Part shown: positions 1-64,000 of the stretch, piece by piece
Position numbering within the stretch: position 1 is the first letter of the stretch
Layout: every line of letters starts with the position of its first letter
DNA from: Frigoriglobus tundricola
Lineage (GTDB): Bacteria; Planctomycetota; Planctomycetia; Gemmatales; Gemmataceae
Length of the DNA: 64,000 bases
Assembly (NCBI RefSeq): GCF_013128195.2
Contig: NZ_CP053452.2
Location: forward strand, 3,100,001-3,164,000
Direction of reading: 5' to 3'
Notes under the pieces: generated by a model
Seen by the model: the letters and a program-made list of their open reading frames with translations, nothing else
Database searches by the model: none
Told to the model about the DNA's origin: nothing
Translations under genes and position numbers: made by a program

Positions 1-2940
1 GACGCCAGGGGCCGGCTGTGGGTGACCACCTCGTACCACTACCCGTTCGCCGCCCAGGGCAAGGCGACCGATAAGCTGTTCGTGCTGTCCGACTTCGACC
101 CGGCCACGGGGAAGGCGAAGAAGGTGCAGACGTTCGCGGACGACCTGAACATCCCGATCGGCATCCTGCCGCTGCCCGATTGCAAGAGCTGCATCGTGTC
201 CAGTGTGGGCGAGATCCGCAAGTACACGGACACGACGGGCGCAGGCAAAGCCGACAAGATGGAGGTCCTCTACTCCGGGTTCGGCTCACGCGACACGCAC
301 GGCATGTACAACTCGTTCACCCTCATGCCGGACGGGTGGGTGTACGCGTGCCACGGCTTCTCGAACGACAGCACGGTGCGGGGCAAGGACGGGCACGAGG
401 TGAAGATGAACTCGGGCAACACGTTCCGGTTCCGGCCGGACGGCTCGCGCATCGAAGTGTGGACCCGCGGACAGGTCAACCCGTTCGGCATCGCCGTGGA
501 CCCGTGGTTCAACCTGTACACGGCCGACTGCCACTCGAAGCCCATTACCCAACTGATCCCGGGCGCGTATTATGACAGCTTCGGCAAACCGCACGACGGC
601 CTCGGCTTCGCCCCGCACGTCACCCACCACGACCACGGCAGTACCGCACTGTGCGGCCTCACGTGGTACGATGCCGACCAGTTTCCGAAGGAATACAAGG
701 GGACGATGTTCCTCGGCAACGTGGTGACGAACCGCGTCAACTTCGACGCGATCACGTGGAAGGGCGCCACCCCCGTTGCGAAAGAGCAGCCCGACTTCCT
801 GGTGAGCAAGGACCGGTGGTTCCGGCCGGTGGACATCAAGCTCGGACCGGACGGCGCGCTGTACGTCGCGGATTTTTACAACAAGATCATCGGGCACTAC
901 GAGGTCGATCTGAAGGACCCGCGCCGCGACAAGGACCGCGGCCGCGTGTGGCGGATCGTGTGGAGGGGGAAGGACGGCAAGGCGCCCGCGGCGGAGGCCC
1001 CCCGCGCCGACTTCACGGCCGCGAAGGACGACGAACTGCTCGACGATTTGTTGCACCCGAACCTGACGGTGCGGCTGTTGGCCGGGAACCAGCTCCGTTC
1101 CCGTTCGGCTGCGGGTACGCGGCTGGAGTCCGACGGGCTCCTGTCTCGACTGACGAAGAACCGCGACCGGGCCGAGTCCGTCTGGGCCTGGGCCGCGTTC
1201 ATACTCGCGGCAGGGAAAGAGCCGCCCCAGAAGAACTTCTACTGGGCGGCCGTGGAGTACGCGAAAGATCCGCAGAACGGAATCAAGCCGGAGCACCTGA
1301 CCGGGCACCTCGTCCGCGCGCTCGCCGGCCGATCACAGTGGGGAGACGACGAGCGGAAACTGTTACTCGACGTCTTCAAGTCGTTGGATTCACCGCACCT
1401 GACGCGCGCCGCCGTCGAAGCGGTGATCGCGCACCCGCACGCGGACCTCGTCGCACCGGTGATCGCGGCGCTGAAGAAATGTGCCCCCGACGACACGCAC
1501 CTGCGCATGGCCGCGAAGATCGCGCTCCGGAACTGCTTGCGAGACGACCCGAAGGCGTGGCCGCCCTACAAGGACGACAAGGTACTGAAAAAGGATTTCG
1601 ACCCGAGTTACGCGGAAATTGCTCTCGCGATCCCGAATGGGCTGGCGGCCGATTATCTGCTCTCGCAACTGGACGAGAAGCGGATCGCGGAACCGCGACT
1701 AGTCGCTACAGCCGAACACATCGCGCGGTACGGAGATTGGTACGCCGCGATCGCCGACATCACACGCGCCAAGACCGGCTCTCCCGCGCTGCTCGGCGAC
1801 GCGCTGCTGGGGGCCTTCCGGGGCGTGCAGGCCCGCGGCGCTCGTCTCGACGAATTTGCCGCCCAACGGGTTCTCGCGTTTACCGCAAACCAGTTGAAAC
1901 AGGCTGATCCTACCGGCCCATTAGATGAGGTCAGCCTGCAACGGCTCAGTTGCGCCGCGCGCGTCCTGATCGCGCTCCCTGCGGTCACGAAGGAGTGGGG
2001 CAAGGTTCCGGTACCGGAGCCGATCGCGAGCCGGCTCGAGGGCTGGGTGGAGCAGCCGAACGTGCCGGCCGATTTGCGGGCCGCGTCGGCCGACGCGCTC
2101 CTCCGCGTCGCGCCGGAGCAGGGGCTCACCACGCTCCGCAAGTTGATCGGTGATACGAAACTTCCGCCGGCGTTCCAGGAGCGGTTGCTGGTCGTGCTGG
2201 CTTCGTCCGGCAACCGCGAGGCGCGGCTCGACGCGCGCGACGCGCTCAAGACCGTGCCGTACCGCATCGCGGTGCCGGTCGCGACCAGCCTCGCGGGCAC
2301 ACGGGACGGGGCCGATCTGCTGCTCATCGCAGTCAAGGACGGCAAGGCGCCGGCCCGGTTACTCCAGGAGAAAGCCATTCGGGAGCGGCTCCGGGGCTCC
2401 GACGCACCGGACTGGCAGAAGCGCGTGACCGACCTGACCAAGAGCCTCGCGCCGGCCGACCAGCGGATCGCCGACCTCATCAAGACGCGCGCGACCGGGT
2501 TCGCGACGGCCAAAGCGGACAAGGTCGAAGGCGCGAAGCTGTTCACCAAGCACTGCGCCGCGTGCCACCGGATCGGCGACACGGGCGGCAAGATCGCGCC
2601 GCAACTCGACGGCATCGGCGTCCGCGGCGCCGAGCGCCTGTTCGAGGACGTCCTCGACCCGAACCGCAACGTGGACCAGGCGTTCCGCGCGCGGTCCATC
2701 ACGCTCACCAGCGAGCGGACGCTCACCGCGCTGATGCTCCGCGTGGAGGGCGAGGTGCTGGTCGTCGCGGACCTCGAAGGGAGGGAGCAGCGCATCCCGC
2801 TGAAGGACATCGCCGTGAACCGCGAGACGATGCTGTCCGCAATGCCGGCCAACTTCGCCGACGTGGTGCCGGAGGCCGACATGTACCACATCGTCGCGTA
2901 CCTGCTCGACCAGAAGGCGAAAGACCCGCCGAAGAAGTGA
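1..2940 (+). CDS. PVC-type membrane-bound dehydrogenase/HEAT-repeat cytochrome c protein (5' partial)
   Basis: The reading frame is open from base 1, so the true start lies upstream and only the C-terminal ~979 residues are present. The first third resembles the beta-propeller 'membrane-bound dehydrogenase' domain of planctomycete/verrucomicrobial proteins, with repeated GPDG-type turns and a VADFYNKIIGHYE stretch. The middle (about bases 1030-2450) is helical and HEAT-like. A single c-type haem site, CAACH, starts at base 2554 and is followed by a typical mono-haem fold ending in an ADMYHIVAYLL helix. Family knowledge places such proteins in the periplasm or on the membrane, probably in electron transfer during degradation of complex organic matter; the substrate is unknown. 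The domain order is the standard PVC arrangement. Confidence 0.85.
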   Translation, partial: DARGRLWVTTSYHYPFAAQGKATDKLFVLSDFDPATGKAKKVQTFADDLNIPIGILPLPDCKSCIVSSVGEIRKYTDTTGAGKADKMEVLYSGFGSRDTHGMYNSFTLMPDGWVYACHGFSNDSTVRGKDGHEVKMNSGNTFRFRPDGSRIEVWTRGQVNPFGIAVDPWFNLYTADCHSKPITQLIPGAYYDSFGKPHDGLGFAPHVTHHDHGSTALCGLTWYDADQFPKEYKGTMFLGNVVTNRVNFDAITWKGATPVAKEQPDFLVSKDRWFRPVDIKLGPDGALYVADFYNKIIGHYEVDLKDPRRDKDRGRVWRIVWRGKDGKAPAAEAPRADFTAAKDDELLDDLLHPNLTVRLLAGNQLRSRSAAGTRLESDGLLSRLTKNRDRAESVWAWAAFILAAGKEPPQKNFYWAAVEYAKDPQNGIKPEHLTGHLVRALAGRSQWGDDERKLLLDVFKSLDSPHLTRAAVEAVIAHPHADLVAPVIAALKKCAPDDTHLRMAAKIALRNCLRDDPKAWPPYKDDKVLKKDFDPSYAEIALAIPNGLAADYLLSQLDEKRIAEPRLVATAEHIARYGDWYAAIADITRAKTGSPALLGDALLGAFRGVQARGARLDEFAAQRVLAFTANQLKQADPTGPLDEVSLQRLSCAARVLIALPAVTKEWGKVPVPEPIASRLEGWVEQPNVPADLRAASADALLRVAPEQGLTTLRKLIGDTKLPPAFQERLLVVLASSGNREARLDARDALKTVPYRIAVPVATSLAGTRDGADLLLIAVKDGKAPARLLQEKAIRERLRGSDAPDWQKRVTDLTKSLAPADQRIADLIKTRATGFATAKADKVEGAKLFTKHCAACHRIGDTGGKIAPQLDGIGVRGAERLFEDVLDPNRNVDQAFRARSITLTSERTLTALMLRVEGEVLVVADLEGREQRIPLKDIAVNRETMLSAMPANFADVVPEADMYHIVAYLLDQKAKDPPKK

Positions 2941-2954
2941 CGATCGGCGTGCGG

Positions 2955-3010
2955 CGCGGCGTGAGCCCGCGGTGGCTCGAGGTGCCAAGCACCGGCGGGC
3001 TCACGCCGCG
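2955..3010. repeat. 16-bp inverted repeat between convergent genes
   Basis: Bases 2955-2970 are perfectly complementary to 2995-3010. The arms lie between the stop of the cytochrome gene and the stop of the opposing yggS gene, and the right arm overlaps the yggS stop. The position suits a bidirectional terminator, but there is no T tract. The right arm plus following bases (GGGCTCACGCC then CGCTCGCCGG) resembles the palindrome inside pabB near 13.06 kb, so it may be a member of a dispersed repeat family. Confidence 0.6.
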
Positions 3011-3723
3011 CCGCTCGCCGGTTCCAGCCCCTCGAACAGGGTCGTGCCGACGCGAACGAGCGTCGCGCCCTCTTCGACCGCGACCTCGAAATCGTTGCTC
3101 ATCCCCATCGACAGGTCCGCGAGCGGGAGCCCGGATCGCGTGCGCATCGAGTCGCGGAGTTCGCGGAGCGTGACGAACGTCGGCCGCGTCGCCTGCGGGT
3201 CGTCCGCGTATGCGGCCATCGTCATCAAGCCGCGAACGGTCACACCTGCCAGGGTCCCCGCCCGGTCACACGCCGCGGGCACGGCGTCCGGTGCGAACCC
3301 GCCCTTGCTCCCTTCGCCGCTACAGTTCACCTCCAACAGCACCGGGACCGGTACGCCGCGTTTGCGGCCGAACGCGTCGAGTGCGTCCAACACGCGCTCG
3401 CTATCGACGGAGTGAACGAGCGCCGCGAGTGGAACCGTGCGGTCGATCTTGTTCCGCTGGAGGTGCCCGACGAGGTGCCAGTTCACGCCCGGAACGGCTT
3501 CGGCCTTTTTCCACAGCTCTTGCGGGCGCCCCTCGCCGAGGTCGCGGCACCCCAGTTCCGCGGCGACCGCGGCCACCCGCGGGGTGACCGATTTCGTCAC
3601 CGCGACCAGCGTGACGCCCGCCGGGTCGCGCCCGGCGCGCCGGCACGCGTCGGTGATGCGCGCGCGGACGCCCGCGACCCGGTCCGCCAGTACGGCCCTG
3701 AGTTCGGTGTCGGTCATGTTCAA
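3001..3723 (-). CDS. yggS: YggS/PROSC family PLP-binding protein
   Basis: This 240-residue protein matches the usual length of the YggS/PLPBP family, which binds pyridoxal phosphate and keeps B6 and amino-acid pools balanced rather than catalysing a known reaction. The PLP lysine lies in LVAVTKSV near residue 43. [11 protein letters not shown] corresponds to the family GENY(V/R)QE segment with Asn-Tyr replaced. [26 protein letters not shown] and [23 protein letters not shown] are all family hallmarks. The start may be Met1 or Met3 (MTDTEL). It overlaps the stop of the upstream HIT gene by 4 bp (ATGA), so the two are translationally coupled. Confidence 0.9.
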
Positions 3724-4064
3724 CCGGGGGGCCAGGTCATGTCGCGGCCGCCGAGCAGGTGCATGTGCAGGTGCGGCACCGTTTGTCCGCCGTGTTCGTT
3801 ACAGTTGACGACGAGCCGGTACCCCTCCACCAGGCCGAGTTGTCGCGCCAGTTTAATCGCGACCAGGTGTAAGTGACCGAGTAGCATCTGGTCCTCGGCG
3901 GTGGCGTCGTCGTGGGTGCGGATCACCTTCTTCGGGATGATGAGGACGTGGACCGGCGCCTGCGGGCGGATGTCGTGGAACGCGAGGCACTGGTCGTCCT
4001 CGTACGCGATCTTCGCGGGTATGGTCTTGTCGATGATCTTCAGGAACAAGTTGTCGGCGAGCAC
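3720..4064 (-). CDS. HIT family (histidine triad) protein
   Basis: A 114-residue protein of the usual HINT/HIT length. The catalytic triad HLHMH sits near residues 98-102 in a [12 protein letters not shown] context, preceded by the VLIIPKKVI strand typical of HINT-type nucleoside phosphoramidate hydrolases. It is the first gene of a two-gene unit with yggS, joined by a 4-bp stop/start overlap. Substrate specificity cannot be told from sequence; adenosine phosphoramidates are the usual substrates of the family. Confidence 0.92.
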
Positions 4065-4172
4065 GTCGGGTTCCTCCAGTTGAGGGATGTGGTTACCATA
4101 GCCGCGAAGACCGAACCCCCCAACCCCTTCCCCGAATGGAAGGGGGAGTCGGATTTATTCTCGGCGTCCCCT

Positions 4173-4217
4173 GGGGTGCGACCACCGACTGACTCCGACA
4201 GTCGGTGGTCGCACCCC
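4173..4217. repeat. Perfect 19-bp inverted repeat
   Basis: Bases 4173-4191 are perfectly complementary to 4199-4217 around a 7-base loop. It lies in the divergent gap between the HIT gene and the RNase HII-like gene, so it is not placed as a terminator for either. No T tract follows. It could be a mobile palindrome or a regulatory hairpin. Confidence 0.7.
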
Positions 4218-4332
4218 GGTTCGGCTCGAAGCGCCTCGCGTGCCGTCGCCGTCGCTGTCGAAGACAGCGACCCACCCGAGAGCGGACAGGGCCGGAGAGC
4301 AAAGTGCGAGGGGTTGTGTAGGAGTTTCTGGT

Positions 4333-5274
4333 ATGCCGTGGGTGGTTGGTATCGACGAAGCGGGCTACGGTCCGAACCTCGGTCCGCTGGTGCAGGCCGC
4401 GGTCGCCCTCCGGTTACCCGAGGGCGATCCCGCCGGCTGGGCCACCCTCGCGTCGGTCGTGCGCCGCGCCCACGAAAGGCCCGACGGCCGCCTCCTCATC
4501 GACGATTCGAAGAAGGTCTACACCCGCGGCGGCCTCGAAGCACTCGAACGCGGGGTGTGGTCGATCACCGGCGCCGACCCGCGCCCCCTTCACGAGTTCC
4601 TCTGGAGCGGGGACGACGTGCCCGCGTGGGGCGATGAACTCTGCGCGGAGGCGTGGTTCGACGGTGACGATGCGGTCCCGCTCCACATCGCCCCCGACGC
4701 GGAGTGGGCGGCGTCCGAGCCGGTGCGCGGGGCGATCGGCGGTCAATGGACCGGCGACTACCGCATCGTGCCGGCCCCGCGGTTCAACCGCATGGTGGAC
4801 GAGTACGGGTCGAAGGGGACGGTCCTCGGGCGCGGGCTGATCGAACTCCTCGGCGCGCTGACCGGCGCGGTGCCGCAGGACGGCGAACCGCTCCTCTTCG
4901 CGTGCGACAAGCAGGGCGGGCGGAACTTTTACGGCAGCATTCTCCAGGAGGCGTTCCCCGACGGCTGGGTGGTCGCGGAGCGCGAGTCCGCGGACGAGAG
5001 CCGCTACCGCGTCGAGGGGCTGCCGCGCGAGGTGACGATCACGTTCCGCCCGCGGGCCGACGGGGACAGTGTTTCCGTCGCGCTGGCGTCGATGGTGTGC
5101 AAGTACCTGCGCGAAGTGTGCATGTGGCAGTTCAACCGCTTCTGGGCCGGACACGTACCCGGCCTTCAACCGACTGCCGGCTACCCGGTCGATGCGAAAC
5201 GCTTCTACGCCGAGATCCGGCCCGCGATGGACAGACTGGGGCTCACCGCCGATCAGGTGTGGCGGAAGAAGTGA
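4333..5274 (+). CDS. Divergent ribonuclease HII-like protein
   Basis: The start is ATG 4333, with AGGAG at 4320-4324. The 313-residue product begins GIDEAGYGPNLGP, matching the RNase HII catalytic signature G-x-D-E-x-G-x-G-P. LLIDDSKKVY (near residue 55) matches the DSKKL segment of RNase HII. A further acidic site occurs at FACDKQGGRNFYG, and VALASMVCKYLRE matches the ASIVAK helix. It is about 100 residues longer than typical RNase HII, with a large insertion between the first and second acidic motifs. Cleavage of RNA in RNA-DNA hybrids is the natural inference, but the substrate of this longer subfamily is not established. Confidence 0.7.
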   Translation: MPWVVGIDEAGYGPNLGPLVQAAVALRLPEGDPAGWATLASVVRRAHERPDGRLLIDDSKKVYTRGGLEALERGVWSITGADPRPLHEFLWSGDDVPAWGDELCAEAWFDGDDAVPLHIAPDAEWAASEPVRGAIGGQWTGDYRIVPAPRFNRMVDEYGSKGTVLGRGLIELLGALTGAVPQDGEPLLFACDKQGGRNFYGSILQEAFPDGWVVAERESADESRYRVEGLPREVTITFRPRADGDSVSVALASMVCKYLREVCMWQFNRFWAGHVPGLQPTAGYPVDAKRFYAEIRPAMDRLGLTADQVWRKK

Positions 5275-5281
5275 GAGTGTG

Positions 5282-5365
5282 GATGGTCCCCCTGGGACCG
5301 CGGGCGTCCCGCCCGCTTCTTCGCGAAGAGCGGGCGGGACGCCCGCGGTCCCAGGGGGGACCATC
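5282..5365. repeat. Long inverted repeat (REP-like), 36-bp arms
   Basis: The arm starting at 5282 pairs with the arm ending at 5365 around a short TTCTTCGCGAAGA-type centre, with a single one-base bulge in the C run. It sits between convergent genes (RNase HII-like and WD40). A related sequence with the same CCTGGGACCGCGG core occurs at 30794-30833, so this is a dispersed family. Confidence 0.75.
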
Positions 5366-5379
5366 AACACGATCGGGTA

Positions 5380-6300
5380 TCAATCCAGGTCCCACACCAC
5401 CACGTTTCCGTTTCCGGAGCCGGCGGCGGCCAGGCTGCCGTCCGGGCTGATGGTGACGGCGCTCAGCTTGTCGAGTTGCCAGGTGTAGCGGCTGACGCGG
5501 TCGAGCGATTGGGTGTCGAAGACGTGAACCGTTTCGTCGTTGCTGGTGACGAACAGCCGGTGCCCGTTCGGGTGGTACGCGAGCGCCGTGAAGTGCTTCC
5601 GGTTGTCGTTCTGCACCAGTCGCGGGTCGCCGCCCGCCGGAAGCGGCCACGCCAGGAGCGTCATGTTGTTGATGCCCGCGACCTGGCACCCGGTCGGGTG
5701 GAACTGGAGCCGCGGCGCGTACCGGTACGGGTACGAACCGGCCGCGAGTTCCACGGCCGTGGCCGCGTCGCGAACCTCCAGCCGCATCGGCTGTTCCCAC
5801 CACCGCCCGCCCTGCGTGACGCACGTGACCATCGCGAACCGGTCGCCGGCCGGCGCGAGCGTCATGCGGCCGACGAACAGTTCGCGGGTCGAGAGCTTCC
5901 ACTGATGCACCCACTCGTCCCCGACCCACTTCCAGCCGATCAGAGTGTGGTCCGGGAAGCTGTGGTTGGACACGGCCCGTGTGCCCGCGGCGTCGGAACA
6001 ATGGTACATGCCGTTCGCGTTGTACAGCGGAAAGGCAGCGGTCATCGCGGCCCGGGTGTCGCGGTCGTGGGTGCGGCGGCCGTTGAGGGTGAGCCAGGCG
6101 AGCTGGCGCCCGTCCGGGGAGAAGCCCAGCCCGCCGGGCCGGTATCCGTCTTCCGCGTCGTACCGGACCGGGGCGATGGTCGGCGAGTCGAGGTTCCACA
6201 GGAACACGCCCTTTCCCTCGACCGCCGCGGCGACGGCGCGGCAGTCGGGGCTGAACGCCACGTCGAGCACCTCCCCCGGAGCTGTTCTCAGCACCCGCAT
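5380..6300 (-). CDS. WD40 repeat protein
   Basis: A 306-residue protein built from repeated WD40-like blades: LDVAFSPDCRAVAAAVEGKGVFLWNLD at the N-terminus, and ALAYHPNGHRLFVTSNDETVHVFD and VTISPDGSLAAAGSGNGNVVVWDLD at the C-terminus. Each blade ends in W/F-x-x-D. There is no signal peptide, so a cytoplasmic scaffold is likely. The middle part is irregular and may contain degenerate blades. WD40 proteins are numerous in Gemmataceae; no partner can be named from the neighbours. Confidence 0.8.
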   Translation of the reverse strand: MRVLRTAPGEVLDVAFSPDCRAVAAAVEGKGVFLWNLDSPTIAPVRYDAEDGYRPGGLGFSPDGRQLAWLTLNGRRTHDRDTRAAMTAAFPLYNANGMYHCSDAAGTRAVSNHSFPDHTLIGWKWVGDEWVHQWKLSTRELFVGRMTLAPAGDRFAMVTCVTQGGRWWEQPMRLEVRDAATAVELAAGSYPYRYAPRLQFHPTGCQVAGINNMTLLAWPLPAGGDPRLVQNDNRKHFTALAYHPNGHRLFVTSNDETVHVFDTQSLDRVSRYTWQLDKLSAVTISPDGSLAAAGSGNGNVVVWDLD

Positions 6301-6723
6301 TGCGGCCCTCTCCCGATCTGAGAAGAATAGCTCGCGCCACCCACCCGCGCCAGCGCCAGCGGCCGAACTCGGTCGGGGCGTTCGACTTCGGGTGTCGGCC
6401 CGACGCGTCGTAACGAGAGAAGGGGCGGCCGGCGCCCGATTAGCTGTCTCCCCGAGAAGCCACGGGAGCCACTTTCTGCCTTGTCTGAACGTTGCGTGTC
6501 GGGATTTGAGTGTTGTTCCTATTCGTCCGGGTCCCGGAGTGCCCGGTCGCGCGCGGCCCCTGGCGGCCGACCGCGGCCGCGTATACCGGCCCGACGCCCC
6601 ACTGGAACATCGTGCGAATGCGAGAACGAAAGACCTTCACGAGGCTCCATCGGCCCCGATCCCTCAGCGCTTGACACGTCGGGTATTGTGGCGGCAACCG
6701 TTCGACCGCCTACGGACCCCCGA
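6301..6723. other. Intergenic region, divergent
   Basis: No convincing gene is visible between the divergently read WD40 and TIGR02996 genes. Frames that cross it lack coding character. It must hold both promoters, but no clear -35/-10 pair stands out. Confidence 0.5.
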
Positions 6724-7854
6724 ATGACTGACGAAACCGCTTTGCTCCGCGTGATCGCCGCACACCCCGACGAAGACACGCCGCGCCTCGCCTACGCGGA
6801 CTGGTTCGAGGAGCACGGGAACCCGGACCGCGCCGCGTTCATTCGCGGGCAGATCGAACTCGCCCGACTGGAAACCGATTCGCTGCACCGGCGCGCGGTG
6901 GCGTTTCAGTGCCGGACGCTGCTCGACACCCACGAGGAGGACTGGCTCGACCCGCGCGACGCCTTCTCGTTCGACTGGAACTGGGCGCGCGGGTTCGTCG
7001 AGACGTTCACCACCTCGCCGGCCGACCTCGACGTGCAGGACTCGGCGCTGTTCCGCACCCACCCGTTCCGGCGGTTGTGGCTGTGGGAGTTGAACGGCAG
7101 CGCGGACGGGGTCGAACTGATCCCGGCCGGCAATGCGCTGACCGCGCTCGACCTGATCGGCAACAACCTGAACGTGAACCAGTTGAAGAAGCTCGCGAAG
7201 GCGAAGCACCTGCCTCACCTCCGCGAACTCGGGCTGATGTTCAACGCGCTCCGCGACACGGCCGTGAAGGTGCTGTGCGGCGAACCGTTTTTCCAAACGC
7301 TCGACCTGATCCGCCTCGGCGCGAACCCGTTCACGGACCGCGGGCGGGACCAGCTCCGCGCCCACTTCGGCGCCCGCGTCACGTTCGCCCACGACCGCGA
7401 GCCGGATCGCCTGTACGCGATTCGGGACGACTTCTTCAACGTCGGCTGGGGCACCGAGTTCACGCAGTTCTTCCTGCTCGCGGGGGAGCACCAACAGAGA
7501 CTCGCAGTGTTCGACCACGCCGGGAACCTACTGCGGACCGAGGACCGCGACGTACCGCACCCGGTCGGGGCCGATTACCATAAGCGGGCGATCAACCGCG
7601 AGGCGGCCCGCGACGGGTGGCTGGAGGAACTCGGCTACCGGTCGGAGACGATCAAGGTGAAGCGGTTCCAGTTCGCCGACGCCGTCGGCCTCACGCCGTT
7701 CAACACGTGGGCGGACGTGTTCGACGGGCGAGAGGCCGGACCTTATGACATACGAGGCTCGTTGACACGGTGGTTAGAAGAGGGACAGTATCGCTTCACC
7801 GTGGGGGGCAATGACCACTGGCTCGACCGCAGCGGCGAAATGACCGCTCTGTGA
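6724..7854 (+). CDS. TIGR02996 domain protein with leucine-rich-repeat-like middle
   Basis: The start is ATG 6724, giving 376 residues. Residues 1-50 are the TIGR02996 domain (TDETALLRVIAAHPDED, RLAYADWFEEHG, RAAFIRGQIEL), an N-terminal module characteristic of Gemmata and relatives. It is followed by LRR-like segments (ALTALDLIGNNLNVNQLKKLA, LPHLRELGLMFNALRDTAVK) and a C-terminal domain I do not recognise, rich in aromatic residues. In this lineage the module usually heads proteins with repeats; its role is unknown. Confidence 0.85.
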   Translation: MTDETALLRVIAAHPDEDTPRLAYADWFEEHGNPDRAAFIRGQIELARLETDSLHRRAVAFQCRTLLDTHEEDWLDPRDAFSFDWNWARGFVETFTTSPADLDVQDSALFRTHPFRRLWLWELNGSADGVELIPAGNALTALDLIGNNLNVNQLKKLAKAKHLPHLRELGLMFNALRDTAVKVLCGEPFFQTLDLIRLGANPFTDRGRDQLRAHFGARVTFAHDREPDRLYAIRDDFFNVGWGTEFTQFFLLAGEHQQRLAVFDHAGNLLRTEDRDVPHPVGADYHKRAINREAARDGWLEELGYRSETIKVKRFQFADAVGLTPFNTWADVFDGREAGPYDIRGSLTRWLEEGQYRFTVGGNDHWLDRSGEMTAL

Positions 7855-7865
7855 ACTGACGCGCT

Positions 7866-9296
7866 TTACACCTCCACCGTCTTCCACTTCCCGCTGGCGA
7901 AGCGCACCGCGAAGAACGCGCCGCGCACCCAGAGGTCGGTACACATCGCGATCCACGCGCCGAACAGCCCCATGTCGGCGCCCGGCACCACGCCGAGCGC
8001 GCCGAGGTCCACACGCGGGGCCGTGAGCAGGTACGCGAGCGGGATGCGGACGCCCAGGAACCCGCACCAACTGAACAGCACCGGCACGCGCGCGTCACCT
8101 GCGCCGCGGAGGGCCGCGGTGAAGACGATCTGCGACGCCAGCGCCGGCATCGCGCACGCGATCAGCCGCAGCGCCGGCGCGCCGGTCTCCACGATCCCGC
8201 TCAGGTGCGGGTCCGGGCAGAACACGCGGAACATCGGCCGCGCGAACAAGAGGAACAGCAGGCCCATCCCGGACATGACCGCCCCGCCGATGGCGAAGGC
8301 GGCCCACCCGCACCGGGCCGCGCGGGCCGGCTCGCGGGCGCCCAGGTTCTGCCCCACCAGCGTCATCGCGGCCGTGCCGAACGCCGCGCCGGACAGGAAC
8401 CCGAGCGCCTCCCACCGCAGCGCGATGCCGTGGGCCGCGGCGGCGGTGTCCCCGAGGCGGTTCACGATGCTCAGGAACCACAACTGGCAGAACGCGGCCG
8501 ACAGACTATCGACCGCGGCCGGCACGCTCACCCACAACAGCCGGCGGATCAGCGGAAAATCGGGAACCAGGTTCGCGAGGTGCAACTTCAGGCCGGACCG
8601 GCCGCGGGCCAGGATGACGAGCAGCGTGACGCACCCGATCACGTGGCTCAGGCCGGTGCCGAGTGCGATGCCCACGAACCCGAGCCCCGCCCACGGCCCG
8701 ATGCCGAAGCACAGGCCCCACGCCAGCGGCACGTTCAGCACCGCCACGAGGCCGAGCACCTTTAATCCGGTGCGGGTGTCGCCGGCGCCCGCGAGGCACG
8801 CGGCGCACGCCGATTCGGTGATCTGGAACACCAGGAGCGCCGCGAGCGGGGTGAGGAACTCGACGCACACGCGGGCCGCGGCGCCGTGGAGCTGAAGGGC
8901 GTCGATCAGGTCGGGCAGGCCGACGAGCGCCGCCGCCGCGCCCAGCACCCCGAACACGGCGGCCAGCACCACCGCCTGCCCGGTCGCGTGTTTCGCCAGG
9001 GGCCAGTTGCCGGCGCCGACGAACCGGGCGACCAGCGCGGTGCTACCGACGCTGACCAGCACGGTGTAGCTGGAGACGAACCAGTACAGATACCCGGCCG
9101 TGTTGAGAGCGGACAGGTAGCCGGTCCGCTGCTGCGGATCGGGGAGTTCGAACCGGCCGGCGAGGTACTGATCGGAGAGCTGTACGACGAGGTGCAGGTA
9201 CTGTTGCGCGAGCGCGGGGAGCGCGAGCGCCAGTACCTGCCGCCAGAGCGGCTTCGAGAGCCGGTCCGGCGGAACAGCGGGAGCATTCATCCTCAC
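7866..9296 (-). CDS. MATE family efflux transporter
   Basis: A 476-residue polytopic membrane protein with about 12 hydrophobic segments in two homologous halves, as expected for MATE drug/cation antiporters. The N-terminal half has ALPALAQQYLHLVVQLSDQYLAG and the second half repeats VSVPAAVDSLSAAFCQLWFLSIVNRLG, followed by GFLSGAAFGTAAMTLVGQNLGA, a typical MATE signature. It reads in the same direction as the ArsR gene that starts upstream and ends 34 bp before it, so the two may be co-transcribed. Substrate not predictable. Confidence 0.9.
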   Translation of the reverse strand: MRMNAPAVPPDRLSKPLWRQVLALALPALAQQYLHLVVQLSDQYLAGRFELPDPQQRTGYLSALNTAGYLYWFVSSYTVLVSVGSTALVARFVGAGNWPLAKHATGQAVVLAAVFGVLGAAAALVGLPDLIDALQLHGAAARVCVEFLTPLAALLVFQITESACAACLAGAGDTRTGLKVLGLVAVLNVPLAWGLCFGIGPWAGLGFVGIALGTGLSHVIGCVTLLVILARGRSGLKLHLANLVPDFPLIRRLLWVSVPAAVDSLSAAFCQLWFLSIVNRLGDTAAAAHGIALRWEALGFLSGAAFGTAAMTLVGQNLGAREPARAARCGWAAFAIGGAVMSGMGLLFLLFARPMFRVFCPDPHLSGIVETGAPALRLIACAMPALASQIVFTAALRGAGDARVPVLFSWCGFLGVRIPLAYLLTAPRVDLGALGVVPGADMGLFGAWIAMCTDLWVRGAFFAVRFASGKWKTVEV

Positions 9297-9330
9297 ATAT
9301 TAGGGCGCAAACTGCGCCCGAAAGCGACCG

Positions 9331-9705
9331 TCACTTCTTGGCGGTCTTCCGGCGGGTCTTGGCCCCGGTCGTCACCGGCGGCGGCTCCGGCTTGGCCCGG
9401 AGCACCATTCGGAAGCTGCCCAGTGCGAGCACGCCGAGCACGTCCGGGCTGGTGCCGGGGGTGAACACGTCCGCCCGCAGCTTGTAAATGACGCGGCGGC
9501 CGTCCTTCGCGTCGTCCAGCACGCCGGCCTGGCGCATCACGCCGAGGTGGTGCGACATGTTCACCATCGGGATGTCGATGACTTCGGCCAGCCGGCCCAC
9601 ATGTTCGGGCCCTTTGGCGAGTTGCCAGAGGACGCGCAAACGTGTCGGCTCGGCGACGGCCGCGAGCAGCGCAGCGACTTTGCGGGCTTCAGAGAAATCG
9701 GTCAT
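9331..9705 (-). CDS. ArsR-family winged-helix repressor
   Basis: A 124-residue protein with the ArsR/SmtB DNA-binding core: LAAVAEPTRLRVLWQLAKGPEHVGRLAEVI, then the recognition helix region VNMSHHLGVMRQAGVLDDAKDGRRVIYKL. The C-terminal tail is Lys/Arg-rich. No canonical ELCVC metal site is present, so the inducer is unknown. Its position just upstream of the MATE gene on the same strand suggests it could control that exporter. Confidence 0.85.
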   Translation of the reverse strand: MTDFSEARKVAALLAAVAEPTRLRVLWQLAKGPEHVGRLAEVIDIPMVNMSHHLGVMRQAGVLDDAKDGRRVIYKLRADVFTPGTSPDVLGVLALGSFRMVLRAKPEPPPVTTGAKTRRKTAKK

Positions 9706-9979
9706 CTGTTCACCAGAAGGACACCGCTAACCGCGGCGGTGACGGGCGGGCAACGAGGAGATGAAATCATACGAACCGAGTCGGCATCGTGCCAGCGTGC
9801 GAATGGAAACGCGAACAGAAATAACCATACCGGATGACAGTTTGAGCCGTCCACGCGGTTCGGGGGGACGAGTGTACGAGTCTGATGAGGGTGAAATGAA
9901 AAGGTCGAGTGGAGTCAAATGAATCCGATCTGCCGCTTCGGGTTCGCTGCTCGGGTTTTTCTGTTCGCAACCGTTCAGG
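9706..9979. other. Intergenic region
   Basis: No gene seen between the ArsR start and the tRNA-His 3' end. It should contain the ArsR/MATE promoter. Confidence 0.4.
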
Positions 9980-10052
9980 GCGGCGCGGGGGGAGTCGAAC
10001 CCCTCACCTCGGCCTTCACAGGGCCGCGTGCTACCGCTACACCACATGCCGC
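9980..10052 (-). tRNA. tRNA-His (GTG)
   Basis: The cloverleaf can be drawn on the minus strand. It starts at the extra G-1 (base 10052) pairing with discriminator C73 (9980), the identity mark of tRNA-His. The D stem is GTGT/GCAC, the anticodon stem CGGCC/GGCCG with loop CTGTGAA (anticodon GTG), and the T loop TTCGACT. There is one A-C mismatch in the acceptor stem and one at the base of the T stem. The 3' CCA is not encoded. Confidence 0.88.
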
Positions 10053-10491
10053 ATACCGGTCCGCGAATCGCGCGGACCGAATGGTTGCTTATTGTATTCC
10101 CTTACTTTTCTGGTTAATGTACAGTCCAATGCTTGGCTATTTTACGCCACTGCACGCTCTCTTTTCTGGCAGCGGAAACCGGCACTCAAAATAGAGAGAG
10201 GGCGTCCGGTTCAGAAGGTTCGCGCGGCGAGCGCTCTGCTGAGCCCGTATCGCTCTGGGGGGACTACACACCTTCTGGGCAGTACACACAAGGCGGGCCT
10301 GGTGGCACTGTGTCTCACAAGGGCGACGGGGTCCGCGCTCAGCGGTAACACCGCAGCACAACGAGTGAACGCGCTCACCCGAACGGACACGGGTCCGTGA
10401 CCCACGCCTTGATCTTCGTCTCTTCTTTGCGTAAACCTTCCGACACCTCTCCACTCAAATTGTATTGCCGTGCCCACCCGGAGAGCGAACC
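10053..10491. other. Intergenic region, locally AT-rich
   Basis: No gene is supported. Bases ~10085-10135 are clearly richer in A/T than the surroundings and could hold the tRNA-His promoter. The longer open frames here are Arg-rich and look like chance. Confidence 0.4.
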
Positions 10492-10803
10492 GTGCCCGTT
10501 CGTCCCACCACACATTTCACCTGGCAGGTCCTGCGCACGGTGAAGCGGAGTACCACCCCGCCCACGGGGCGGACCCTGCGCATCGCCCCCACGGTCAGCA
10601 CGAAGGACGGCGCGTTCCTGACCGTGCTGGTCGAGGAAGGGTTGCTGAAGCGCGTCACCGGGACCGCCGACGCCCCATTCGAGGCGACCTACGCCCTCAC
10701 TGCGCTGGGCGAACACGCGGCCGAGTACGGTGAGTACGAGTACCGGGTGCGGTCGGCGCCGGTTGCCGAACCGGTCCCGGTGAAGAAGGTGAAGAAGAAG
10801 TGA
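10492..10803 (+). CDS. Small conserved-looking protein of unknown function
   Basis: The start is GTG 10492, with GGAG at 10480-10483 giving 8-base spacing; this is preferred over an upstream start at 10465. The 103-residue product has a helix-turn-helix-like middle (GAFLTVLVEEGLLKRVTG, then FEATYALTALGEHAAEYGEYEY), which resembles the wing and dimer helix of small winged-helix regulators. It ends in a Lys-rich tail. I do not recognise the family; a DNA-binding role is only inferred. Confidence 0.6.
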   Translation: MPVRPTTHFTWQVLRTVKRSTTPPTGRTLRIAPTVSTKDGAFLTVLVEEGLLKRVTGTADAPFEATYALTALGEHAAEYGEYEYRVRSAPVAEPVPVKKVKKK

Positions 10804-11244
10804 ACGGCTCGCGCCGGTGGGACAGGGCACCCGTGCGATGCGTGTGCCCTTGTTGCTGCTGGCGTGTCGGACAACCCTTTAACTTCAACGCACGCATTCC
10901 GGGGCCGTCCCCCCGCCCTACCGAGTGCCCTCCTGATCGGCACGTTCTGCGTCACCTGCGACTCTTTTCTGTCCCGGCTGCGGCCGTACACGCGAAGCCC
11001 CTTTTTGACCCCGCTTCTCGCGGACCGGGGAGTGGGGCCGAAAGCCACCGCCCGTCCGGCTCCCCTTGCGTCCCGGGGAAGGGGCTGCGGGGAGTCGGGT
11101 TGCGGCGCCCGCGACGTCCTGCTCGAAGTCGGTGGCACGCCGGCACGCCGGCCGTGTCGGACCCAGCCCCTTTCCGTCGGGCGCGGGGTAGTGTAACTTG
11201 TACGAGTTAGCCGTACCGATTCGTTCTCCGCACCAGGAGCCACG
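10804..11244. other. Intergenic region
   Basis: About 440 bases without a supported gene. Frames crossing it in both directions are compositionally Arg/Pro-rich. It contains G/C-rich imperfect repeats (GGGGAAGGGGCTGCGGGGA near 11079) but no clear terminator or tRNA. Confidence 0.4.
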
Positions 11245-12390
11245 ATGCGATTACTCTGCGCCGCCGCTCTGTCCCTGTCGTTCGGCCTGTGGGTCGCGTT
11301 CGCACAGGACAAGAAGCCGGCCGAGACGAAGACCGACCGAGCCGCCAAGCTCGAAGTGCTGAAGAAGAAGTTCGACGAAGAGAACAAGGAGCTGATCGAG
11401 AAGCTCCAGAAGGCCGAGAGCCCGGTGGAGGCCCGCGGGGTCCAGGCCGAGATGCGCGAGTTGGTTCTGATCACCGCCGGCAAGGTCATTGTCATCGCGG
11501 AGAGCGACCCGAAGGACCAAACCGGGTTCGAGGCGGCGGCGCTCATCGTGAAGACGGCCGGGCCGGTCGGCGCGAGCGGGCCGGAGGTCGAAAAGGCGGT
11601 CGCCATCATCGCCGAGCACCACGTCGCCAACGCGAAGGTCAAGGAGTTCCTCATCCCGGCCATGCGGATGGGGCCGGCCGGCGAGAAGCTGCTCAAGGCC
11701 GTCAGCGAGAAGGCGCCGGACAAGGAGGCCAAGGGCCTCGCGCTGTTCCTCCGCGGGTTCGTCAAGGCCCAGGGCATCGACGAAGAAGAGGACGAGGCGA
11801 AAATGGCCCTCATCGTGAAAGACGCGACCGCGCTGCTCGAAGAGGCCGCGAAGGTGGCCCCGGACGTCATCGTCGGCAACTCCAAAACCACCATCGCCAA
11901 GATGTCGGCAAAAGAGATCGAGGGGCTGAAGGGGGTTCTGGCGCTGGGCGTGGGCAAGCCGGCCCCGGACGTGAACTCGGCGCTGCTCGAAGGCAAGAAG
12001 GTGAAGCTGTCGGACTACAAGGGCAAGGTCGTGCTGCTGGACATCTGGGCCACGTGGTGCGGGCCGTGCCGGGCGATGATCCCGCACGAGCGCGAACTGG
12101 TGGACAAGAACAAGGACAAGCCGTTCGTGCTGGTGAGCGTGAGCGCCGACGACAAGAAGGAGACGCTGGAGAAGTTCCTGGAGAAGGAAAAGATGCCGTG
12201 GGTCCACTGGTGGGACAACGGCCCCGAGAGCGAAGTGCTGAAGAAGTACCGGGTCCGGGCGTTCCCGACGCTGTACCTGATCGACCACAACGGTGTCGTC
12301 AAGCACAAGTGGATCGGCAACCCCGGCAACGACAAGATCGACGCCGCCGTCGAGGAGCTGGTGAAGGCCGCGTCCAAGGCGCGGGGCTGA
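11245..12390 (+). CDS. Exported TlpA-like thioredoxin-fold protein
   Basis: ATG 11245 follows AGGAG at 11235-11239. The 381-residue product has a cleavable signal peptide (LLCAAALSLSFGLWVAFAQ). A helical, charged domain of about 210 residues (acidic/Lys-rich, coiled-coil-like start) precedes a C-terminal TlpA/ResA-type domain. The redox motif is WCGPC in LLDIWATWCGPCRAM near residue 271, with the cis-Pro segment AFPTLYLID near residue 342. Such proteins reduce or maintain periplasmic disulphides, often for cytochrome c maturation. It seems monocistronic and ends in a terminator. Confidence 0.88.
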   Translation: MRLLCAAALSLSFGLWVAFAQDKKPAETKTDRAAKLEVLKKKFDEENKELIEKLQKAESPVEARGVQAEMRELVLITAGKVIVIAESDPKDQTGFEAAALIVKTAGPVGASGPEVEKAVAIIAEHHVANAKVKEFLIPAMRMGPAGEKLLKAVSEKAPDKEAKGLALFLRGFVKAQGIDEEEDEAKMALIVKDATALLEEAAKVAPDVIVGNSKTTIAKMSAKEIEGLKGVLALGVGKPAPDVNSALLEGKKVKLSDYKGKVVLLDIWATWCGPCRAMIPHERELVDKNKDKPFVLVSVSADDKKETLEKFLEKEKMPWVHWWDNGPESEVLKKYRVRAFPTLYLIDHNGVVKHKWIGNPGNDKIDAAVEELVKAASKARG

Positions 12391-12430
12391 GCGGTCCGGG
12401 CCTCGGCTTTGGCACAGAGGGCGAAAACCG

Positions 12431-12458
12431 AAACCCACCCGACGCCGGGTGGGTTTTT
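12431..12458 (+). terminator. Rho-independent terminator after the TlpA-like gene
   Basis: Bases 12431-12440 pair with 12447-12456 (AAACCCACCC/GGGTGGGTTT) around a 6-base loop, and the T run continues to 12457. It begins 41 bases after the stop codon and ends before the pabB start. Confidence 0.85.
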
Positions 12459-12480
12459 CGCGCGCCCTATACTTCTTCAC

Positions 12481-13956
12481 ATGGACACCGGCGCGCCACT
12501 CCTGTTCGACGCCGTGCCCGTGCCGACGCCGCCCGGTGGCCCGCTGGTGGCGGAACTGGTGCCCGCCCCGGACCCGTGGGCCGTCGCTCGGAAACTGGCG
12601 CACCTCCCGCACCTCCTGTTCCTCGACTCCGCCGAACGCCACGGGGAGCGCGGGCGGTACTCATACGTCGCGGCAACCGGCGAAATCAGCGGGGACCGGT
12701 TCGGTCCCGAACAACCGGGCTCGCGCCGCGATGGCCCTTTCGCGGTCGATCAAGGTAAACTTGCCTCTTTTCGATCCACCTCTGTTCCGGGCCTTCCCCC
12801 CTTCCAAGGTGGCATCGCCGGGTTGCTTTCCTACGGGCTGAGCCGGACCTTCGAGCGGATCCCCGAGCCCCGGCGGGACGAGTTCCACGTGCCGGACTCG
12901 GCCACCGGCACATACGACTGGGTGATCAGCTTTGATCACTCGGAGTCGCGAGCCTGGCTCGTTTCCACTGGGTACCCTTTTACGGAGCACCCGCGGCAGA
13001 ACGACCACGCGGTCGAACGCCTCCGCGCTGTTCTGTCTTTGCTCCGCGCGCCTCGGGGGGCTCACGCCCCCCGCTCGCCGGGGGCGGCTGAGGTCCCCCG
13101 CGCCAGTCTGTGCCCCCAGTACCCGTTGCCCGGGTTCCCCGGTGTGACCAGTAACTTCAGCCGCGAGGGCTACGAGGCCGCGGTGCGGCGGGCGGTGGAG
13201 TACGTCCACGCGGGCGATTGTTTTCAGGTGAACCTGTCCCAGCGGTTGCTCAGTCCGCTCCGCGAACACCCGCTCGAACTGTACGGCCGGCTCCGCGAAC
13301 GGAACCCGGCCCCGTTCGCCGCGTACTTCGACCTCGGCGACTTCCAGGTCCTGAGCGCGTCGCCGGAACGCTTCTTGCGGGCCTTCCCGGACGGCGAAGT
13401 GGAAACGCGGCCGATCAAGGGGACCCGCCCGCGCGGGCGCACGCCCGAAGAGGACGCGGCACTCGTCCGCGACCTCGCGAGCAGCCCGAAGGACCGGGCC
13501 GAGAACGTGATGATCGTGGACCTGCTCCGCAACGACATCGGCAAGGTGTGTGAGTTCGGGTCGGTCCGGGTGCCGCGGGTGTGCGAAGTGGAAACGTTCC
13601 GCTTCGTTCACCACCTCGTGTCGGAAGTGCGCGGGACGCTGCGCCCGGGGCTCGGCGCGCTCGACCTGCTCGCGGCGGCGTTCCCCGGCGGCAGCGTGAC
13701 CGGCGCGCCGAAGGTGCGGGCGATGGAGATCATCGCGGAACTGGAGCCGACCGCGCGCGGGCCGTACTGCGGGTGCCTCGGCTGGGTCGGGTTCGACGGG
13801 GCGATGGACACGAACATCCTGATCCGCACGTTCACCGCGGGCCGCGGGTGGGTGCAGTTCCCGGTCGGCGGCGGCGTAGTGGCCGACAGCGACCCGGCCC
13901 GCGAGTATGAAGAAACGCTACACAAGGCCGCCGGACTGCTGCGGGCGTTAAAGTAG
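12481..13956 (+). CDS. pabB: Aminodeoxychorismate synthase component I
   Basis: ATG 12481 gives 491 residues. The chorismate-binding domain fills the C-terminal half: FQVNLSQRL, ERFLRAFPDGEVETRPIKGTRPRG, RAENVMIVDLLRNDIGKVC and PGGSVTGAPKVRAMEIIAELE. The active-site motif reads PIKGT, with the lysine typical of PabB rather than the PIAGT of TrpE, so the predicted product is 4-amino-4-deoxychorismate for folate. No PabA glutaminase or PabC lyase lies next to it. Between the N-terminal region and the catalytic domain is an odd Pro/Arg/Ala-rich segment encoded by a G/C palindrome (see the repeat at 13055). Confidence 0.88.
   Translation: MDTGAPLLFDAVPVPTPPGGPLVAELVPAPDPWAVARKLAHLPHLLFLDSAERHGERGRYSYVAATGEISGDRFGPEQPGSRRDGPFAVDQGKLASFRSTSVPGLPPFQGGIAGLLSYGLSRTFERIPEPRRDEFHVPDSATGTYDWVISFDHSESRAWLVSTGYPFTEHPRQNDHAVERLRAVLSLLRAPRGAHAPRSPGAAEVPRASLCPQYPLPGFPGVTSNFSREGYEAAVRRAVEYVHAGDCFQVNLSQRLLSPLREHPLELYGRLRERNPAPFAAYFDLGDFQVLSASPERFLRAFPDGEVETRPIKGTRPRGRTPEEDAALVRDLASSPKDRAENVMIVDLLRNDIGKVCEFGSVRVPRVCEVETFRFVHHLVSEVRGTLRPGLGALDLLAAAFPGGSVTGAPKVRAMEIIAELEPTARGPYCGCLGWVGFDGAMDTNILIRTFTAGRGWVQFPVGGGVVADSDPAREYEETLHKAAGLLRALK
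13055..13083. repeat. Palindromic repeat inside pabB
   Basis: GGGGGG-CTCACG-CCCCCC at 13055-13072 is followed by GCTCGCCGGGG. It encodes a low-complexity stretch in the linker of PabB. The same GGCTCACGCC...CGCTCGCCGG pattern occurs at 2997-3020, which suggests a dispersed element that landed in frame. Confidence 0.55.
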
Positions 13957-14070
13957 CGTCACGATACGGGGTCACGGGGGACACGGTTCGGGACCTGGTC
14001 TTGCGGATCGGGGTCGAAGCTCCGAAAGTGCCCGTATTAGGTTAACCGGCGCCCAATGGAGTTACACGCT

Positions 14071-15144
14071 ATGAGCCGCGCGCTCGCACACATCGCCCTG
14101 TTCCTCGTGTTCTCACCGGCCGGGGCCGCCGACCCGGCGCCGGTGCCGCGAACGGCCGCGAAGCCGGCGACCGCGGTCGCCGAGTCGAGCCTCGCCACCG
14201 GGAGCGGCCAGATCCGCCAGTTCGCGTTCGACGGCGACCCGAACACGTACTTCGCCTCCGAGAAGAACGCCACCAAGGCCGACCACTTCACGCTCACCTT
14301 CGACACGCCGGTGCCCGTGAAGTCGGTACGCGTAGCCACGGGGCTCCCCAAGGGCGGCGCCAAGCTCGACGCCGGCGTGCTGGAGGTGTCCGCCGACGGG
14401 AAGGCGTTCGAGGAGCTGGCGCAGTTCGCCGACGGGGCGGCCCACGGCGCGCCGAAGGGCAAGGTGAAAGCGGTCCGCGTCCGCCCGACGGACGATCTCA
14501 AGCACCCCCTCGTGATCCGCGAGATCACCGTGGACGCGGACCCGCGGGTCGCGGTGTTCCACCACCCGATCGAGTTCGTGGTGAACGTGGCCGCCGCGCC
14601 GGACATGAAAGAGTGGGCGAACAACGCGGCCCGCGTGTGCGAGCGCCAGTACCCGATGATTTGCGAGGAGCTGGCGAGCGACGGGTTCGCGCCGCTCACG
14701 GTGATCCAGATGACCCTGCGGGCCGATTACAACGGCGTGGCCGAGGCCGGCGGCGGGCGGATCACCGGCTCGGTGAAGTACTTCAAGGCGCACCCGGACG
14801 ACGTCGGCGCGATGGTTCACGAGACCGTCCACTGCGTGCAAATGTACCGCGGGCGCGGGAACCCGGGCTGGCTGGTCGAGGGCGTCGCGGACTACATCCG
14901 GTTCTTCAAGTACGAGGCGACGAAGCCCCGGCCGCTGCCCCCGGAGCGGGCCAAGTACGACGGCAGCTACCGCACCTCCGCGGCGTTCCTCGCGTTCCTC
15001 GCGGACACGTACGACCCGCAAATCGTTCGCAAACTGAACGCGGCCATGCGGGCGGGGAAGTACAAAGAGGACGTGTGGAAGGACCTCACCGGCAAGCCGG
15101 TCGAGGACCTCGGCCGCGAGTGGCAGAAGTCGCTCGCGAAGTGA
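14071..15144 (+). CDS. Secreted BSP-type (basic secretory protein) metallopeptidase with discoidin-like domain
   Basis: ATG 14071 (GGAG at 14058) is preferred over 14056; the 357-residue product then begins with a signal peptide (ALAHIALFLVFSPAGAA). Residues ~35-150 resemble an F5/8 type C (discoidin-like) carbohydrate-binding domain (QIRQFAFDGDPNTYFASE). The rest matches the basic secretory protein family: AMVHETVHCVQMY contains the HExxH zinc motif, followed by NPGWLVEGVADYIRF. A secreted metallopeptidase is likely, with its substrate unknown. The downstream P450 starts 26 bp after the stop and may be co-transcribed. Confidence 0.85.
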   Translation: MSRALAHIALFLVFSPAGAADPAPVPRTAAKPATAVAESSLATGSGQIRQFAFDGDPNTYFASEKNATKADHFTLTFDTPVPVKSVRVATGLPKGGAKLDAGVLEVSADGKAFEELAQFADGAAHGAPKGKVKAVRVRPTDDLKHPLVIREITVDADPRVAVFHHPIEFVVNVAAAPDMKEWANNAARVCERQYPMICEELASDGFAPLTVIQMTLRADYNGVAEAGGGRITGSVKYFKAHPDDVGAMVHETVHCVQMYRGRGNPGWLVEGVADYIRFFKYEATKPRPLPPERAKYDGSYRTSAAFLAFLADTYDPQIVRKLNAAMRAGKYKEDVWKDLTGKPVEDLGREWQKSLAK

Positions 15145-15170
15145 CCCCGGCGGTTCGCCCGGAGACCCGT

Positions 15171-16508
15171 ATGCCGTCGAACGCTCTGCCGCCCGGTCCG
15201 CGGGGGTCGCTCCTCGGCGGCAGCCTGCGCGACTTCAGCACCCACCGGCTCGATTTCTTCGTGCGCGTGGCGCGCGAGTACGGCGACCTCGCGAGCTTCC
15301 GGTTCGGGCCGCGGCGCCTGTTCCTCGCCAGCCACCCCGACCTGATCGAACAGGTGCTGGTCACCGACGCGAAGCACTACATCAAGCACTTCGGCGCCCG
15401 GATGTACAAGCCGGTTCTGGGCAACGGGCTGGTCACCAGCGAGGGCGACTTCTGGCTCCGCCAGCGGCGCCTGTCGCAGCCGGCGTTCCTCAAGGCGCGG
15501 GTGCTGTCGTACGCCCCGGTGATGAGCGACCTCACCCGCGCCATGCTCGCGCGCTGGCACCCGGGCCAACACATTAACGTCCATGAAGAGTTCAGCCGGC
15601 TGACGAGCGCGATCGCCCTGAAGACGCTCTTCGGGCTGGACGACGCGGGCGACCGCGAGGAGTTCGTGGCCAGCTTGCGCGAGGCCTTCGACCTGTTGAG
15701 CGCGCGGTTCGGCGACCTGGTCCGCACGCCCCTCTGGGTGCCGACCCCGCGGAACCGCCGCACGACGCGGGCGATCGCGCACCTCTACCGCGTCGTGGAC
15801 GGGTTCATCGCCCAGGGGCGCGCCCGGAAGGAACCGGGGGACGACCTGCTCTCCCGGCTCGTCGCGGCCCGGGACGACGACGGCTCGCAGATGACCGACA
15901 CGCAGCTCCGCGAGGAGGCGATGACGCTCTACCTCGCGGGCCACGAGACCACCGCGCTCACGCTCACCTGGAGCTGGTACCTGCTCAGCACGCACCCCGC
16001 CGCCGAGGCCAGGCTGGCGGAGGAGTGGGCGCGGGTCCTCGGCGGGCGCGCGCCGGCGCCGGACGACCTGCCCCACCTGCCGTACACGGACGCGGTGATC
16101 ACCGAGGCGATGCGGGTGTACCCGCCGGTGTACCTGATCGGCCGCGAGGCCACGTGCGACCTCGAACTGGGCGGCTACCGGGTGAAGAAGGGCACCACGA
16201 TCTTCATGAGCCAGTGGGTCAGCCACCGCGACCCCCGGTACTTCGGCCCGGACCCGGACGCGTTCCGCCCCGAGCGCTGGCTGGACGGCCTCGCCAAGCG
16301 CATCCCGAAGTACGCGTACTACCCGTTCGGCGGCGGCCCGCGCGTGTGCATCGGCAACACGTTCGCGCTCATGGAAGCCGCGATCCTGCTCGCGACCGTC
16401 GGCCAGCGGTACCGGTTCACGCTCGACCCGAACGCGGTGATCGAGACGAGCCCGCAGATCACGCTCTTGCCCACTTACGGCATCCCGGCCACGCTCGCGC
16501 TGCGGTAA
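15171..16508 (+). CDS. Cytochrome P450
   Basis: ATG 15171 gives 445 residues, the normal length of a soluble bacterial P450. The N-terminal LPPGPRG proline-rich start is present. The I-helix oxygen-activation motif is AGHETTALTL (near residue 262), the K-helix ExxR is EAMR, the PERW segment is DAFRPERW, and the haem-cysteine loop is FGGGPRVCIGN near residue 390. No ferredoxin or reductase is adjacent. The substrate cannot be predicted; the sequence resembles the CYP102/CYP110-like fatty-acid/terpene group in these motifs. Confidence 0.95.
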   Translation: MPSNALPPGPRGSLLGGSLRDFSTHRLDFFVRVAREYGDLASFRFGPRRLFLASHPDLIEQVLVTDAKHYIKHFGARMYKPVLGNGLVTSEGDFWLRQRRLSQPAFLKARVLSYAPVMSDLTRAMLARWHPGQHINVHEEFSRLTSAIALKTLFGLDDAGDREEFVASLREAFDLLSARFGDLVRTPLWVPTPRNRRTTRAIAHLYRVVDGFIAQGRARKEPGDDLLSRLVAARDDDGSQMTDTQLREEAMTLYLAGHETTALTLTWSWYLLSTHPAAEARLAEEWARVLGGRAPAPDDLPHLPYTDAVITEAMRVYPPVYLIGREATCDLELGGYRVKKGTTIFMSQWVSHRDPRYFGPDPDAFRPERWLDGLAKRIPKYAYYPFGGGPRVCIGNTFALMEAAILLATVGQRYRFTLDPNAVIETSPQITLLPTYGIPATLALR

Positions 16509-16775
16509 CGGGTCGAATCGCCCCGGCCGGCGCCCCCGACCGAAACTTGCCGGGCGAACGGCCCGATACTAAACCACTAAGACGGGGTGCGGTCGCCTCT
16601 CGTACCCCGGCCGCGAATTGTGGCGAACCCGACCGCGACTCTTTTGAGACGCCCGCTGAGGTCCCGCCAACCTTTCTGCACCCCCCGCGCACGGTCCCAC
16701 CTGGTCCGGTGCGCGTTCAACGGGCCGCCCAACTCGGCACCAGCAGCGCCGAGCGGACCGCACGGAGCCGATCCG

Positions 16776-17126
16776 GTGGCGAAAGACCCCCTCGAACCCA
16801 AACGGTGTGCGAAACTGCTCTCCGCGCTCGCCGCGCCGGAGCGGCTCAAGATCGTTCGCTTCCTGGCCGACGGAAAGCACACCGTCACCGAAATCGTCGC
16901 GATGCTCCGCATCCAGGCCGTCAACGTGTCCCACCACCTGATGGTTCTCAAGCACGCCGGGTTGATCCGCGGCACGAAGCGGGGCCGGTTCGTGGATTAC
17001 TCTCTGAAGCCGGGCGTTCTGGAAGAGGCCGTACAAGCCGGCATCCCGCGCGAGGCGCTGAACCTCGGGTGTTGCAAGCTCGAACTCCCCACGGACGGCG
17101 GCCCCCCGAGTGGGCCGTGCGAGTGA
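16776..17126 (+). CDS. ArsR-family winged-helix regulator
   Basis: GTG 16776, with GGAG at 16764-16767, gives 116 residues. The upstream in-frame extension is Arg/Pro-rich and unlikely to be translated. The core LLSALAAPERLKIVRFLADGKHTVTEIV and NVSHHLMVLKHAGLIRGTKRGRFVDYSL is a typical ArsR wHTH. The C-terminus carries a CC pair (LGCCKLELP) and a further Cys near the end, so thiol or metal sensing is possible. The neighbouring membrane/TPR gene starts 93 bases after its stop. Confidence 0.85.
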   Translation: MAKDPLEPKRCAKLLSALAAPERLKIVRFLADGKHTVTEIVAMLRIQAVNVSHHLMVLKHAGLIRGTKRGRFVDYSLKPGVLEEAVQAGIPREALNLGCCKLELPTDGGPPSGPCE

Positions 17127-17219
17127 ACCGGGCCGCGTGCGGCCGGCCATCCCCGTTCCGAGTTACGCAACCGAGTTTTTAAACGTGTGCGGTTGTACCG
17201 CCCGCTACCGGAGGGCGCC

Positions 17220-18365
17220 GTGGGACGTGTCGCGATCGTTGGGCTCGGCGTCGCAATTCTGACCGTCGTCTTCGTTTCGGACGGGCGGGCGTCACTGCAC
17301 CACCCCACCGATCCGATGGCCGTTCCGGTGAACGCGAACGGCGAACCGGAGGCACTCCCGTTCAACGAGTTCCTCCGGCGCCGGCTCGTGCTGCGGAACG
17401 AGTTCAACGAGAAGTGGCCGCTCGAATTTCCCGATCCGAAGGACCCGGCGCGGAAGCTGAAATCGGACCGCGGAATATTGAAGGACCGGATCGACCAGGA
17501 ACGCAAGGTCCCCAACCGCACGCAGGAACAGAGCATCGCTTTGGCGGTGGACCTCCTGCGCTTCGGCAAAGCCGATGAGGCCGATGGCGTGCTGGTGGGG
17601 AAGCAGCGCCAGGGGTATCTGGGGAACATCACCCTCGCTCACATCGCGGCGGCACAGGCCAACCCGGACCAGAAGTTAAAGTCCCTGAACTGGCCCCGCG
17701 CGCTGGACCACCTGTCCATCGCAACCGACGAGGTGCCGCCGAAAGAGTTCCCCGGCCTCACGCCGCAGCAACTCGCCTGGCAGGTCAAACTCAACCGCAC
17801 CGTGTTGATGAAGTTCATGCGCCTGCGGCTCGAAGAGGCTCGCGGCCCGAAGCACCCGCTGGAGGACGAACTCCCGGACCGGATCTTCGACGTGAATTTT
17901 GTGAACGCTTCTGGCGCTTACGAACCCGGGGTGCTCGCACCGGGGGAAGCGGCCAAGCTCCCGCCGGACGCGATTGCGACCGCTCAGCAACTCGCGCTGT
18001 GGTTCCCGGGCGACACCCGACTGTACTGGTTGCTCGCGGAGCTGTACGCCGCGAAGGGCGAGTTCGCGGCGGCGCGGAAGATCATGAACGAGTGCGTCGA
18101 TTCGGGCACGTACAGCAACCGGAAAGCGCTCATGCAGCACCGCGAGGCCGTAGCCAGGGCGGCCGACGCAAAGGGCGCGGCCCCGGACGAAGCGCTGATC
18201 GGGCCGCCCGCCGACCAACCGGCCGAGCCCCCGCCCGACGTTCCGTTCACCATGAACGCGGTGTGGGTCTATTTCGGCGCGGTCGCGGCCCTCGCCCTCT
18301 TCGCGCTGTTTCGGGCCGTCACGAAAAAGCGTAAGGGCGCGGCCGATTGCGGCCCCATCAGGTGA
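17220..18365 (+). CDS. Membrane-anchored TPR-like protein of unknown function
   Basis: GTG 17220 is preferred because GGAGGG lies just upstream (17209-17214); an alternative GTG is at 17187. The ~381-residue product has an N-terminal membrane segment (VAIVGLGVAILTVVFV) and a C-terminal one (AVWVYFGAVAALALFALF) followed by a Lys/Arg-rich cytoplasmic tail. The long region between should lie outside the membrane. TPR-like helices are seen at ALAVDLLRFGKADEADGVL and LYWLLAELYAAKGEFAAARKIM. It may scaffold periplasmic partners; no family recognised. Confidence 0.7.
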   Translation: MGRVAIVGLGVAILTVVFVSDGRASLHHPTDPMAVPVNANGEPEALPFNEFLRRRLVLRNEFNEKWPLEFPDPKDPARKLKSDRGILKDRIDQERKVPNRTQEQSIALAVDLLRFGKADEADGVLVGKQRQGYLGNITLAHIAAAQANPDQKLKSLNWPRALDHLSIATDEVPPKEFPGLTPQQLAWQVKLNRTVLMKFMRLRLEEARGPKHPLEDELPDRIFDVNFVNASGAYEPGVLAPGEAAKLPPDAIATAQQLALWFPGDTRLYWLLAELYAAKGEFAAARKIMNECVDSGTYSNRKALMQHREAVARAADAKGAAPDEALIGPPADQPAEPPPDVPFTMNAVWVYFGAVAALALFALFRAVTKKRKGAADCGPIR

Positions 18366-18410
18366 CGCTGACGCGCGCCCGCGGTCAGTGGGCTCGAAGT
18401 CGGTCGCCCC

Positions 18411-18695
18411 TTATCGGACCGGGCTGCCGGACGGACCGGCCCCGGCGCCGATGAGAGGGCGGCCGACGAAGTAACGAGCGATGGTTTCCGCGAGACTCTT
18501 GCCGATTCCCGGCACCTGTTCGAGGTAATGCGTGCGGCCGGCGGCGACGAGTTCCGCGACCTCGTTTTGCAAGCCGAGGACGGCCATCGCGGCCGACCGG
18601 AACGCCCGCACGCGGTACAGATTGCTGCCGGAACGCGCGAGCTTGGTCGCGTCCGCGCGAAGTTTCTGGGCGATATCCTGATTTGTTAGCGGCAT
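18411..18695 (-). CDS. Helix-hairpin-helix protein (DNA polymerase beta N-terminal type)
   Basis: ATG 18695, with a full AGGAGGT Shine-Dalgarno at 18701-18707, gives 94 residues. The sequence resembles the N-terminal domain of PolX/DNA polymerase beta: NQDIAQKLRADATKL, YRVRAFRSAAMAVLGL, then the HhH hairpin LEQVPGIGKSLAETIARYFV. The polymerase and PHP domains are absent, so this is a stand-alone module that probably binds DNA ends or gaps. It is divergent from the membrane protein at 18883. Confidence 0.8.
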   Translation of the reverse strand: MPLTNQDIAQKLRADATKLARSGSNLYRVRAFRSAAMAVLGLQNEVAELVAAGRTHYLEQVPGIGKSLAETIARYFVGRPLIGAGAGPSGSPVR

Positions 18696-18717
18696 AACGC
18701 ACCTCCTGGGTACATTT

Positions 18718-18731
18718 GTTCCACAGGGAAC
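18718..18731. promoter_or_regulatory. Possible operator palindrome
   Basis: GTTCC-ACAG-GGAAC is a perfect 5-bp inverted repeat, 23 bases upstream of the HhH gene's start and just beyond its Shine-Dalgarno. The position suits a repressor site. It does not match a classical LexA box, so the binding protein is unknown. Confidence 0.3.
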
Positions 18732-18882
18732 GCCTGTACACAAGGTCAGTTGCCGATTTTTTCGCGCGCAGCCGACGGCGTTTCTTTTGCGTCGGCCGCG
18801 GCGGGGCGAGTGGCTGGGGCGCACGAGTATCGATACTCTCTCACCAGCCGGCGCGCGCCGGCCGTTCGCCAGGAGGGCAGCC

Positions 18883-19536
18883 GTGGCCGGGTTTCGCACA
18901 CACATCACGGTGTCGAGCGCGCTGGGCATCGTGTACGGCGGCGCCGCCGTCCAGCCGCTCGGTTTCACCACGGAGGCCGCGATCCTCGCGGCCGGGATCA
19001 CGGCCGTCGGCGGGATGCTCCCGGACCTCGACAGCGCCTCGGGGCGGCCGGTCCGCGAGATGTTCGGGCTGGCGGCGGTCGTGGTGCCGCTCATGCTCGT
19101 CCGCCGCATGATGCACGCGGGCATGTCGGAAGAGGGCATCCTCTCCGTCCTGCTGTTCGGGTACGTGTTCATCCGGTACTTCGCGTCCACCGTCTTCAAG
19201 CGGTTCACCGTCCACCGCGGGATGTACCACAGCATCCCGGCGATGCTGATCGCGGGGCTGTGCGTGTACCTGGCGTACCACAGCCCCGACCGCAACATCC
19301 GCCTCCTGCTCGGGTGCGGGGTGATGCTCGGGTTCCTGTCGCACCTCGTACTGGACGAGATCTACTCGGTGGACTGGCAGGGGCTGAAGCCGAAGCTGAA
19401 GTCGTCGGCCGGCAGCGCGGTGAAATTCGTCTCCCCGTCGCTCCCGGCCACCGTGTTCTGCTACCTGCTGCTCGGCGGCTTGCTGTACCTCGCGTACCGG
19501 GACCTCAAGGACAGTGGCGGGGACTTCGGGTTCTGA
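18883..19536 (+). CDS. YdjM/DUF457-type membrane-bound metal-dependent hydrolase
   Basis: GTG 18883 with AGGAGG at 18871-18876 gives 217 residues. Several hydrophobic segments alternate with short polar motifs typical of the YdjM-like inner-membrane family: an early RTHITVSSALGIVYG, GGMLPDLDSASG with conserved Asp pairs, FTVHRGMYHSIPAML, and LSHLVLDEIYSVDW. The His/Asp residues probably bind metal at the membrane face. The biochemical substrate of the family is unknown. A long palindrome follows 56 bases downstream. Confidence 0.8.
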   Translation: MAGFRTHITVSSALGIVYGGAAVQPLGFTTEAAILAAGITAVGGMLPDLDSASGRPVREMFGLAAVVVPLMLVRRMMHAGMSEEGILSVLLFGYVFIRYFASTVFKRFTVHRGMYHSIPAMLIAGLCVYLAYHSPDRNIRLLLGCGVMLGFLSHLVLDEIYSVDWQGLKPKLKSSAGSAVKFVSPSLPATVFCYLLLGGLLYLAYRDLKDSGGDFGF

Positions 19537-19591
19537 GCGCCGGGGTAAGCGGAGCCTCCTCATACGTGGTTGAATTGGAGCGATCTGGTTT

Positions 19592-19660
19592 TTATTTGTG
19601 GCACAGGCTTTCGAGCCCGCGGTCCCAAGACACAGGCTCGAAAGCCTGTGCCACAAATAA
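19592..19660. repeat. Perfect 26-bp inverted repeat
   Basis: Bases 19592-19617 are perfectly complementary to 19635-19660 around a 17-base loop. The sequence (TTTGTGGCACAGGCTTTCGA core) reads as a recurrent Lys-Ala-Cys/Ala-Phe-Glu peptide in chance frames. The loop contains CCGCGGTCCCA, shared with the repeat at 5282. Located between two co-oriented genes. Confidence 0.8.
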
Positions 19661-19703
19661 CCCGAGTGCCGAGTCCGGCACGCATTCTCCTCGGGGTGCG
19701 AAG

Positions 19704-20624
19704 ATGAAACTCCTTCTTCCCATCAGTTTTCTCATCCCGTTCGCTCCTGACGGCCCAGTGCCGACGATTCCCCACCTGCTGGCTAAGTTGCGCGCCCCCC
19801 GGGAGGAGATCACGCGGTACGAACTGGTGATTGACGCCCGCACGGCGCAAGGCAATGCAAGGGCACACATCCACCACGTCTGGCTGGACGGGCCGCGGGT
19901 CCGCGAAGACCGCCTCGACAACTTCGCCGGCAAGGTGTCGCGTCGGCGGGTGGATTGCACGCACGGCCCGAATCTCGGCGAGTTCTTCACAGTCGCTTAC
20001 GATCCTCAGCCCGATTTCAGCAAGCTCGCGATCATCCGGCCACTGACCGACCGGCAAAAGGTTAACGGAGAGTGGCGGATTCGGATTGAAGACCTCGGGG
20101 CCACGCACGAAGAGTTGGTCAACCTCGCCGCGCGGGATCTGGATTGGTACGTCAATCGGCCGGAGTGGGCCGAGAGGAAAGTCGTGCGGGCGCGCTGGAA
20201 GGGGATGCCGGCGTATACCATCGTCCTCTCCGCGCCGGCCATGAAGACGAAGCCGACTCTGGAGGTGACTCTTCTCCCGCAGCGCGGCTACGCCGCCGTC
20301 TCGGCCCGCCATACCTGGAACCGAGAGGGAGAAGCGGTCGTGGAGACGACGGAGTCGGAGCTGATGCGGGCCGCCGGCATCTGGCTACCGGCGACCTGCG
20401 TGTACCGCGAAGAGGTCAACGGCAAGCAGACGGGCGGATTGACTCAAAAAGTCCAATTCGTCAGTCTCAACAAGCCCATCGACGCGAAAGCCTTTACGCT
20501 CGAGGGAATGGATCTGATTCCCGGCACGCTCGTGAGCACGAGAAATGCCGGCATTCGGAAATGGAACGGCAAGCAGCTCGTTGAGGCGCCGGAAGTCCAG
20601 CCGCCCCCCGCCAGGGGCAAATGA
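19704..20624 (+). CDS. Exported protein of unknown function
   Basis: ATG 19704 gives 306 residues starting with a short signal-like segment (MKLLLPISFLIPFAPDG). The body alternates beta-strand-like stretches (ITRYELVIDARTAQGN, WLDGPRVREDRLDNFAG, AYTIVLSAPAMKTKPTLEVTLLP) and ends in a Pro-rich tail. This all-beta pattern recalls LolA/LolB-like lipoprotein carriers or DUF-type outer-surface proteins, but no motif is decisive. The frame is open upstream, but it passes through the palindrome and is not believed to be coding there. Confidence 0.65.
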   Translation: MKLLLPISFLIPFAPDGPVPTIPHLLAKLRAPREEITRYELVIDARTAQGNARAHIHHVWLDGPRVREDRLDNFAGKVSRRRVDCTHGPNLGEFFTVAYDPQPDFSKLAIIRPLTDRQKVNGEWRIRIEDLGATHEELVNLAARDLDWYVNRPEWAERKVVRARWKGMPAYTIVLSAPAMKTKPTLEVTLLPQRGYAAVSARHTWNREGEAVVETTESELMRAAGIWLPATCVYREEVNGKQTGGLTQKVQFVSLNKPIDAKAFTLEGMDLIPGTLVSTRNAGIRKWNGKQLVEAPEVQPPPARGK

Positions 20625-21178
20625 CCCCAACCTTTTGTTCGACCCTGTAGCAGCAGACGTGATCGGGGTCGGGCTTCGTTTTCCGGTGCGAAGGCGAAGA
20701 ACCCACCTCCCGGCCCCTCCCTTCGTCGTAGGGGGTGAGGAGGCGAAGATCGCTTGCCGCCCGACTCCTGTCCCCCTTCCTAACTCCTGATTTTTTAGTC
20801 CTCACTCCTCACCCCCATCCACCCAACGGCCCGTTCGCCGTACCGGGTCCGCCGGCGCGACGCGGGGGATGAAGGCTTACGCCCCTGGGCACGAGCGCAA
20901 CGCGACATTTTCCCTTTGCTCCTCTTGCTTCCGGGCGAACTTGGCGCAACAATAACAGCGACAACCACACCAACGATGCACCGGCTCGGGCCGCACGCGT
21001 CGGGGTGTCGGGATCGGTCCCACTGGCCGCGATGGTCAGTCCGGACTGGACCCGGCAACCGCGGCGTGGTGCGTTTTCCCAAGCCGGTGCCGGCGTTTAC
21101 AGGAGCGGGTCGCAGGGGGAACCTGCGGGCGGTTCCCTCTCTGTACATGCCCGCACCCACAGCCGAGGGCTGCGACCG
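20625..21178. other. Intergenic region upstream of nusA
   Basis: About 550 bases without a supported gene. In many bacteria rimP directly precedes nusA, and it is not found here. The sequence includes CTCCTCACCCCC-type repeats around 20705-20815, again of intergenic-repeat character. The nusA promoter should be here. Confidence 0.45.
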
Positions 21179-22624
21179 ATGGCGATCAAGAAAGAGAAGG
21201 AGAAGGACCCCGGCGAGGCCATCCTCAAACTCGTGGACACCCTCCACGAGGAGCGGAAGATCTCCAAGGAGACCATCTTCAAGGGCATCGCGGCCGCGAT
21301 CCAGGTGGCCGCCGAGCGCCACTTCCAGGTCGAAGAGGGCGTCCACGTCCAGATCGACGAGGCCACCGGCCACATCGTCGCCCGGCACGGGGAACTCGAG
21401 CTCGACCCGGTCACGCTCGGCCGCATCGCCGCGCAATCGGCCAAGCAGATGATCATCCAGAAGATCCGCGAGGCCGAATCGGACACGGTGTTCAACGAGT
21501 TCGCCGGCAAGAAGGGCGAGCTCGTCGTCGGCACCGTCACCCGCGTGGACGCCGGCACCGCCATCGTCTCGCTCGGCAAGACCGAAGCCCTCCTGCCCCG
21601 CAGCGAGCAGATCCCCGGCGAGACGCACCACGTCAACGAGCGGGTGAAGGCCGTCATCCTCGAGGTCCGCAAACAGGGGCACCGCGTCAAGGTCGTGCTG
21701 TCCCGGTGCCACCCCGACTTCGTCCGGTCGCTGTTCGAGGAGGAGATCCCCGAGATCGACGAGCGGATCATCGACATCCGGGCCGTCGCCCGCGAGGCCG
21801 GGTACCGCTCGAAAGTGGCCGTCACCAGCATCGACATGAAGGTGGACGCGGTCGGCGCCTGCGTCGGCGTCCGCGGCAGCCGCATCAAGAACGTGATCGA
21901 GGAGCTGAACGGCGAGCGCATCGACATCGTGCGGTGGAACGACGCCCTCCAGGTGCTCATCCCCAACGCGCTCCAGCCGGCGCAGATCTCGGACGTGTTC
22001 ACCTACCCGCGCCTCGGCCGGGCGATCGTCCTCGTCACCGACGACCAGCTCTCGCTGGCCATCGGCCGGCGCGGGCAGAACGTCCGCCTCGCGTCGAAGC
22101 TCGTGGGCTGGGACATCGAGATCATGACGCACGACGAACTGGCGGAGGCCCTCGAACGGGCCGAGCGCTGGTTCGGCCAGCTCCCGCACGCCTCGCCGGA
22201 GCTCACCAACGTCCTCATTGAGGAAGGGTTCCTCTCGTACAACGACATCACCTGCATCGACGCCGCGGGGCTGGCCGAGTTCTCCGCGCTGCCGGAGGAC
22301 CAGGCCGACGAAGTCGTGATGTACGCGGAAGAGTACGCGGACGTGATGGAGCAGAGCGTCGAGGCCGAGCGGCGGCAGGCCGAAGAGGCCGCCGAGGTGG
22401 CCCGGCACGAGGCCGACGCGCAGGCCCACGCCGAAGCGGAAGCCGCCGCCGCGTCCGAGCCCGAGCCCGATCTCGGTGCCGAGCCGAGTGCCGAAATCAC
22501 CGAAGGTGCGGAATCGGCCGCGGCCCCCGAACCCTCGGAGGCGGGTGACGTGTCTAATCTCAGCGAGACGACCGAACCGTCGGCTGACGCGCCCTCCGAC
22601 GCGCCCAAGCCGGCCTCGGACTGA
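21179..22624 (+). CDS. nusA: Transcription termination/antitermination factor NusA
   Basis: ATG 21179 gives 481 residues. Domains in order: an N-terminal RNAP-binding domain (ILKLVDTLHEERKISKETIFKGI), an S1 domain (GELVVGTVTRVDAGTAIVSLG), KH1 (SIDMKVDAVGACVGVRGSRIK), KH2 (DQLSLAIGRRGQNVRLASKL), then one helix-hairpin-helix-like segment and an acidic Ala/Glu-rich tail from about residue 385. It binds RNA polymerase and nascent RNA to control pausing and termination. It heads the nusA-infB-DUF503-rbfA cluster, a conserved order in bacteria. Confidence 0.95.
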   Translation: MAIKKEKEKDPGEAILKLVDTLHEERKISKETIFKGIAAAIQVAAERHFQVEEGVHVQIDEATGHIVARHGELELDPVTLGRIAAQSAKQMIIQKIREAESDTVFNEFAGKKGELVVGTVTRVDAGTAIVSLGKTEALLPRSEQIPGETHHVNERVKAVILEVRKQGHRVKVVLSRCHPDFVRSLFEEEIPEIDERIIDIRAVAREAGYRSKVAVTSIDMKVDAVGACVGVRGSRIKNVIEELNGERIDIVRWNDALQVLIPNALQPAQISDVFTYPRLGRAIVLVTDDQLSLAIGRRGQNVRLASKLVGWDIEIMTHDELAEALERAERWFGQLPHASPELTNVLIEEGFLSYNDITCIDAAGLAEFSALPEDQADEVVMYAEEYADVMEQSVEAERRQAEEAAEVARHEADAQAHAEAEAAAASEPEPDLGAEPSAEITEGAESAAAPEPSEAGDVSNLSETTEPSADAPSDAPKPASD

Positions 22625-22856
22625 AACGAAAAAGTGCCAAATGAAAAGTGCCAAATGAGCGACGAAACCGGGGCGATCATCGGGCTCCCACTTGTCACTT
22701 TGAAATTTTCATTTTGTACTCCCGCGCGAGTGCCCTTTTCAGAAAGGCCGGCGGGATTAGAATATAACTCGTTCGGGGCGCATACGGTCGATCCGGCATG
22801 CCCGCTGCGCGGGCCGGTACGGGGGTTGTTCGGGGCACCCCCATGAGGAGTTCCGC

Positions 22857-25800
22857 TTGTCGAATCCGCAGACGAAAGACTCGAAAGAGAAAAAGGTCCG
22901 GGTTTTTAACCTGGCAAAGGATCTGAACGTCGAGAGTAAATTGCTGCTCGATTTCTGTAAGGAATTGGGCTTCTCCGACATCAAGAACCAGCTCAACGGA
23001 CTCGAACCCGAACAGGTCGATGCGCTGAAGGAGCGCCTCAAGAAAGGTCCGGCGAAGTCCGGTAGCGCGCCCCTGTCGCCCCCCGGAACGGCCCCCAAAT
23101 CGATCATCCCGCCACCCGCCAAACTCGACAAGCCCATTCAGACCTTACCGAAACCGGCACCGAAGCCGATCCCGAAACCGGTGGAGCCGGTCCCCGTTGT
23201 CGCCCCGCCCGCGCCGAGCGTGGCGGCCCAATCCGCACCTGCGCCGCAGCCGCCGGCCCCGGCTCCCGAGCCCGCGCCGACCCCGAGCGTGACTGCCGCG
23301 GTGCCGCCCGAGCCGGCGGCTCGTCCCGCCCCGCCCGTCGTTGCTGTGGCGCCAGCGCCTCCCGCGCCGCAGTCGGCTCCCCCCGGCGGCGCCCCAGCCG
23401 TCCGCCCCGGTGAACGCCCCGCCGCGGAACATCATCCCGTCGCTCGGTGGCGGTGGGATACGGAACCTGAACGCCGGACGTCCGGTTGCGCCCACCGTGC
23501 GCCCGGCTGTGGCGCCAGTTCCGCCGCCCGCGGCGGTGCCCCCGATTGCCCCGGCGCCGGCTCAACCGGTGCCGGCAGCACAGGCTCCTGTGGCGCCGGT
23601 TCCCGCGGTGCAGGCTCCTGCTCCCGCGGTGCAGGCCCCTGCGGTGCAGCTCCTGCTGCTCCCTCGCCCGCGCCGCGGCCGACCCCGCGCCCGACGGTCA
23701 CTCCGGCCGCTCCGCCGGCGGCTGCGACGCCGACCAAGCCGGCTCCGAGTGTGCAAAACGCTGCGCCGCCCGCTCCTCCGCCGGCCCCGCCCGGTCCGCC
23801 GAAAAACATTATCCCGTCCATTACCGGAGCGGGTCGCCCGGACATTCTGAAGCGCGCGCCGCAGGTTCCGCCGCCGAATATCATTGCGGGCCGGCGCACC
23901 GGGACCGGCGCGCCCCCGCCCAGTAGCCAGCGGCCGCCTTCGGGCGTCAGCGGCCCCCGGGTCCGCGCCCGGGCGGTCCTGGCGGTGGCCCTCCGGGCGG
24001 TCCGCCCGGAGCGGGGCAACGGCCCGGCGGCGGCCCGCCTGGTTCGGCGCCGGGCCGTTCACCCGGTGGCGGCGGTGGCGGCCCACAGGCCAAGCCCGCG
24101 GCCGGGCAGTCGGTGAAGCTCACGCCCGAGATGATCGACCGCCTCCGTGCCGCCAGCGCCCGCGGTCAGCGGCTCACGCTCACCGACGTGGCCCGCACCC
24201 CGGCCGCCGCGCCGGGCCAGCCCAACAAGCCGGGTGAGGGACCGGCCCGCCCCGGCGGCCCGCCCCGGCCCGGGGCCGCCCCGGCGGCCCGCCCCGGCGA
24301 GGCTGTCGATGACGAAGAAGAAAAGAAGAAGAGCGGCGTCATCGGCCGCGATTCGCGGCACAAGAACCGCGGCAGCGACCGCGGCCGGTCGAGCGGCGGC
24401 CCGCGCGTGGACCGCGGCTCGGTCATCCTCGGCCCCGGCGGCCAGGTCGACCTCATCGACCAGCAGTCCGGCTCGCGCCGCGGCCCGCGCGCCGCGCTGT
24501 TGCGCAAGGCGCAGCGCCGCGGCGAAATCAAGCCGATCATCAAGGAAGGCAAGATCGAGATCGGCCTGCCGATCACCGTCCGCAGCCTGTCCGAAGCCAT
24601 CGGCATGAAGACCGGCGAGCTGGCGAAGCGGCTCCTGAAGGAAACGAACCAGCTCTACGGCAACAACTCGCCGGTGGACTTCGACACGGCCGCGCTCATC
24701 GCCGTCGAGAAGAACATCGAGCTGGTCGTCAAGCGGCAGAAGACCGCCGAAGAGATCCTGATCGAAGAGTTCGAGCAGATGGCGACGAACGTGGACCCGG
24801 AGAAGCTCCGGCCGCGGCCGCCGATCGTCACCATCATGGGCCACGTGGACCACGGCAAGACGACGCTGCTCGACCGGATCCGGCAGTCGAACGTCGCGGC
24901 CGGCGAGGTCGGCGGCATCACGCAGGTGATCCGCGCGTGGTCCGTCATGCACAAGGTCAAGGACCCGGAGACCGGCGAAAAGGTCATCGAGTCGCCGATC
25001 ACGTTCCTCGACACCCCGGGCCACGAGGCGTTCACCAAGATGCGCGCCCGCGGGGCGAACGTCACGGACATCGCCGTCATCGTGGTCGCCGCCACCGACG
25101 GCGTCATGCCGCAGACGGAAGAGGCCGTCGCCCACGCCCGCGCCGCGGACGTGCGGATCGTCGTCGCCATCAACAAGGTGGACGCGCCCAACGCGAACGT
25201 GGACCGCACCCGCCGCCAGCTCTACAACCTGAGCCTGCTGCCGGACAACATGGGCGGCGACGTCCAGTTCGTCGAGACCTCGGCCCTCACCGGCCAGGGC
25301 ATCGACGACCTGCTCGACGCCATCGTCATCGAGTCGGAAATCAACCTCGCCGGCGAGCTCCTGGCGGACCCGGCCCGGCCCGCGTTCGGCACCTGCCTCG
25401 AAGGGTACATGACCGCCGACGAGGGCGTGATGGCGACCGTCCTCGTGCAACAGGGCACGCTCAAGAAGGGCGACATCCTCCTGTGCGGCGCCAACTACGG
25501 CCGCGTCCGGTCGATGCAGAACGACCAGGGCGTGAACATCGAGGAGGCCGGCCCGAGCACCCCGGTCCTCGTCACCGGCCTGGGCGGCGTGCCCAACGCC
25601 GACGACCCGTTCTACGTGGTCGAGGAGCTGACCACCGCGGCCAAGATCGCCGAGGCCCGCGAGACCAAGGACCGCGAGAAGACGCTCAACCGGTTCGCCC
25701 CGGTGAACGTGGAGAACTTCGCGGCCACCAAGAGCAAGCAGAAGATCACCGAGCTGAAGATCATCCTCAAGGCCGAGGCCCGCGGGTCGGTCGAGGCCAT

Positions 25801-26380
25801 CCGCAAGGAGCTGGAGAAGCTGACGCACGAGGAGGTGACCACCCGCATCCTGCACGCCGGCATCGGGGCCATCACCGAGTCCGACGTGCAACTGGCCCTC
25901 ACCAGCCCGGAGGACACGCTCGTCATCGGGTTCAACGTGACCGCCGACGACGCGGCCATGCACCTGGCCGAGGAGCGCGACATCAGCCTCCGCGAGTACC
26001 AGATCATCTACAACCTCGTGGACGACGTGAAGGCCCAGCTCGAGGGCCGGCTCAAGCCGATCGAGGAGGTGGTCCACCTGGGCCGCGCCGTGGTCCGGCA
26101 GACGTTCAAGCACGGCAAGGTGGGCACCATCGCCGGGTGCTACGTCACCAGCGGCGTGCTGGAGCGGTCGGCCCGGGTCCGCGTCATCCGCGGCGGCGTC
26201 GTGGTGTTCCCGCCCGCGGACAAGGTGGTCGGCCTCGACTCGCTCAAGCGGTTCAAGGACGACGCCAAGGAGGTCCGCGAGGGCTTCGAGTGCGGTCTCA
26301 AGATCACCGACTTCAACGACATCAAGGTGGACGACGTGATCGAGGCGTTCAAGATCGAGAGCCGGGCGCGGACCCTCTAA
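22857..26380 (+). CDS. infB: Translation initiation factor IF-2 (reading frame interrupted by three apparent frameshifts)
   Basis: The likely start is TTG 22857, with AGGAG at 22846-22850; it opens with the IF-2 N-terminal domain ([23 protein letters not shown]). The Pro/Ala/Gly-rich linker then changes frame about 23380-23400, returns at ~23640-23660, and shifts again in a C/G run near 23951. From there the frame is intact to the stop. The G domain has [19 protein letters not shown] and SAL motifs, followed by domains II-IV with the fMet-tRNA-binding C-terminus. IF-2 is essential and every part on both sides of the shifts is well conserved, so errors in GC-rich repeats are more likely than a broken gene. 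GTG 24113 could be an internal start for a short form. Confidence 0.9.
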
Positions 26381-26389
26381 CCGAACGCG

Positions 26390-26455
26390 GAGTGCGGAAC
26401 GCGGAATGAAAAACGGAGTTTTTGATTTTTGTTCCGCGTTCCGCGCCCCGCACTC
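26390..26455. repeat. Imperfect inverted repeat between infB and the DUF503 gene
   Basis: GAGTGCGG...AACGCGGAA at 26390-26406 pairs with 26432-26455, with a 7-base insertion in the right arm and an AT-rich centre. It lies just after the infB stop and may act as a transcription attenuator within the cluster. Confidence 0.6.
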
Positions 26456-26461
26456 TTCGAC

Positions 26462-26755
26462 ATGGTGATAGGCAGCCTCCAGTGCCGGCTCCTCGTCCGC
26501 GAGTCCCGCACGCTAAAGGACAAGCGGCAGGTCGTGCGGAGCGTCCTCGACCGCATGACGGCCGCGTTCAACGTGTCCGCGGCCGAAGTGGACACGCACG
26601 ACGACGTGAAGGTGGCGACGCTCGGGTTCGCCGCCGTCGGGTTCGAGCACGCGGCCGTTCGGGGCGCGCTCCAGAAAATCGCCGACGCGCTCCGGGTTCA
26701 CCCGGTCGCGGAGTACCTCGGCGGCGAAATCGCCGTCGGCAGCGAGGTGGTGTGA
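26462..26755 (+). CDS. DUF503/YlxP-like protein
   Basis: ATG 26462 gives 97 residues. VIGSLQCRLLVRESRTLKDKRQVVRSVLDRM is the hallmark opening of the DUF503 (YlxP) family (SLKDKR motif), followed by FNVSAAEVDTHDD and LGFAAVGFE. Family members sit between infB and rbfA across many phyla, as here, and are linked to ribosome/translation biology, but the molecular role is not established. Length is normal. Confidence 0.88.
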   Translation: MVIGSLQCRLLVRESRTLKDKRQVVRSVLDRMTAAFNVSAAEVDTHDDVKVATLGFAAVGFEHAAVRGALQKIADALRVHPVAEYLGGEIAVGSEVV

Positions 26756-26891
26756 CAGGGCCGGTTAGCCGCTACCCGAAGGGAATGCGCAAGCCACGCC
26801 GCAGAACTACGCGGTCCTGTCCGCCATCGTCCGAAAGCTCATCAACTGGTTGCGGCTCCTATAACGTCCGAAAAGGTTCAAGTAACGCACA

Positions 26892-27422
26892 ATGAAATCC
26901 CACCGGCTGGCCCGTGTTTCCGAAGTGATCCGCGAGACCGCGGCCAACGCCATTTTGTTCGAGCTGAAGGACCCGCGCGTCAAGAACGTCACGGTCACCC
27001 GCGCCGAGGTGTCCGGCGACCTCCAACACGCGAAGGTGTTCGTCTCGGTGATGGGCTCCGAGCGGGAGCAGCAGCTCACGATGCACGGGCTCAAGAGCGC
27101 GGCCGGGTTCGTCCAGACCAAGGTGGCCGACCGCCTCACGTCCCGGTACGTGCCGCACGTCACGTTCGTGCTCGATGAGGGCGTGAAGAAGAGCATCGAG
27201 ATCGGCCGGCTCATCCGCGAGGAGACCGAGCGGCTCGCCGCCGATCACCCGTCGGGCGCGACCGGGGCGCACGGAGCCGAGACCCCCGAAGAAGACGAGG
27301 ACGCCGAGGAAGAAGACGCCGGGGCCGCTCCGGCCGACCCGAACAGTCCCCCGCCCGCGCGCGAAACGGCCCGCGCGCCGGGGGCCGCAGCCGCCGACGG
27401 ATCGACGGACCGCCCGACCTGA
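26892..27422 (+). CDS. rbfA: Ribosome-binding factor A
   Basis: ATG 26892 gives 176 residues. The first ~115 residues are the RbfA KH-like fold: HRLARVSEVIRETAANAILFELKDPRVKNVTVTRAEVSGDLQHAKVFVSV and YVPHVTFVLDEGVKKSIEI. The remaining ~60 residues are an acidic Glu/Asp- and Pro-rich extension not found in E. coli RbfA. RbfA matures the 16S rRNA 5' end of 30S subunits. It completes the translation cluster. Confidence 0.93.
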   Translation: MKSHRLARVSEVIRETAANAILFELKDPRVKNVTVTRAEVSGDLQHAKVFVSVMGSEREQQLTMHGLKSAAGFVQTKVADRLTSRYVPHVTFVLDEGVKKSIEIGRLIREETERLAADHPSGATGAHGAETPEEDEDAEEEDAGAAPADPNSPPPARETARAPGAAAADGSTDRPT

Positions 27423-27517
27423 GTGCGGCCAGCGCACGGGCTTCTTGTGGCGCGGGCCGGACGCCCGCACCGCAACAGCAGAGACCAACGGGCACGCCCC
27501 GGAACCGGAGTCCCCGC

Positions 27518-28315
27518 ATGCCGGCCATCACGAACAAGCAGCAACTCCTCACCCACGCGCAGGCGGCCCTCAAGAAGAGGTTCCCGCTGCCCGAGCTGGA
27601 GCCGGAGGCGCCGCGCCCCCTGCTCGAAGAGCTCCTGTTCGCCATCTGCCGCGAGGGCAGCACCACCGAGGACGCCGTAGCCGCGTACGATCGGCTCCGC
27701 AAGACGTTCGTGGACTGGAACGAGGTCCGGGTCAGCACGGTGCAGGAAGTGGCCGACGCGCTCCGGCCGCTGCCGCACGCCGGCCCGCGCGCCGGGTGGA
27801 TCATCGGCGTGCTGCACGCCGTCTTCGAGATGAACTACTCCTACGACCTCGGCGACATGGAGAAGAAGGGGCTGAAACAGGCCGCCAAACAGGTCTCGCG
27901 GTACTTCAACGACAGCGACCTGAAGAAGCTCGGGCTGAAGCAGGCGGCCAAGCAGATCGCCCGGTTCAAGCAGGTGAACGATTTCGCGGTGGCGTGGGTG
28001 GTGCAGCGGTCGCTCGGCGGGCACGCGATCCCGCTCGACGGCCCGACGGTGCGCGTCCTCCAGCGGCTCGGCGTGGTCGAAGAGGTGGACCCGGACGACC
28101 TGGAATCGCTCCGCGGCGGCATCGAGCACGTGATCCCGAAGGCCCGCGGCCCGGAGTTCACGGAACTGATGAGCATCCACGCGAAGGAACTCTGCACGGA
28201 GACCGCCCCGCACTGCACGAAGTGCCCGCTCCTCTCCGAGTGCCCGGCGGGTCAGGAGCTGACCAAGAAGCCGGCCAAGGACGCGGCCGAACCCAAACCG
28301 AAGAAGTCGCGGTAG
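27518..28315 (+). CDS. Endonuclease III-like DNA glycosylase (HhH-GPD, FeS)
   Basis: ATG 27518 gives 265 residues. The C-terminus has the endonuclease III-type [4Fe-4S] ligand pattern C-x6-C-x2-C-x5-C (CTETAPHCTKCPLLSEC). HAIPLDGPTVRVLQRLG corresponds to the catalytic-Asp segment (IPVDTHV in Nth). The usual hairpin LPGVGRKTA before it is weakly conserved, and an internal Lys-rich duplication (GLKQAAKQ twice) is inserted, so the glycosylase may be a divergent member acting on a different lesion or lacking lyase activity. It follows rbfA at 96 bases and may be in the same transcript. Confidence 0.8.
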   Translation: MPAITNKQQLLTHAQAALKKRFPLPELEPEAPRPLLEELLFAICREGSTTEDAVAAYDRLRKTFVDWNEVRVSTVQEVADALRPLPHAGPRAGWIIGVLHAVFEMNYSYDLGDMEKKGLKQAAKQVSRYFNDSDLKKLGLKQAAKQIARFKQVNDFAVAWVVQRSLGGHAIPLDGPTVRVLQRLGVVEEVDPDDLESLRGGIEHVIPKARGPEFTELMSIHAKELCTETAPHCTKCPLLSECPAGQELTKKPAKDAAEPKPKKSR

Positions 28316-28954
28316 GGCGGGCGCGCCGCGAAGGCCGGTTGCCCCCTGCCGGCTGTGTCACCTCGCCAGCTCCGTTCCCCCCGCGCTTCGCCACAGTTCC
28401 CGGCCCTTCATGCGCGGGCGGACCACCTTCACGATTCTGCCCCCCGTTCCTGTGGCCGATAGGTCTTCCCTCCACAATCTCGTCCCCGGCGCGCCCTGAC
28501 GCCATCGAACCGCCTCCGCGCACTTTCGTCGGCCCCGTCCACTGGGCGGGTACTCCCATTTCGTGCAGAAACCATGGATTCTGTAAACACAGCAAATGGG
28601 AGTTATGAGTGGACATGGTAAATTGGGTAAAATATCATCAGTATGCCTCCGCGCCAATCGTGGGCGCGGCCCCAGGAGGGAGTCTCCTGACACAGGTGCC
28701 GGTGTAAGTGATTGTTACTCGGACGCAGGTCACACCGAGTGATCCAGACCGTACCGCCGCTACAGACGCTCCTTTCACGAATTTCATCAAGAAAATCTGT
28801 TACAAATTGCCCCCCTTAGCGGCGCAAGGAGGCGCACGTTTTCCCATGACTCTTGTGTCCTCGCCCGCCGGCAAAAATCGCAAACATCGACCAAACCTGC
28901 GCGGCTCGCACGGCCGATACACGTGTGCCTGCCGACTGGTGCTGAGGTTCAGCA
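28316..28954. other. Intergenic region with a small inverted repeat
   Basis: About 640 bases without a supported gene. ACTCCCATTT at 28552-28561 pairs perfectly with 28594-28603 across a 32-base loop inside an AT-richer patch. No tRNA-like or riboswitch fold is evident. It probably holds the promoter of the oxoamine synthase gene. Confidence 0.45.
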
Positions 28955-30214
28955 ATGCCCGCCCCCTTGGATCGGCTGATTGACTCTCTGTCGCGGACCG
29001 GCATGACGCGGTTCTTCCGCCGCATGTTCGACGACTACCCCGACCTGCTGATGAAAGATCAGCAGGTCGACGAGGTCGGCCCGGACCGGGCGATCAAGCT
29101 CGGCGGCCGGTGGGTCACGAACTTCGGGTCCGACAGCTTCCTGGGCCTCGACCAGGACGCGCGGGTGAAGGCCGCGGTCGAGCGCGGGGTCCGCGCCTGG
29201 GGCACCCACAACGGCAGCTCGCGGGCGTTCTCCAGCGTCGAACCGAACGTGCGGGCCGAGCGGAAGATCGCCCGGTGGATGGGCACCGAGGCCGCGCTCA
29301 TCTACCCGTCGGTCACGCTCGCGAACACGGGCGCCCTGCCCGGGCTCGTGACGCGCCAGGACGTGGTCGTCGCCGACCAGTACGCGCACAACTCGATCGA
29401 CGAGGGGCTGAAACTCGCCAAGGCCCGCGGCGTGCGCACGGCGAAGTTCGCCCACAACGACCCGGCGGCTCTGGACGAGACGCTCCGCGCCCTCCAGCCG
29501 TACCGGTACGCGGTCGTCGCGGTGGACGGCGTGTACAGCATGAGCGGCCAGCTGCCGCCGCTGGCCGAGTTCCGCAGCATCGCCCGCGACCGCTCCGCGT
29601 GCCTGTACGTGGACGACGCGCACGCGACGGGCGTGCTCGGCGCGTGCGGGCGGGGCACCGTCCTTGAGGCCCTGGACGGGTACGACAACGTGCTGTCCGT
29701 CGGGTCGCTGTCCAAGGGGTTCTCGTGCCTGGGCGGGTTCGTGGCCGGCAAGCAGGCCGCCATCGACGTGCTCAAGCTCCGCTCCAATTCGCTCATCTTC
29801 GGCGGCCCGGTGCCCCCGCCGTACCTGGAGGCCGTGTGCGAGGTGGTGGACATCCTCTCGTCCGCCGAGTACCCGGTGCTGCGGGCGAAACTGGACGCGA
29901 ACGTGCGGCGGCTGAGTGAGGGCGCGGCGCGGATCGGGCTGGCGGTGATGGGCGGGCTGGTGCCGATCGTCTCCGTGCTGGTCGGTCCGGAGGAGGCGAC
30001 GCTGAAGGCCGGCAAGTTCCTCTACGAGCGCGGGTACTACGTGCAGTCGGTGGTCTTCCCGGCGGTCCCGCACGGGGCCGGCGTGTTGCGGATGCAGGTG
30101 AACGCCAACCACGCGCCGGCCCAGATCGACGCCCTGCTCGACGCCCTGGCCGCACTCAAGCAGAGCGCGGCGCTGCCGGAACCGTCCGCTCTCGCGGCGC
30201 TCATGGCTGCTTGA
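28955..30214 (+). CDS. Alpha-oxoamine synthase family PLP enzyme (AONS/SPT-like)
   Basis: ATG 28955 gives 419 residues, the length of the 8-amino-7-oxononanoate synthase / serine palmitoyltransferase / glycine C-acetyltransferase group. The motif HNGSSRAFSS, the PLP-pocket DDAHATGVLG and the Schiff-base lysine in GSLSKGFSCLGG (near residue 252) are clear. These enzymes condense an amino acid with an acyl-CoA and lose CO2. No biotin or sphingolipid genes are next to it, so the substrate is open. The N-terminal ~50 residues (MTRFFRRMFDDYPDLL) resemble those of SPT-type members in planctomycetes. Confidence 0.85.
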   Translation: MPAPLDRLIDSLSRTGMTRFFRRMFDDYPDLLMKDQQVDEVGPDRAIKLGGRWVTNFGSDSFLGLDQDARVKAAVERGVRAWGTHNGSSRAFSSVEPNVRAERKIARWMGTEAALIYPSVTLANTGALPGLVTRQDVVVADQYAHNSIDEGLKLAKARGVRTAKFAHNDPAALDETLRALQPYRYAVVAVDGVYSMSGQLPPLAEFRSIARDRSACLYVDDAHATGVLGACGRGTVLEALDGYDNVLSVGSLSKGFSCLGGFVAGKQAAIDVLKLRSNSLIFGGPVPPPYLEAVCEVVDILSSAEYPVLRAKLDANVRRLSEGAARIGLAVMGGLVPIVSVLVGPEEATLKAGKFLYERGYYVQSVVFPAVPHGAGVLRMQVNANHAPAQIDALLDALAALKQSAALPEPSALAALMAA

Positions 30215-30225
30215 TAAGAAAGGAT

Positions 30226-30317
30226 AAATGATAAACGGTGAATGACGAGTGCCGGACGGTCGGTGCCGGCGAACCGGCTCCTCTTCGTTCGTCACTCGTC
30301 ATTTGTCCCCATCATTT
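30226..30317. repeat. Imperfect inverted repeat between oxoamine synthase and SMR genes
   Basis: The left arm 30226-30251 (AAATGAT...AATGACGAGTG) pairs with 30293-30317 (CACTCGTCATT...ATCATTT). It occupies nearly the whole gap between two co-oriented genes. Confidence 0.6.
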
Positions 30318-30323
30318 CTTCCC

Positions 30324-30650
30324 ATGCACTGGCTCTATCTCATCGCCGCCGGCTGCTTCGAGTGCTCGTTCACCACGTGTCTGAAGCTGTCCGAGGGGTT
30401 AACGAGGACCGGGTGGACGGTCGCGTTCGTGTTGCTTTCCGTGGTCAGCTTCGGGCTGCTGACGCTGGCGGCCCAGAAGATCCCGCTGGGTACGGCCTAC
30501 GCCGTCTGGACCGGGATCGGGGCGGTCGGCACGGCGCTGGTGGGCATCATCTGGTTCAAGGACCCGGCCACCTTCTGGCGGCTGTTCTTCCTCGCGGGCG
30601 TCATCGGCTCCCTGATCGGGCTGAAGCTCGTCTCCCCCGACCACGACTGA
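30324..30650 (+). CDS. Small multidrug resistance (SMR/SugE-Gdx-like) transporter
   Basis: ATG 30324 gives 108 residues with four hydrophobic segments. A membrane-embedded glutamate in AAGCFECSFTTCLKLSEG near residue 13 matches the essential Glu of SMR proteins, and IPLGTAYAVWTGIGAVGTALVG is the family signature. Proteins of this length form antiparallel dimers that exchange protons for cationic compounds; the Gdx subtype exports guanidinium. No guanidine riboswitch is seen upstream, so the subtype is uncertain. Confidence 0.88.
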   Translation: MHWLYLIAAGCFECSFTTCLKLSEGLTRTGWTVAFVLLSVVSFGLLTLAAQKIPLGTAYAVWTGIGAVGTALVGIIWFKDPATFWRLFFLAGVIGSLIGLKLVSPDHD

Positions 30651-30793
30651 TGTGCGAGCGTGCCGGTGCCGGTCCGTCGGCACCGTACTACTTCTTCTGT
30701 AGCCGGCCTCTGTGAGGCCGGGGCTACGGGGAGCGTATCGCACTGGCCTCTCAGACACGGTCCGGTGGGTACGGTATCGTGAATGAGGTTCTG

Positions 30794-30833
30794 TCCCCTG
30801 GGACCGCGGCCGAGACGGCCGCGGCCCCAGGGA
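30794..30833. repeat. Inverted repeat of the 5282 family
   Basis: TCCCCTGGGACCGCGGCC (30794-30811) pairs imperfectly with 30817-30833 across a 5-base loop. The CCTGGGACCGCGG core is shared with 5282-5365. It lies between convergent genes. Confidence 0.65.
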
Positions 30834-30863
30834 GAAGACAAGCGATCCCGCACACCCCGGTCC

Positions 30864-31979
30864 TCACCGGAGGGCTTCGGCGAGCCAGGGCTTCAGGTGC
30901 CGCTCGGCCAACCACCGGCTGTACTTCGCGGCTCCGGCCGGTAGCAGGTGGAAGCCGTCCGCGAAATCCGCCTCGTCCATGTCGGGGGCGGGAAACACGG
31001 GGGCCCCGAAGTCGCGTGCGAGCGTGCGAGCGTATTCATCGAAGCTGGTGCGCCCGGCCGGGGTGTACATGGTCCGGTACTCCGGGGACTCCGGTGCCCG
31101 GAACAGCGCCAGCTTGATGCCCCGCGCGTGGCACGCGGCCGCCAGATCCCGGAGGGCACGGTCGGAGACGGCACCCGGCTCGCCCGCGTCCAGCCCCGAG
31201 GCGTGCTTGCGGCCCTCTTCCCGCAGGCGGCGGGTCGGATCGACCGTTCCCTCCAGGCGGAAAAAGATCCGCCCGTAGGGGTCCATCGATTCCCAAACGC
31301 GGTTGTTGGCGCGGACGTCGGCCGTGCGCCAGTCGGGCAGCAGGTCGCCCATCAGCGCCGGACGGCGCGAGGCCCACGGGTTCCGGCGCGCGGCGTCCAG
31401 TTGCCGGCCGAATACGGTCGGGTCGCTCGTGTAGGGCGCGAACCGGCGGACGTCCCCGGCCGACAGGCGCAGACCCATCAGTTCGAACTGCACCTCCGCC
31501 GGCCCGTCGATCCGGGTGTGGATGCTCGCAAATTCGACCAGCACCACCGCCGGCTGTATTCCGTCGTCGAAGAGCCGCGACAGTTGGAACCACATGCCGA
31601 GCGGGAACGCGCTGGTGTACCCGAAGTTGTAGACGAGCGGCGCCCCGGGCTCGTCCGGGAGGTTCATATCGGCCGGCGACACCCCGAACTGCGTGCGGGA
31701 CGAGCCGAGAACCAGGACGAGGGGCCGGTCGGGGCGCTCGCGCTGCCACCGGCGCACGGCGCGGAGCCGGTACCCGTACTCCGGGTCGCGCCACTCCGGC
31801 CGGACCGTCTCCGCGGCCGTTTCCAGTGCGAGCGTGAGGAGCCCGAACGCCAGCACCCCGTACAGTAGCACCCACCGCGCCGACCGCCGCCGGTCCGCCC
31901 CGCGCGGACGAGCCGGCGCGGAGCGGGCGAACACGCGGGTCAGCGGAAGGATTGTCATTTCGAGCGCGCGTGCGATCAC
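30864..31979 (-). CDS. SGNH-like membrane-anchored protein of an O-acylation cassette (second copy)
   Basis: A 371-residue protein with one N-terminal transmembrane segment (WVLLYGVLAFGLLTLALETAA). VLVLGSSRTQFGVSP supplies the block-I serine of SGNH/GDSL hydrolases and DGFHLLPAGAAKYSRWLAE the C-terminal Asp/His pair. This layout is seen in AlgJ/AlgX-type and DltD-like partners that pass acyl groups from an MBOAT protein to polysaccharide outside the membrane. It overlaps the previous gene by 4 bp (31976-31979) and is the last of three genes in the unit. The acceptor polymer is unknown. Confidence 0.7.
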   Translation of the reverse strand: MIARALEMTILPLTRVFARSAPARPRGADRRRSARWVLLYGVLAFGLLTLALETAAETVRPEWRDPEYGYRLRAVRRWQRERPDRPLVLVLGSSRTQFGVSPADMNLPDEPGAPLVYNFGYTSAFPLGMWFQLSRLFDDGIQPAVVLVEFASIHTRIDGPAEVQFELMGLRLSAGDVRRFAPYTSDPTVFGRQLDAARRNPWASRRPALMGDLLPDWRTADVRANNRVWESMDPYGRIFFRLEGTVDPTRRLREEGRKHASGLDAGEPGAVSDRALRDLAAACHARGIKLALFRAPESPEYRTMYTPAGRTSFDEYARTLARDFGAPVFPAPDMDEADFADGFHLLPAGAAKYSRWLAERHLKPWLAEALR

Positions 31980-33133
31980 GGCTTCACTCCGGCGCTCCGG
32001 TCGCGGAGGTACGGCACGATCACCTCGGCCGTCAGCCGGTCGGTGAACACGACCGCGCCGGGGCGGAGCAAGTGGTGACCGTCCAGAAACCCGTCGTCCG
32101 GCACCCAGTCGCGGGCGTCGATCAGCCGGCAGCCGAACGCGGCGCTCGTCCCCGCGAGGAACTCACTCAGTCGCCGCTGCACGACGGGCGGAGAGAGCGC
32201 CCGAAACATCGACGCTTCCGGCATCAGAACCAGTGCCACGTCGATGTGTTCCGCCCGACAGAGCGCGAGGGTGTCGCGCAGCGCCGCCGCCGGCGCGGCC
32301 CCCGGGCGCCAGTCGCGGAGGGTGTCGCGGTAGGCCGCGACCGTGCGGGCGCCCGCTTGCGGATCGGGGCCGGGGCCGCCGGCCGGCGGCAGCCAGCCGT
32401 GCGCGTCCGTCATGCGGCTGGTGTTGAACCGTAACTGGTACGGGAGCGTCTTCGGAGCGACCCGGCCGAGTAACTTGAACCGGTGGCTCTGCCACGGCAG
32501 GCCATCGGCCGCAGCGCGGTCGGCGCGGAACTGCGCCGGAAACTCGTAGCGGCCCACGAGGCGATCCGTTTCCGCCCAACTCAAGCGGTCGGCGGCCAGC
32601 GTGCGCGTCTCCGGTGGCTCCGCGCCGGTGTCTGCCATCAGTACGGGTAGCACTTCCAGTAGCAACAGGGCCGGGGCGTGGCCGTCGGCCAGGAGCCGAC
32701 GCAGGTACACGTCGTTCGTGACCGGGCCGGCGGCCGAAGTGCCGAAATTGAACGCCGTCGCGGGCCGCCCCGCGGCACCGGCCGCGTGCTCAACGTTTCC
32801 AGCGGCGAAGCCGTGTTCGGTTCGTGAGGAGCCGAGCGCCAAAACTTTCACGGCGCCGGGAGCGCCGGCCCGTTCGACCCTCCGCAGCAAACGCTCCTTG
32901 TCCCCGTAGAACGGGTCGGAGATGAGCGCGCTCCGGGCGGCGACCGCCAGCCCGATCTGCAACAACGCGAACACCACGAGTCCCGCGCCGAGTGCCTGAG
33001 CCGCGCGCCGGGTCGCGGTCCGGCGCTGCGGCGTGCGGGTCGGGGCACGCACGACCACTGGCCGTTTCAGCCGCACCGAGACGAGCCGGCGGGCGAATTG
33101 AGGGAGCGTTCGCGCGGTCGTACGTTCGGTCAC
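31976..33133 (-). CDS. SGNH-like membrane-anchored protein of an O-acylation cassette (first copy)
   Basis: A 385-residue protein with an N-terminal membrane segment (AQALGAGLVVFALLQIGLAVAA). VLALGSSRTEHGFAAG gives the putative nucleophile block and DGHHLLRPGAVVFTDRLTA the C-terminal catalytic His block. It is paralogous to the next gene (same GSSRT...NFG architecture), so the cassette has two different acyltransfer partners. It starts 18 bp after the MBOAT gene. Confidence 0.7.
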   Translation of the reverse strand: MTERTTARTLPQFARRLVSVRLKRPVVVRAPTRTPQRRTATRRAAQALGAGLVVFALLQIGLAVAARSALISDPFYGDKERLLRRVERAGAPGAVKVLALGSSRTEHGFAAGNVEHAAGAAGRPATAFNFGTSAAGPVTNDVYLRRLLADGHAPALLLLEVLPVLMADTGAEPPETRTLAADRLSWAETDRLVGRYEFPAQFRADRAAADGLPWQSHRFKLLGRVAPKTLPYQLRFNTSRMTDAHGWLPPAGGPGPDPQAGARTVAAYRDTLRDWRPGAAPAAALRDTLALCRAEHIDVALVLMPEASMFRALSPPVVQRRLSEFLAGTSAAFGCRLIDARDWVPDDGFLDGHHLLRPGAVVFTDRLTAEVIVPYLRDRSAGVKP

Positions 33134-33151
33134 GCGGGCACCTCAACTGTG

Positions 33152-34702
33152 TCAGAACTGGAAGTAAATAAACGTGGTGCCGTTGTCCGGCGCGAGAACC
33201 AGCGCCGCGCAGAGGCACACCGCGTACCCGGTGCCGAGAACCGGGGCCGGGAGCCGCGGGTACACCTTGGCCCACACGCCGGACCGCACCAGCCACTGAC
33301 ACGCAAACAGGAAGCCCACCAGGTACCACAGAATGCTGTTGTTGAGCGGCAGCCCCACGCCCCTCTGGAACTGGAACAACTTTGCGTAAATCGCCAGCGC
33401 CTTACTCAGCTCGGGCTGGAACAGCACCCAGCACAGGCTCACGCACACGAACGTGAGCACGATCCGCAGACCCGTTCCGAACGCCGTTTCGAGGAACGCA
33501 GTGAGTCGGGGTTTACCCTCGCAGTAGTCCCGGAACTGCCTGTGCGCGACGAGCATCAGCCCGTGCGCCAGGCCCCAGAGGATGTAGCCCCACGCGGCCC
33601 CGTGCCACAGACCGCCGACGGTCATCGTGACGAGCAGGTTGCGGTAGTTCAGCCACCGCGACCCGCGGCTCCCGCCCAGCGGGATGAACACGTAGTCGCG
33701 GAGCCAGGTCGAAAGCGAGACGTGCCACCGGCGCCAGAAGTCGGACACGTTCGTCGCCAGGTACGGCATGTTGAAGTTGTTCACCAGCTTGTAGCCCAGC
33801 AGGTGCGCCGCGCCGACCGCCATGTCCGAGTAGCCGGAGAAGTCGCAGTAGATGCGGACCGCGTAGGCCAGGACCGCCAGCCACACCGCGGACGTGCTGT
33901 AGTGCTCGGGGTCCTTGAACACCGGGTCGCAGAACAGCGCCATCCGGTCGGCGATCGCCATCTTCTTGAACGCGCCGATCAGGAACAGTTGCACGCCCGC
34001 CTGCACGCGGACCCAGTTCCACCGCTTGGGGCGCCGCGCCTGGGTGAGGAAGTCGCCGGCGCGGACGATCGGCCCGGCGACGAGGTGCGGGAAGAACAGG
34101 ATGAACAGCAGGAACCGCGGCAGGCTCGTTTCCGGCTCGATCTTCCGCCGGTACACATCGACCGCGTAGCTGATCGCCTCGAACGTGTAGAACGAGATGC
34201 CGAACGGGACGAAGACCGCCAGCGGGTTCAGCTTCTCGAACCCCGGTTGCGCGCCGAGCGCCCGCAGCCCGTCGTACAGTTCGTTCAGGAAGAACCCGCG
34301 GTACTTGAAGTAGCACAGGATGCCCAGGTTCATGACGATGCTGGCGACCACGATCAGCCGGCGGAAGCCGGGCCGCTTCGACAGGCCCATCACCCGACCG
34401 AACAGGTAGTCCGCGACCGTGGTGCCGGTGACGAGGAACGCGAGTTCGTAGCTCCACGCCGCGTAAAAGTGGAAGCTGGCGACCACCAGCACCCAGACGC
34501 GCGCCATCTGCCAGCGGCGCGGGATGAACCAGTACACCGCCAGGACGATCGCAAAGAACGCGAGGAACCCCGGCGTGTGGAAGAACGGAGCCGGTAACAG
34601 GTTGTGGAGCTTCTGGAAGTAGACGGGGGCCGAAGCGTGGGCCGCGTCGGCGGTCGCCTTCGCGATCGTGTCCGCCTCGGCAGCGGCGAGCAGGAATGGC
34701 AT
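33152..34702 (-). CDS. MBOAT family O-acyltransferase (AlgI-like)
   Basis: A 516-residue polytopic membrane protein. The MBOAT core is well preserved: VPFGISFYTFEAISYAVDVYR, FPHLVAGPIVRAGDFL, YCDFSGYSDMAVGAAHLLGY, FWRRWHVSLSTWLRDYVFIPLGG and the catalytic histidine in GGLWHGAAWGYILWGLAHG. AlgI-type proteins move acetyl (or other acyl) groups across the membrane to modify an exported polymer. It heads a tight three-gene operon with two SGNH-like partners, which supports a surface-polysaccharide O-acylation role. Confidence 0.93.
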   Translation of the reverse strand: MPFLLAAAEADTIAKATADAAHASAPVYFQKLHNLLPAPFFHTPGFLAFFAIVLAVYWFIPRRWQMARVWVLVVASFHFYAAWSYELAFLVTGTTVADYLFGRVMGLSKRPGFRRLIVVASIVMNLGILCYFKYRGFFLNELYDGLRALGAQPGFEKLNPLAVFVPFGISFYTFEAISYAVDVYRRKIEPETSLPRFLLFILFFPHLVAGPIVRAGDFLTQARRPKRWNWVRVQAGVQLFLIGAFKKMAIADRMALFCDPVFKDPEHYSTSAVWLAVLAYAVRIYCDFSGYSDMAVGAAHLLGYKLVNNFNMPYLATNVSDFWRRWHVSLSTWLRDYVFIPLGGSRGSRWLNYRNLLVTMTVGGLWHGAAWGYILWGLAHGLMLVAHRQFRDYCEGKPRLTAFLETAFGTGLRIVLTFVCVSLCWVLFQPELSKALAIYAKLFQFQRGVGLPLNNSILWYLVGFLFACQWLVRSGVWAKVYPRLPAPVLGTGYAVCLCAALVLAPDNGTTFIYFQF

Positions 34703-34823
34703 GGCCGAGCGTCCCCTGGTTGCGGCCGCGGCGCGGAAAGGGGCGCCCGTCGCGGGCGGGGACTATAGCGAGGTGGGGGAAAACCGGTCAATGCCGGGTG
34801 TGAGGCGAGCGGCCCTTGGCGTA

Positions 34824-34966
34824 GGTCGCGGTCGAGGAGGCTTTGCGACGAGGCCCGACGACCCGGGCTCCGCGGATCTCGCGTGCGTGGCCGGCTTCGC
34901 TGAACCGCATTGCTCAGCGTCGTCGGGCCTCGCGTGCAAAGCCACGCTCGGCTCGACCGCGACCCA
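34824..34966. repeat. Long imperfect palindrome upstream of the MBOAT gene
   Basis: GGTCGCGGTCGAG...GGCTTTGC..GAGGCCCGACGAC from 34824 pairs with the segment ending at 34966 (GTCGTCGGGCCTCG..GCAAAGCC...CTCGACCGCGACC), with small indels. It fills the 270-bp gap between the ABC ATPase stop and the MBOAT start. Confidence 0.65.
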
Positions 34967-34976
34967 CATCTCGGCA

Positions 34977-36482
34977 TTACCCTTCTCCCGCGCGGAAGTT
35001 CGCCAGCATCCGCTCGACGAACGGCAGGCTCACGGACCGGAACTTGTCGAACGTCGCGCGGTCCACCGTGTACACCTCCGCGCGGGTCAGCGCGCGGACG
35101 GTCGCGTTGCGCGGCTGGTTCAGCAGGAACGCCACTTCGCCGAAGTACCGCCCCGGTCCCATTTCGGTCAGCTTCTGGGGCGCGCCGTTGGCGGCGCGGA
35201 GCACCTCCACCGTGCCGCGGCGGATCAGGTAGAACTTGCTGAGTTCGTTCACCGGGTCGCCCTCGCGGACGATCACCTGGCCCGGTTCGTACACCTCCAC
35301 GCGGCCGGGCCGCGCGGCCAGTTGGTCCGGGCGCACGGCCTCGTTCGGGTGGACGCCGATCAGCACCGCGTCCGCGATTTTCTCTTGTTCCTCCGGCAGG
35401 ATCGCGGCGAACGCCGGGCTCTGGCGCAGGCCCTCGCGCACGAACAGCCGCTCCGCGACGACCACGTTCGATTCGATCCGGCCGCGCTCCATGTGAACGA
35501 TGCGGTCGGCGAGGTTCATGATCCGCGCGTCGTGCGTGACGATGAGGCTCGTCGTGCCGTGTTCGTTCGCGATCCGCTTCAGGAGCACCACCTGCCACTC
35601 GGCGAGGCGGCCGTTCTCGCCGGCCTCCTCCGCGGCGCGCACCAGCGCCCGCAGTTCCGCCGCCGAGCGCTCGCGGGCGAGTTCCTGGAGGAGCGTGACG
35701 ACCGCGAGCCCGGAGTTCGCGTCGAGCGCCGCGGTCGGCTCGTCGGCCAGCACGAGTTTCGGTCGGTTGATCAGCGCGCGGGCGATGGCGACCCGCTGCC
35801 GCTGGCCGCCGGACAGCGCGGCGGGCTTGTAATCGAAGCGCGATTTCTGGGGGTTGCCGGACAGGTCCCGCTCACCGAGCAACAGGTACGTGAGCAGGTC
35901 GCGGGCGTCCCGGTCCGGGTCGGCCGGGCCGTTCTCCTTGAGCCGCTGGGCCATGCGGATGTTCTGCACGGCGGTGAGCGAATCGAACAAGTTGTGCCGC
36001 TGAAAGATGAACCCGATGAGGCGCCGGACGGTGACCAGTTCGGGTTCCGGCGTGCCGCGGAGGGTGCGGTAGTCACCGCGGTCCGCGTCCCAGACCTCGA
36101 TCTCGCCCTCCTGAAGTGTGCGCAGTCCGCCGATGAGCGTGAGGATGGTGGTTTTGCCGGACCCGGACGGCCCGCTCATGATGACCAGTTCGCCCGGCAT
36201 CACTTCGAGCGTGTTGCCGAACAGCACCTGCGTGCGGGTGTCGCCGGTGCCGAAGTAGTGGTTCACCCCGCGAATGCGGAGCACCGGCTGGCCGGGCGGC
36301 GGGAGGTGCGACGGACCCACCCCCCAGCCCCCTCCCTGCAGGGAGGGGGTGAACGCGCGCGAAGCCTCCTCCAACTCTCCAGAGGCACCGGAACTCCGTA
36401 GGTCTTGCCCCCCTCCCTTCAGGGAGGGGGTGGGGGTGGGTTCTTCCGGGGCCGGGGGGATAGGTTCTTCGCTAGAAGACAT
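34977..36482 (-). CDS. DevA/MacB-like ABC ATPase fused to a cyclic-nucleotide-binding domain
   Basis: A 501-residue protein. Residues ~70-330 are an ABC ATPase: Walker A GPSGSGKTT, signature LSGGQRQRVAIARAL, Walker B LVLADEPTAALD and the switch His in SLIVTHDARI. Residues ~380-495 are a cNMP-binding/CRP-like fold (PGQVIVREGDPVNELSKFYLIRRG, GRYFGEVAFLLNQPRNATVRA). The first ~60 residues are Pro/Gly-rich and encoded by palindromic repeats. It overlaps the permease gene by 11 bp. The fusion suggests ligand- or nucleotide-controlled transport. The DevB-like membrane-fusion partner is not adjacent. Confidence 0.9.
   Translation of the reverse strand: MSSSEEPIPPAPEEPTPTPSLKGGGQDLRSSGASGELEEASRAFTPSLQGGGWGVGPSHLPPPGQPVLRIRGVNHYFGTGDTRTQVLFGNTLEVMPGELVIMSGPSGSGKTTILTLIGGLRTLQEGEIEVWDADRGDYRTLRGTPEPELVTVRRLIGFIFQRHNLFDSLTAVQNIRMAQRLKENGPADPDRDARDLLTYLLLGERDLSGNPQKSRFDYKPAALSGGQRQRVAIARALINRPKLVLADEPTAALDANSGLAVVTLLQELARERSAAELRALVRAAEEAGENGRLAEWQVVLLKRIANEHGTTSLIVTHDARIMNLADRIVHMERGRIESNVVVAERLFVREGLRQSPAFAAILPEEQEKIADAVLIGVHPNEAVRPDQLAARPGRVEVYEPGQVIVREGDPVNELSKFYLIRRGTVEVLRAANGAPQKLTEMGPGRYFGEVAFLLNQPRNATVRALTRAEVYTVDRATFDKFRSVSLPFVERMLANFRAGEG
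36318..36431. repeat. Palindromic repeats inside the ABC ATPase 5' end
   Basis: CCCTCCCTGCAGGGAGGG near 36331-36348 and CCCTCCCTTCAGGGAGGG near 36413-36430 are two copies of a 16-18-bp palindrome flanking a spacer. They encode the repeated TPSLKGGG/TPSLQGGG peptide of the N-terminal extension. Confidence 0.65.
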
Positions 36483-37692
36483 CGGCGGGGTCCACCTGCT
36501 TCACCTTGCCCACGGCCATCATCCCCGACGCCGCGCACATCACCACCGTCAGACCGAGAACCAGCGCGAACCGGCCGGGCGTGAGGGTCAGCGGCAGTCC
36601 TGTGACATGCGTCAGCAGGAGATAGGTGCCATACGTCACCGCCATTCCGGGAACGAACCCGCCCGCGGCCAGGATGAGCGACTCTTGCAGCACGACCCAG
36701 CTCAGGTAACGGTTGGTGTAGCCAATCGCCTTGAGCGTGGCGTACTCGGGCAGGTGGTCGGCCACGTCGCTCGCGAGGATCTGGTAGCAGATCACCATTC
36801 CGACGATGAAGCCCAACACGACGCCGGCGCCGAACGCGAAGCCGATCGGCGTGTTCGTCCACCAAAACCGCTTCTCGCGGGACACCAGCTCGTCCCGCGT
36901 CAGCACCAGTACGTCGCCTTCAGCGGCGAACTTCGCACGCAGTGCGGCCCGGACGTCGTCGGGATCGGCCCCCGGCGCGAGCTTCACACACCCCAGATCG
37001 GCCTCGGCGGTGGGGCTCGTCGGGTAGTACGGTTCGCGCACCCACCGTTCGAACGTGCGGTCGCTCACCACAAGGCTGCCGTCGGTACTGAAATCGAAAC
37101 CCATCTCGAAGCCGCCGACGAGGACGATCTCGCGCCCGGCGAGTTCGGTGCGGGTGCCCGCCGCGAGTGTGCCGAACACCGATTCGCCCGGGTGGTTGGT
37201 CCCGTCGGGGTGCGGCCGGCTCTTGCGGTCGTAGAGCGCGGTGCCGGGCGTCTGGAGCGCCTGCCATTCGGCGGCGGTCACGCCCGGCAGGTCGAGCACG
37301 TCCGCCGCCGGATCGACGCCGATCACGCGCACCCGCCGCGTGTTGGTCCTCCGGGCCGGGTCGCTCGCCGTGTGCCGCATCTGCGCGGCCGAATACTCCA
37401 GGTACACCGGCGCGACGCTCGCCACGCCCGGCACGCCGAGGGCCTGTTCGATCCGGCGCCGCGAGACGCCCTCGGGGAACATCAGCGCCGATTTGTTCGG
37501 GTTCACCAGTACCAGTTCGCACTTGAGCCGGCGGATCAGCACCGTGTTGCTGTCGAGCATCGCGTTCATGATGCCGTACTGCACGCCCATCAGCACCACC
37601 GCGAACCCGATCCCGGACGCGAACAGCGCGAACCGCACCTTGTCGTGTGCGAGGTTGCGCCAGGCCAGAGGTACGGGTGGGGGGTGGGCCAT
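36472..37692 (-). CDS. DevC-like ABC transporter permease
   Basis: A 406-residue membrane protein of the DevC/MacB-FtsX class: one N-terminal membrane segment (VRFALFASGIGFAVVLMGVQYGIM), a large extracytoplasmic domain (~residues 45-270), then three C-terminal membrane segments (FGAGVVLGFIVGMVICYQIL, VLQESLILAAGGFVPGMAV, FALVLGLTVVMCAASGMMA). EYATLKAIGYTNRYL is the ATPase-coupling motif. It pairs with the overlapping ATPase. Cargo unknown; DevBCA exports glycolipids in cyanobacteria. Confidence 0.9.
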   Translation of the reverse strand: MAHPPPVPLAWRNLAHDKVRFALFASGIGFAVVLMGVQYGIMNAMLDSNTVLIRRLKCELVLVNPNKSALMFPEGVSRRRIEQALGVPGVASVAPVYLEYSAAQMRHTASDPARRTNTRRVRVIGVDPAADVLDLPGVTAAEWQALQTPGTALYDRKSRPHPDGTNHPGESVFGTLAAGTRTELAGREIVLVGGFEMGFDFSTDGSLVVSDRTFERWVREPYYPTSPTAEADLGCVKLAPGADPDDVRAALRAKFAAEGDVLVLTRDELVSREKRFWWTNTPIGFAFGAGVVLGFIVGMVICYQILASDVADHLPEYATLKAIGYTNRYLSWVVLQESLILAAGGFVPGMAVTYGTYLLLTHVTGLPLTLTPGRFALVLGLTVVMCAASGMMAVGKVKQVDPADVF

Positions 37693-37926
37693 AAGTCCTG
37701 GCGCTCGGCCGGCGCGAGCCGGCAGGGGTGTACTGGCGAACGGCCGGCGTCAGCCCGTCCAGTCAATCACAGTATTGGTCTTATAAAATTCGCCGGCACA
37801 CGATGCCGGCGCCGCGGGCTCACCCGCCCCACAGCCGCCACGCTCAACGCACCGATCCGCCGGGAGCCGGCCCACTTTCCTGTTTGGGAAACGGCCGGCC
37901 GGTCGCGTCGGCCGGCGGCCCCATGA

Positions 37927-37985
37927 CGCGTGCAGCGCCGATACGCGCGGGTGCTGGCCGCCCGCGCGTATCGGCGCTGCACGCG
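37927..37985. repeat. Perfect 25-bp inverted repeat
   Basis: Bases 37927-37951 are perfectly complementary to 37961-37985 around a 9-base loop, in the divergent gap before the gene at 38041. No T tract. Confidence 0.75.
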
Positions 37986-38040
37986 CCGCCGCGTAGTTGG
38001 TAGAGTGATGACGGTTCGCACCTCGCACCCGGGAGCGCTC

Positions 38041-39713
38041 ATGCGGTGGTGGTGGTTGGTTGTCGTGTTGCTGGTCCCGCTCGGCGGGTTCGTGCTGGTC
38101 CGCACGGTCTGGTGGCGCGCGGTCGAGATCGCCCGCCCCTTGGCGGTGCCGGGCGACGATCACGAGGTCGCCTGGCTGCACACCTCCACGTCCGGCGAGT
38201 CGTGGGAGGACTTCGTGTGGGGGCTGAAGCGGACCGAGATGGCCGGGTCCGGCGCGCCGGCCGGGCTGCGCGTGGACGACTCGGCCGCGTTCCCCGACCG
38301 CACGACCGAGATCCCCGAGGTGGTCGTTTCCCGCGACGGCTACGAGGGCCGCCTCCGCTTCCGCTGGTACAAGGTGACGAACTACGCGCCGGCGCACGCC
38401 TGGGTGAAGGCGCTGGCCGAGCGCGACCGCGCCCCGCTGGCGATCATCGGCGGGTGGTCGAGCGACCGCGCGCGGGAGCTGGCCGAGGCGCTGCGCGACC
38501 AGCCCTGGCCCGGCGAGCGGCCGCTCTTCCTGATCGCGACCGCCACCGCCGACTCGGTGTACCCGGACGAGGACAACTACGCCGCCGGGTACAAGGAGCC
38601 GCCGAAGCTGATCGGGCTCTACGACCGGGCGTTCCGGTTCTGCTTCACCAACCGCCAGATGGCCGAGGCGGTGACCGACTTCGTGCTGACGGACCCGGGC
38701 CTCCGGCCCGGCCCGGCGGTCCTGCCGGGGCTGCGGGCGGTGCCCGGCGCGGTCGGCGGCGGGTGGGCCGCGCTGACGTGGCTGGCCGAGCTGAGCGCGC
38801 CCCCGCCCGGCGTCGCCCCGCTCCCGGACGTGCGGGCCGCGGGCCCGGGGCTCCCCGCGTTCGCCGTCGCGTGGAAGGACGCCCCGTACTCGCTCGACCT
38901 GTGCCAGCAGTTCCGCGAGGTGCTGGCCGCGCAGGGGGCGCCCCGGCCGCCCGCGGGTGGCGATCGAGTCCACGGCCCTGCCGTTCAGCGTCGGCCGGTA
39001 CTACCGCCCGAACCCGTACGAGGCCCAGGTGGTCGATCACATCCTGGCGAACCTGCCGCGGCGCGGCGAGCGGACGCTCGTGGTGCTGCCGACCGTGACC
39101 GCGCCGGCCCGCCGGGTGCTCAGCGCCCTGGCCCAGGGGAACCCCGGCGCGCGCGGCGCCTGGTGGCGATCACCGGCGACGGCATCCCGGTGAACGCCCT
39201 GTTCCGCGACGGCGAGTTCGCGTGGCCGGTCCGCGCGATCCCGGTCCCGCTGGTCCTGTTCACCCACACCGACCCGCTCGACTGGGACGAACCGGGGAGC
39301 ACGTGCCCCCGCCCGGGTACGCGCTCCACCCCCGCTGAAACCCGGCGACGTGAAGAACAGCACCGAGGACATCCGCCTGTTCACCACGCTCGGCGCCGTC
39401 CTCGCCCGCGCGCGCGTTCCCCGACCGGCCCGACGGGGCCGCGGGCGCCGCCGGCCGCCTGGTGCCCGGCCCGGACGCGCTGGCCGACGGGCTCCGGGCG
39501 CTCGACCCGCCGTTCTTCGACCCGGCGGGCGACCGGCTCGCCGGGTCCGGCGAGTTCGTCGTGGTGCTGCGGCCGACGCCGCGGGTGGAGGGGGTGCTGA
39601 CGTACCCGGACGCGGTCCTCGACGCGTACACGCGCGGGGCCGGCGCGTGGACGCACCAGCACGCGCGGCCGATCGTTCAGACGGTGCGGCCGAGCGAGCG
39701 ACGGGGGCGGCGA
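38041..39713 (+). pseudogene. Membrane-anchored sensor/binding-type protein, reading frame broken several times
   Basis: It starts at ATG 38041 (GGGAG upstream) with an N-terminal membrane segment (WWWLVVVLLVPLGGFVLV). The segment to ~38940 reads as one clean frame (HEVAWLHTSTSGESWEDFVWGLKR, APLAIIGGWSSDRARELAEALRD). The coding signal then moves to another frame (VAIESTALPFSVGRYYRPNP), back at ~39150 (RLVAITGDGIPVNALFRDGEFAW), and twice more before 39420, ending in the frame that runs into the kinase gene. All parts look conserved, so sequencing errors in GC runs are as likely as decay. The fold recalls a periplasmic-binding-type receptor. It precedes the histidine kinase directly and could be its sensor. 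Confidence 0.6.
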
Positions 39714-41432
39714 ATGAGTTCCACCCTGACGCCCGTCCTGCCCGCCGCCCCGCCGCCCCAGGTGTGGCGGTACGCCGGCCGCCTGGCCCCACTGGCCGTG
39801 CTGTGGGCGGTCCTCGTGGGCCTGCTCGCCTGGCTGCTGCACACCCGCGCGAACTGGGGCGAGGAGTCCGACCGCGCGGACGTGCGCGAGTGGCTCGACA
39901 ACACCCGCGTGTTCCGCAAGACGCTCACCGAACTGGTGCGGGACTACATCGACCTGCTGCACGCGGAGAACCGCGGCCTGGACCACGCCGACCGGGTGAA
40001 GAACAAGCGGGCCGAGATCGAGGAGACGCTGCGGGCGCTGGTCGAGCCGACCCGGCTGTACTCCGGTCAGCTCCCGCTGTTCCCGAACGTGTACGCGCTG
40101 GAGATCGAACTGGCCGGGGTCGCCGACCCGGACGACCGCTCGGCGCCGGTGTTCGGCTGGGCGTCCCCGAAGCCGCGGCCGGGCGGGTCGGCGCAGGCGC
40201 AGTTGCGCACGCTGGAGTACGAGCCGGCGCTGCACCGCCCCGGCGCCGCCGCCACCGTCCGGTGCGTGTACCAGTTGCACTCGTTCAACCGGATGCAGAA
40301 GCAGCAGGACGAGTACCGCCGGTGGCAGTCCGTCGGGGCCGTCGTCCTGGTGCCGACCACGCTGTTCGCGGTGGTCCTGGTGGTCCGCTTCCTGCGCCGC
40401 GAGCGGGCGAGCGAACTGGAGGCGTGGCGGGCCGCCGCGGAGAGCGAGCACCGGGAGCGCGAGCTGCTCACGGCGCAGGTGGAGCGCGAACTCATCGAGC
40501 GCACGCTGCTCGAGTCGCGCGTGAAGCACCAGGAGGCGGAGCGGGGGAAGGAGGAGCTCGGCCGCAAGTTGCTCGAACAGGAACTGGAGGCCGCGAAGCT
40601 GGAGGCCCGGGCGGCGGAGGCCGAGCACTCGGCCCTGGAGATGAAGTCGCAGCTCTACGCCAGCATCGGCATCATGGCCGGCAGCTACGCGCACAACATC
40701 AAGAACCTGCTGGTCCGCCCCAACGACCTCATCGCGCGCTGCATGGAGGCCGCCGGCCCCGGCGGCGAGCAGCACGGCATGCTGGAGGAGGTGAAGGCGA
40801 CCCTGGGCACGGTCACCGAGCGGCTCCAGCAGATCCTCCGCACGGTGCGCCGCGACCCGGCCAACGCGGAGGTGACGCAGGTGGACGCGAACGCGCTGTT
40901 CCGCGACACGCAGCGCACGTGGGCCGAGATGGCCCACGACAAGTGGAAGCTGGCCCTCACCGCGGACGCGCCGCCCGGGCCGGCGCTGGTGATCGGGGAC
41001 CTGTCGCACCTGCAACAGGCCGTCGAGAACCTCGTCTTCAACGCCCGGGACGCGACCTTCGAGATGCGGAACCACCTCCGCGACGAGGCGAAGCGCGAAA
41101 CGGACCCGGCCGCGCGGCGCCAGAAGCTCCTCAGCGCGGCGGCCTGGCGCGGCGAGGTTCACCTGGCCGCGCGCCGGGACGGCGCCCACGTGGTCCTCGA
41201 AGTGCGCGACAACGGCATCGGGATGACGGACGAGGTGCGGCGCAACTGCCTGAAGACGCACTTCTCCACGAAGCGCGACAACGCCCTCTACGAGGGCTAC
41301 AGCGCCGGTATGGGTCTGGGGCTGTCGTTCGTGGCGATGGTGCTGGAGCACCACAAGGCCGCGCTCGAGATCGACTCCGCGCCGCTGCGCGGCACGACGT
41401 TCCGCATCCGCTTCCCGCTCGCGTCGGAGTAG
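39714..41432 (+). CDS. Sensor histidine kinase
   Basis: ATG 39714 gives 572 residues. An N-terminal membrane segment (LAPLAVLWAVLVGLLAWLLH) and a second at ~residues 215-235 (AVVLVPTTLFAVVLVVRFL) enclose an extracytoplasmic sensor domain. A long charged coiled coil follows (~240-310). The phospho-His box is IMAGSYAHNIKNLLVRP. The ATPase has N box LVFNARDA, G1 DNGIGM and G2 GMGLGLSFV. No response regulator is adjacent. The frame is open upstream, so translational coupling or fusion to the preceding protein is possible. Confidence 0.88.
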   Translation: MSSTLTPVLPAAPPPQVWRYAGRLAPLAVLWAVLVGLLAWLLHTRANWGEESDRADVREWLDNTRVFRKTLTELVRDYIDLLHAENRGLDHADRVKNKRAEIEETLRALVEPTRLYSGQLPLFPNVYALEIELAGVADPDDRSAPVFGWASPKPRPGGSAQAQLRTLEYEPALHRPGAAATVRCVYQLHSFNRMQKQQDEYRRWQSVGAVVLVPTTLFAVVLVVRFLRRERASELEAWRAAAESEHRERELLTAQVERELIERTLLESRVKHQEAERGKEELGRKLLEQELEAAKLEARAAEAEHSALEMKSQLYASIGIMAGSYAHNIKNLLVRPNDLIARCMEAAGPGGEQHGMLEEVKATLGTVTERLQQILRTVRRDPANAEVTQVDANALFRDTQRTWAEMAHDKWKLALTADAPPGPALVIGDLSHLQQAVENLVFNARDATFEMRNHLRDEAKRETDPAARRQKLLSAAAWRGEVHLAARRDGAHVVLEVRDNGIGMTDEVRRNCLKTHFSTKRDNALYEGYSAGMGLGLSFVAMVLEHHKAALEIDSAPLRGTTFRIRFPLASE

Positions 41433-41440
41433 CGAACCGT

Positions 41441-41546
41441 TTCACCACAAAGGCACAAAGATCAACACAAAGAAGCACAAAGAGGATCAATCCCCAATTT
41501 TCGAGTTTGTGGGCCTTTGTGTTGATCTTTGTGCCTTTGTGGTGAA
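41441..41546. repeat. Perfect 32-bp inverted repeat
   Basis: Bases 41441-41472 are perfectly complementary to 41515-41546 around a 42-base loop. The arms consist of CACAAAG-type repeats. It lies between the convergent kinase and ung genes and could terminate both. Confidence 0.85.
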
Positions 41547-41563
41547 GCTCTGCTCTGTTCTCC

Positions 41564-42388
41564 TCACTCTTCTGCCTTCTCGGGCAGTCGCCAGTCGATG
41601 GGCGTTTCGCCGGCGGCTTCCAGCGCGGCATTGATCTTGGAAAACGGCTTGGTGCCGAAGAAGTTGTGTTCGGAGAACGGCGACGGGTGCGCCGACTTCA
41701 CGACGACGTGGCGCGACGGGTCGATGAGCGGGAGCTTCTTCTGGGCGTACCCGCCCCACAGCACGAACACGATCGTCCGCTTCTGGTCGTTGACGGCGCG
41801 GATCGCGGCGTCGGTGAACTTCTCCCAGCCCTTGCCGGCGTGGGAGTTCGCGGCCCCTCTGCGCACGGTCAGGCAGGCGTTCAGCATCAGCACGCCCTGT
41901 TTCGCCCAGCTCACGAGGTAGCCGTGCTTCACGGGCGGGATGCCGAGGTCGGTGTCGAGTTCCCGGTAGATGTTGCGGAGCGAGGGCGGCAGCGCCACGC
42001 CGGGCCGCACGGAGAAGCACAGCCCGTGGGCCTGCCCCGGTCCGTGGTACGGGTCCTGGCCGAGCAGCAGCACTTTGAGTTTATCGAGCGGGGCGTACCG
42101 GAACGCGTTGAAGACGTCTGCCGCGGGGGGAAAGACGGTGAAGTTCTTCCGCTCCTCGGAAACGAACTTAGCGAGGTCGGCCCAGTACGGCTTGCGCGTC
42201 TCGGGGTTGAGCGCGGCGAGCCAGGAGGGATCGAGATCGGGCGGCAAGCCGGGCACGCCGGCCGGGAGCGGCGGGAGTTCTTCGGGCGGCAGCGCGGCGG
42301 GCTCGGTTTTATCGGCCGCGGGCGCAACCGCTGCTTGTTCCTCGTCAAACAGCGACGCCGTCTCGGCGGGCTTCTTCTTTTTGCCCAT
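41564..42388 (-). CDS. ung: Uracil-DNA glycosylase (family 1)
   Basis: A 274-residue protein. After a Pro/Ala-rich, Lys-initiated N-terminal extension of ~50 residues, the UNG core is complete: the water-activating GQDPYHGPGQAHGLCFSV (near residue 111), GVLMLNACLTVRRG, TIVFVLWGGYAQKK and the DNA-intercalation loop HPSPFSEH. It removes uracil from DNA in base-excision repair. The N-terminal extension is longer than in E. coli Ung. Confidence 0.95.
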   Translation of the reverse strand: MGKKKKPAETASLFDEEQAAVAPAADKTEPAALPPEELPPLPAGVPGLPPDLDPSWLAALNPETRKPYWADLAKFVSEERKNFTVFPPAADVFNAFRYAPLDKLKVLLLGQDPYHGPGQAHGLCFSVRPGVALPPSLRNIYRELDTDLGIPPVKHGYLVSWAKQGVLMLNACLTVRRGAANSHAGKGWEKFTDAAIRAVNDQKRTIVFVLWGGYAQKKLPLIDPSRHVVVKSAHPSPFSEHNFFGTKPFSKINAALEAAGETPIDWRLPEKAEE

Positions 42389-42598
42389 ACGCTGGCCTCA
42401 TGGGGAGTGTGGGAATACTTTACTCGCCACGGCCCTCCGATGCACGCTGCGTTGGGCCGAACTGTCGAGCGTCCGCGGTGACCGGTCGCAAGTGCCGGGG
42501 GCGACCGAGACCGCGGGCGGGTGATTTGGAGTTCTCCCCGGCGTCTCCGTTGAAAACAACCGGGGACCGGATAAAATACCTGTGCTCAAGTTAAGTAT

Positions 42599-42672
42599 GT
42601 GCCCGTAGCTCAACTGGATAGAGCGTCGGCCTCCGGAGCCGAAGGTTACAGGTTCAACTCCTGTCGGGCATA
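42599..42672 (+). tRNA. tRNA-Arg (CCG)
   Basis: A full cloverleaf: acceptor GTGCCCG/CGGGCAT with a G-U first pair, D stem GCTC/GAGC, anticodon stem TCGGC/GCCGA with loop CTCCGGA (anticodon CCG), T stem ACAGG/CCTGT with loop TTCAACT, discriminator A. CCA is not encoded. It forms the left edge of the foreign island and is a plausible integration target. Confidence 0.93.
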
Positions 42673-42734
42673 CTGGAAAAACAAGCAAATCTGAAGCCTG
42701 CAAGAATCGTATGCAGGGAACTGTGCAGGAAACT

Positions 42735-42759
42735 AGCCCCAAAATCCCTGGGGCTTTTT
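42735..42759 (+). terminator. Rho-independent terminator downstream of tRNA-Arg
   Basis: AGCCCCA (42735-42741) pairs with TGGGGCT (42749-42755), followed by TTTT. It lies 63 bases after the tRNA and would end its transcript. Confidence 0.8.
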
Positions 42760-42813
42760 CATTTCAGTTCTGGCGCTCACGCCATCCACTCCTTCTCCAG
42801 CTCCCGGCGGTGG

Positions 42814-43317
42814 CTATAGAGTTAAGCTCTGTGCCAGCGCTTCGACGATCATAGTCACTCGCTCCTTGAGAACGCCGAAGAGGTACGCCGTATTGTCTGG
42901 AGTAATCTGGATGATGCCATCTACGGGGTTAAAGTGTTCTCTTCTCAAGAGTGCCTTACTCGTCCCGGACACGTCTACGAACCGCGCCTTGTAATTCTCA
43001 AGGTCTTTCCCGAACCGCGCGCCGTTGTAGGCCAGTGCGTTCCTGACCAGCCTCGCAAGGTCCACTTCGTCATGGTTCCAGCAAAAGTCGGCCAGCGCGT
43101 CGTCGAAGTGCGTGGCGAACGCTTCCTTGATCGGCTTCTTCTTCGAGGAGTAGGTCAGTTCCTTGGTCCTGATGACGTTGGCGAGGAAGTCCTCATAGGC
43201 GAAGAACAGCGCCCCGTAATTGATACGCTGGGGTTCCGAGGATGCTGAACTGGAACTCCGACAGGGGAGGTTCGCTGCGGAAACCAGACTCAAAACCAAG
43301 CCCATCTGAACGCCCAT
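42814..43317 (-). CDS. HEPN-like protein, possibly 5'-truncated
   Basis: The likely start is Met at 43317 (167 residues); the frame is open further upstream, but that part overlaps the replication origin. INYGALFFAYEDFLANVI and DLARLVRNALAYNGARFGKDLENYKARF fit the two-helix HEPN pattern in which an R-N-x4-H motif forms the RNase site; here the expected His is Tyr (RNALAYNG). It may therefore be an inactive or binding-only HEPN protein, or a remnant. It is the first gene inside the island next to tRNA-Arg. Family assignment is by pattern only. Confidence 0.45.
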   Translation of the reverse strand: MGVQMGLVLSLVSAANLPCRSSSSASSEPQRINYGALFFAYEDFLANVIRTKELTYSSKKKPIKEAFATHFDDALADFCWNHDEVDLARLVRNALAYNGARFGKDLENYKARFVDVSGTSKALLRREHFNPVDGIIQITPDNTAYLFGVLKERVTMIVEALAQSLTL

Positions 43318-43347
43318 TGCCGGATTGATTGAAAAATCGCACCGATT

Positions 43348-43363
43348 TACGCTTGATCGGCCA
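43348..43363 (+). repeat. Degenerate iteron
   Basis: TACGCTTGATCGGCCA differs at few positions from the four main iterons (TGCGCCTAATCGGCCG). It may be an outlying Rep-binding site. Confidence 0.55.
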
Positions 43364-43517
43364 TGTCTGGATACGCCTTGATGCGGGGAGGATTGGCGGT
43401 TCGTTTCGGGCGGGCTGATGGATTTTTCTTGCCCGAATCCAGGCAATTCAGTGTGTTGCTCTGAATTGCCCCTGCTGGCCCCTTCTACTGAGCCGACTTG
43501 GCTGTCATCGAATTGAG

Positions 43518-43740
43518 TTATCCACAGACAGCCGCCGTTAAGTAAGTTAAGTCTATGTATCTTTAGATACATAGTTAAACAGTTAAGCGACCGGTAGCCA
43601 TTTGAAACATTTCGAGAAAAACGCGATCGCTGCGCCTAATCGGCCGAGAGTTTGCGCCTAATCGGCCATGCCAGCGTGCGCCTAATCGGCCGTGTCGATT
43701 GCGCCTAATCGGCCGTGTGCGGCCGGCGGCATGTGGATAA
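43518..43740. other. Plasmid-type replication origin (oriV)
   Basis: A perfect DnaA box TTATCCACA lies at 43518-43526 and its reverse complement at 43732-43740. Between them are an AT-rich stretch (~43536-43615) containing the palindrome CTATGTATC-TTTA-GATACATAG at 43552-43573, and four iterons. This is the usual layout of an iteron-controlled oriV, with the initiator gene alongside. Activity in the present chromosome is unknown; unrestrained firing would be harmful, so it is probably silent or controlled. Confidence 0.85.
43631..43715 (+). repeat. Four iterons (Rep-binding direct repeats)
   Basis: TGCGCCTAATCGGCC(G/A) occurs at 43631, 43653, 43677 and 43700. The start-to-start spacing is 22, 24 and 23 bases, about two helical turns, so the copies lie on the same face of DNA. 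They are not CRISPR repeats: the spacers are only 6-8 bases. Confidence 0.9.
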
Positions 43741-43867
43741 CTTGGGCCGTGGCGGCAGCTTCCCGGCCGCGAGGAATTTCAGTCGGTTAGGCATGATCCG
43801 GGGCGGCAGGCGTGAGCCGTGTGCCCGACATTCGGTCATCGACCCCGACTTAGGGAGAGCTCGCTCA

Positions 43868-44818
43868 CTACGCCTGATCGGCCGTGACCATCTGCGCTAG
43901 TGACAAGGCGGGTTCGGTGATGCCTAACCCTACCCGGCGGCGCGGATTCCGCGGCGGTCGGAACCGCGGATCGGTGGCGTCCAATCGGCAGCGCGGAGTG
44001 AACGTGATGATCTCGTCGGCTTCGGTCCGGTGAACCGACAGGGCGTACTCGGGCAGACCGTCTGAGTCCACCACCCGCCGCACGTCGAGCGCGAAGTCGG
44101 AGAACCGGGCAGCCGACCCGGATTTCTCGTGGAGCTGGCGCATAGTGAACTGCCAGCCCAATTCCTGGGTGCCCGCGTGTTTGCGGGCCACGCGGTATAG
44201 CCATCTCTCGATGCCGCCGGTGAGGAGGAAATAGTCCTCGTGGATGGTGAGAACCCCGCCCTTGGTCACGATCCCATTGAACAGCCAGTCCGGCAAAGTG
44301 AGGGTCATGGCCATCGTGTCGCCTGTCGCCTCGTTTATCACCTCGTTCCAACCCTCCAGCCAGTGGAACGACGACGATTTCTTCTTACCCTCTGCCCGGA
44401 TATTGGTGCGAACAGCGGTATGGGTCAATCGGTCCAGGGCTTCGCGCAGTCGGCGGTAGTGATCGCCGCCGACGGGCCGGCGCACCGCCTTGAGCAGATT
44501 GTACGGGTGAAAGCGGATGGTACGGTCGGGCGACAGGCCGCGATCGATCGCCTCGGTGACCTGCGTGGCGGCCCAGATGAGGATGTCCGCGTCCCAGATG
44601 CTCGCCATGCCGAATTTCGAGTTGGCCGTCACCTCGACCCAGACATCGCCGACGCGGTACTCGATGGGTGCCAGCCGGGGCTTCTTCGACAGGCTGAAGA
44701 ACGGTCGCTCCATCGTATCGCGTTGGTCCCGGATGGGGATGTCGGCGAAGCTGGCCGTGAACAGGTCGGGCTGAGTATCCCCTTTGGGTTGTGTGCGCTT
44801 TGACATGGCGGTCTGCAT
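43868..44818 (-). CDS. Plasmid replication initiator protein A family (RepA)
   Basis: Start chosen at ATG 44818 (316 residues); ATG 44806 and a TTG at 44848 are alternatives. The protein matches the RPA-type initiator family of proteobacterial plasmids: PFFSLSKKPRLAPIEYRVGDVWVEV, KFGMASIWDADILIWAATQVTEA, LREALDRLTHTAVRTNI, and a winged-helix C-terminal part (WLYRVARKHAGTQELGWQFTMRQLHEKSG). It should bind the nearby iterons and start replication of the element. The family is rare in planctomycetes, which points to transfer from proteobacteria. Confidence 0.88.
   Translation of the reverse strand: MQTAMSKRTQPKGDTQPDLFTASFADIPIRDQRDTMERPFFSLSKKPRLAPIEYRVGDVWVEVTANSKFGMASIWDADILIWAATQVTEAIDRGLSPDRTIRFHPYNLLKAVRRPVGGDHYRRLREALDRLTHTAVRTNIRAEGKKKSSSFHWLEGWNEVINEATGDTMAMTLTLPDWLFNGIVTKGGVLTIHEDYFLLTGGIERWLYRVARKHAGTQELGWQFTMRQLHEKSGSAARFSDFALDVRRVVDSDGLPEYALSVHRTEADEIITFTPRCRLDATDPRFRPPRNPRRRVGLGITEPALSLAQMVTADQA
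43869..43884 (+). repeat. Degenerate iteron overlapping the repA stop
   Basis: TACGCCTGATCGGCCG lies at the 3' end of repA and encodes its last residues. It may allow Rep to bind its own gene. Confidence 0.55.
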
Positions 44819-44865
44819 GGTAGCGCTGCTACCGTCAGAAGCAAGCACGAACTGACAGAAGCGAG

Positions 44866-44907
44866 CGACAGCGTGTCATCGCGCCGATCGTAGAGCTTGG
44901 TGGTTCG
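44866..44907 (-). pseudogene. Remnant of a tyrosine integrase C-terminus
   Basis: The minus strand encodes RTTKLYDRRDDTLS, 13 of 14 residues identical to the active-site-tyrosine segment of the intact integrase at 56489-57475 (RTTKLYDRRDDRLS). Nothing else of the integrase is recognisable around it. It is a short relic of a second copy. Confidence 0.75.
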
Positions 44908-45046
44908 CCCAGGAGGCCGCCGATGCCTTCGTCTTCTTCTTGTCGTCAGCGGGCCCGCTGGCTCCTGTTGCCTTCGCTACATCTCCCCGGTTGCCGCGCC
45001 GGGGTCGGACCGCGGTGGGGCATTCGGTGGTCAGCCGTCGGTCGGT

Positions 45047-45097
45047 CGCGGTGTATCGGGTGGGTGCATGGTTGCGGGACCCGCCCGATACACCGCG
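45047..45097. repeat. 19-bp hairpin-forming inverted repeat
   Basis: 45047-45065 pairs with 45079-45097 with one G-T-type mismatch and a 13-base loop (core GGTGTATCGGG). It lies between the integrase relic and the left direct repeat and is not next to a gene end, so a recombination or transfer site is possible. Confidence 0.65.
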
Positions 45098-45110
45098 ACG
45101 GTGGCGAGCC

Positions 45111-45237
45111 GTTGCCCGGCGGCTCGGCTGCGCGTCTTCATGTCTTCACGGGTCAGCTTGAGGGAGAGAGCGGGTTGAGGGTGCGGCGGCTTAACTGCCT
45201 ACGCCGCGTTTCGGCTCCAGGCCGAGGCCGCCGCGGA
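45111..45237. repeat. Left copy of 127-bp direct repeat flanking the defence cargo
   Basis: This stretch matches 55830-55956 at 123 of 127 positions in the same orientation. Its right part is a copy of the 3' end of the gene at 55910, encoding GLEPKRGVGS on the minus strand. The copies bracket about 10.6 kb. Confidence 0.92.
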
Positions 45238-45516
45238 CCAGCACTATTTTGTGAGAAGACACTTAGCTAAAGTGCTTGTGGGCAAGGCGGTTGCGGCGAT
45301 CATGTGGAGGCAACGCGTCGTGCATAACGTCCACGTTTTCCACTGTTTCCACGCTTCTCGGCACTTACTCGGCACCACGCTCCCAGCCAACGAAACGCCT
45401 GAACTCCGTTACTTTTCTGCCTACTCGCCCACTTTAGTAATGAAGGCCGCAAAACGTGGCCCGACCATTTCGGCGGGGCACAACGCCCCCGCCACAATCA
45501 CGAGTGGGAGTCAGAG

Positions 45517-47424
45517 ATGTCCGAATCGACCGTACCACAGGCCGAAATGCAACCCCCAACCGATTTCTCTCCTGAGTGGGGTGGCTCCGCCCCGCGCGGC
45601 GGGAAGACCGTGGTCACCCGCGCGCTGAAGGACGGCGCGCGAGTGCCGCTGTTCCTCGGCCAGACCCTGATCAAATCCCTCCGCGACCTCGGCTACAACA
45701 GCACGACTTCCGCCCTCTGCGAGCATGTAGACAACTCCATCCAGTGGGGGGCGACCGAGGTGCGGGTGTACTTCCGGCAGAGCGGGAAGCAGCCCAACCA
45801 GAAAATCGACATCCTTGTTTACGACAACGGCAAGGGGATGGCACCGCACGTCCTGAAGGTGGCGATGGCCTTCGGCGGCTCGATGGTCTATGACAACCGC
45901 GCCGGGATCGGTCGGTACGGGATGGGGATGAAGGCAGCGGCGCTCAACACCGCCAAAAGCGTCGATGTCATCTCATGGCAGGAACCGAACGCCTTCTACT
46001 CGATGACGCTCGACGTGGAGAAAATCGGCCAAGACCGCAACAACATGATCGAACTGCCCGACCCCCAGATGACGGACGAGCTTCCCTCCGATGTGGCGTC
46101 GATGTTCACCAAGCCGATGGACGGCGCGAAGAAGAGCGCCGAGGCGCAGGATTTGTTCGCCGAGGACTCGGATAACCTGCACGAGCGGCTGGGCAAGACC
46201 GGGACGATCGTCTACCTGCCGGCCTGCGACCGCCTGACGTACAGCACGGCGAAAACGCTCGCTGACCACGCGATCAAGGATATGGGCCGTATTTACCGGC
46301 GGTTCATCGATAAGGGCGTGAAGCTTTACATCAATAATAGCCTCGTCGAGGCGTTCGATCCGACTTACTGGCTGGAGTCGGCGCGTCACACGAAGGTAGA
46401 AGGAATCACCGAAAAGAAGTCATCGCTCGTCGATAGCTGGACCGTCGAGGTGCCCATAGCCGAGGATTCACGGACGACGACGCCGGTTCGCGTGCGCATC
46501 TTCATGCTTCCGGTGCAGACGTGGGCTGCTTTGCCGCGCCAGACATTACGAAACGGACTGCACGTTTACGACACTCACACGGTTTCGTATGTGCGGAACA
46601 GTCGCGAAGTGGACATCGGGGCAGAGCCTCGCCTGAAGATCAACAAGCACCACACGAACTCTTGGATGCGGGTGGAGATAGAGTTCAATGCGGACGCCGA
46701 CGAAGCGTTCGGCGTAGCGGCGAACAAGCAGGGAGCGCGGCTCCAGCAGTTCGCGGCCAAGGCGATCCTAGATCACGACAACAAACGCTTTGCAAAGACC
46801 GTCGCTGATGTCCGCAAAGCGATCCGCGAGCAGCACCTGAAGGTGACGGCGGAGAAGCTGGCTGGCCAGACTAGCGAGGCTGAGCAGCACGCCACCGCAG
46901 CCGACAGCCTCCAGTCGGTGGTTCTCCCTGCACCGCCGACCGACACCGCCGACCAGCAAGCGGCGCTGGAAGCCAACCTCCGAGGGCTGGCCGCCGGACT
47001 GAGGCGGGAGGGAGAGACAGAGGAGCAAGCCTTCGAGCGCGTCAAGGCGTCGAAGTTCCTGACTGACCTAAAGCATCAGGAGTACGCGCCATTTTACGAC
47101 ACCGAGTTCAAATACGGGAAGCTGATCGTGAGGGTGAACACCGCCCACCCGTTCTACAGAGAGGTGTGGCAACCCATCGCCGATCTGGCGAAGAAGTCGA
47201 TCCAGGTGTCTGACTCGGAGGACGGGGAGGCAGTGGGAAGCGATGTGGCGGATGCGTCGAGGAAAGCGCTTCTGGGGCTTGAGCTGACGCTGTTCTCCCT
47301 CGCCCGTGCCCAGACGCAGATGATGGTCGGAAACGCTCAGGAGCAGCAGCTCAACCAGATGTTCCGCACGCTTCGGAAGTCGTGGTCAGACGTGCTGGAA
47401 ACGCAGTTCATCAAGGCTGAGTAA
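45517..47424 (+). CDS. GHKL (MORC/MutL-like) ATPase of a restriction-modification module
   Basis: ATG 45517 with GGGAG at 45506 gives 635 residues. The N-terminal GHKL ATPase is complete: N box ALCEHVDNSIQWGAT (Glu and Asn for Mg-ATP), G1 DILVYDNGKGM, and G2 RAGIGRYGMGMKAAAL. An S5-like domain probably follows (~270-420), then Ala/Gln-rich helices. Family knowledge: prokaryotic MORC/MutL-like ATPases accompany R-M genes and may act as ATP-driven clamps on DNA. It is followed by a terminator and, 0.5 kb on, by the methyltransferase and Bpu10I-type nuclease in the same direction. Confidence 0.82.
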   Translation: MSESTVPQAEMQPPTDFSPEWGGSAPRGGKTVVTRALKDGARVPLFLGQTLIKSLRDLGYNSTTSALCEHVDNSIQWGATEVRVYFRQSGKQPNQKIDILVYDNGKGMAPHVLKVAMAFGGSMVYDNRAGIGRYGMGMKAAALNTAKSVDVISWQEPNAFYSMTLDVEKIGQDRNNMIELPDPQMTDELPSDVASMFTKPMDGAKKSAEAQDLFAEDSDNLHERLGKTGTIVYLPACDRLTYSTAKTLADHAIKDMGRIYRRFIDKGVKLYINNSLVEAFDPTYWLESARHTKVEGITEKKSSLVDSWTVEVPIAEDSRTTTPVRVRIFMLPVQTWAALPRQTLRNGLHVYDTHTVSYVRNSREVDIGAEPRLKINKHHTNSWMRVEIEFNADADEAFGVAANKQGARLQQFAAKAILDHDNKRFAKTVADVRKAIREQHLKVTAEKLAGQTSEAEQHATAADSLQSVVLPAPPTDTADQQAALEANLRGLAAGLRREGETEEQAFERVKASKFLTDLKHQEYAPFYDTEFKYGKLIVRVNTAHPFYREVWQPIADLAKKSIQVSDSEDGEAVGSDVADASRKALLGLELTLFSLARAQTQMMVGNAQEQQLNQMFRTLRKSWSDVLETQFIKAE

Positions 47425-47435
47425 CGATGCGCCAG

Positions 47436-47466
47436 ACGCCCCGGACTGCTCCGGGGCGTTTCTTTT
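47436..47466 (+). terminator. Rho-independent terminator after the GHKL gene
   Basis: ACGCCCCGGA (47436-47445) pairs perfectly with TCCGGGGCGT (47450-47459), loop CTGC, followed by TTCTTTT. It starts 12 bases after the stop. Confidence 0.92.
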
Positions 47467-47918
47467 GGTAGACCCTGATCGACGGTGGCGGCAACTTCGC
47501 GATACGAAAAAAGCACGGCCATCCGTGACCGGGCGTTTGCAAAAATAACCTACCGAGCCATGCTGTACCCCAGAAGAGCCCCCGCGATCGAGGCTTTGAG
47601 GAATGCCCGCTGGTCTGGCGGCATGTCCGTCATTTTCTGACCGAAGCGGGAAAATCATCTAGTCCGGTTTTGACCCAACGACCGTCCCTCTCGGATGCAG
47701 CCACATCTCCGCGTGCCATTTGCGGGGCATCCTAAGACGGACGTTAGAGATATGGGCAAAGGCCGAAAATCCCCGCGATGATCCGAAAAAAGCTCACCGA
47801 ACACCCGCTCCCCGGCCGATGATTTTTTGATGCCTGCTGCCCTGCGTCTCGGCGGGGCCTGTCGCTATAATGGGCGTTTGTACACAGCTCTGGACGCCCC
47901 GGTCAGGGTTTCATCACG
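47467..47918. other. Intergenic region before the methyltransferase
   Basis: About 450 bases with no supported gene. It must contain the promoter of the methyltransferase/nuclease pair. No control (C) protein gene is seen. Confidence 0.5.
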
Positions 47919-49175
47919 ATGAGTATCACCACAGGTCCGGATTTTGATGGCGTGCCGCTCGACACGAGAACCATCGCGCAGGATCGACTCAACATCGGCA
48001 ACAAGGCACGCAGCAACCTGTTCCCGTGGAACGGCCAGTTTTCCCCGCAACTGATAGAAGCCCTTCTCACGACCTACGCCTCGACTGGCGCTTTCGTGCT
48101 GGACCCCTTTCTCGGAAGCGGCACCGTTCTGCACGAGGCGGGCAGGCTCGGCCATCCGGCCTTCGGCTCCGAGGTGAATCCGGCGGCCTTCAAAATGGCG
48201 CTGGTTTACCGCTTCCTCAACGTGAAGGTGGCGACGCGGCGAAACGCCATCGAGGAAGCCGATGAACTGCTCCAAGACATTCTGCCGTCCTCGCCTTCCC
48301 TGTTCTCCCCCCAATCGAAGCGCCAAGCCGCGCCCATACAGCAGGCGATCACCGATGCCGTGCTGTCGGCCGAATCGCCCCTCCCGAAGATCCTACTCGA
48401 ATCGCTGGTTGTATTGCTGAACTTTGGCGACAAGGAGCTTACTGCCGCTGGCGTGCAAAAAGCGTGGGGCGGCCTTCGTGACACACTACTGACCCTTCCC
48501 TTTTCGGAGGCGGCCATCGACTTGGCCAACTGCGACGCCCGCGCTCTGCCGCTCGCCGACGCTAGCGCCGATATCGTCATCACCTCTCCGCCGTACGTCA
48601 ACGTGTTCAACTACCACCAGCAGTATCGCAAGTCCGTCGAAGCGCTGGGCTGGAACCTGCTCGAAGTGGCCAAATCGGAGATCGGCTCAAACCGCAAGAA
48701 CCGCGGCAACCGCTTCCTGACCGTCATCCAGTATTGCATCGACATGACCGCCGTTCTGATGGAGCTGCGCCGGGCCTGCAAGCCATCCGCGCGTGTCGTC
48801 ATGGTTATGGGCCGTGAGTCGAACGTCCGAAAGACCCGATTCTTCAACGGCGAGATCATGGCCACTCTTGCTGCCCGGTCTGCCGGATATTGCTTCGCGT
48901 CCCGGCAGGAGCGCGTCTTCCAGAACCGCTTCGGCGAGAAGATCCACGAGGACATCCTCCACCTGACACCTCACCCGATCACCGGACCGCTCACCCCGCC
49001 ATCCATCATCGCTCGTGAGGTGATGACCGCCGCGCGCGCCCGCGCGCCAGAGGAGTCTATCGCCGATCTGACGGGCGCTCTAGAAAAGCTCGATGAAATC
49101 CAGCCGTCGCCGATGTACAGCCGGGACGCGGCGCTCTCCGCCCGTCCCAGCCGCAAGAAGAAGGAAGTCGTGTAA
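47919..49175 (+). CDS. DNA methyltransferase (TSPPY type, probably type II R-M)
   Basis: ATG 47919 gives 418 residues. The AdoMet-binding motif I is DPFLGSGTVLHEAGRLGHPAFGSEVNP near residue 62, and the catalytic motif IV is ITSPPYVNVFNYHQQYRK near residue 226. TSPPY is typical of N4-cytosine or some N6-adenine enzymes. Order of motifs: X-like N-terminus, I, then IV. Its stop and the nuclease start share one base (TAATG), so the pair is translationally coupled, as in type II R-M systems. The recognition sequence may be like CCTNAGC by analogy with Bpu10I, but that is inference. Confidence 0.9.
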   Translation: MSITTGPDFDGVPLDTRTIAQDRLNIGNKARSNLFPWNGQFSPQLIEALLTTYASTGAFVLDPFLGSGTVLHEAGRLGHPAFGSEVNPAAFKMALVYRFLNVKVATRRNAIEEADELLQDILPSSPSLFSPQSKRQAAPIQQAITDAVLSAESPLPKILLESLVVLLNFGDKELTAAGVQKAWGGLRDTLLTLPFSEAAIDLANCDARALPLADASADIVITSPPYVNVFNYHQQYRKSVEALGWNLLEVAKSEIGSNRKNRGNRFLTVIQYCIDMTAVLMELRRACKPSARVVMVMGRESNVRKTRFFNGEIMATLAARSAGYCFASRQERVFQNRFGEKIHEDILHLTPHPITGPLTPPSIIAREVMTAARARAPEESIADLTGALEKLDEIQPSPMYSRDAALSARPSRKKKEVV

Positions 49176-50095
49176 TGGCTCTGCCGACGCCCCATCTTGA
49201 AAAGCTAACCGCGACGCTCGCCAACGAGAAGCTGCCGCCTGTGGATAGCCCTCGCATCGACGCGGCCATTGTCCGCTACAAGAAGTGGATCGTCGACCTG
49301 AACGCCGTCACGGGGACGCCCCAGCAGCGTATTCAGGCGCTCGTGGCGCTGCTGAACGACTACCGCCGCTACATCGACCTCGAACTGGTGTTCGACAGCC
49401 CGCAGGACTTTCTGTACCGCCAGAAAGGGCAACTCAAACTCGATAATAGTGTGATCGAGGAGTTCCTACCCCATCTGGTGCAGCCCGCCGTGCTGCCGGA
49501 GATCGCGGGGCATGAAGTCGTCGTCGGCCCGACCACCTGCTTTTCTTCCGTCTACTTCTCCACCAGCCTTGAAATCCCCGTCGTTGGCGGCGGCCTCGAA
49601 ATCCGCGCCAAGGATCAGGACTTCGCCATCAGCAAGAAGCTGTTCCTGAAAGCCTCGCACGATGCGGCGTTCGGCGCGCAGCACACCGTGACCAAGGAGA
49701 CGCACATCGGGTTCGTCGTCTCCGAGTGCAAAACGAACCTCGACAAAACCATGTTCCAAGAGGCGTGTGCCACCGCCCACGACGTGAAGGCTGCTGTCTC
49801 CGGCGCTCGTTACTATTTGCTCTGCGAGTGGCTGGACATGACGCCGCTCAGCACCGCCCCCACCGATATCGACGAGATCATCCTGTTAAGGAAGGCGAAG
49901 CGGCTCAACTCGAACGTGCGCGCGAAATACGCGAACTTCGCCGGGCGTAAGGCCAACCGGGCGAATTACCTGAAACACCTCACCGACAACCCGTTCCGCG
50001 TCGAGGTTTTCGAGCGGTTCATCAACCACATCCGGGGCATTCTTCGGAACGAAGCCCCGGTCGAGAGTGACGTGCTGGCGCGGGGTTACTTTTGA
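49175..50095 (+). CDS. Bpu10I-family restriction endonuclease
   Basis: ATG 49175 gives 306 residues. The sequence matches the Bpu10I family in its core: GLEIRAKDQDFAISKKLFLKAS followed by IGFVVSECKTNLDKTMFQEACATAHDVK. The SECKTN segment supplies the E-x-K half of a PD-(D/E)xK site. Bpu10I itself is a two-subunit nuclease, but only one nuclease subunit gene is present here. The GHKL ATPase may be part of the same module. Confidence 0.88.
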   Translation: MALPTPHLEKLTATLANEKLPPVDSPRIDAAIVRYKKWIVDLNAVTGTPQQRIQALVALLNDYRRYIDLELVFDSPQDFLYRQKGQLKLDNSVIEEFLPHLVQPAVLPEIAGHEVVVGPTTCFSSVYFSTSLEIPVVGGGLEIRAKDQDFAISKKLFLKASHDAAFGAQHTVTKETHIGFVVSECKTNLDKTMFQEACATAHDVKAAVSGARYYLLCEWLDMTPLSTAPTDIDEIILLRKAKRLNSNVRAKYANFAGRKANRANYLKHLTDNPFRVEVFERFINHIRGILRNEAPVESDVLARGYF

Positions 50096-50096
50096 A

Positions 50097-51227
50097 TCAC
50101 GACACGTCATCGGTCAACGATGGCAATTTCGGCCATCCGTAGCACTTTCTTAGCAGCGCATTCATCTCGCCGACCTGCGCGTCGGTGCGGTGCGGTTTCG
50201 TCTGCTCGCCGTCGCGCGTCATCCACGTTTCCGGTCGCCCGGTCTCCTGATAGACCGCGTCGTCAGAAATCCGAAACCCGGCCATGAAGTTGATGAAGTC
50301 CGCCTGTCTCCGGTCGTAAAGATACGTCAAGTCCATCAGGTACGGCGCGGCACCTGTCGCCGCCTCCTCGCGCCCGTCGAAGAACTCGGCCCGTACCGCA
50401 TGATCGGTGTGCAACAACCCCTCGTACCGCGTCCAATCTTTCCACTGAAGAGCTGCCGGAACGGGATTCAGTGGGCAAGGTGATTCATTGACCAGGGGCT
50501 TCCCTCGCCCGTCGAGCGGTCGCAACCATGTGACCCGCCCCTCATCCTGCGGCGACTTGGGCGCGGCTTCGGTGCCTTCGCCCTTCGTCGGGTGCGCCTG
50601 CGAGACGGTAATCATTGCCTGTTTCACCGCCCACTGCCCGTGATCGGTGGCGGGGCTTTCGTACCAATCTTTGAAGTGCCGCATGTGGCCTGCGCTGTTC
50701 GCGGTGAAGGCGATTCCGCCAGGGATGCGGTGGTCGTGCCACCAGCGGCCGTCGCCGGACGCCGCGAAGAAATCGACGTTGAACTGGAATCCGTAGGCGA
50801 AGCCGTCGGCCGGATTTTTTAGGTAGAGGAAATCGCTCGATATCGCGTTGTCGAGCTTCTTTCCGCGCCGCTGCGGTGCCCAACCCGCTAGCTCCAGAAG
50901 TCGGTCGGCAAAACGGCGGAGGTTGTCGTCCGGGGCCGCGAGCGTTACCCGTGGCGACGCGAACAAGAGCATCATCCCCGACGGCGGACTCTGCATGTTG
51001 ACCAGCGCGCGCTGCTTCCACAGCCGCTTGCCCTTGGCGATCTTTTCCGCGAGGCCCTTATCGCCATCGGCGAGGTCGCGTTCGTGGAGGATGCAGAAGT
51101 GAATCTGCCCTTTCTTGGCCGCGATCCGTCCGAACTGGCACGATTGCCGCTTGAGGCACCAAAGCGCCATGCCCTCGGCGATGTCCTGATCTAGCGCGAA
51201 CGGGTGATGCGCCAGCGCGGCAGTGGG
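50097..51227 (-). pseudogene. 3' part of an unknown gene split by an IS3 element
   Basis: The frame from base 51227 down to 50097 encodes ~376 residues of coherent protein (LAHHPFALDQDIAEGMALWCLKR at the start; FAYGFQFNVDFFAASGDGRWWHDH, LMDLTYLYDRRQADFINFMAGFRI later). The N-terminal ~33 codons lie on the other side of the IS at 52471-52568. I do not recognise the family. It is Trp/His-rich and has no membrane segment. As last gene of the TIR-caspase operon it was probably a functional part before the IS arrived. The truncated form might still be expressed from the IS. Confidence 0.7.
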
Positions 51228-51287
51228 CTTCCCCAAAGTTGGTGGACACGAAGTTAGGGGTGTAGACTCCGAAGGAGGAGGACACCG

Positions 51288-51578
51288 ATGGCACGCAAGA
51301 CGTACACGCGCGAGTTCAAGTTGCAAGCGGTCCAGATGTTGACCGACCAGAAGCTGTCCGTGGCCGAAGTGGCCCGCAAGCTGGGGGTGAGCGAGGGCTG
51401 CCTGCGGGCCTGGAAGAGCGCCGCCCAAGCCGACGGGGCCGGGGCGTTCCCCGGGCACGGCAACGCCACCCCGGGCGACGACGAGCTGCGGCGCCTGCGG
51501 GCCGAGGTCACGCGCCTCAAGGCCGAGCGGGACCTGTTAAAAAAAGCCGCGGCGTATTTCGCGAACCCGCCGAGCTGA
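51288..51578 (+). CDS. IS3-family OrfA (transposase N-terminal HTH protein)
   Basis: A 96-residue protein with helix-turn-helix (YTREFKLQAVQMLTDQKLSVAEVARKLGVSEGCLRAWK) and a C-terminal leucine-zipper-like helix (LRRLRAEVTRLKAERDLLKKAAAYF). The run of seven A at 51539-51545 near its end is a typical -1 frameshift site for making OrfAB. Confidence 0.93.
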   Translation: MARKTYTREFKLQAVQMLTDQKLSVAEVARKLGVSEGCLRAWKSAAQADGAGAFPGHGNATPGDDELRRLRAEVTRLKAERDLLKKAAAYFANPPS

Positions 51579-52444
51579 CGTTCGCGTTCATCGCCGCCAA
51601 CGAGGACCAGTGGCCGGTCCGGTGGATGTGCGATGCCCTGGACGTGTCCGCGTCCGGGTACTACGCCTGGGCCACCCGACCCGACAGCGCGACCGAACAG
51701 TGGCGTCGGGAGCTGCTGTCCCAGATCCGGGCGGTCCACGCCGAGGTGAAGCACCGGTACGGGAGCCCGCGGATGAGGGCCGCGTTGAATGCCCGCGGGC
51801 ATGAGTGCTCGGAGAACACGGTAGCCGAACTGATGCGGGAGCACGGAATCCGGGCCAAAGCCCCGAGGCGGTTCGTCCGCACAACCGACTCGCGGCACCA
51901 ACTGCCGGTGTTCGAGAACGTGCTGGACCGGAACTTCGAGCCGGACGGGCCGAACCGGGCCTGGGGCACGGACATCACGTACATCCCAACAGCCGACGGG
52001 TGGCTGTACCTGGCCGTGGTCGAGGACCTGTTCAGCCGGATGATCGTGGGTTGGTCGATGGATGCGTCGATGGAGAGCCGGCTGGTGGTGGACGCGTTGG
52101 ACATGGCGGTGGCCCGTCGGTGCCCGGGTGCGGGCCTGTTGTCGCACTCGGACCGGGGGACCCAGTACGCCAGCGCCCATTACCAAGGGGTGCTGGCCGG
52201 GCACGGGATCGTGTGCAGCATGAGCGGGGTGGCCCAGTGCTGGGATAACGCTCCCGTCGAGAGCTTCTTTGCGAGCCTCAAACGAGAACTCGTCCATGAC
52301 GAGGAGTACACCACTCGGGAGCAGGCCAAGGGCAGCATCTTCGAGTACCTCGAAGTGTTCTACAACCGCGTCCGCCTTCATTCCTCACTGGGGTTCTTAT
52401 CTCCGGCTGAGTTTGAACGGACGTACAACCAGAAACACCCTTAA
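51545..52444 (+). CDS. IS3-family OrfB (DDE transposase, reached by -1 frameshift)
   Basis: This frame is open from the slippery A7 run and reads about 299 residues in the -1 frame relative to orfA. It contains the HTH_21 domain (HAEVKHRYGSPRMRAALNARG) and the rve DDE core: first Asp in WGTDITYIPTADGWLYLAVV, second in LLSHSDRGTQYAS, and Glu in CWDNAPVESFFASLKRE, followed by YNRVRLHSSLGFLSP. All catalytic residues are present, so the element may still move. Confidence 0.92.
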   Translation, partial: SRGVFREPAELTFAFIAANEDQWPVRWMCDALDVSASGYYAWATRPDSATEQWRRELLSQIRAVHAEVKHRYGSPRMRAALNARGHECSENTVAELMREHGIRAKAPRRFVRTTDSRHQLPVFENVLDRNFEPDGPNRAWGTDITYIPTADGWLYLAVVEDLFSRMIVGWSMDASMESRLVVDALDMAVARRCPGAGLLSHSDRGTQYASAHYQGVLAGHGIVCSMSGVAQCWDNAPVESFFASLKRELVHDEEYTTREQAKGSIFEYLEVFYNRVRLHSSLGFLSPAEFERTYNQKHP

Positions 52445-52470
52445 CTCCGCGCCCTTTTTCTTTGGGGAAG

Positions 52471-52568
52471 ACCACAGCTTCCTTCATGTCGTCGTTGAAC
52501 GGGTGCGCGGCGCGCCACGGGTCGTCCTTGAGTCGGTCGAACAGCGAAACCAGCGTATCATTGGCCAT
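52471..52568 (-). pseudogene. 5' part of the unknown gene split by the IS3 element
   Basis: ATG 52568 begins DTLVSLFDRLKDDPWRAAHPF and the frame runs into the IS. Its stop-side continuation is the frame at 50097-51227. It starts 36 bases after the SLOG-like gene ends, which fits the last place in the operon. Confidence 0.65.
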
Positions 52569-52604
52569 TGAATCCCCTTCGCGGTTATTCCGTGTTTCGG
52601 CGGT

Positions 52605-53096
52605 TCACCCCGGCCCAGTGACTTCGAGCAGGCCGGGATGCACATGAATCAGCGGCCTGCCCAGTGACCGCGCGTACTCGACCACGTCCCCGGTCCCGCC
52701 TTTTCCCGCCGCCTGTTTGCCGTTCCACAGCGTGACCAGCAGGTCACAGTGATCGACGACGTACTTCCCGGCCGCGAGGAAGGCGTCTTCTGACGGCTCG
52801 ACATAATCCAGCGTCACGACGTTGTTGCTCTGCGCGAGCAGCGAGTGGTACTTCGCTTTAGCCTCCGCGCCCTCAAACGTGTCTTCATACAGGGTGCAAG
52901 GCAGAACTACGTCCACGGGTATCCCGAGGGCGAGCGCCGCATCGGTGAATGCCTGGTCGCCGCCCTCGGCCAGCGCGACGAGGACGCAGGTTCCGCCGGC
53001 CGCGTGTTCGCGGAGAATGTCTGCGAGCTGCAAGCGAACCCAATCCCATCGCTCAGGGTGATCGATCTTCTGGTGCCCGCTGAAGCCGATTATCAT
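52605..53096 (-). CDS. SLOG-like Rossmann-fold nucleotide-binding protein
   Basis: A 163-residue protein. FSGHQKI at the N-terminus, CVLVALAEGGDQAFTDAALALGIPVDVVLPC, and the glycine-rich end (CDLLVTLWNGKQAAGKGGTGDVVEYARSLGRPLIHV) fit a SLOG/LOG-type fold, in which the GGTG-type loop binds nucleotide phosphates. Family knowledge: SLOG domains detect NAD-derived or nucleotide signals in Thoeris ThsA and related conflict systems. The gene starts 12 bp after the caspase gene, so it probably senses or processes the signal made by the TIR proteins. It has no effector domain of its own. Confidence 0.7.
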   Translation of the reverse strand: MIIGFSGHQKIDHPERWDWVRLQLADILREHAAGGTCVLVALAEGGDQAFTDAALALGIPVDVVLPCTLYEDTFEGAEAKAKYHSLLAQSNNVVTLDYVEPSEDAFLAAGKYVVDHCDLLVTLWNGKQAAGKGGTGDVVEYARSLGRPLIHVHPGLLEVTGPG

Positions 53097-53108
53097 CGCC
53101 CCACCGTT

Positions 53109-54074
53109 TCAGATTTTGCCTTCCTTGGCAAGTTTCCAGTAGAAGCGGCCCAACCCAGTGAGGCGAACACCGGTCGAGTGCATCGCGGCAAAATATAGGT
53201 CGTCATGCTCAGTGGTACGAACCAGCCGCGCGTTACGGAAAATCTTGAGTGTGTTGAATACCGCGACGTGGTCGGGGTCTGCCACCGACATCGTGTACTC
53301 ATACGTCTGATCGAGCTTAATAGTAGCCATCGGGTCGGGAAAGATTTTCGGCAACTGTCGCAAGATCGCGGGCGGCACCGCCGGTTCGCACTGGCGAACC
53401 GGAGTGAGGCGCGAGGCGTGCGATTTGTACATAGGCCGCTGATCCCAAGCCCCGAGTGCTTGATCGGCGTGAGCATAAATCGCAGCCGCCGACACCTTGC
53501 CCATGACGTCCGAAGCACCGCCGTGCAGCGCGTGCAGCACCATCGAAGTGAACATCCCCTGACCCCCGACTTCGGCCGCTGTTTCATGCGGACTGGACGC
53601 CGCCAAGATCGTGACGCCCTCGCGGAGGAATGCACTGTTGTCGAGACCGGATTGCATCACCGCCGGGTTGCCGAGCGAGCCACTGAAACAGCAATCAAGG
53701 ATGAGCAGCACCTCCCGAGCCTTCGACCTGTTCGCTCGGGTGAGCAGTTCGTCCATCGGCAGGCCCACATCGTTGCCTTTGCCGTCCTGTGTGGCGAGGA
53801 ACCCACCCACGATCGTCGGGGTGCCGTGCCCCGCGAAGTAGAACAGCACTGCGTCGGGCGCACCGTCGAACAGCTTATCCCACTCGGTGCGCAGGAAGTC
53901 CCGCGTAATCGACTCGGGGCCAGGACTGAGGTGCAAGCGGCACTGGTAGTTCGGGGTGTCGTCCCAGTGCATTTTCAGCACATCCTCCATCAACTCCGCG
54001 TCGCGGACGGCACCGGTCAGGCCGCTGATGTGGTCGTACTTGTTGATCCCAACGATCAAGGCGCGGCGCTGCAT
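53109..54074 (-). CDS. Caspase-like (C14) protease of a TIR-linked defence operon
   Basis: ATG 54074 gives 321 residues. RALIVGINKYDHISGLTGAVRDAELM opens the caspase fold. The catalytic His is in AVLFYFAGHGTPT (near residue 84) and Cys in VLLILDCCFSGSLG (near residue 128). From ~residue 245 a small C-terminal domain follows (FNTLKIFRNARLVRTTEHDDLYFAAMHSTGVRLTGLGRFYWKLA), which looks like a winged-helix or signal-binding module. It lies between the TIR gene and the SLOG-like gene with short gaps. By analogy with type IV Thoeris, a TIR-made cADPR isomer could switch on proteolysis. The ligand is unproven. Confidence 0.9.
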   Translation of the reverse strand: MQRRALIVGINKYDHISGLTGAVRDAELMEDVLKMHWDDTPNYQCRLHLSPGPESITRDFLRTEWDKLFDGAPDAVLFYFAGHGTPTIVGGFLATQDGKGNDVGLPMDELLTRANRSKAREVLLILDCCFSGSLGNPAVMQSGLDNSAFLREGVTILAASSPHETAAEVGGQGMFTSMVLHALHGGASDVMGKVSAAAIYAHADQALGAWDQRPMYKSHASRLTPVRQCEPAVPPAILRQLPKIFPDPMATIKLDQTYEYTMSVADPDHVAVFNTLKIFRNARLVRTTEHDDLYFAAMHSTGVRLTGLGRFYWKLAKEGKI

Positions 54075-54128
54075 GGTTTCCCCTCAAATGATGATTGGCC
54101 CCCTTACGAACCGGTCGCGACCGACACG

Positions 54129-54518
54129 CTACCGCCCGCCCCCAATCAAGATTTTCAGATTGTCCCACGTCCAGTTGTACATTTTGTCCGGGGAGAGCGC
54201 GGTGGTCGGCTTGGTGCAGGTCTTGTCGCTGTAGGCAGCGAGAAGGAAGTATTCCTTTCCCTTCTCCTGAGCGATCTTGACCTCGGCGGCGACGCCCTTG
54301 GCTGTATGTGTTTTTTCGCCGCAAAGCACGACCACTACGTCGATGTTGTCCATCCGGCGGCGAACCTTGGCCTCCCAATCGCCGGTCAACGGCTCCTTGA
54401 GGGATGCATCCTTGAAGTCGAACGGGCTGTCCTCGTGCTTCGCCTGCCCGGCAAGCATGATCTTCGCCCCCTCGTCGTTGTCGTAATCGAAGCTGATGAA
54501 AACGCGCTTCTTGGCCAT
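54129..54518 (-). CDS. ThsB-like TIR domain protein (second TIR)
   Basis: ATG 54518 gives 129 residues, a whole small TIR domain. KKRVFISFDYDNDEG starts the first strand; QAKHEDSPFDFKDASLKEPLTGDWEAKVRRRM matches the ThsB/DUF1863 pattern, and a glutamate lies at the expected catalytic place (AKGVAAEVKIAQEKG). It ends with YNWTWDNLKILIG, also seen in the first TIR. It is probably an NADase making a cyclic ADP-ribose signal. Paralogous to the gene at 54569; two TIRs often give two different phage triggers. Confidence 0.85.
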   Translation of the reverse strand: MAKKRVFISFDYDNDEGAKIMLAGQAKHEDSPFDFKDASLKEPLTGDWEAKVRRRMDNIDVVVVLCGEKTHTAKGVAAEVKIAQEKGKEYFLLAAYSDKTCTKPTTALSPDKMYNWTWDNLKILIGGGR

Positions 54519-54568
54519 GTCAGAATCCTCCGGTTGAAGCTTTCGAATTGAGTAATTCCATCCGTTCG

Positions 54569-54952
54569 TTACAGCGTGTCGATGAATTTCGCGATGCCGT
54601 CCCACGTCCACTCGATGATCTTCACCCCCGTCAACTCCGGCGGGACGACGCCTTTTTCGTCCTTGTAGATGTGAACGCCGATGATCGGTACGCCCTCCTC
54701 GATGGCGCATTTCATCTCCCACCGCGCGCCGCTTGCCTGCATCGTGTCGGTGCTGAGCAGGGCGATCACTCCGTCGCACCCCTTGATCTTCGAGCGGCAT
54801 CGTGCCTTCCAGTTCTCGCTCCACGGCTCTTTCACGGACATGTCCACGAACTCGAAGGGGGAATCTTCGAGCCGCGCTTGCCCGACGAGGAAGTCGCGGG
54901 AACGCTCGTCCTCGATGGCGAAGCTGATGAAAATGCGGTGCTTCATAGTCAT
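54569..54952 (-). CDS. ThsB-like TIR domain protein (first TIR)
   Basis: A 127-residue TIR protein (start Met1 or Met3). KHRIFISFAIEDERSRDFLVGQ is the first beta-strand/BB region, FEFVDMSVKEPWSENWKARC follows, and the catalytic Glu is predicted in ASGARWEMKCAIEEG. GVPIIGVHIYKDEKG and IIEWTWDGIAKFID complete the domain. The family is MTH538/DUF1863, which includes Thoeris ThsB sensors. It is separated by 50 bases from the second TIR. Confidence 0.88.
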   Translation of the reverse strand: MTMKHRIFISFAIEDERSRDFLVGQARLEDSPFEFVDMSVKEPWSENWKARCRSKIKGCDGVIALLSTDTMQASGARWEMKCAIEEGVPIIGVHIYKDEKGVVPPELTGVKIIEWTWDGIAKFIDTL

Positions 54953-55146
54953 AACAGGTTACTCCCGTGTGAAAGCGAAGCCATGTCGGTTGCGAACAAG
55001 CGCATACCGACCCGGCTGGCGGATTGAAAAAGTGAAAATTAGAATAATCTGGCCTGATGATTCCGCTGTACACGTGATAGTGAACGCATGTCGAGATATA
55101 AATCCGTGAAAGCTTGGAATCAACGTTTCAGGATCGCCAATCGGCG

Positions 55147-55593
55147 TCAGGCGATGGCCTTTTCTCGGAGAGCCGAGCGCCACCGCAAAACCCGCATCTT
55201 GAGCGCGGCCTCCGTAACACCGGTGTCGGCCGCGATGGTGGCGTAACTTTCGCCACCCGCCAGCTTGCACTCGACCAACCACTCTGCGGGAGCGAGCGAT
55301 TCGTAAACCTTGTCGATGAGCGGCTCTTGGAAATCGCGGTAGCTGAAAACGGCGTGGCCGAACGACCAGACGCGGAGCCGGACGTGCTTCTTTGATCGGT
55401 TACGAGGCAGGCGGTCGAGGGTGGCTCGCATGGCGTTCGTGAACGGCTTGCCCGATTCAATGAGCCGGAGCGTTTCGTTCAACTGCTCCTCGCGGCCTTG
55501 CCCGAACTCGTCGGCACGGCCGTCGTGCGCCTCGCGGGCGTGGTCGGAGTAATACTGCCAAAGCGGAGGGAGTCCGACGTCCGAAACGGACAT
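55147..55593 (-). CDS. Sigma-70 region-4/HTH-like regulator
   Basis: Start ATG 55593 (148 residues). The C-terminal part LVECKLAGGESYATIAADTGVTEAALKMRVLRWRSALREK is a helix-turn-helix of the sigma-70 region-4 type. Upstream helices (EPLIDKVYESLAPAEWL) lack a clear region 2, so this is more likely a regulator than a complete sigma factor. It lies 194 bases upstream of the TIR genes on the same strand and may control the operon. Confidence 0.7.
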   Translation of the reverse strand: MSVSDVGLPPLWQYYSDHAREAHDGRADEFGQGREEQLNETLRLIESGKPFTNAMRATLDRLPRNRSKKHVRLRVWSFGHAVFSYRDFQEPLIDKVYESLAPAEWLVECKLAGGESYATIAADTGVTEAALKMRVLRWRSALREKAIA

Positions 55594-55829
55594 GGTGTGG
55601 CCTTTCAGTAGGGTTTCGGGACACGGTGCTATTTCCGCGCCCACTCTTCGACCCACGAAAGGCTGCCGACCGCGCGGGTGGCACGCTATGGCCACGTCGC
55701 GTCAGTTTGTCCGGCTGGCCCCTCGCTCGTCGCACCGCCATCGCTGGCGGCTTGTTACTAGCATAGTGGGCAACGCGGACGAAAGTAACGCGCTAGCGCC
55801 GATTTATGGCGATAGCCAGGCCACGGCCG

Positions 55830-55956
55830 GTTGCCCGGCGGCTCGGCTGCGCGTCTTCATGTCTTCACGGGTCAGCTTGAGGGAGAGAGCGGGTTGAGGG
55901 TGCGGTGGCTTAGCTGCCTACACCGCGTTTCGGCTCCAGGCCGAGGTCGCCGCGGA
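55830..55956. repeat. Right copy of 127-bp direct repeat flanking the defence cargo
   Basis: Same orientation and 123/127 identity with 45111-45237. It contains the 3' end of the gene at 55910. Since this copy keeps the whole gene, the left copy is the duplicated fragment. Confidence 0.92.
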
Positions 55957-56425
55957 TGGCCTCGCTGATTTCGGCGAACAAGCGCTCGGCTTGCAACTGC
56001 CCAGCGGCTCGCCGCTCGCGGTCGAGTTGCTTGGTCCACACGCCTTCGCCTTCCCGCCAGCGCCAGCCGTCCTCGCGCAACTGCGTGCGGTAGCACTGTT
56101 CGGGCTTTTCGTCGAACTTGATGGCCATTTGGTTGAGCTTGTTGCTGCGGTAGAGGCGCATCCGCGGGCTGTCCTTGTCCGGCCCCAGGCTCACCGCCAT
56201 CAGCACGAACGGATCTGGTTGCCAGGTGTGGCTTGGAGCGGGGCTTGTGCTGGCCGCACTGCCTTCGGCCGGTGTGGTGACTGTCGCAGCGGGCTGCGGT
56301 GTTGGGGGTGGCTCGTGCGATTCCGTCGGTGCGGCCGGACCGTTATCGGGCTTTGGGAGTTGTTTCTTCTTGCGTGGCTGACGTGGGGGCACGGACGACT
56401 CATTCGGCAGTTGAGCCCCCCGCAT
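55910..56425 (-). CDS. Mobile-element accessory protein of unknown function
   Basis: ATG 56425 gives 171 residues. The first ~80 residues are disordered, Pro/Lys-rich (PPRQPRKKKQLPKPDNG). The C-terminal half has a small domain LNQMAIKFDEKPEQCYRTQLREDGWRWREGEGVWTKQLDRER, a motif found in large polyvalent and antirestriction-type proteins on plasmids and phages. It is 63 bases downstream of the integrase on the same strand, so the two may be co-transcribed. Its 3' end is duplicated in the left direct repeat. Confidence 0.65.
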   Translation of the reverse strand: MRGAQLPNESSVPPRQPRKKKQLPKPDNGPAAPTESHEPPPTPQPAATVTTPAEGSAASTSPAPSHTWQPDPFVLMAVSLGPDKDSPRMRLYRSNKLNQMAIKFDEKPEQCYRTQLREDGWRWREGEGVWTKQLDRERRAAGQLQAERLFAEISEAIRGDLGLEPKRGVGS

Positions 56426-56488
56426 AGCGCATCTTGCACCGATTGTAAAGTAGCCAACGATTGCCACCGGCTCACGTGTACCGGATGA

Positions 56489-57475
56489 TCAAATTGTGAT
56501 CCGCTCCACCTCATCGAGCGAAAGCCTGTCGTCTCGGCGGTCATAGAGCTTCGTCGTTCGCGCCGATTCATGGTTGGCGATCTGCTGGGCTTTCTCCAGG
56601 GTGCCGCCGTTAATGAGGTAGTTGGTGATGCCGGTGGCGCGGAAGGTGTGGCAGCCGATAGCGGTCTCGATGCCGGCGGCCGCCGCCCGCCGGCGAACCA
56701 TTTCGTAGACGTCGCGGCGGCTCATCCGCCCGCCCGTGAGTTTCTTGGTTTTCCCTCGCGTGACGCGGAAGAGTGGCAACTTCTTCTGCTCCCATAGCCC
56801 GGCCTGATCGAGGTAGGCGTCGAGGAACTCTTCGAGCTTGTGGTGCGCCGGAACCTCGTGGAGCTTACCGCCCTTCTCGTGCAGCCGCACCCACCAGCGC
56901 TTCCCTTGCGGGTAGTAATCCTCGACGTTCATCGCGGCGAGCGCGCCGACGCGGGCGAACGTGTACACCATCAGCGCGATCACTGCCCGGTCGCGTAGAC
57001 CCACGACGTTTGTAGTGTCGATGTTGTCGAGGAGCTGACGCGCCTCGTCCTGGTCGAGGACAGGGGTTTTTCCCTTTTTGGCCGAGTAACTCGGGCCGCG
57101 GACGGCGGCGGCCGGGTTCATCTCCAAGACTTGGCCGACGACGAGGTAGTCGAAGAGCATCCGTATGGCGGCGAGGTTCTGCTTCACCGTCGGTGCGGAG
57201 CGCTCGCGGGTGAACTGCTCGATGTAGGCAGCGACGTGGAGCGGCCGGAGGTGGATGAGCTTGAAGCCGCGATCCTCGATCCAGGCGAAGAGGTTATTCA
57301 CGGCGCGCAGGTAGGCCATCCGCGTGTTCACGTTGCGGATGGTGGCGGCGAAGAACTCGGCGAACTTCTCTTCGGCTTTGGGGCCGGCTTGGCGGATGGC
57401 GAGCGGCATAATCGAGGCCGGGTTGATGCGGACCATGTCTTCGGCCTTATCGACCACTACCAGCTCACCGGACAT
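56489..57475 (-). CDS. Tyrosine recombinase/integrase of the island
   Basis: ATG 57475 (MSGELVVVD) gives 328 residues. The SAM-like core-binding domain (FFAATIRNVNTRMAYLRAVNNLFAWIEDRG...YIEQFTRERSAPTVKQNLAAIRMLFDYLV) is followed by the catalytic domain: Arg in VYTFARVGALAAMNVEDY, Lys in LHEKGGKLHEVP, HTFRATGITNYL (HxxR), His in ANHESARTTKLY, and the nucleophile Tyr in TTKLYDRR. Such integrases accompany RPA-type plasmids in proteobacteria. It is at the right end of the island, as expected for an integrated element. Confidence 0.93.
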   Translation of the reverse strand: MSGELVVVDKAEDMVRINPASIMPLAIRQAGPKAEEKFAEFFAATIRNVNTRMAYLRAVNNLFAWIEDRGFKLIHLRPLHVAAYIEQFTRERSAPTVKQNLAAIRMLFDYLVVGQVLEMNPAAAVRGPSYSAKKGKTPVLDQDEARQLLDNIDTTNVVGLRDRAVIALMVYTFARVGALAAMNVEDYYPQGKRWWVRLHEKGGKLHEVPAHHKLEEFLDAYLDQAGLWEQKKLPLFRVTRGKTKKLTGGRMSRRDVYEMVRRRAAAAGIETAIGCHTFRATGITNYLINGGTLEKAQQIANHESARTTKLYDRRDDRLSLDEVERITI

Positions 57476-57804
57476 AAACCCCCATTCGGAACGATCGGCG
57501 TTTCGGCTTCCCCGGTGACTTGTGCCGGGATTACCGTGCATAACGTCCTTTATGTACCACATAATCGAGCGTCGCGCAACAACCGCAGGCCAGATGCGTG
57601 AGAATTTAATTTCAGCCTGAACGATTTGTATCAGCTTGTGCAGACTCCGGAAGAAATTGCAGTTCTCGCGACTCGGCTCGTTTTCAGTGAGAGTTGGTCG
57701 CCACATTTGGCCATTAAGAGGGTGTGGGTTAATTCCAGCCCACATGCACGGGCGGCGATAAGCAACCGTGCGTCCGCGTCACAAATTCCCAGGAGGAGAC
57801 AGCG
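57476..57804. other. Intergenic region at the right edge of the island
   Basis: No gene seen. TGTGGG..CCCACA near 57723-57744 could form a small hairpin. CTCCGGAAG near 57645 recalls the anticodon-loop region of tRNA-Arg (CTCCGGAGC), but the match is too short to call an att site. Confidence 0.45.
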
Positions 57805-58182
57805 ATGCGTAAGGTGACCAGACGAAATGTAATCAAGATGGGAGTCGCGGGGAGTGTGGCCGGCCTCGCCGCCCTGGTGTACCCCACTTCGGCGGCGGCC
57901 GCCGGCGCCCTGAACGGGACGTATTTCATCCGCTGCACGGCGTGTGGTCGGATTGACAAGGTCGAGGAGCTGACCGCCAACCACACCTGCGAGAACAATC
58001 GCTGCAAGCACAAGAGCGTCAACGGGGGGACCGCCTATGTGGTGTGCCCGGACGGGCACTGGCGGGACAACAAGGTGGAGGGCATCACCAACCAGCACCA
58101 GTGTCAGAAAAAAGTCGGTGGTGGCATCTGCGGGAAACAGTGCAAGGGCCCGTTCCCCAAGCCCAGCAAGGTGGAAGGGTAA
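57805..58182 (+). CDS. Tat-exported small cysteine-rich protein
   Basis: ATG 57805 with AGGAGGAG at 57791 gives 125 residues. The N-terminus is a twin-arginine signal (VTRRNVIKMGVAGSVAGLAALVYPTSAAAAG). The mature part has about eight Cys in CxxC-type pairs (RCTACGRIDKVEE, TCENNRCKHKS, VVCPDGHW, QCQKKVGGGICGKQCKG), as in small zinc- or iron-binding proteins. Tat export fits a protein folded with cofactor in the cytoplasm. Function unknown. A strong hairpin follows. Confidence 0.8.
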   Translation: MRKVTRRNVIKMGVAGSVAGLAALVYPTSAAAAGALNGTYFIRCTACGRIDKVEELTANHTCENNRCKHKSVNGGTAYVVCPDGHWRDNKVEGITNQHQCQKKVGGGICGKQCKGPFPKPSKVEG

Positions 58183-58207
58183 ACGGTAGCTGGGCAACTC
58201 CGACATC

Positions 58208-58235
58208 AAGGGCGGCTCCCGCGGGAGCCGCCCTT
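58208..58235 (+). terminator. Terminator-like palindrome
   Basis: A 28-base perfect palindrome (AAGGGCGGCTCCC and its complement) 25 bases after the Tat-protein stop. No strong T tract, so Rho-independent activity is likely but not certain. Confidence 0.7.
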
Positions 58236-58290
58236 CCGTGTTTCACTTAGAATTCACAGCGATTCTGTTCGGCCATCCGTATCGATGTGA

Positions 58291-58470
58291 AGCATTTTTG
58301 CTGACGAACGACAGGTTGATCATATCGTCGGGTTCGCCGAGTTGTGGAGCGCCTACCGCATTGACGACACCGGAACGATTTTTGCCCTGACTCCCGATCA
58401 GCAATCCCGCTTGCTTGACGAGTTCCGCCAAAAATTATCGGACGAAGTTGTCGTGGCCCAGAAATGGTGA
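58291..58470 (+). pseudogene. Coding remnant of unknown origin
   Basis: The frame between stops at 58288 and 58468 reads 59 coherent residues (DERQVDHIVGFAELWSAYRI, then FALTPDQQSRLLDEFRQKLSDE) without an ATG/GTG start in a good place. Composition is protein-like and of lower GC. It is probably the 3' end of a broken gene at the island/host border. Confidence 0.4.
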
Positions 58471-58620
58471 CACAGTGGCGAAAAATTAGATCCGAGATTG
58501 CATGAAGGGAGGTAATCTTAAGGCAGCCGAATTCCACTAACTGGGCGTTTTTTGCCGAGCTAGCATCGGGTGACGCGCGGAAAGTGAGCACATCTCCTCT
58601 ATCTTGTTTGAGCGTTATCT

Positions 58621-59268
58621 TCACTCCTCCCACATGGCTTTAACCTTATCCCGAAGGCTAGCTAACCGACGAAACACCGTTGCTTGAGGCAGACCGACTG
58701 CCGCCGCGATCTCGGTTGGGCTGAACTCCTCCAACCGCATCTTAAAGATCTGCTGATCCTTAACTGATAACCGAGCGGTCAGGTAGTCTACCAAATCCGC
58801 CAGCTCGGCCGCCTCTTCCGGGGTCGGTTCCCGGGACACGGCGCCCCAGCCGGGCGGTGAGCCGCTGCTATCCGGATCGCTGACCTCGCGCCCAACGTCC
58901 CGTCGGTCGGCCCGATGACCAGCGGACCGTTTCCAACACTTACGGACTGCTATCACCACCAGGATCGCCCAAAGCGCTTCCCATCCCCCGGCCTTGAACT
59001 GACCGTCAGCGAAACGACGGAAAAAGGAGCGGAATACCGATTGGACAATGTCCTCCGGTCCGACCCGAAGACGGATTGGGTCCGTGAGTTTCGTGGCCGC
59101 GACGGCCGTCAGACGGGTTGCGAACCGGTGAAACACCTCACTCGCAGCCGCTTCCGCTTTCGCAGCCGCTTCCGCGGTCGCGTTCTCCGTTCCTGGGTCG
59201 GGACCATGCCCCTTGCCCTTCTGAAGGTATTCGATCACTTCATCGAACGACATATCGCCAAGTGGCAT
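58621..59268 (-). CDS. ECF-family RNA polymerase sigma factor
   Basis: ATG 59268 with AGGAG just upstream gives 215 residues. Region 2 is visible at LTDPIRLRVGPEDIVQSVFRSFFRRF (the DIVQSVF -10 recognition helix), and region 4 at LSVKDQQIFKMRLEEFSPTEIAAAVGLPQATVFRRLASLRDKVK. This is the planctomycete ECF type that is usually found beside Ser/Thr kinases, as here. Neighbours on the other strand: the exported TPR protein and the kinase. Confidence 0.9.
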   Translation of the reverse strand: MPLGDMSFDEVIEYLQKGKGHGPDPGTENATAEAAAKAEAAASEVFHRFATRLTAVAATKLTDPIRLRVGPEDIVQSVFRSFFRRFADGQFKAGGWEALWAILVVIAVRKCWKRSAGHRADRRDVGREVSDPDSSGSPPGWGAVSREPTPEEAAELADLVDYLTARLSVKDQQIFKMRLEEFSPTEIAAAVGLPQATVFRRLASLRDKVKAMWEE

Positions 59269-59427
59269 GACACTCTCCTTTCCTCGACCACTTTACCCGC
59301 TCGCCGCAGGAATATGTGGGAAAATCCCGGTGCGTGAGAGTTGGTGGGCCGGAATGGCCTTTACCCAGTGCAGGGGGTCGCACTGGGCAACCCCCGACGA
59401 CAAACCCGAAAACTAAGGAGCCCCACC

Positions 59428-60030
59428 ATGTTCCGCATCGCACTCGTGGCCCTTCTTGCCGGCCTCGCTTCCGCTTCCACGGCCCGCGTCCGGGCGGATG
59501 AGCCGCCAACCCAAGCCGACCAACCGGTTTTCACCCCCACGTCCGCGGCGCTCATGGACGGAGAGGCCGCCACCTCAGCGACCGTGCAGCGGCTGATGAA
59601 GCGGGCCAAGCAGTTGAAGGCCGACAAGGAATACGAGCGGGCGACCGACGCCCTGCTGGCCGTGCTGGAGATCGACGACGAGCACCTCGGCGCCCTGACG
59701 GAACTGGCCTGGGTGTGTAACGAGCGGAAGGAATACAAAGCGGCGGCCGCGGCGGCCTTCAAGGCGGTCAAGGTCGATGAAGATTCCGTGGACGGGTGGC
59801 GCGAGCTGGGGTTCGCCCTGATGAAGGTGCAGATGCACAAGGAGGCCGTTCAAGCACTGTCGATCGCGATCAAGCTGGACGGCAAGCAGGCCACCCTCCG
59901 CGACTACCGGGCGCTCGCCTACGAGGGGCTCGGGGACGACGAACTGGCCCAGGTCGACCGCCTGAAGGCCACGCAACTCCGCCGGGCCGGTGCCAGCCCT
60001 TTGAAAGCCACGCAGATCCGCCGGGATTGA
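59428..60030 (+). CDS. Exported TPR protein
   Basis: ATG 59428 with AAGGAG at 59415-59420 gives 200 residues. Signal peptide: FRIALVALLAGLASASTARVRA. At least three TPR units follow (KRAKQLKADKEYERATDALLAVLEID; LAWVCNERKEYKAAAAAAFKAVKVD; GFALMKVQMHKEAVQALSIAIKLD). It probably binds partners in the periplasm. The location between the sigma factor and the kinase suggests a common pathway, though no direct evidence is available. Confidence 0.8.
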   Translation: MFRIALVALLAGLASASTARVRADEPPTQADQPVFTPTSAALMDGEAATSATVQRLMKRAKQLKADKEYERATDALLAVLEIDDEHLGALTELAWVCNERKEYKAAAAAAFKAVKVDEDSVDGWRELGFALMKVQMHKEAVQALSIAIKLDGKQATLRDYRALAYEGLGDDELAQVDRLKATQLRRAGASPLKATQIRRD

Positions 60031-60065
60031 CCAAATCGACCCCGCCGACTGTAACAACGCTCATC

Positions 60066-60096
60066 CCTCCGCTCTGGTCTTCGACCGGGGCGGAGG
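60066..60096 (+). terminator. Terminator-like hairpin after the TPR gene
   Basis: CCTCCGCTCTGGT pairs with ACCGGGGCGGAGG around CTTCG, with a short T-containing tail. It begins 36 bases after the TPR-gene stop and ends before the kinase start. Confidence 0.65.
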
Positions 60097-60163
60097 CGTT
60101 ATTTGGTTGACGGGGCGGAGATGTCTACCTCTACTGGTTTAACGGTTACACCGGAGCAGCATG

Positions 60164-63100
60164 ATGGAACCGGCCCTCGCTACGACACCCGACCCCGCTG
60201 AGGAGTTTCTCGCCTGCTGGCGAACCGGAGACCGGAGACCGGTCGAGTCATTTCTCCGCGATCGCCCCGATTTGGCGGCTAACCTGGACGAAGTTGGCAT
60301 CCTCGTTGGTATCGAGATCCAAGCCCGACTCGAGCGGAAAGAGTCTCCATCGCTCGACGAGTACCTGGTCCGGTTCCCAAAGTGTACCGATGCAGTCCGC
60401 TGGGCCTTTGTTGTCGCGCCCTCGGCTCACGCACGCGGCCATGTGCCTGCCGACCCACGTTATCTCGATAATAAACTAAATGAATCTGATTCTTCTTATG
60501 GCAAATCATCTGATCACACCGTCGTAGACGAGCCTGCCAGGAGAATTCCTGGTTACGAAATCCTGACCGAACTCGGCCGGGGCGCGATGGGAGTGGTTTA
60601 CAAGGCTCGCCAGATCAACTTGAACCGGACCGTCGCCCTGAAGGTCATCCTCGCCGGCGGGCACGCGGGCCGCGAGGTCCAAACCCGGTTCGTTCGGGAG
60701 GCCGAAGCGGTCGCTGCTCTGGACCACTCGGGCGTCGTCCAAGTCCACGACTTTGGTACGGTGGGCGGCCTCCCGTACATAGCTCTGGAGTACTGCACGG
60801 GCGGGACGTTGGCAGCCCGGCTGGCCGGCTCTCCGCTCCCGACGCGGGATGCAGCCATCTTGGTCGAGAAGTTGACCCGAGCCGTGGCGACGGCGCACGA
60901 ACGGGGAATTTTTCACCGGGACCTGAAGCCGGCGAACGTCCTGATCGCCGGTGACGGAACGCCGAAGGTGGCCGACTTCGGTCTGGCCAAAGTAGTCGGA
61001 TCGGACGATGGAGCCACGGGAACGGGGGCACCGATCGGAACACCGCCGTACATGGCCCCGGAACAGATCCGGGACGCGAAATCCGTGGGTCCCGCGGCCG
61101 ACATCTACGGGCTGGGAGCGGTCCTGTACGAGTGTCTGACTGGGCGTCCACCGTTCCGGGGAGCGACGGTCGCGGACACTTTCGACCAAGTGCTAGCACG
61201 CCCGCCGGTCGCACCCGCGCAGCTCAACCCGGCCGTCCCTCGCGATTTGGAAGCGGTTTGCCTGAAATGTTTGGAAAAGGCCCCTCACCAACGTTACATA
61301 ACCGCCGCCCTCTTGGCCGAGGATCTGGGCCGTTTTCTCGCCGGCCGGCCGACCGTAGCCCGCCCGCGAGGTATCATCGGCCGGGCTTGGCGGTGGTGTG
61401 TCCGCCGACCATACGACGTTGCGCTCATGGTAGCGGCCACTCTACTGATCGTTATGATCGGAATCGGGGGCTGGCGCGTGCAGACTACGCGGGCTGATCG
61501 GGACCGCCGAACAAACGATTTGGACCGGGTTCTTGATGAGGCCGAGGAAAAACTAGATGCCCTGCGTAAGCTCCCACCGCCCGTTGCCGGACAGACCCGG
61601 GACCGGGGGGGAGTTGAGGCTACATTGCGCAAAGCCGAAGGTCTGCTCGCGGGGCTTCCGGCCGCCCCCGAGCGGGCAACCCGGCTGGCCAGTCTTCAAG
61701 CCGCGCTCGATCACGAATCGCTGACGGACGTGGTCGTCGCTGACCTCCGGCGGGTCCGATTGCTCACCGTCCGGTCCGTGAAGGGCCACCGGATCCCGAC
61801 GACTCGGCGGTCGGAGGAGTATGCACTGGCTTTTATGCGTCTCGGAATCAACCCCGTAGATTCCGAGGCTGCGGCCGACATCGTGTCGGCCTCGTCGGCG
61901 CCAACCGAATTGGTGTCGGCGCTGGACGATTGGCTTCTTGCTACCACTCTGACTAAAAAAGTGGTTCATCAAGTTCCGCTTCAAAAGTTGTTGGACTTGC
62001 TGACGAGGGTGGATCAGGATCCGCTCCGAAGGGAGATTCGGACGGCACTCGCGAGTGCCGACGCCGGCCGCCTCCTCGAATTGGCTCGTCACCCAGAGGT
62101 GATCGGAGCTAGACCCGAGACGGTGTGCCTCGTCGCCAGTAGCCTCGTCAGTCAGGGTCGTCTTGAAGACAGCATCGCCTTGCTCCGCCGGGCGCACGCC
62201 AATCATCAGACAGACATCTTGATTAACTTTAAACTCGCAGACTATTTGACCGATCTAAAGAAGCCTCGGAATGATGAGGCACTCCCACACTACATGGCGG
62301 CCCTTAGCGGCTGGCCAACGAATTCGCTCATTGCGACGGAGATGTCTCGTTGTTACAGAATGTTGGCAGATAAGTCGGACGATCGGCGCGACGAGTTTCG
62401 CGATCGGGCATCGCGACTGACCGACTTCGCCATCAAACTGGACCCCGAGAACGTCGAAGCGCTTTGCGCGTTAGCCGAGTTGTACGACAGCGGCGGCAAA
62501 ACAGAAATCGCAGAACAAACAGTCCGGAGGGCTTTGCAAATCGATCCTCGAAGCACGCGGAGCTATAAATTGCTCGCCGTACTTCTTAACGATTGTCAAA
62601 AATTCGCTGAGGCCGAATCGGAAGCTCGGGCGGGGATCGCCATCTCGCCCGCGATCAGTAGCCTGTGGCAGGTTCTTGGTGACGCGCTTCGTGGACAAAA
62701 ACAATACTCCGCCGCAGAAGCGGCTTGCCGTGAAGCGGTTCGACTCAATCCGAATGAAAGCGATAACTGGTATTCACTAGCGCTAGTGCTTTCAGATTCG
62801 GACAAGAATGATGAGGCCGAAAAAGCGATCCGGGAGTCAATCCGCCTTTCCCCCGGACAAGGTTGCGATCACGACTTGCTGGGGACAATTTTATGCGATC
62901 TAGGCCGTTTAGATGAATCAGTTACAGAATATCAACGAGCGATCGACTTGGAACCGACCGAGGCTACTTACTATTGCAACCTGGGGCAAACGCGCGAGCA
63001 ACAGGGGCGATTGGACAAAGCTGAAGTCGCGTACCGGAAGGCCATCGAGATCGACCCCAAGTACGCCGCGCCCCACAACAACCTCGGAATCCTCCTTCGG

Positions 63101-64000
63101 CGGAACGGAGACCTGACCGGGGCCGAGGCCGCGTACCGGAAGGCCATCGAGATCGACCCGAAGTACGCCACCGCCCACAACAACCTCGGAATCCTCCTTG
63201 AGAAGAGCGGAAACCTGACCGGGGCCGAGGCCGCGTTCCGGAAGGCCATCGAGATCGACCCGAAGGACGCCGCGCCCCACAACAACCTCGGAAGCCTCCT
63301 TCGGCGGAACGGAGACCTGACCGGGGCCGAGGCCGCGTTCCGGAAGGCCATCGAGATCGACCCGAAGTACGCCGCGCCCCACAACAACCTCGGAAGCCTC
63401 CTTGAGCGGAGCGGAGACCTGACCGGGGCCGAGGCCGCGTTCCGGAAGGCCATCGAGATCGACCCGAAGGACGCCACCGCCCACAGCAACCTCGGGATCA
63501 CCCTTCAGCAGAGCGGAAACCTGACCGGGGCCGAGGCCGCGTTCCGGAAGGCCATCGAGATCAACATGAACAATGCTGAATACCGCCGCATGCTTGAAAG
63601 GGTAAAGCGGTGGCGCGCAGCGCTGCCTCGGCTCGCCCCGGTGGTTGACGGGGCAGACCCGGCAGATGCGACTGAAGCCCTTGCCCTTGCCAATCTTTGT
63701 GGTCAACCGTTCCAGAAGCGATACGCTCTTGCGGTCCAACTGTACCGCAAGGCGTTCGAACTAGATCCCACCCGAGCAGACGACTTAGTTTGGGCGCACC
63801 GCTACAACGCCGCTTGTTATGCCGCTCGGGCAGGGTGTGGGGACGGAGTAGACGCCCGTACTCTCACACCCGAACAGAAAATCGCAATTCGCGCCCAGGC
63901 TCTCGCGTGGCTGCAAGCCGATCTGGCCCTGAGGCGACGACAAGCCGAAAATGGAGGCAAAGACCGTACAGAATTTTTCGCCAAACTGTCCCACTGGCTA
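60164..64000 (+). CDS. Ser/Thr protein kinase with C-terminal TPR array (3' partial)
   Basis: The frame is open from ATG 60164 (GGAG at 60153; ATG 60161 is the alternative) to the window end, at least 1,279 residues. An N-terminal ~125-residue domain (FLACWRTGDRRPVESFLRDRP) is typical of planctomycete kinases. The kinase domain has the P loop LGRGAMGVVYKA, VALKVI lysine, catalytic HRDLKPANVL, DFGLAK and APE (MAPEQI). A membrane segment (VALMVAATLLIVMIGIGGW) follows, then a TPR array and a tail reading on past the edge. All catalytic residues are intact. The kinase acts in the cytoplasm, and the TPRs lie outside. Confidence 0.92.
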   Translation, partial: MEPALATTPDPAEEFLACWRTGDRRPVESFLRDRPDLAANLDEVGILVGIEIQARLERKESPSLDEYLVRFPKCTDAVRWAFVVAPSAHARGHVPADPRYLDNKLNESDSSYGKSSDHTVVDEPARRIPGYEILTELGRGAMGVVYKARQINLNRTVALKVILAGGHAGREVQTRFVREAEAVAALDHSGVVQVHDFGTVGGLPYIALEYCTGGTLAARLAGSPLPTRDAAILVEKLTRAVATAHERGIFHRDLKPANVLIAGDGTPKVADFGLAKVVGSDDGATGTGAPIGTPPYMAPEQIRDAKSVGPAADIYGLGAVLYECLTGRPPFRGATVADTFDQVLARPPVAPAQLNPAVPRDLEAVCLKCLEKAPHQRYITAALLAEDLGRFLAGRPTVARPRGIIGRAWRWCVRRPYDVALMVAATLLIVMIGIGGWRVQTTRADRDRRTNDLDRVLDEAEEKLDALRKLPPPVAGQTRDRGGVEATLRKAEGLLAGLPAAPERATRLASLQAALDHESLTDVVVADLRRVRLLTVRSVKGHRIPTTRRSEEYALAFMRLGINPVDSEAAADIVSASSAPTELVSALDDWLLATTLTKKVVHQVPLQKLLDLLTRVDQDPLRREIRTALASADAGRLLELARHPEVIGARPETVCLVASSLVSQGRLEDSIALLRRAHANHQTDILINFKLADYLTDLKKPRNDEALPHYMAALSGWPTNSLIATEMSRCYRMLADKSDDRRDEFRDRASRLTDFAIKLDPENVEALCALAELYDSGGKTEIAEQTVRRALQIDPRSTRSYKLLAVLLNDCQKFAEAESEARAGIAISPAISSLWQVLGDALRGQKQYSAAEAACREAVRLNPNESDNWYSLALVLSDSDKNDEAEKAIRESIRLSPGQGCDHDLLGTILCDLGRLDESVTEYQRAIDLEPTEATYYCNLGQTREQQGRLDKAEVAYRKAIEIDPKYAAPHNNLGILLRRNGDLTGAEAAYRKAIEIDPKYATAHNNLGILLEKSGNLTGAEAAFRKAIEIDPKDAAPHNNLGSLLRRNGDLTGAEAAFRKAIEIDPKYAAPHNNLGSLLERSGDLTGAEAAFRKAIEIDPKDATAHSNLGITLQQSGNLTGAEAAFRKAIEINMNNAEYRRMLERVKRWRAALPRLAPVVDGADPADATEALALANLCGQPFQKRYALAVQLYRKAFELDPTRADDLVWAHRYNAACYAARAGCGDGVDARTLTPEQKIAIRAQALAWLQADLALRRRQAENGGKDRTEFFAKLSHWL
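63028..63570 (+). repeat. Tandem 102-bp repeats encoding TPRs
   Basis: GGAAGGCCATCGAGATC recurs at 63036, 63138, 63240, 63342, 63444 and 63546, exactly every 102 bases (34 residues, one TPR). Units are nearly identical in DNA, differing mainly at the codons for TYR/ASP and ARG/LYS. This shows recent expansion; the copy number may vary between strains. Confidence 0.93.

Follow-up and report, generated by a model that had tools for sequence, protein, structure and literature searches.

Results

An iteron array, DnaA boxes and an initiator gene lie together in the chromosome

The window analysed here is a 64-kb stretch (C1:3100001-3164000) of the chromosome C1 (9,832,702 bp); the second contig of the assembly, C2, measures 24,691 bp. 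We observed that positions 43348-44818 of the window hold four iterons, two perfect DnaA boxes, an AT-rich stretch and a gene for an RPA-family (PF10134) initiator, arranged as follows:

43348..43366, + strand: degenerate iteron copy, 79% match to the reference copy
43518..43526, + strand: perfect DnaA box, which on the rep strand follows the last iteron by 104 bp
43537..43585, - strand: unwinding-element candidate, with four TAAC words at +45, +53, +81 and +90 after the last iteron
43553-43574: AT-rich palindrome CTATGTATCTTTAGATACATAG, arms of 10 and loop of 2, within the TAAC array
43631..43718, + strand: four iterons, 19-mers at 43631, 43653, 43677 and 43700, spaced 22-24-23 on the + strand
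43732..43740, - strand: second perfect DnaA box
43868..44818, - strand: rep, RPA-family initiator of 316 aa, likely start at 44806
43869..43887, + strand: degenerate iteron copy at the rep stop codon, 84% match to the reference copy

The iteron core reads YGGCCGATTAGGCGCA on the rep strand. The 14-mer GCGCCTAATCGGCC has exactly four copies in the 64-kb window, all inside the iteron array. The DnaA box word TTATCCACA was matched twice in the 64 kb, at 43518 (+) and 43732 (-), against an expectation of 0.05; two such boxes were reached in 1 of 100 shuffles. The element that carries the module, referred to below as A, has all the sequence features typical of an iteron theta origin: iterons in tandem at helical spacing, an AT-rich DUE and a DnaA box. 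The module is thus read, from its sequence, as a predicted iteron oriV with its own initiator.

A preliminary description of this DNA had named the iterons, DnaA boxes, AT-rich palindrome and RPA initiator, and each was located here; nusA (21005-22624) and infB (24113-26380) were also found in the window as it had claimed. Its four iterons at 22-24-bp spacing agree with the 22-24-23 spacing observed, and the copy number rises to six iteron-like copies when the two degenerate ones are included. We also considered a GC-skew inflection as the mark of a chronic origin. None was seen in the window: the skew does not switch across the oriV site, and a recent insertion would leave no switch either.

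Rep resembles iteron initiators in sequence and predicted fold

Rep matched PF10134 over the whole profile (1-228 of 228; E=1.9e-81, 273 bits, cut-off 27) when searched in a slightly longer frame (43868-44848). The MSKR start at 44806 is shared with the homologues in elements B and G002, described below. Rep appears to be under purifying selection, with dN/dS of 0.05-0.21 across six pairs (0.09 for A and B), where synonymous differences of 0.43-0.57 are high enough to make dS rough. No internal stops were observed in any of 16 homologues.

The AlphaFold model of Rep (pLDDT 77) gave domains 2-3 of RctB as its best fold match (Z 17.5), followed by Rep-DUE/iteron complexes (Z 11.6 and 11.3) and RepE54 (Z about 11). 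RctB is the initiator of Vibrio chromosome 2. The predicted fold of Rep is that of the iteron initiators RctB and RepE. A PDB sequence search with Rep gave no match at E up to 1.

We also assessed how Rep relates to plasmid and viral initiators. RPA initiators were matched by 1177 PLSDB records, and the closest of these plasmid initiators is just 52% identical to Rep. IMG/VR yielded two distant RPA loci (47-51%). C2 encodes a distant RPA gene with 26% identity to Rep. In a tree, 19 planctomycete rows fell together on one side of a branch (support 88/96), and grouping of the planctomycete Reps is likely on this basis. A separate planctomycete RPA group (32-36% identity) was seen in G014, G114 (three copies) and G137, on a long branch of the tree.

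The module belongs to a 46-kb element delimited by tRNA-anchored repeats

Left of the oriV lies a tRNA-Arg gene, and the following features bound element A and its relative B:

42599..42673, + strand: tRNA-Arg (anticodon CCG), the integration target, intact at attL
42623..42685, + strand: attL, 63 bp, comprising the last 51 bases of the tRNA 3' end and the 12 that follow
42623..64000: portion of integrative element A inside the window; the whole element (C1:3142623-3188614, 46.0 kb) runs beyond the window end
42814..43317, - strand: 167-aa open reading frame between attL and oriV, no Pfam family
C1:3187132-3187281: HTH_17 domain, excisionase candidate, convergent with the integrase (36.9 bits, cut-off 27)
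C1:3187301-3188425: tyrosine integrase, just inside attR
C1:3188553-3188614 (window-equivalent 88553-88614, outside the window): attR, 98% identical to attL
C1:9561946-9587676 (also delimited as C1:9561972-9587676): element B, in a tRNA-Phe gene of the same chromosome, with a 94-bp repeat at 90% identity

GC content is 0.63 in A, compared to 0.686 in the window left of A and 0.67 in the right flank. In addition to the integrase and the candidate excisionase, A encodes a TrwC/MobF relaxase-helicase (NF041492, 215 bits, cut-off 100), a VirD4-type coupling protein (T4CP), ParA and ParB; all of these genes lie past the window end. The preliminary description, which overlooked the 46-kb extent, the att sites and the conserved lineage of such modules in planctomycete chromosomes, had left a choice between an integrated plasmid and an integrative element. 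On the tRNA-Arg att repeats, integrase, relaxase, ParAB and HTH_17 candidate, the second of these is right.

Pfam searches with the 38 predicted proteins of A that reach 100 aa gave no family of the conjugation channel besides the coupling protein (ParB and a kinase-TPR protein were searched at not quite full length). VirB4 (PF03135) was not detected in any of 10 host genomes, own included, by a profile that a very divergent VirB4 could escape and that detected PF03135 in Caulobacter, among 14 controls. This leaves self-transfer of A unsupported. The lack of a channel family and of VirB4 leads us to class A, by gene content, as integrative and mobilizable, not self-transmissible.

Next in similarity to A's integrase are three others of this genome (C1:9661788, 688491 and 6535458; 34-37% identity). 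Each is accompanied by a convergent HTH_17 in the position that the excisionase candidate has in A, and they probably mark more islands of A's integration type. The frame at 688491 contains a TGA.

Related elements share the module and occupy different tRNA genes

We observed a Rep match of any kind in 25 of 149 related genomes (own included), and in 13 of these there were 15 close places, at 68-100% identity. When the comparison was widened to 392 genomes from the phylum (E up to 1e-60, scoring no more than five candidates in each), three had matches, namely the own genome, G112 and the new G192, which brought the total to 16 places. The close places lay on a chromosome-sized contig in 9 of 9 near-complete cases (G000 twice, G002, G008, G019 twice, G140, G111 and G122); the remaining seven of the 16 are on smaller contigs. 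A ParA-like gene occurs in all 16 neighbourhoods, directly upstream and on the same strand in 12, and a homologue of A's relaxase in 9.

Repeats anchored in a tRNA gene delimit 4 of the 16 loci: A, B, G002 (tRNA-Arg(CCG), 60 kb) and G019a (tRNA-Leu, 54 kb). We did not observe a convincing repeat of this kind in the other 12 within the stretch examined. The G002 element occupies the same tRNA-Arg(CCG) as A, and the integrase beside its attR is 74% identical to A's; in G019a the integrase adjoins attL.

Elements A and B share an oriV-rep block (81% DNA identity) and a relaxase block (75%). The two blocks stand 39 kb apart, at opposite ends, when A is linear; in B the distance is 0.7 kb. Closed at att, A would bring them to 2.4 kb apart, in B's order. 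The preliminary description would have been contradicted by relatives that have the module without a trace of excision. The relatives do not contradict it: they use different tRNA genes, and A and B have their common blocks in one order only if A is circular.

In element B, rep and oriV are intact, the relaxase frame is full-length, ParA is shortened, and an HTH_17 domain lies at 9585551. No integrase was found in B among 37 listed of the genome's 38 PF00589 matches, and A's integrase had no tblastn match there. B is probably stuck in the chromosome because of this. B nevertheless keeps rep and oriV, and rep can therefore persist where excision looks impossible.

We also looked for a free circle and for an empty site. 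The small contigs G072 and G105 lack terminal overlap. Same-genus genomes gave no clean empty site, and in the relatives compared the two flank genes are not neighbours. The gene on the left flank (UDG) is present in 18 of 19 same-genus genomes, own included, and the one on the right flank in 19 of 19; in G008 they are about 3 Mb apart. The left flank was conserved in 6 of 6 same-genus stretches compared (among which the G004 stretch is short, and G013 has tRNA-Arg(TCG) at the left flank); tRNA-Arg(CCG) adjoined it in none, and the right flank was unmatched there. As an observation on exchange between island and plasmid, A's YhcG/PDC-S02 nuclease region (C1:3166722-3168387) is 81% identical to C2:23015-24666.

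The order of iterons and TAAC words is conserved

Four iterons follow rep in 16 of 16 planctomycete homologues. Their spacing on the rep strand is 23-24-22 bp in 13, and G002, G140 and G109 are off by one base in one interval. A chance origin of the array is excluded, because a run of at least three iterons appeared in 0 of 3200 shuffles (200 for each of the 16 downstream regions). A TAAC word stands 45 bp after the last iteron in all 16 (G008 also has an earlier one), and a further one at 53 or 54 in all 16, with at least four TAAC words in the 110 bp; at least three words were reached in 43 of 3200 shuffles. A perfect DnaA box lies at +93 to +105 after the iterons in 10 of the 16, and the other six have degenerate copies or none.

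We tried the palindrome as a core feature of the origin and rejected it. It is present at 43553-43574, as the preliminary description had said, but is not general: only A, B and G002, the last with base-changed arms, have it (3 of 16), and it is missing in 13. The TAAC array is the conserved feature.

We then extended the comparison beyond planctomycetes, using the best 80 RPA loci of a scan minus 7 planctomycete ones. Among these 73 best-matching loci, 55 have at least three iterons, spaced 20-26 bp, on the downstream side of rep, and in 51 the iterons are followed by at least three TAAC words (four of the 55 have fewer). The other 18 of the 73 best-matching loci lack at least three downstream iterons, and one of them has just 93 bases of sequence. 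Upstream of rep, at least three iterons were found in none of the 73, some of whose upstream flanks are short. The controls for the downstream signature gave 12 of 602 random 900-bp stretches (at least three 8-mer iterons) and 16 of 1460 random 170-bp stretches. Iteron sequences vary between RPA lineages, as would be expected if iterons coevolve with Rep. For RPA elements at large, Tn4371-type ICEs included, the predicted place of oriV is downstream of rep, with iterons and then a TAAC array.

Discussion

Element A and known replicating islands

The kind of element to which A belongs is already known from SGI1, pPDL2 and Tn4371-type ICEs. SGI1 is a mobilizable chromosomal island in which four iterons lie directly downstream of rep together with a putative DnaA box and AT-rich stretches, and the excised form no longer replicates once rep or oriV is deleted (PMC7433901). 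In the portions of that paper considered here, a rep fusion is silent without a helper, and initiation in integrated SGI1 stays compatible with the account given (PMC7433901). Both SGI1 and A are chromosomal mobilizable islands with a four-iteron oriV immediately downstream of rep. SGI1 differs from A in its insertion in trmE, its need for an IncA or IncC helper, its 17-bp iterons (consensus RKGGGGGHRATTATGCG), which differ from A's in sequence and length, and its Rep, for which a RepA_C domain is implied, whereas A's Rep is RPA (PMC7433901).

The plasmid pPDL2 of Sphingobium fuliginis has an RPA/Rep-3-domain RepA, iterons, an AT-rich stretch and a dnaA box in a functional minireplicon, and an integrase with an attP that recombines with the 3' end of tRNA-Ser (PMC3516476). 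Like A, it combines an RPA-domain initiator and iterons with a tRNA-directed integrase on one element; unlike A, it is a free, proteobacterial plasmid whose oriV the authors, in the part of the paper considered, placed upstream of repA (PMC3516476).

Tn4371-family ICEs encode a RepA related to that of pVS1, with ParA and integrase (PMC2789088). In the part of that source considered, neither iteron nor oriV is mentioned, and we found no open-licence paper with both 'Tn4371' and 'iteron'. In Tn4371 elements there are trb genes, and the relaxase lacks a helicase domain (PMC2789088); A has a MobF relaxase and no detected VirB4-type gene. The RPA loci of Diaphorobacter and Tistrella contain, in order, an HTH-like gene (recognised by eye), rep, the iterons and a parA-like gene. 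This layout closely resembles the repA-parA region of Tn4371-type ICEs (PMC2789088), a group to which their gene order would assign the two loci. They differ from A in having three iterons of another sequence and parA downstream of rep. The SXT/R391 ICEs resemble A as ICEs with replication and partition functions, but in the sections considered it is TraI that starts their replication, at oriT and not at an iteron oriV (PMC4489591).

Both the lineage in planctomycetes and the iteron-TAAC signature across the RPA family appear to be new: among the matches listed in the open-licence literature, neither a planctomycete element of this kind nor the signature was described. Planctomycetes thereby gain a defined lineage of mobile elements, whose att sites, integrase and relaxase come with a ready-made origin that could be developed into genetic vectors. 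The number of ICEs that are conditional theta plasmids becomes a directly testable question.

Interpretation of the module

Anatomy, conservation and context of the module are as observed above. We consider it quite probable that it serves the replication, after excision, of an integrative and mobilizable element inserted in tRNA-Arg(CCG). In favour of this reading are the att repeats with an intact tRNA gene, the integrase and candidate excisionase, the relaxase, coupling protein and ParAB, the conserved oriV and rep, the predicted fold of Rep, the block order in B, the location of close homologues on the main contig, and the precedents SGI1 and pPDL2. Against it stand the absence of VirB4 matches in 10 of 10 host genomes, the searches that gave no empty site and no circular contig, the intact rep and oriV of B, in which no integrase was detected, and the 12 of 16 loci where the stretch examined showed no convincing tRNA-anchored repeat. 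A has its own plasmid-style origin and initiator, conserved in related planctomycete islands, and is therefore probably a dormant plasmid-like element able to copy itself on leaving the chromosome. By analogy with SGI1, replication would follow excision, and Rep would be repressed or lacking while A is integrated.

Excision, Rep binding, firing, transfer and silencing of A can be put together in a model. Integrated A would be copied passively by the chromosome. The integrase, with the HTH_17 excisionase candidate, would excise it; Rep would bind the four iterons and DnaA the flanking boxes, and the TAAC/AT-rich stretch would open for theta replication of the circle. This replication may keep copies available during transfer, in which the MobF relaxase and coupling protein would pass one strand to a recipient through a mating channel supplied in trans.

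The best placed of the alternatives, itself unlikely, is that Rep and the iterons no longer start replication and serve as a copy-control or incompatibility device, by handcuffing or by excluding related elements. Two related elements with near-identical iterons, A and B, do coexist in one chromosome, and handcuffing is discussed for iteron replicons in the part of PMC7433901 considered. Such a device has to be set against the TAAC array and DnaA boxes, which are for melting and not for iteron binding, and which are largely conserved at near-fixed spacing.

Next comes the improbable reading of A as an ordinary plasmid, integrated once by chance and now a decaying relic. The many RPA initiators on plasmids (the 1177 PLSDB records) and the lack of a detected integrase in B would suit a relic. 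A relic is at odds with the tRNA att repeats of A, G002 and G019a and the integrase at the border of each, with the excisionase candidate in A, and with a rep and oriV that are conserved and show low dN/dS. The closest PLSDB initiator is also only 52% identical, and the close homologues are on chromosome-sized contigs.

A very doubtful variant would make the origin competent while integrated. Planctomycete chromosomes with these modules, of which G000 and G019 have two each, would then hold latent auxiliary theta origins with an RctB-like initiator that fire, for example, upon transfer induction and amplify flanking chromosomal DNA. That the origin fires in place as a working auxiliary chromosomal origin is the least probable reading of all: the closest fold is RctB, and all nine places in near-complete assemblies are on the main contig, but the window has no GC-skew switch across the site, and just 25 of 149 related genomes have any Rep match, so the chromosome does not need Rep. 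The preferred reading remains a mobilizable element that replicates once excised.

Cargo of element A

The window part of A also contains defence and transposition genes:

45517..50095, + strand: consecutive genes for a HATPase/GHKL ATPase (MzaB-like), a DNA methylase and a Bpu10I-family endonuclease
51288..52444, + strand: insertion-sequence transposase pair (HTH_Tnp_1 and rve integrase core)
53109..54952, - strand: caspase-like protein (PF00656) and two TIR/ThsB-like proteins
56489..57475, - strand: second tyrosine recombinase, whose cluster has members in 6 of the 16 loci, counting A

The first of these sets resembles restriction-modification with an extra ATPase. The caspase-like and TIR/ThsB-like genes, together with a 163-aa protein of no family (52605-54952), look like Thoeris with a caspase effector, which we take to be type IV. 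A 127-bp direct repeat (97% identical) at 45111-45237 and 55830-55956 brackets 10.7 kb of defence cargo, and the second recombinase lies just outside it. The cargo between the repeats is possibly a nested cassette. A third copy of the repeat occurs at C1:6513443-6513567; in G113 a 75-bp repeat (84%) adjoins a related recombinase, and the recombinase of plasmid C2 belongs to the same Pfam families as that of A. Finally, a 102-bp unit is repeated within the protein-kinase-TPR gene (window 63020-63565).
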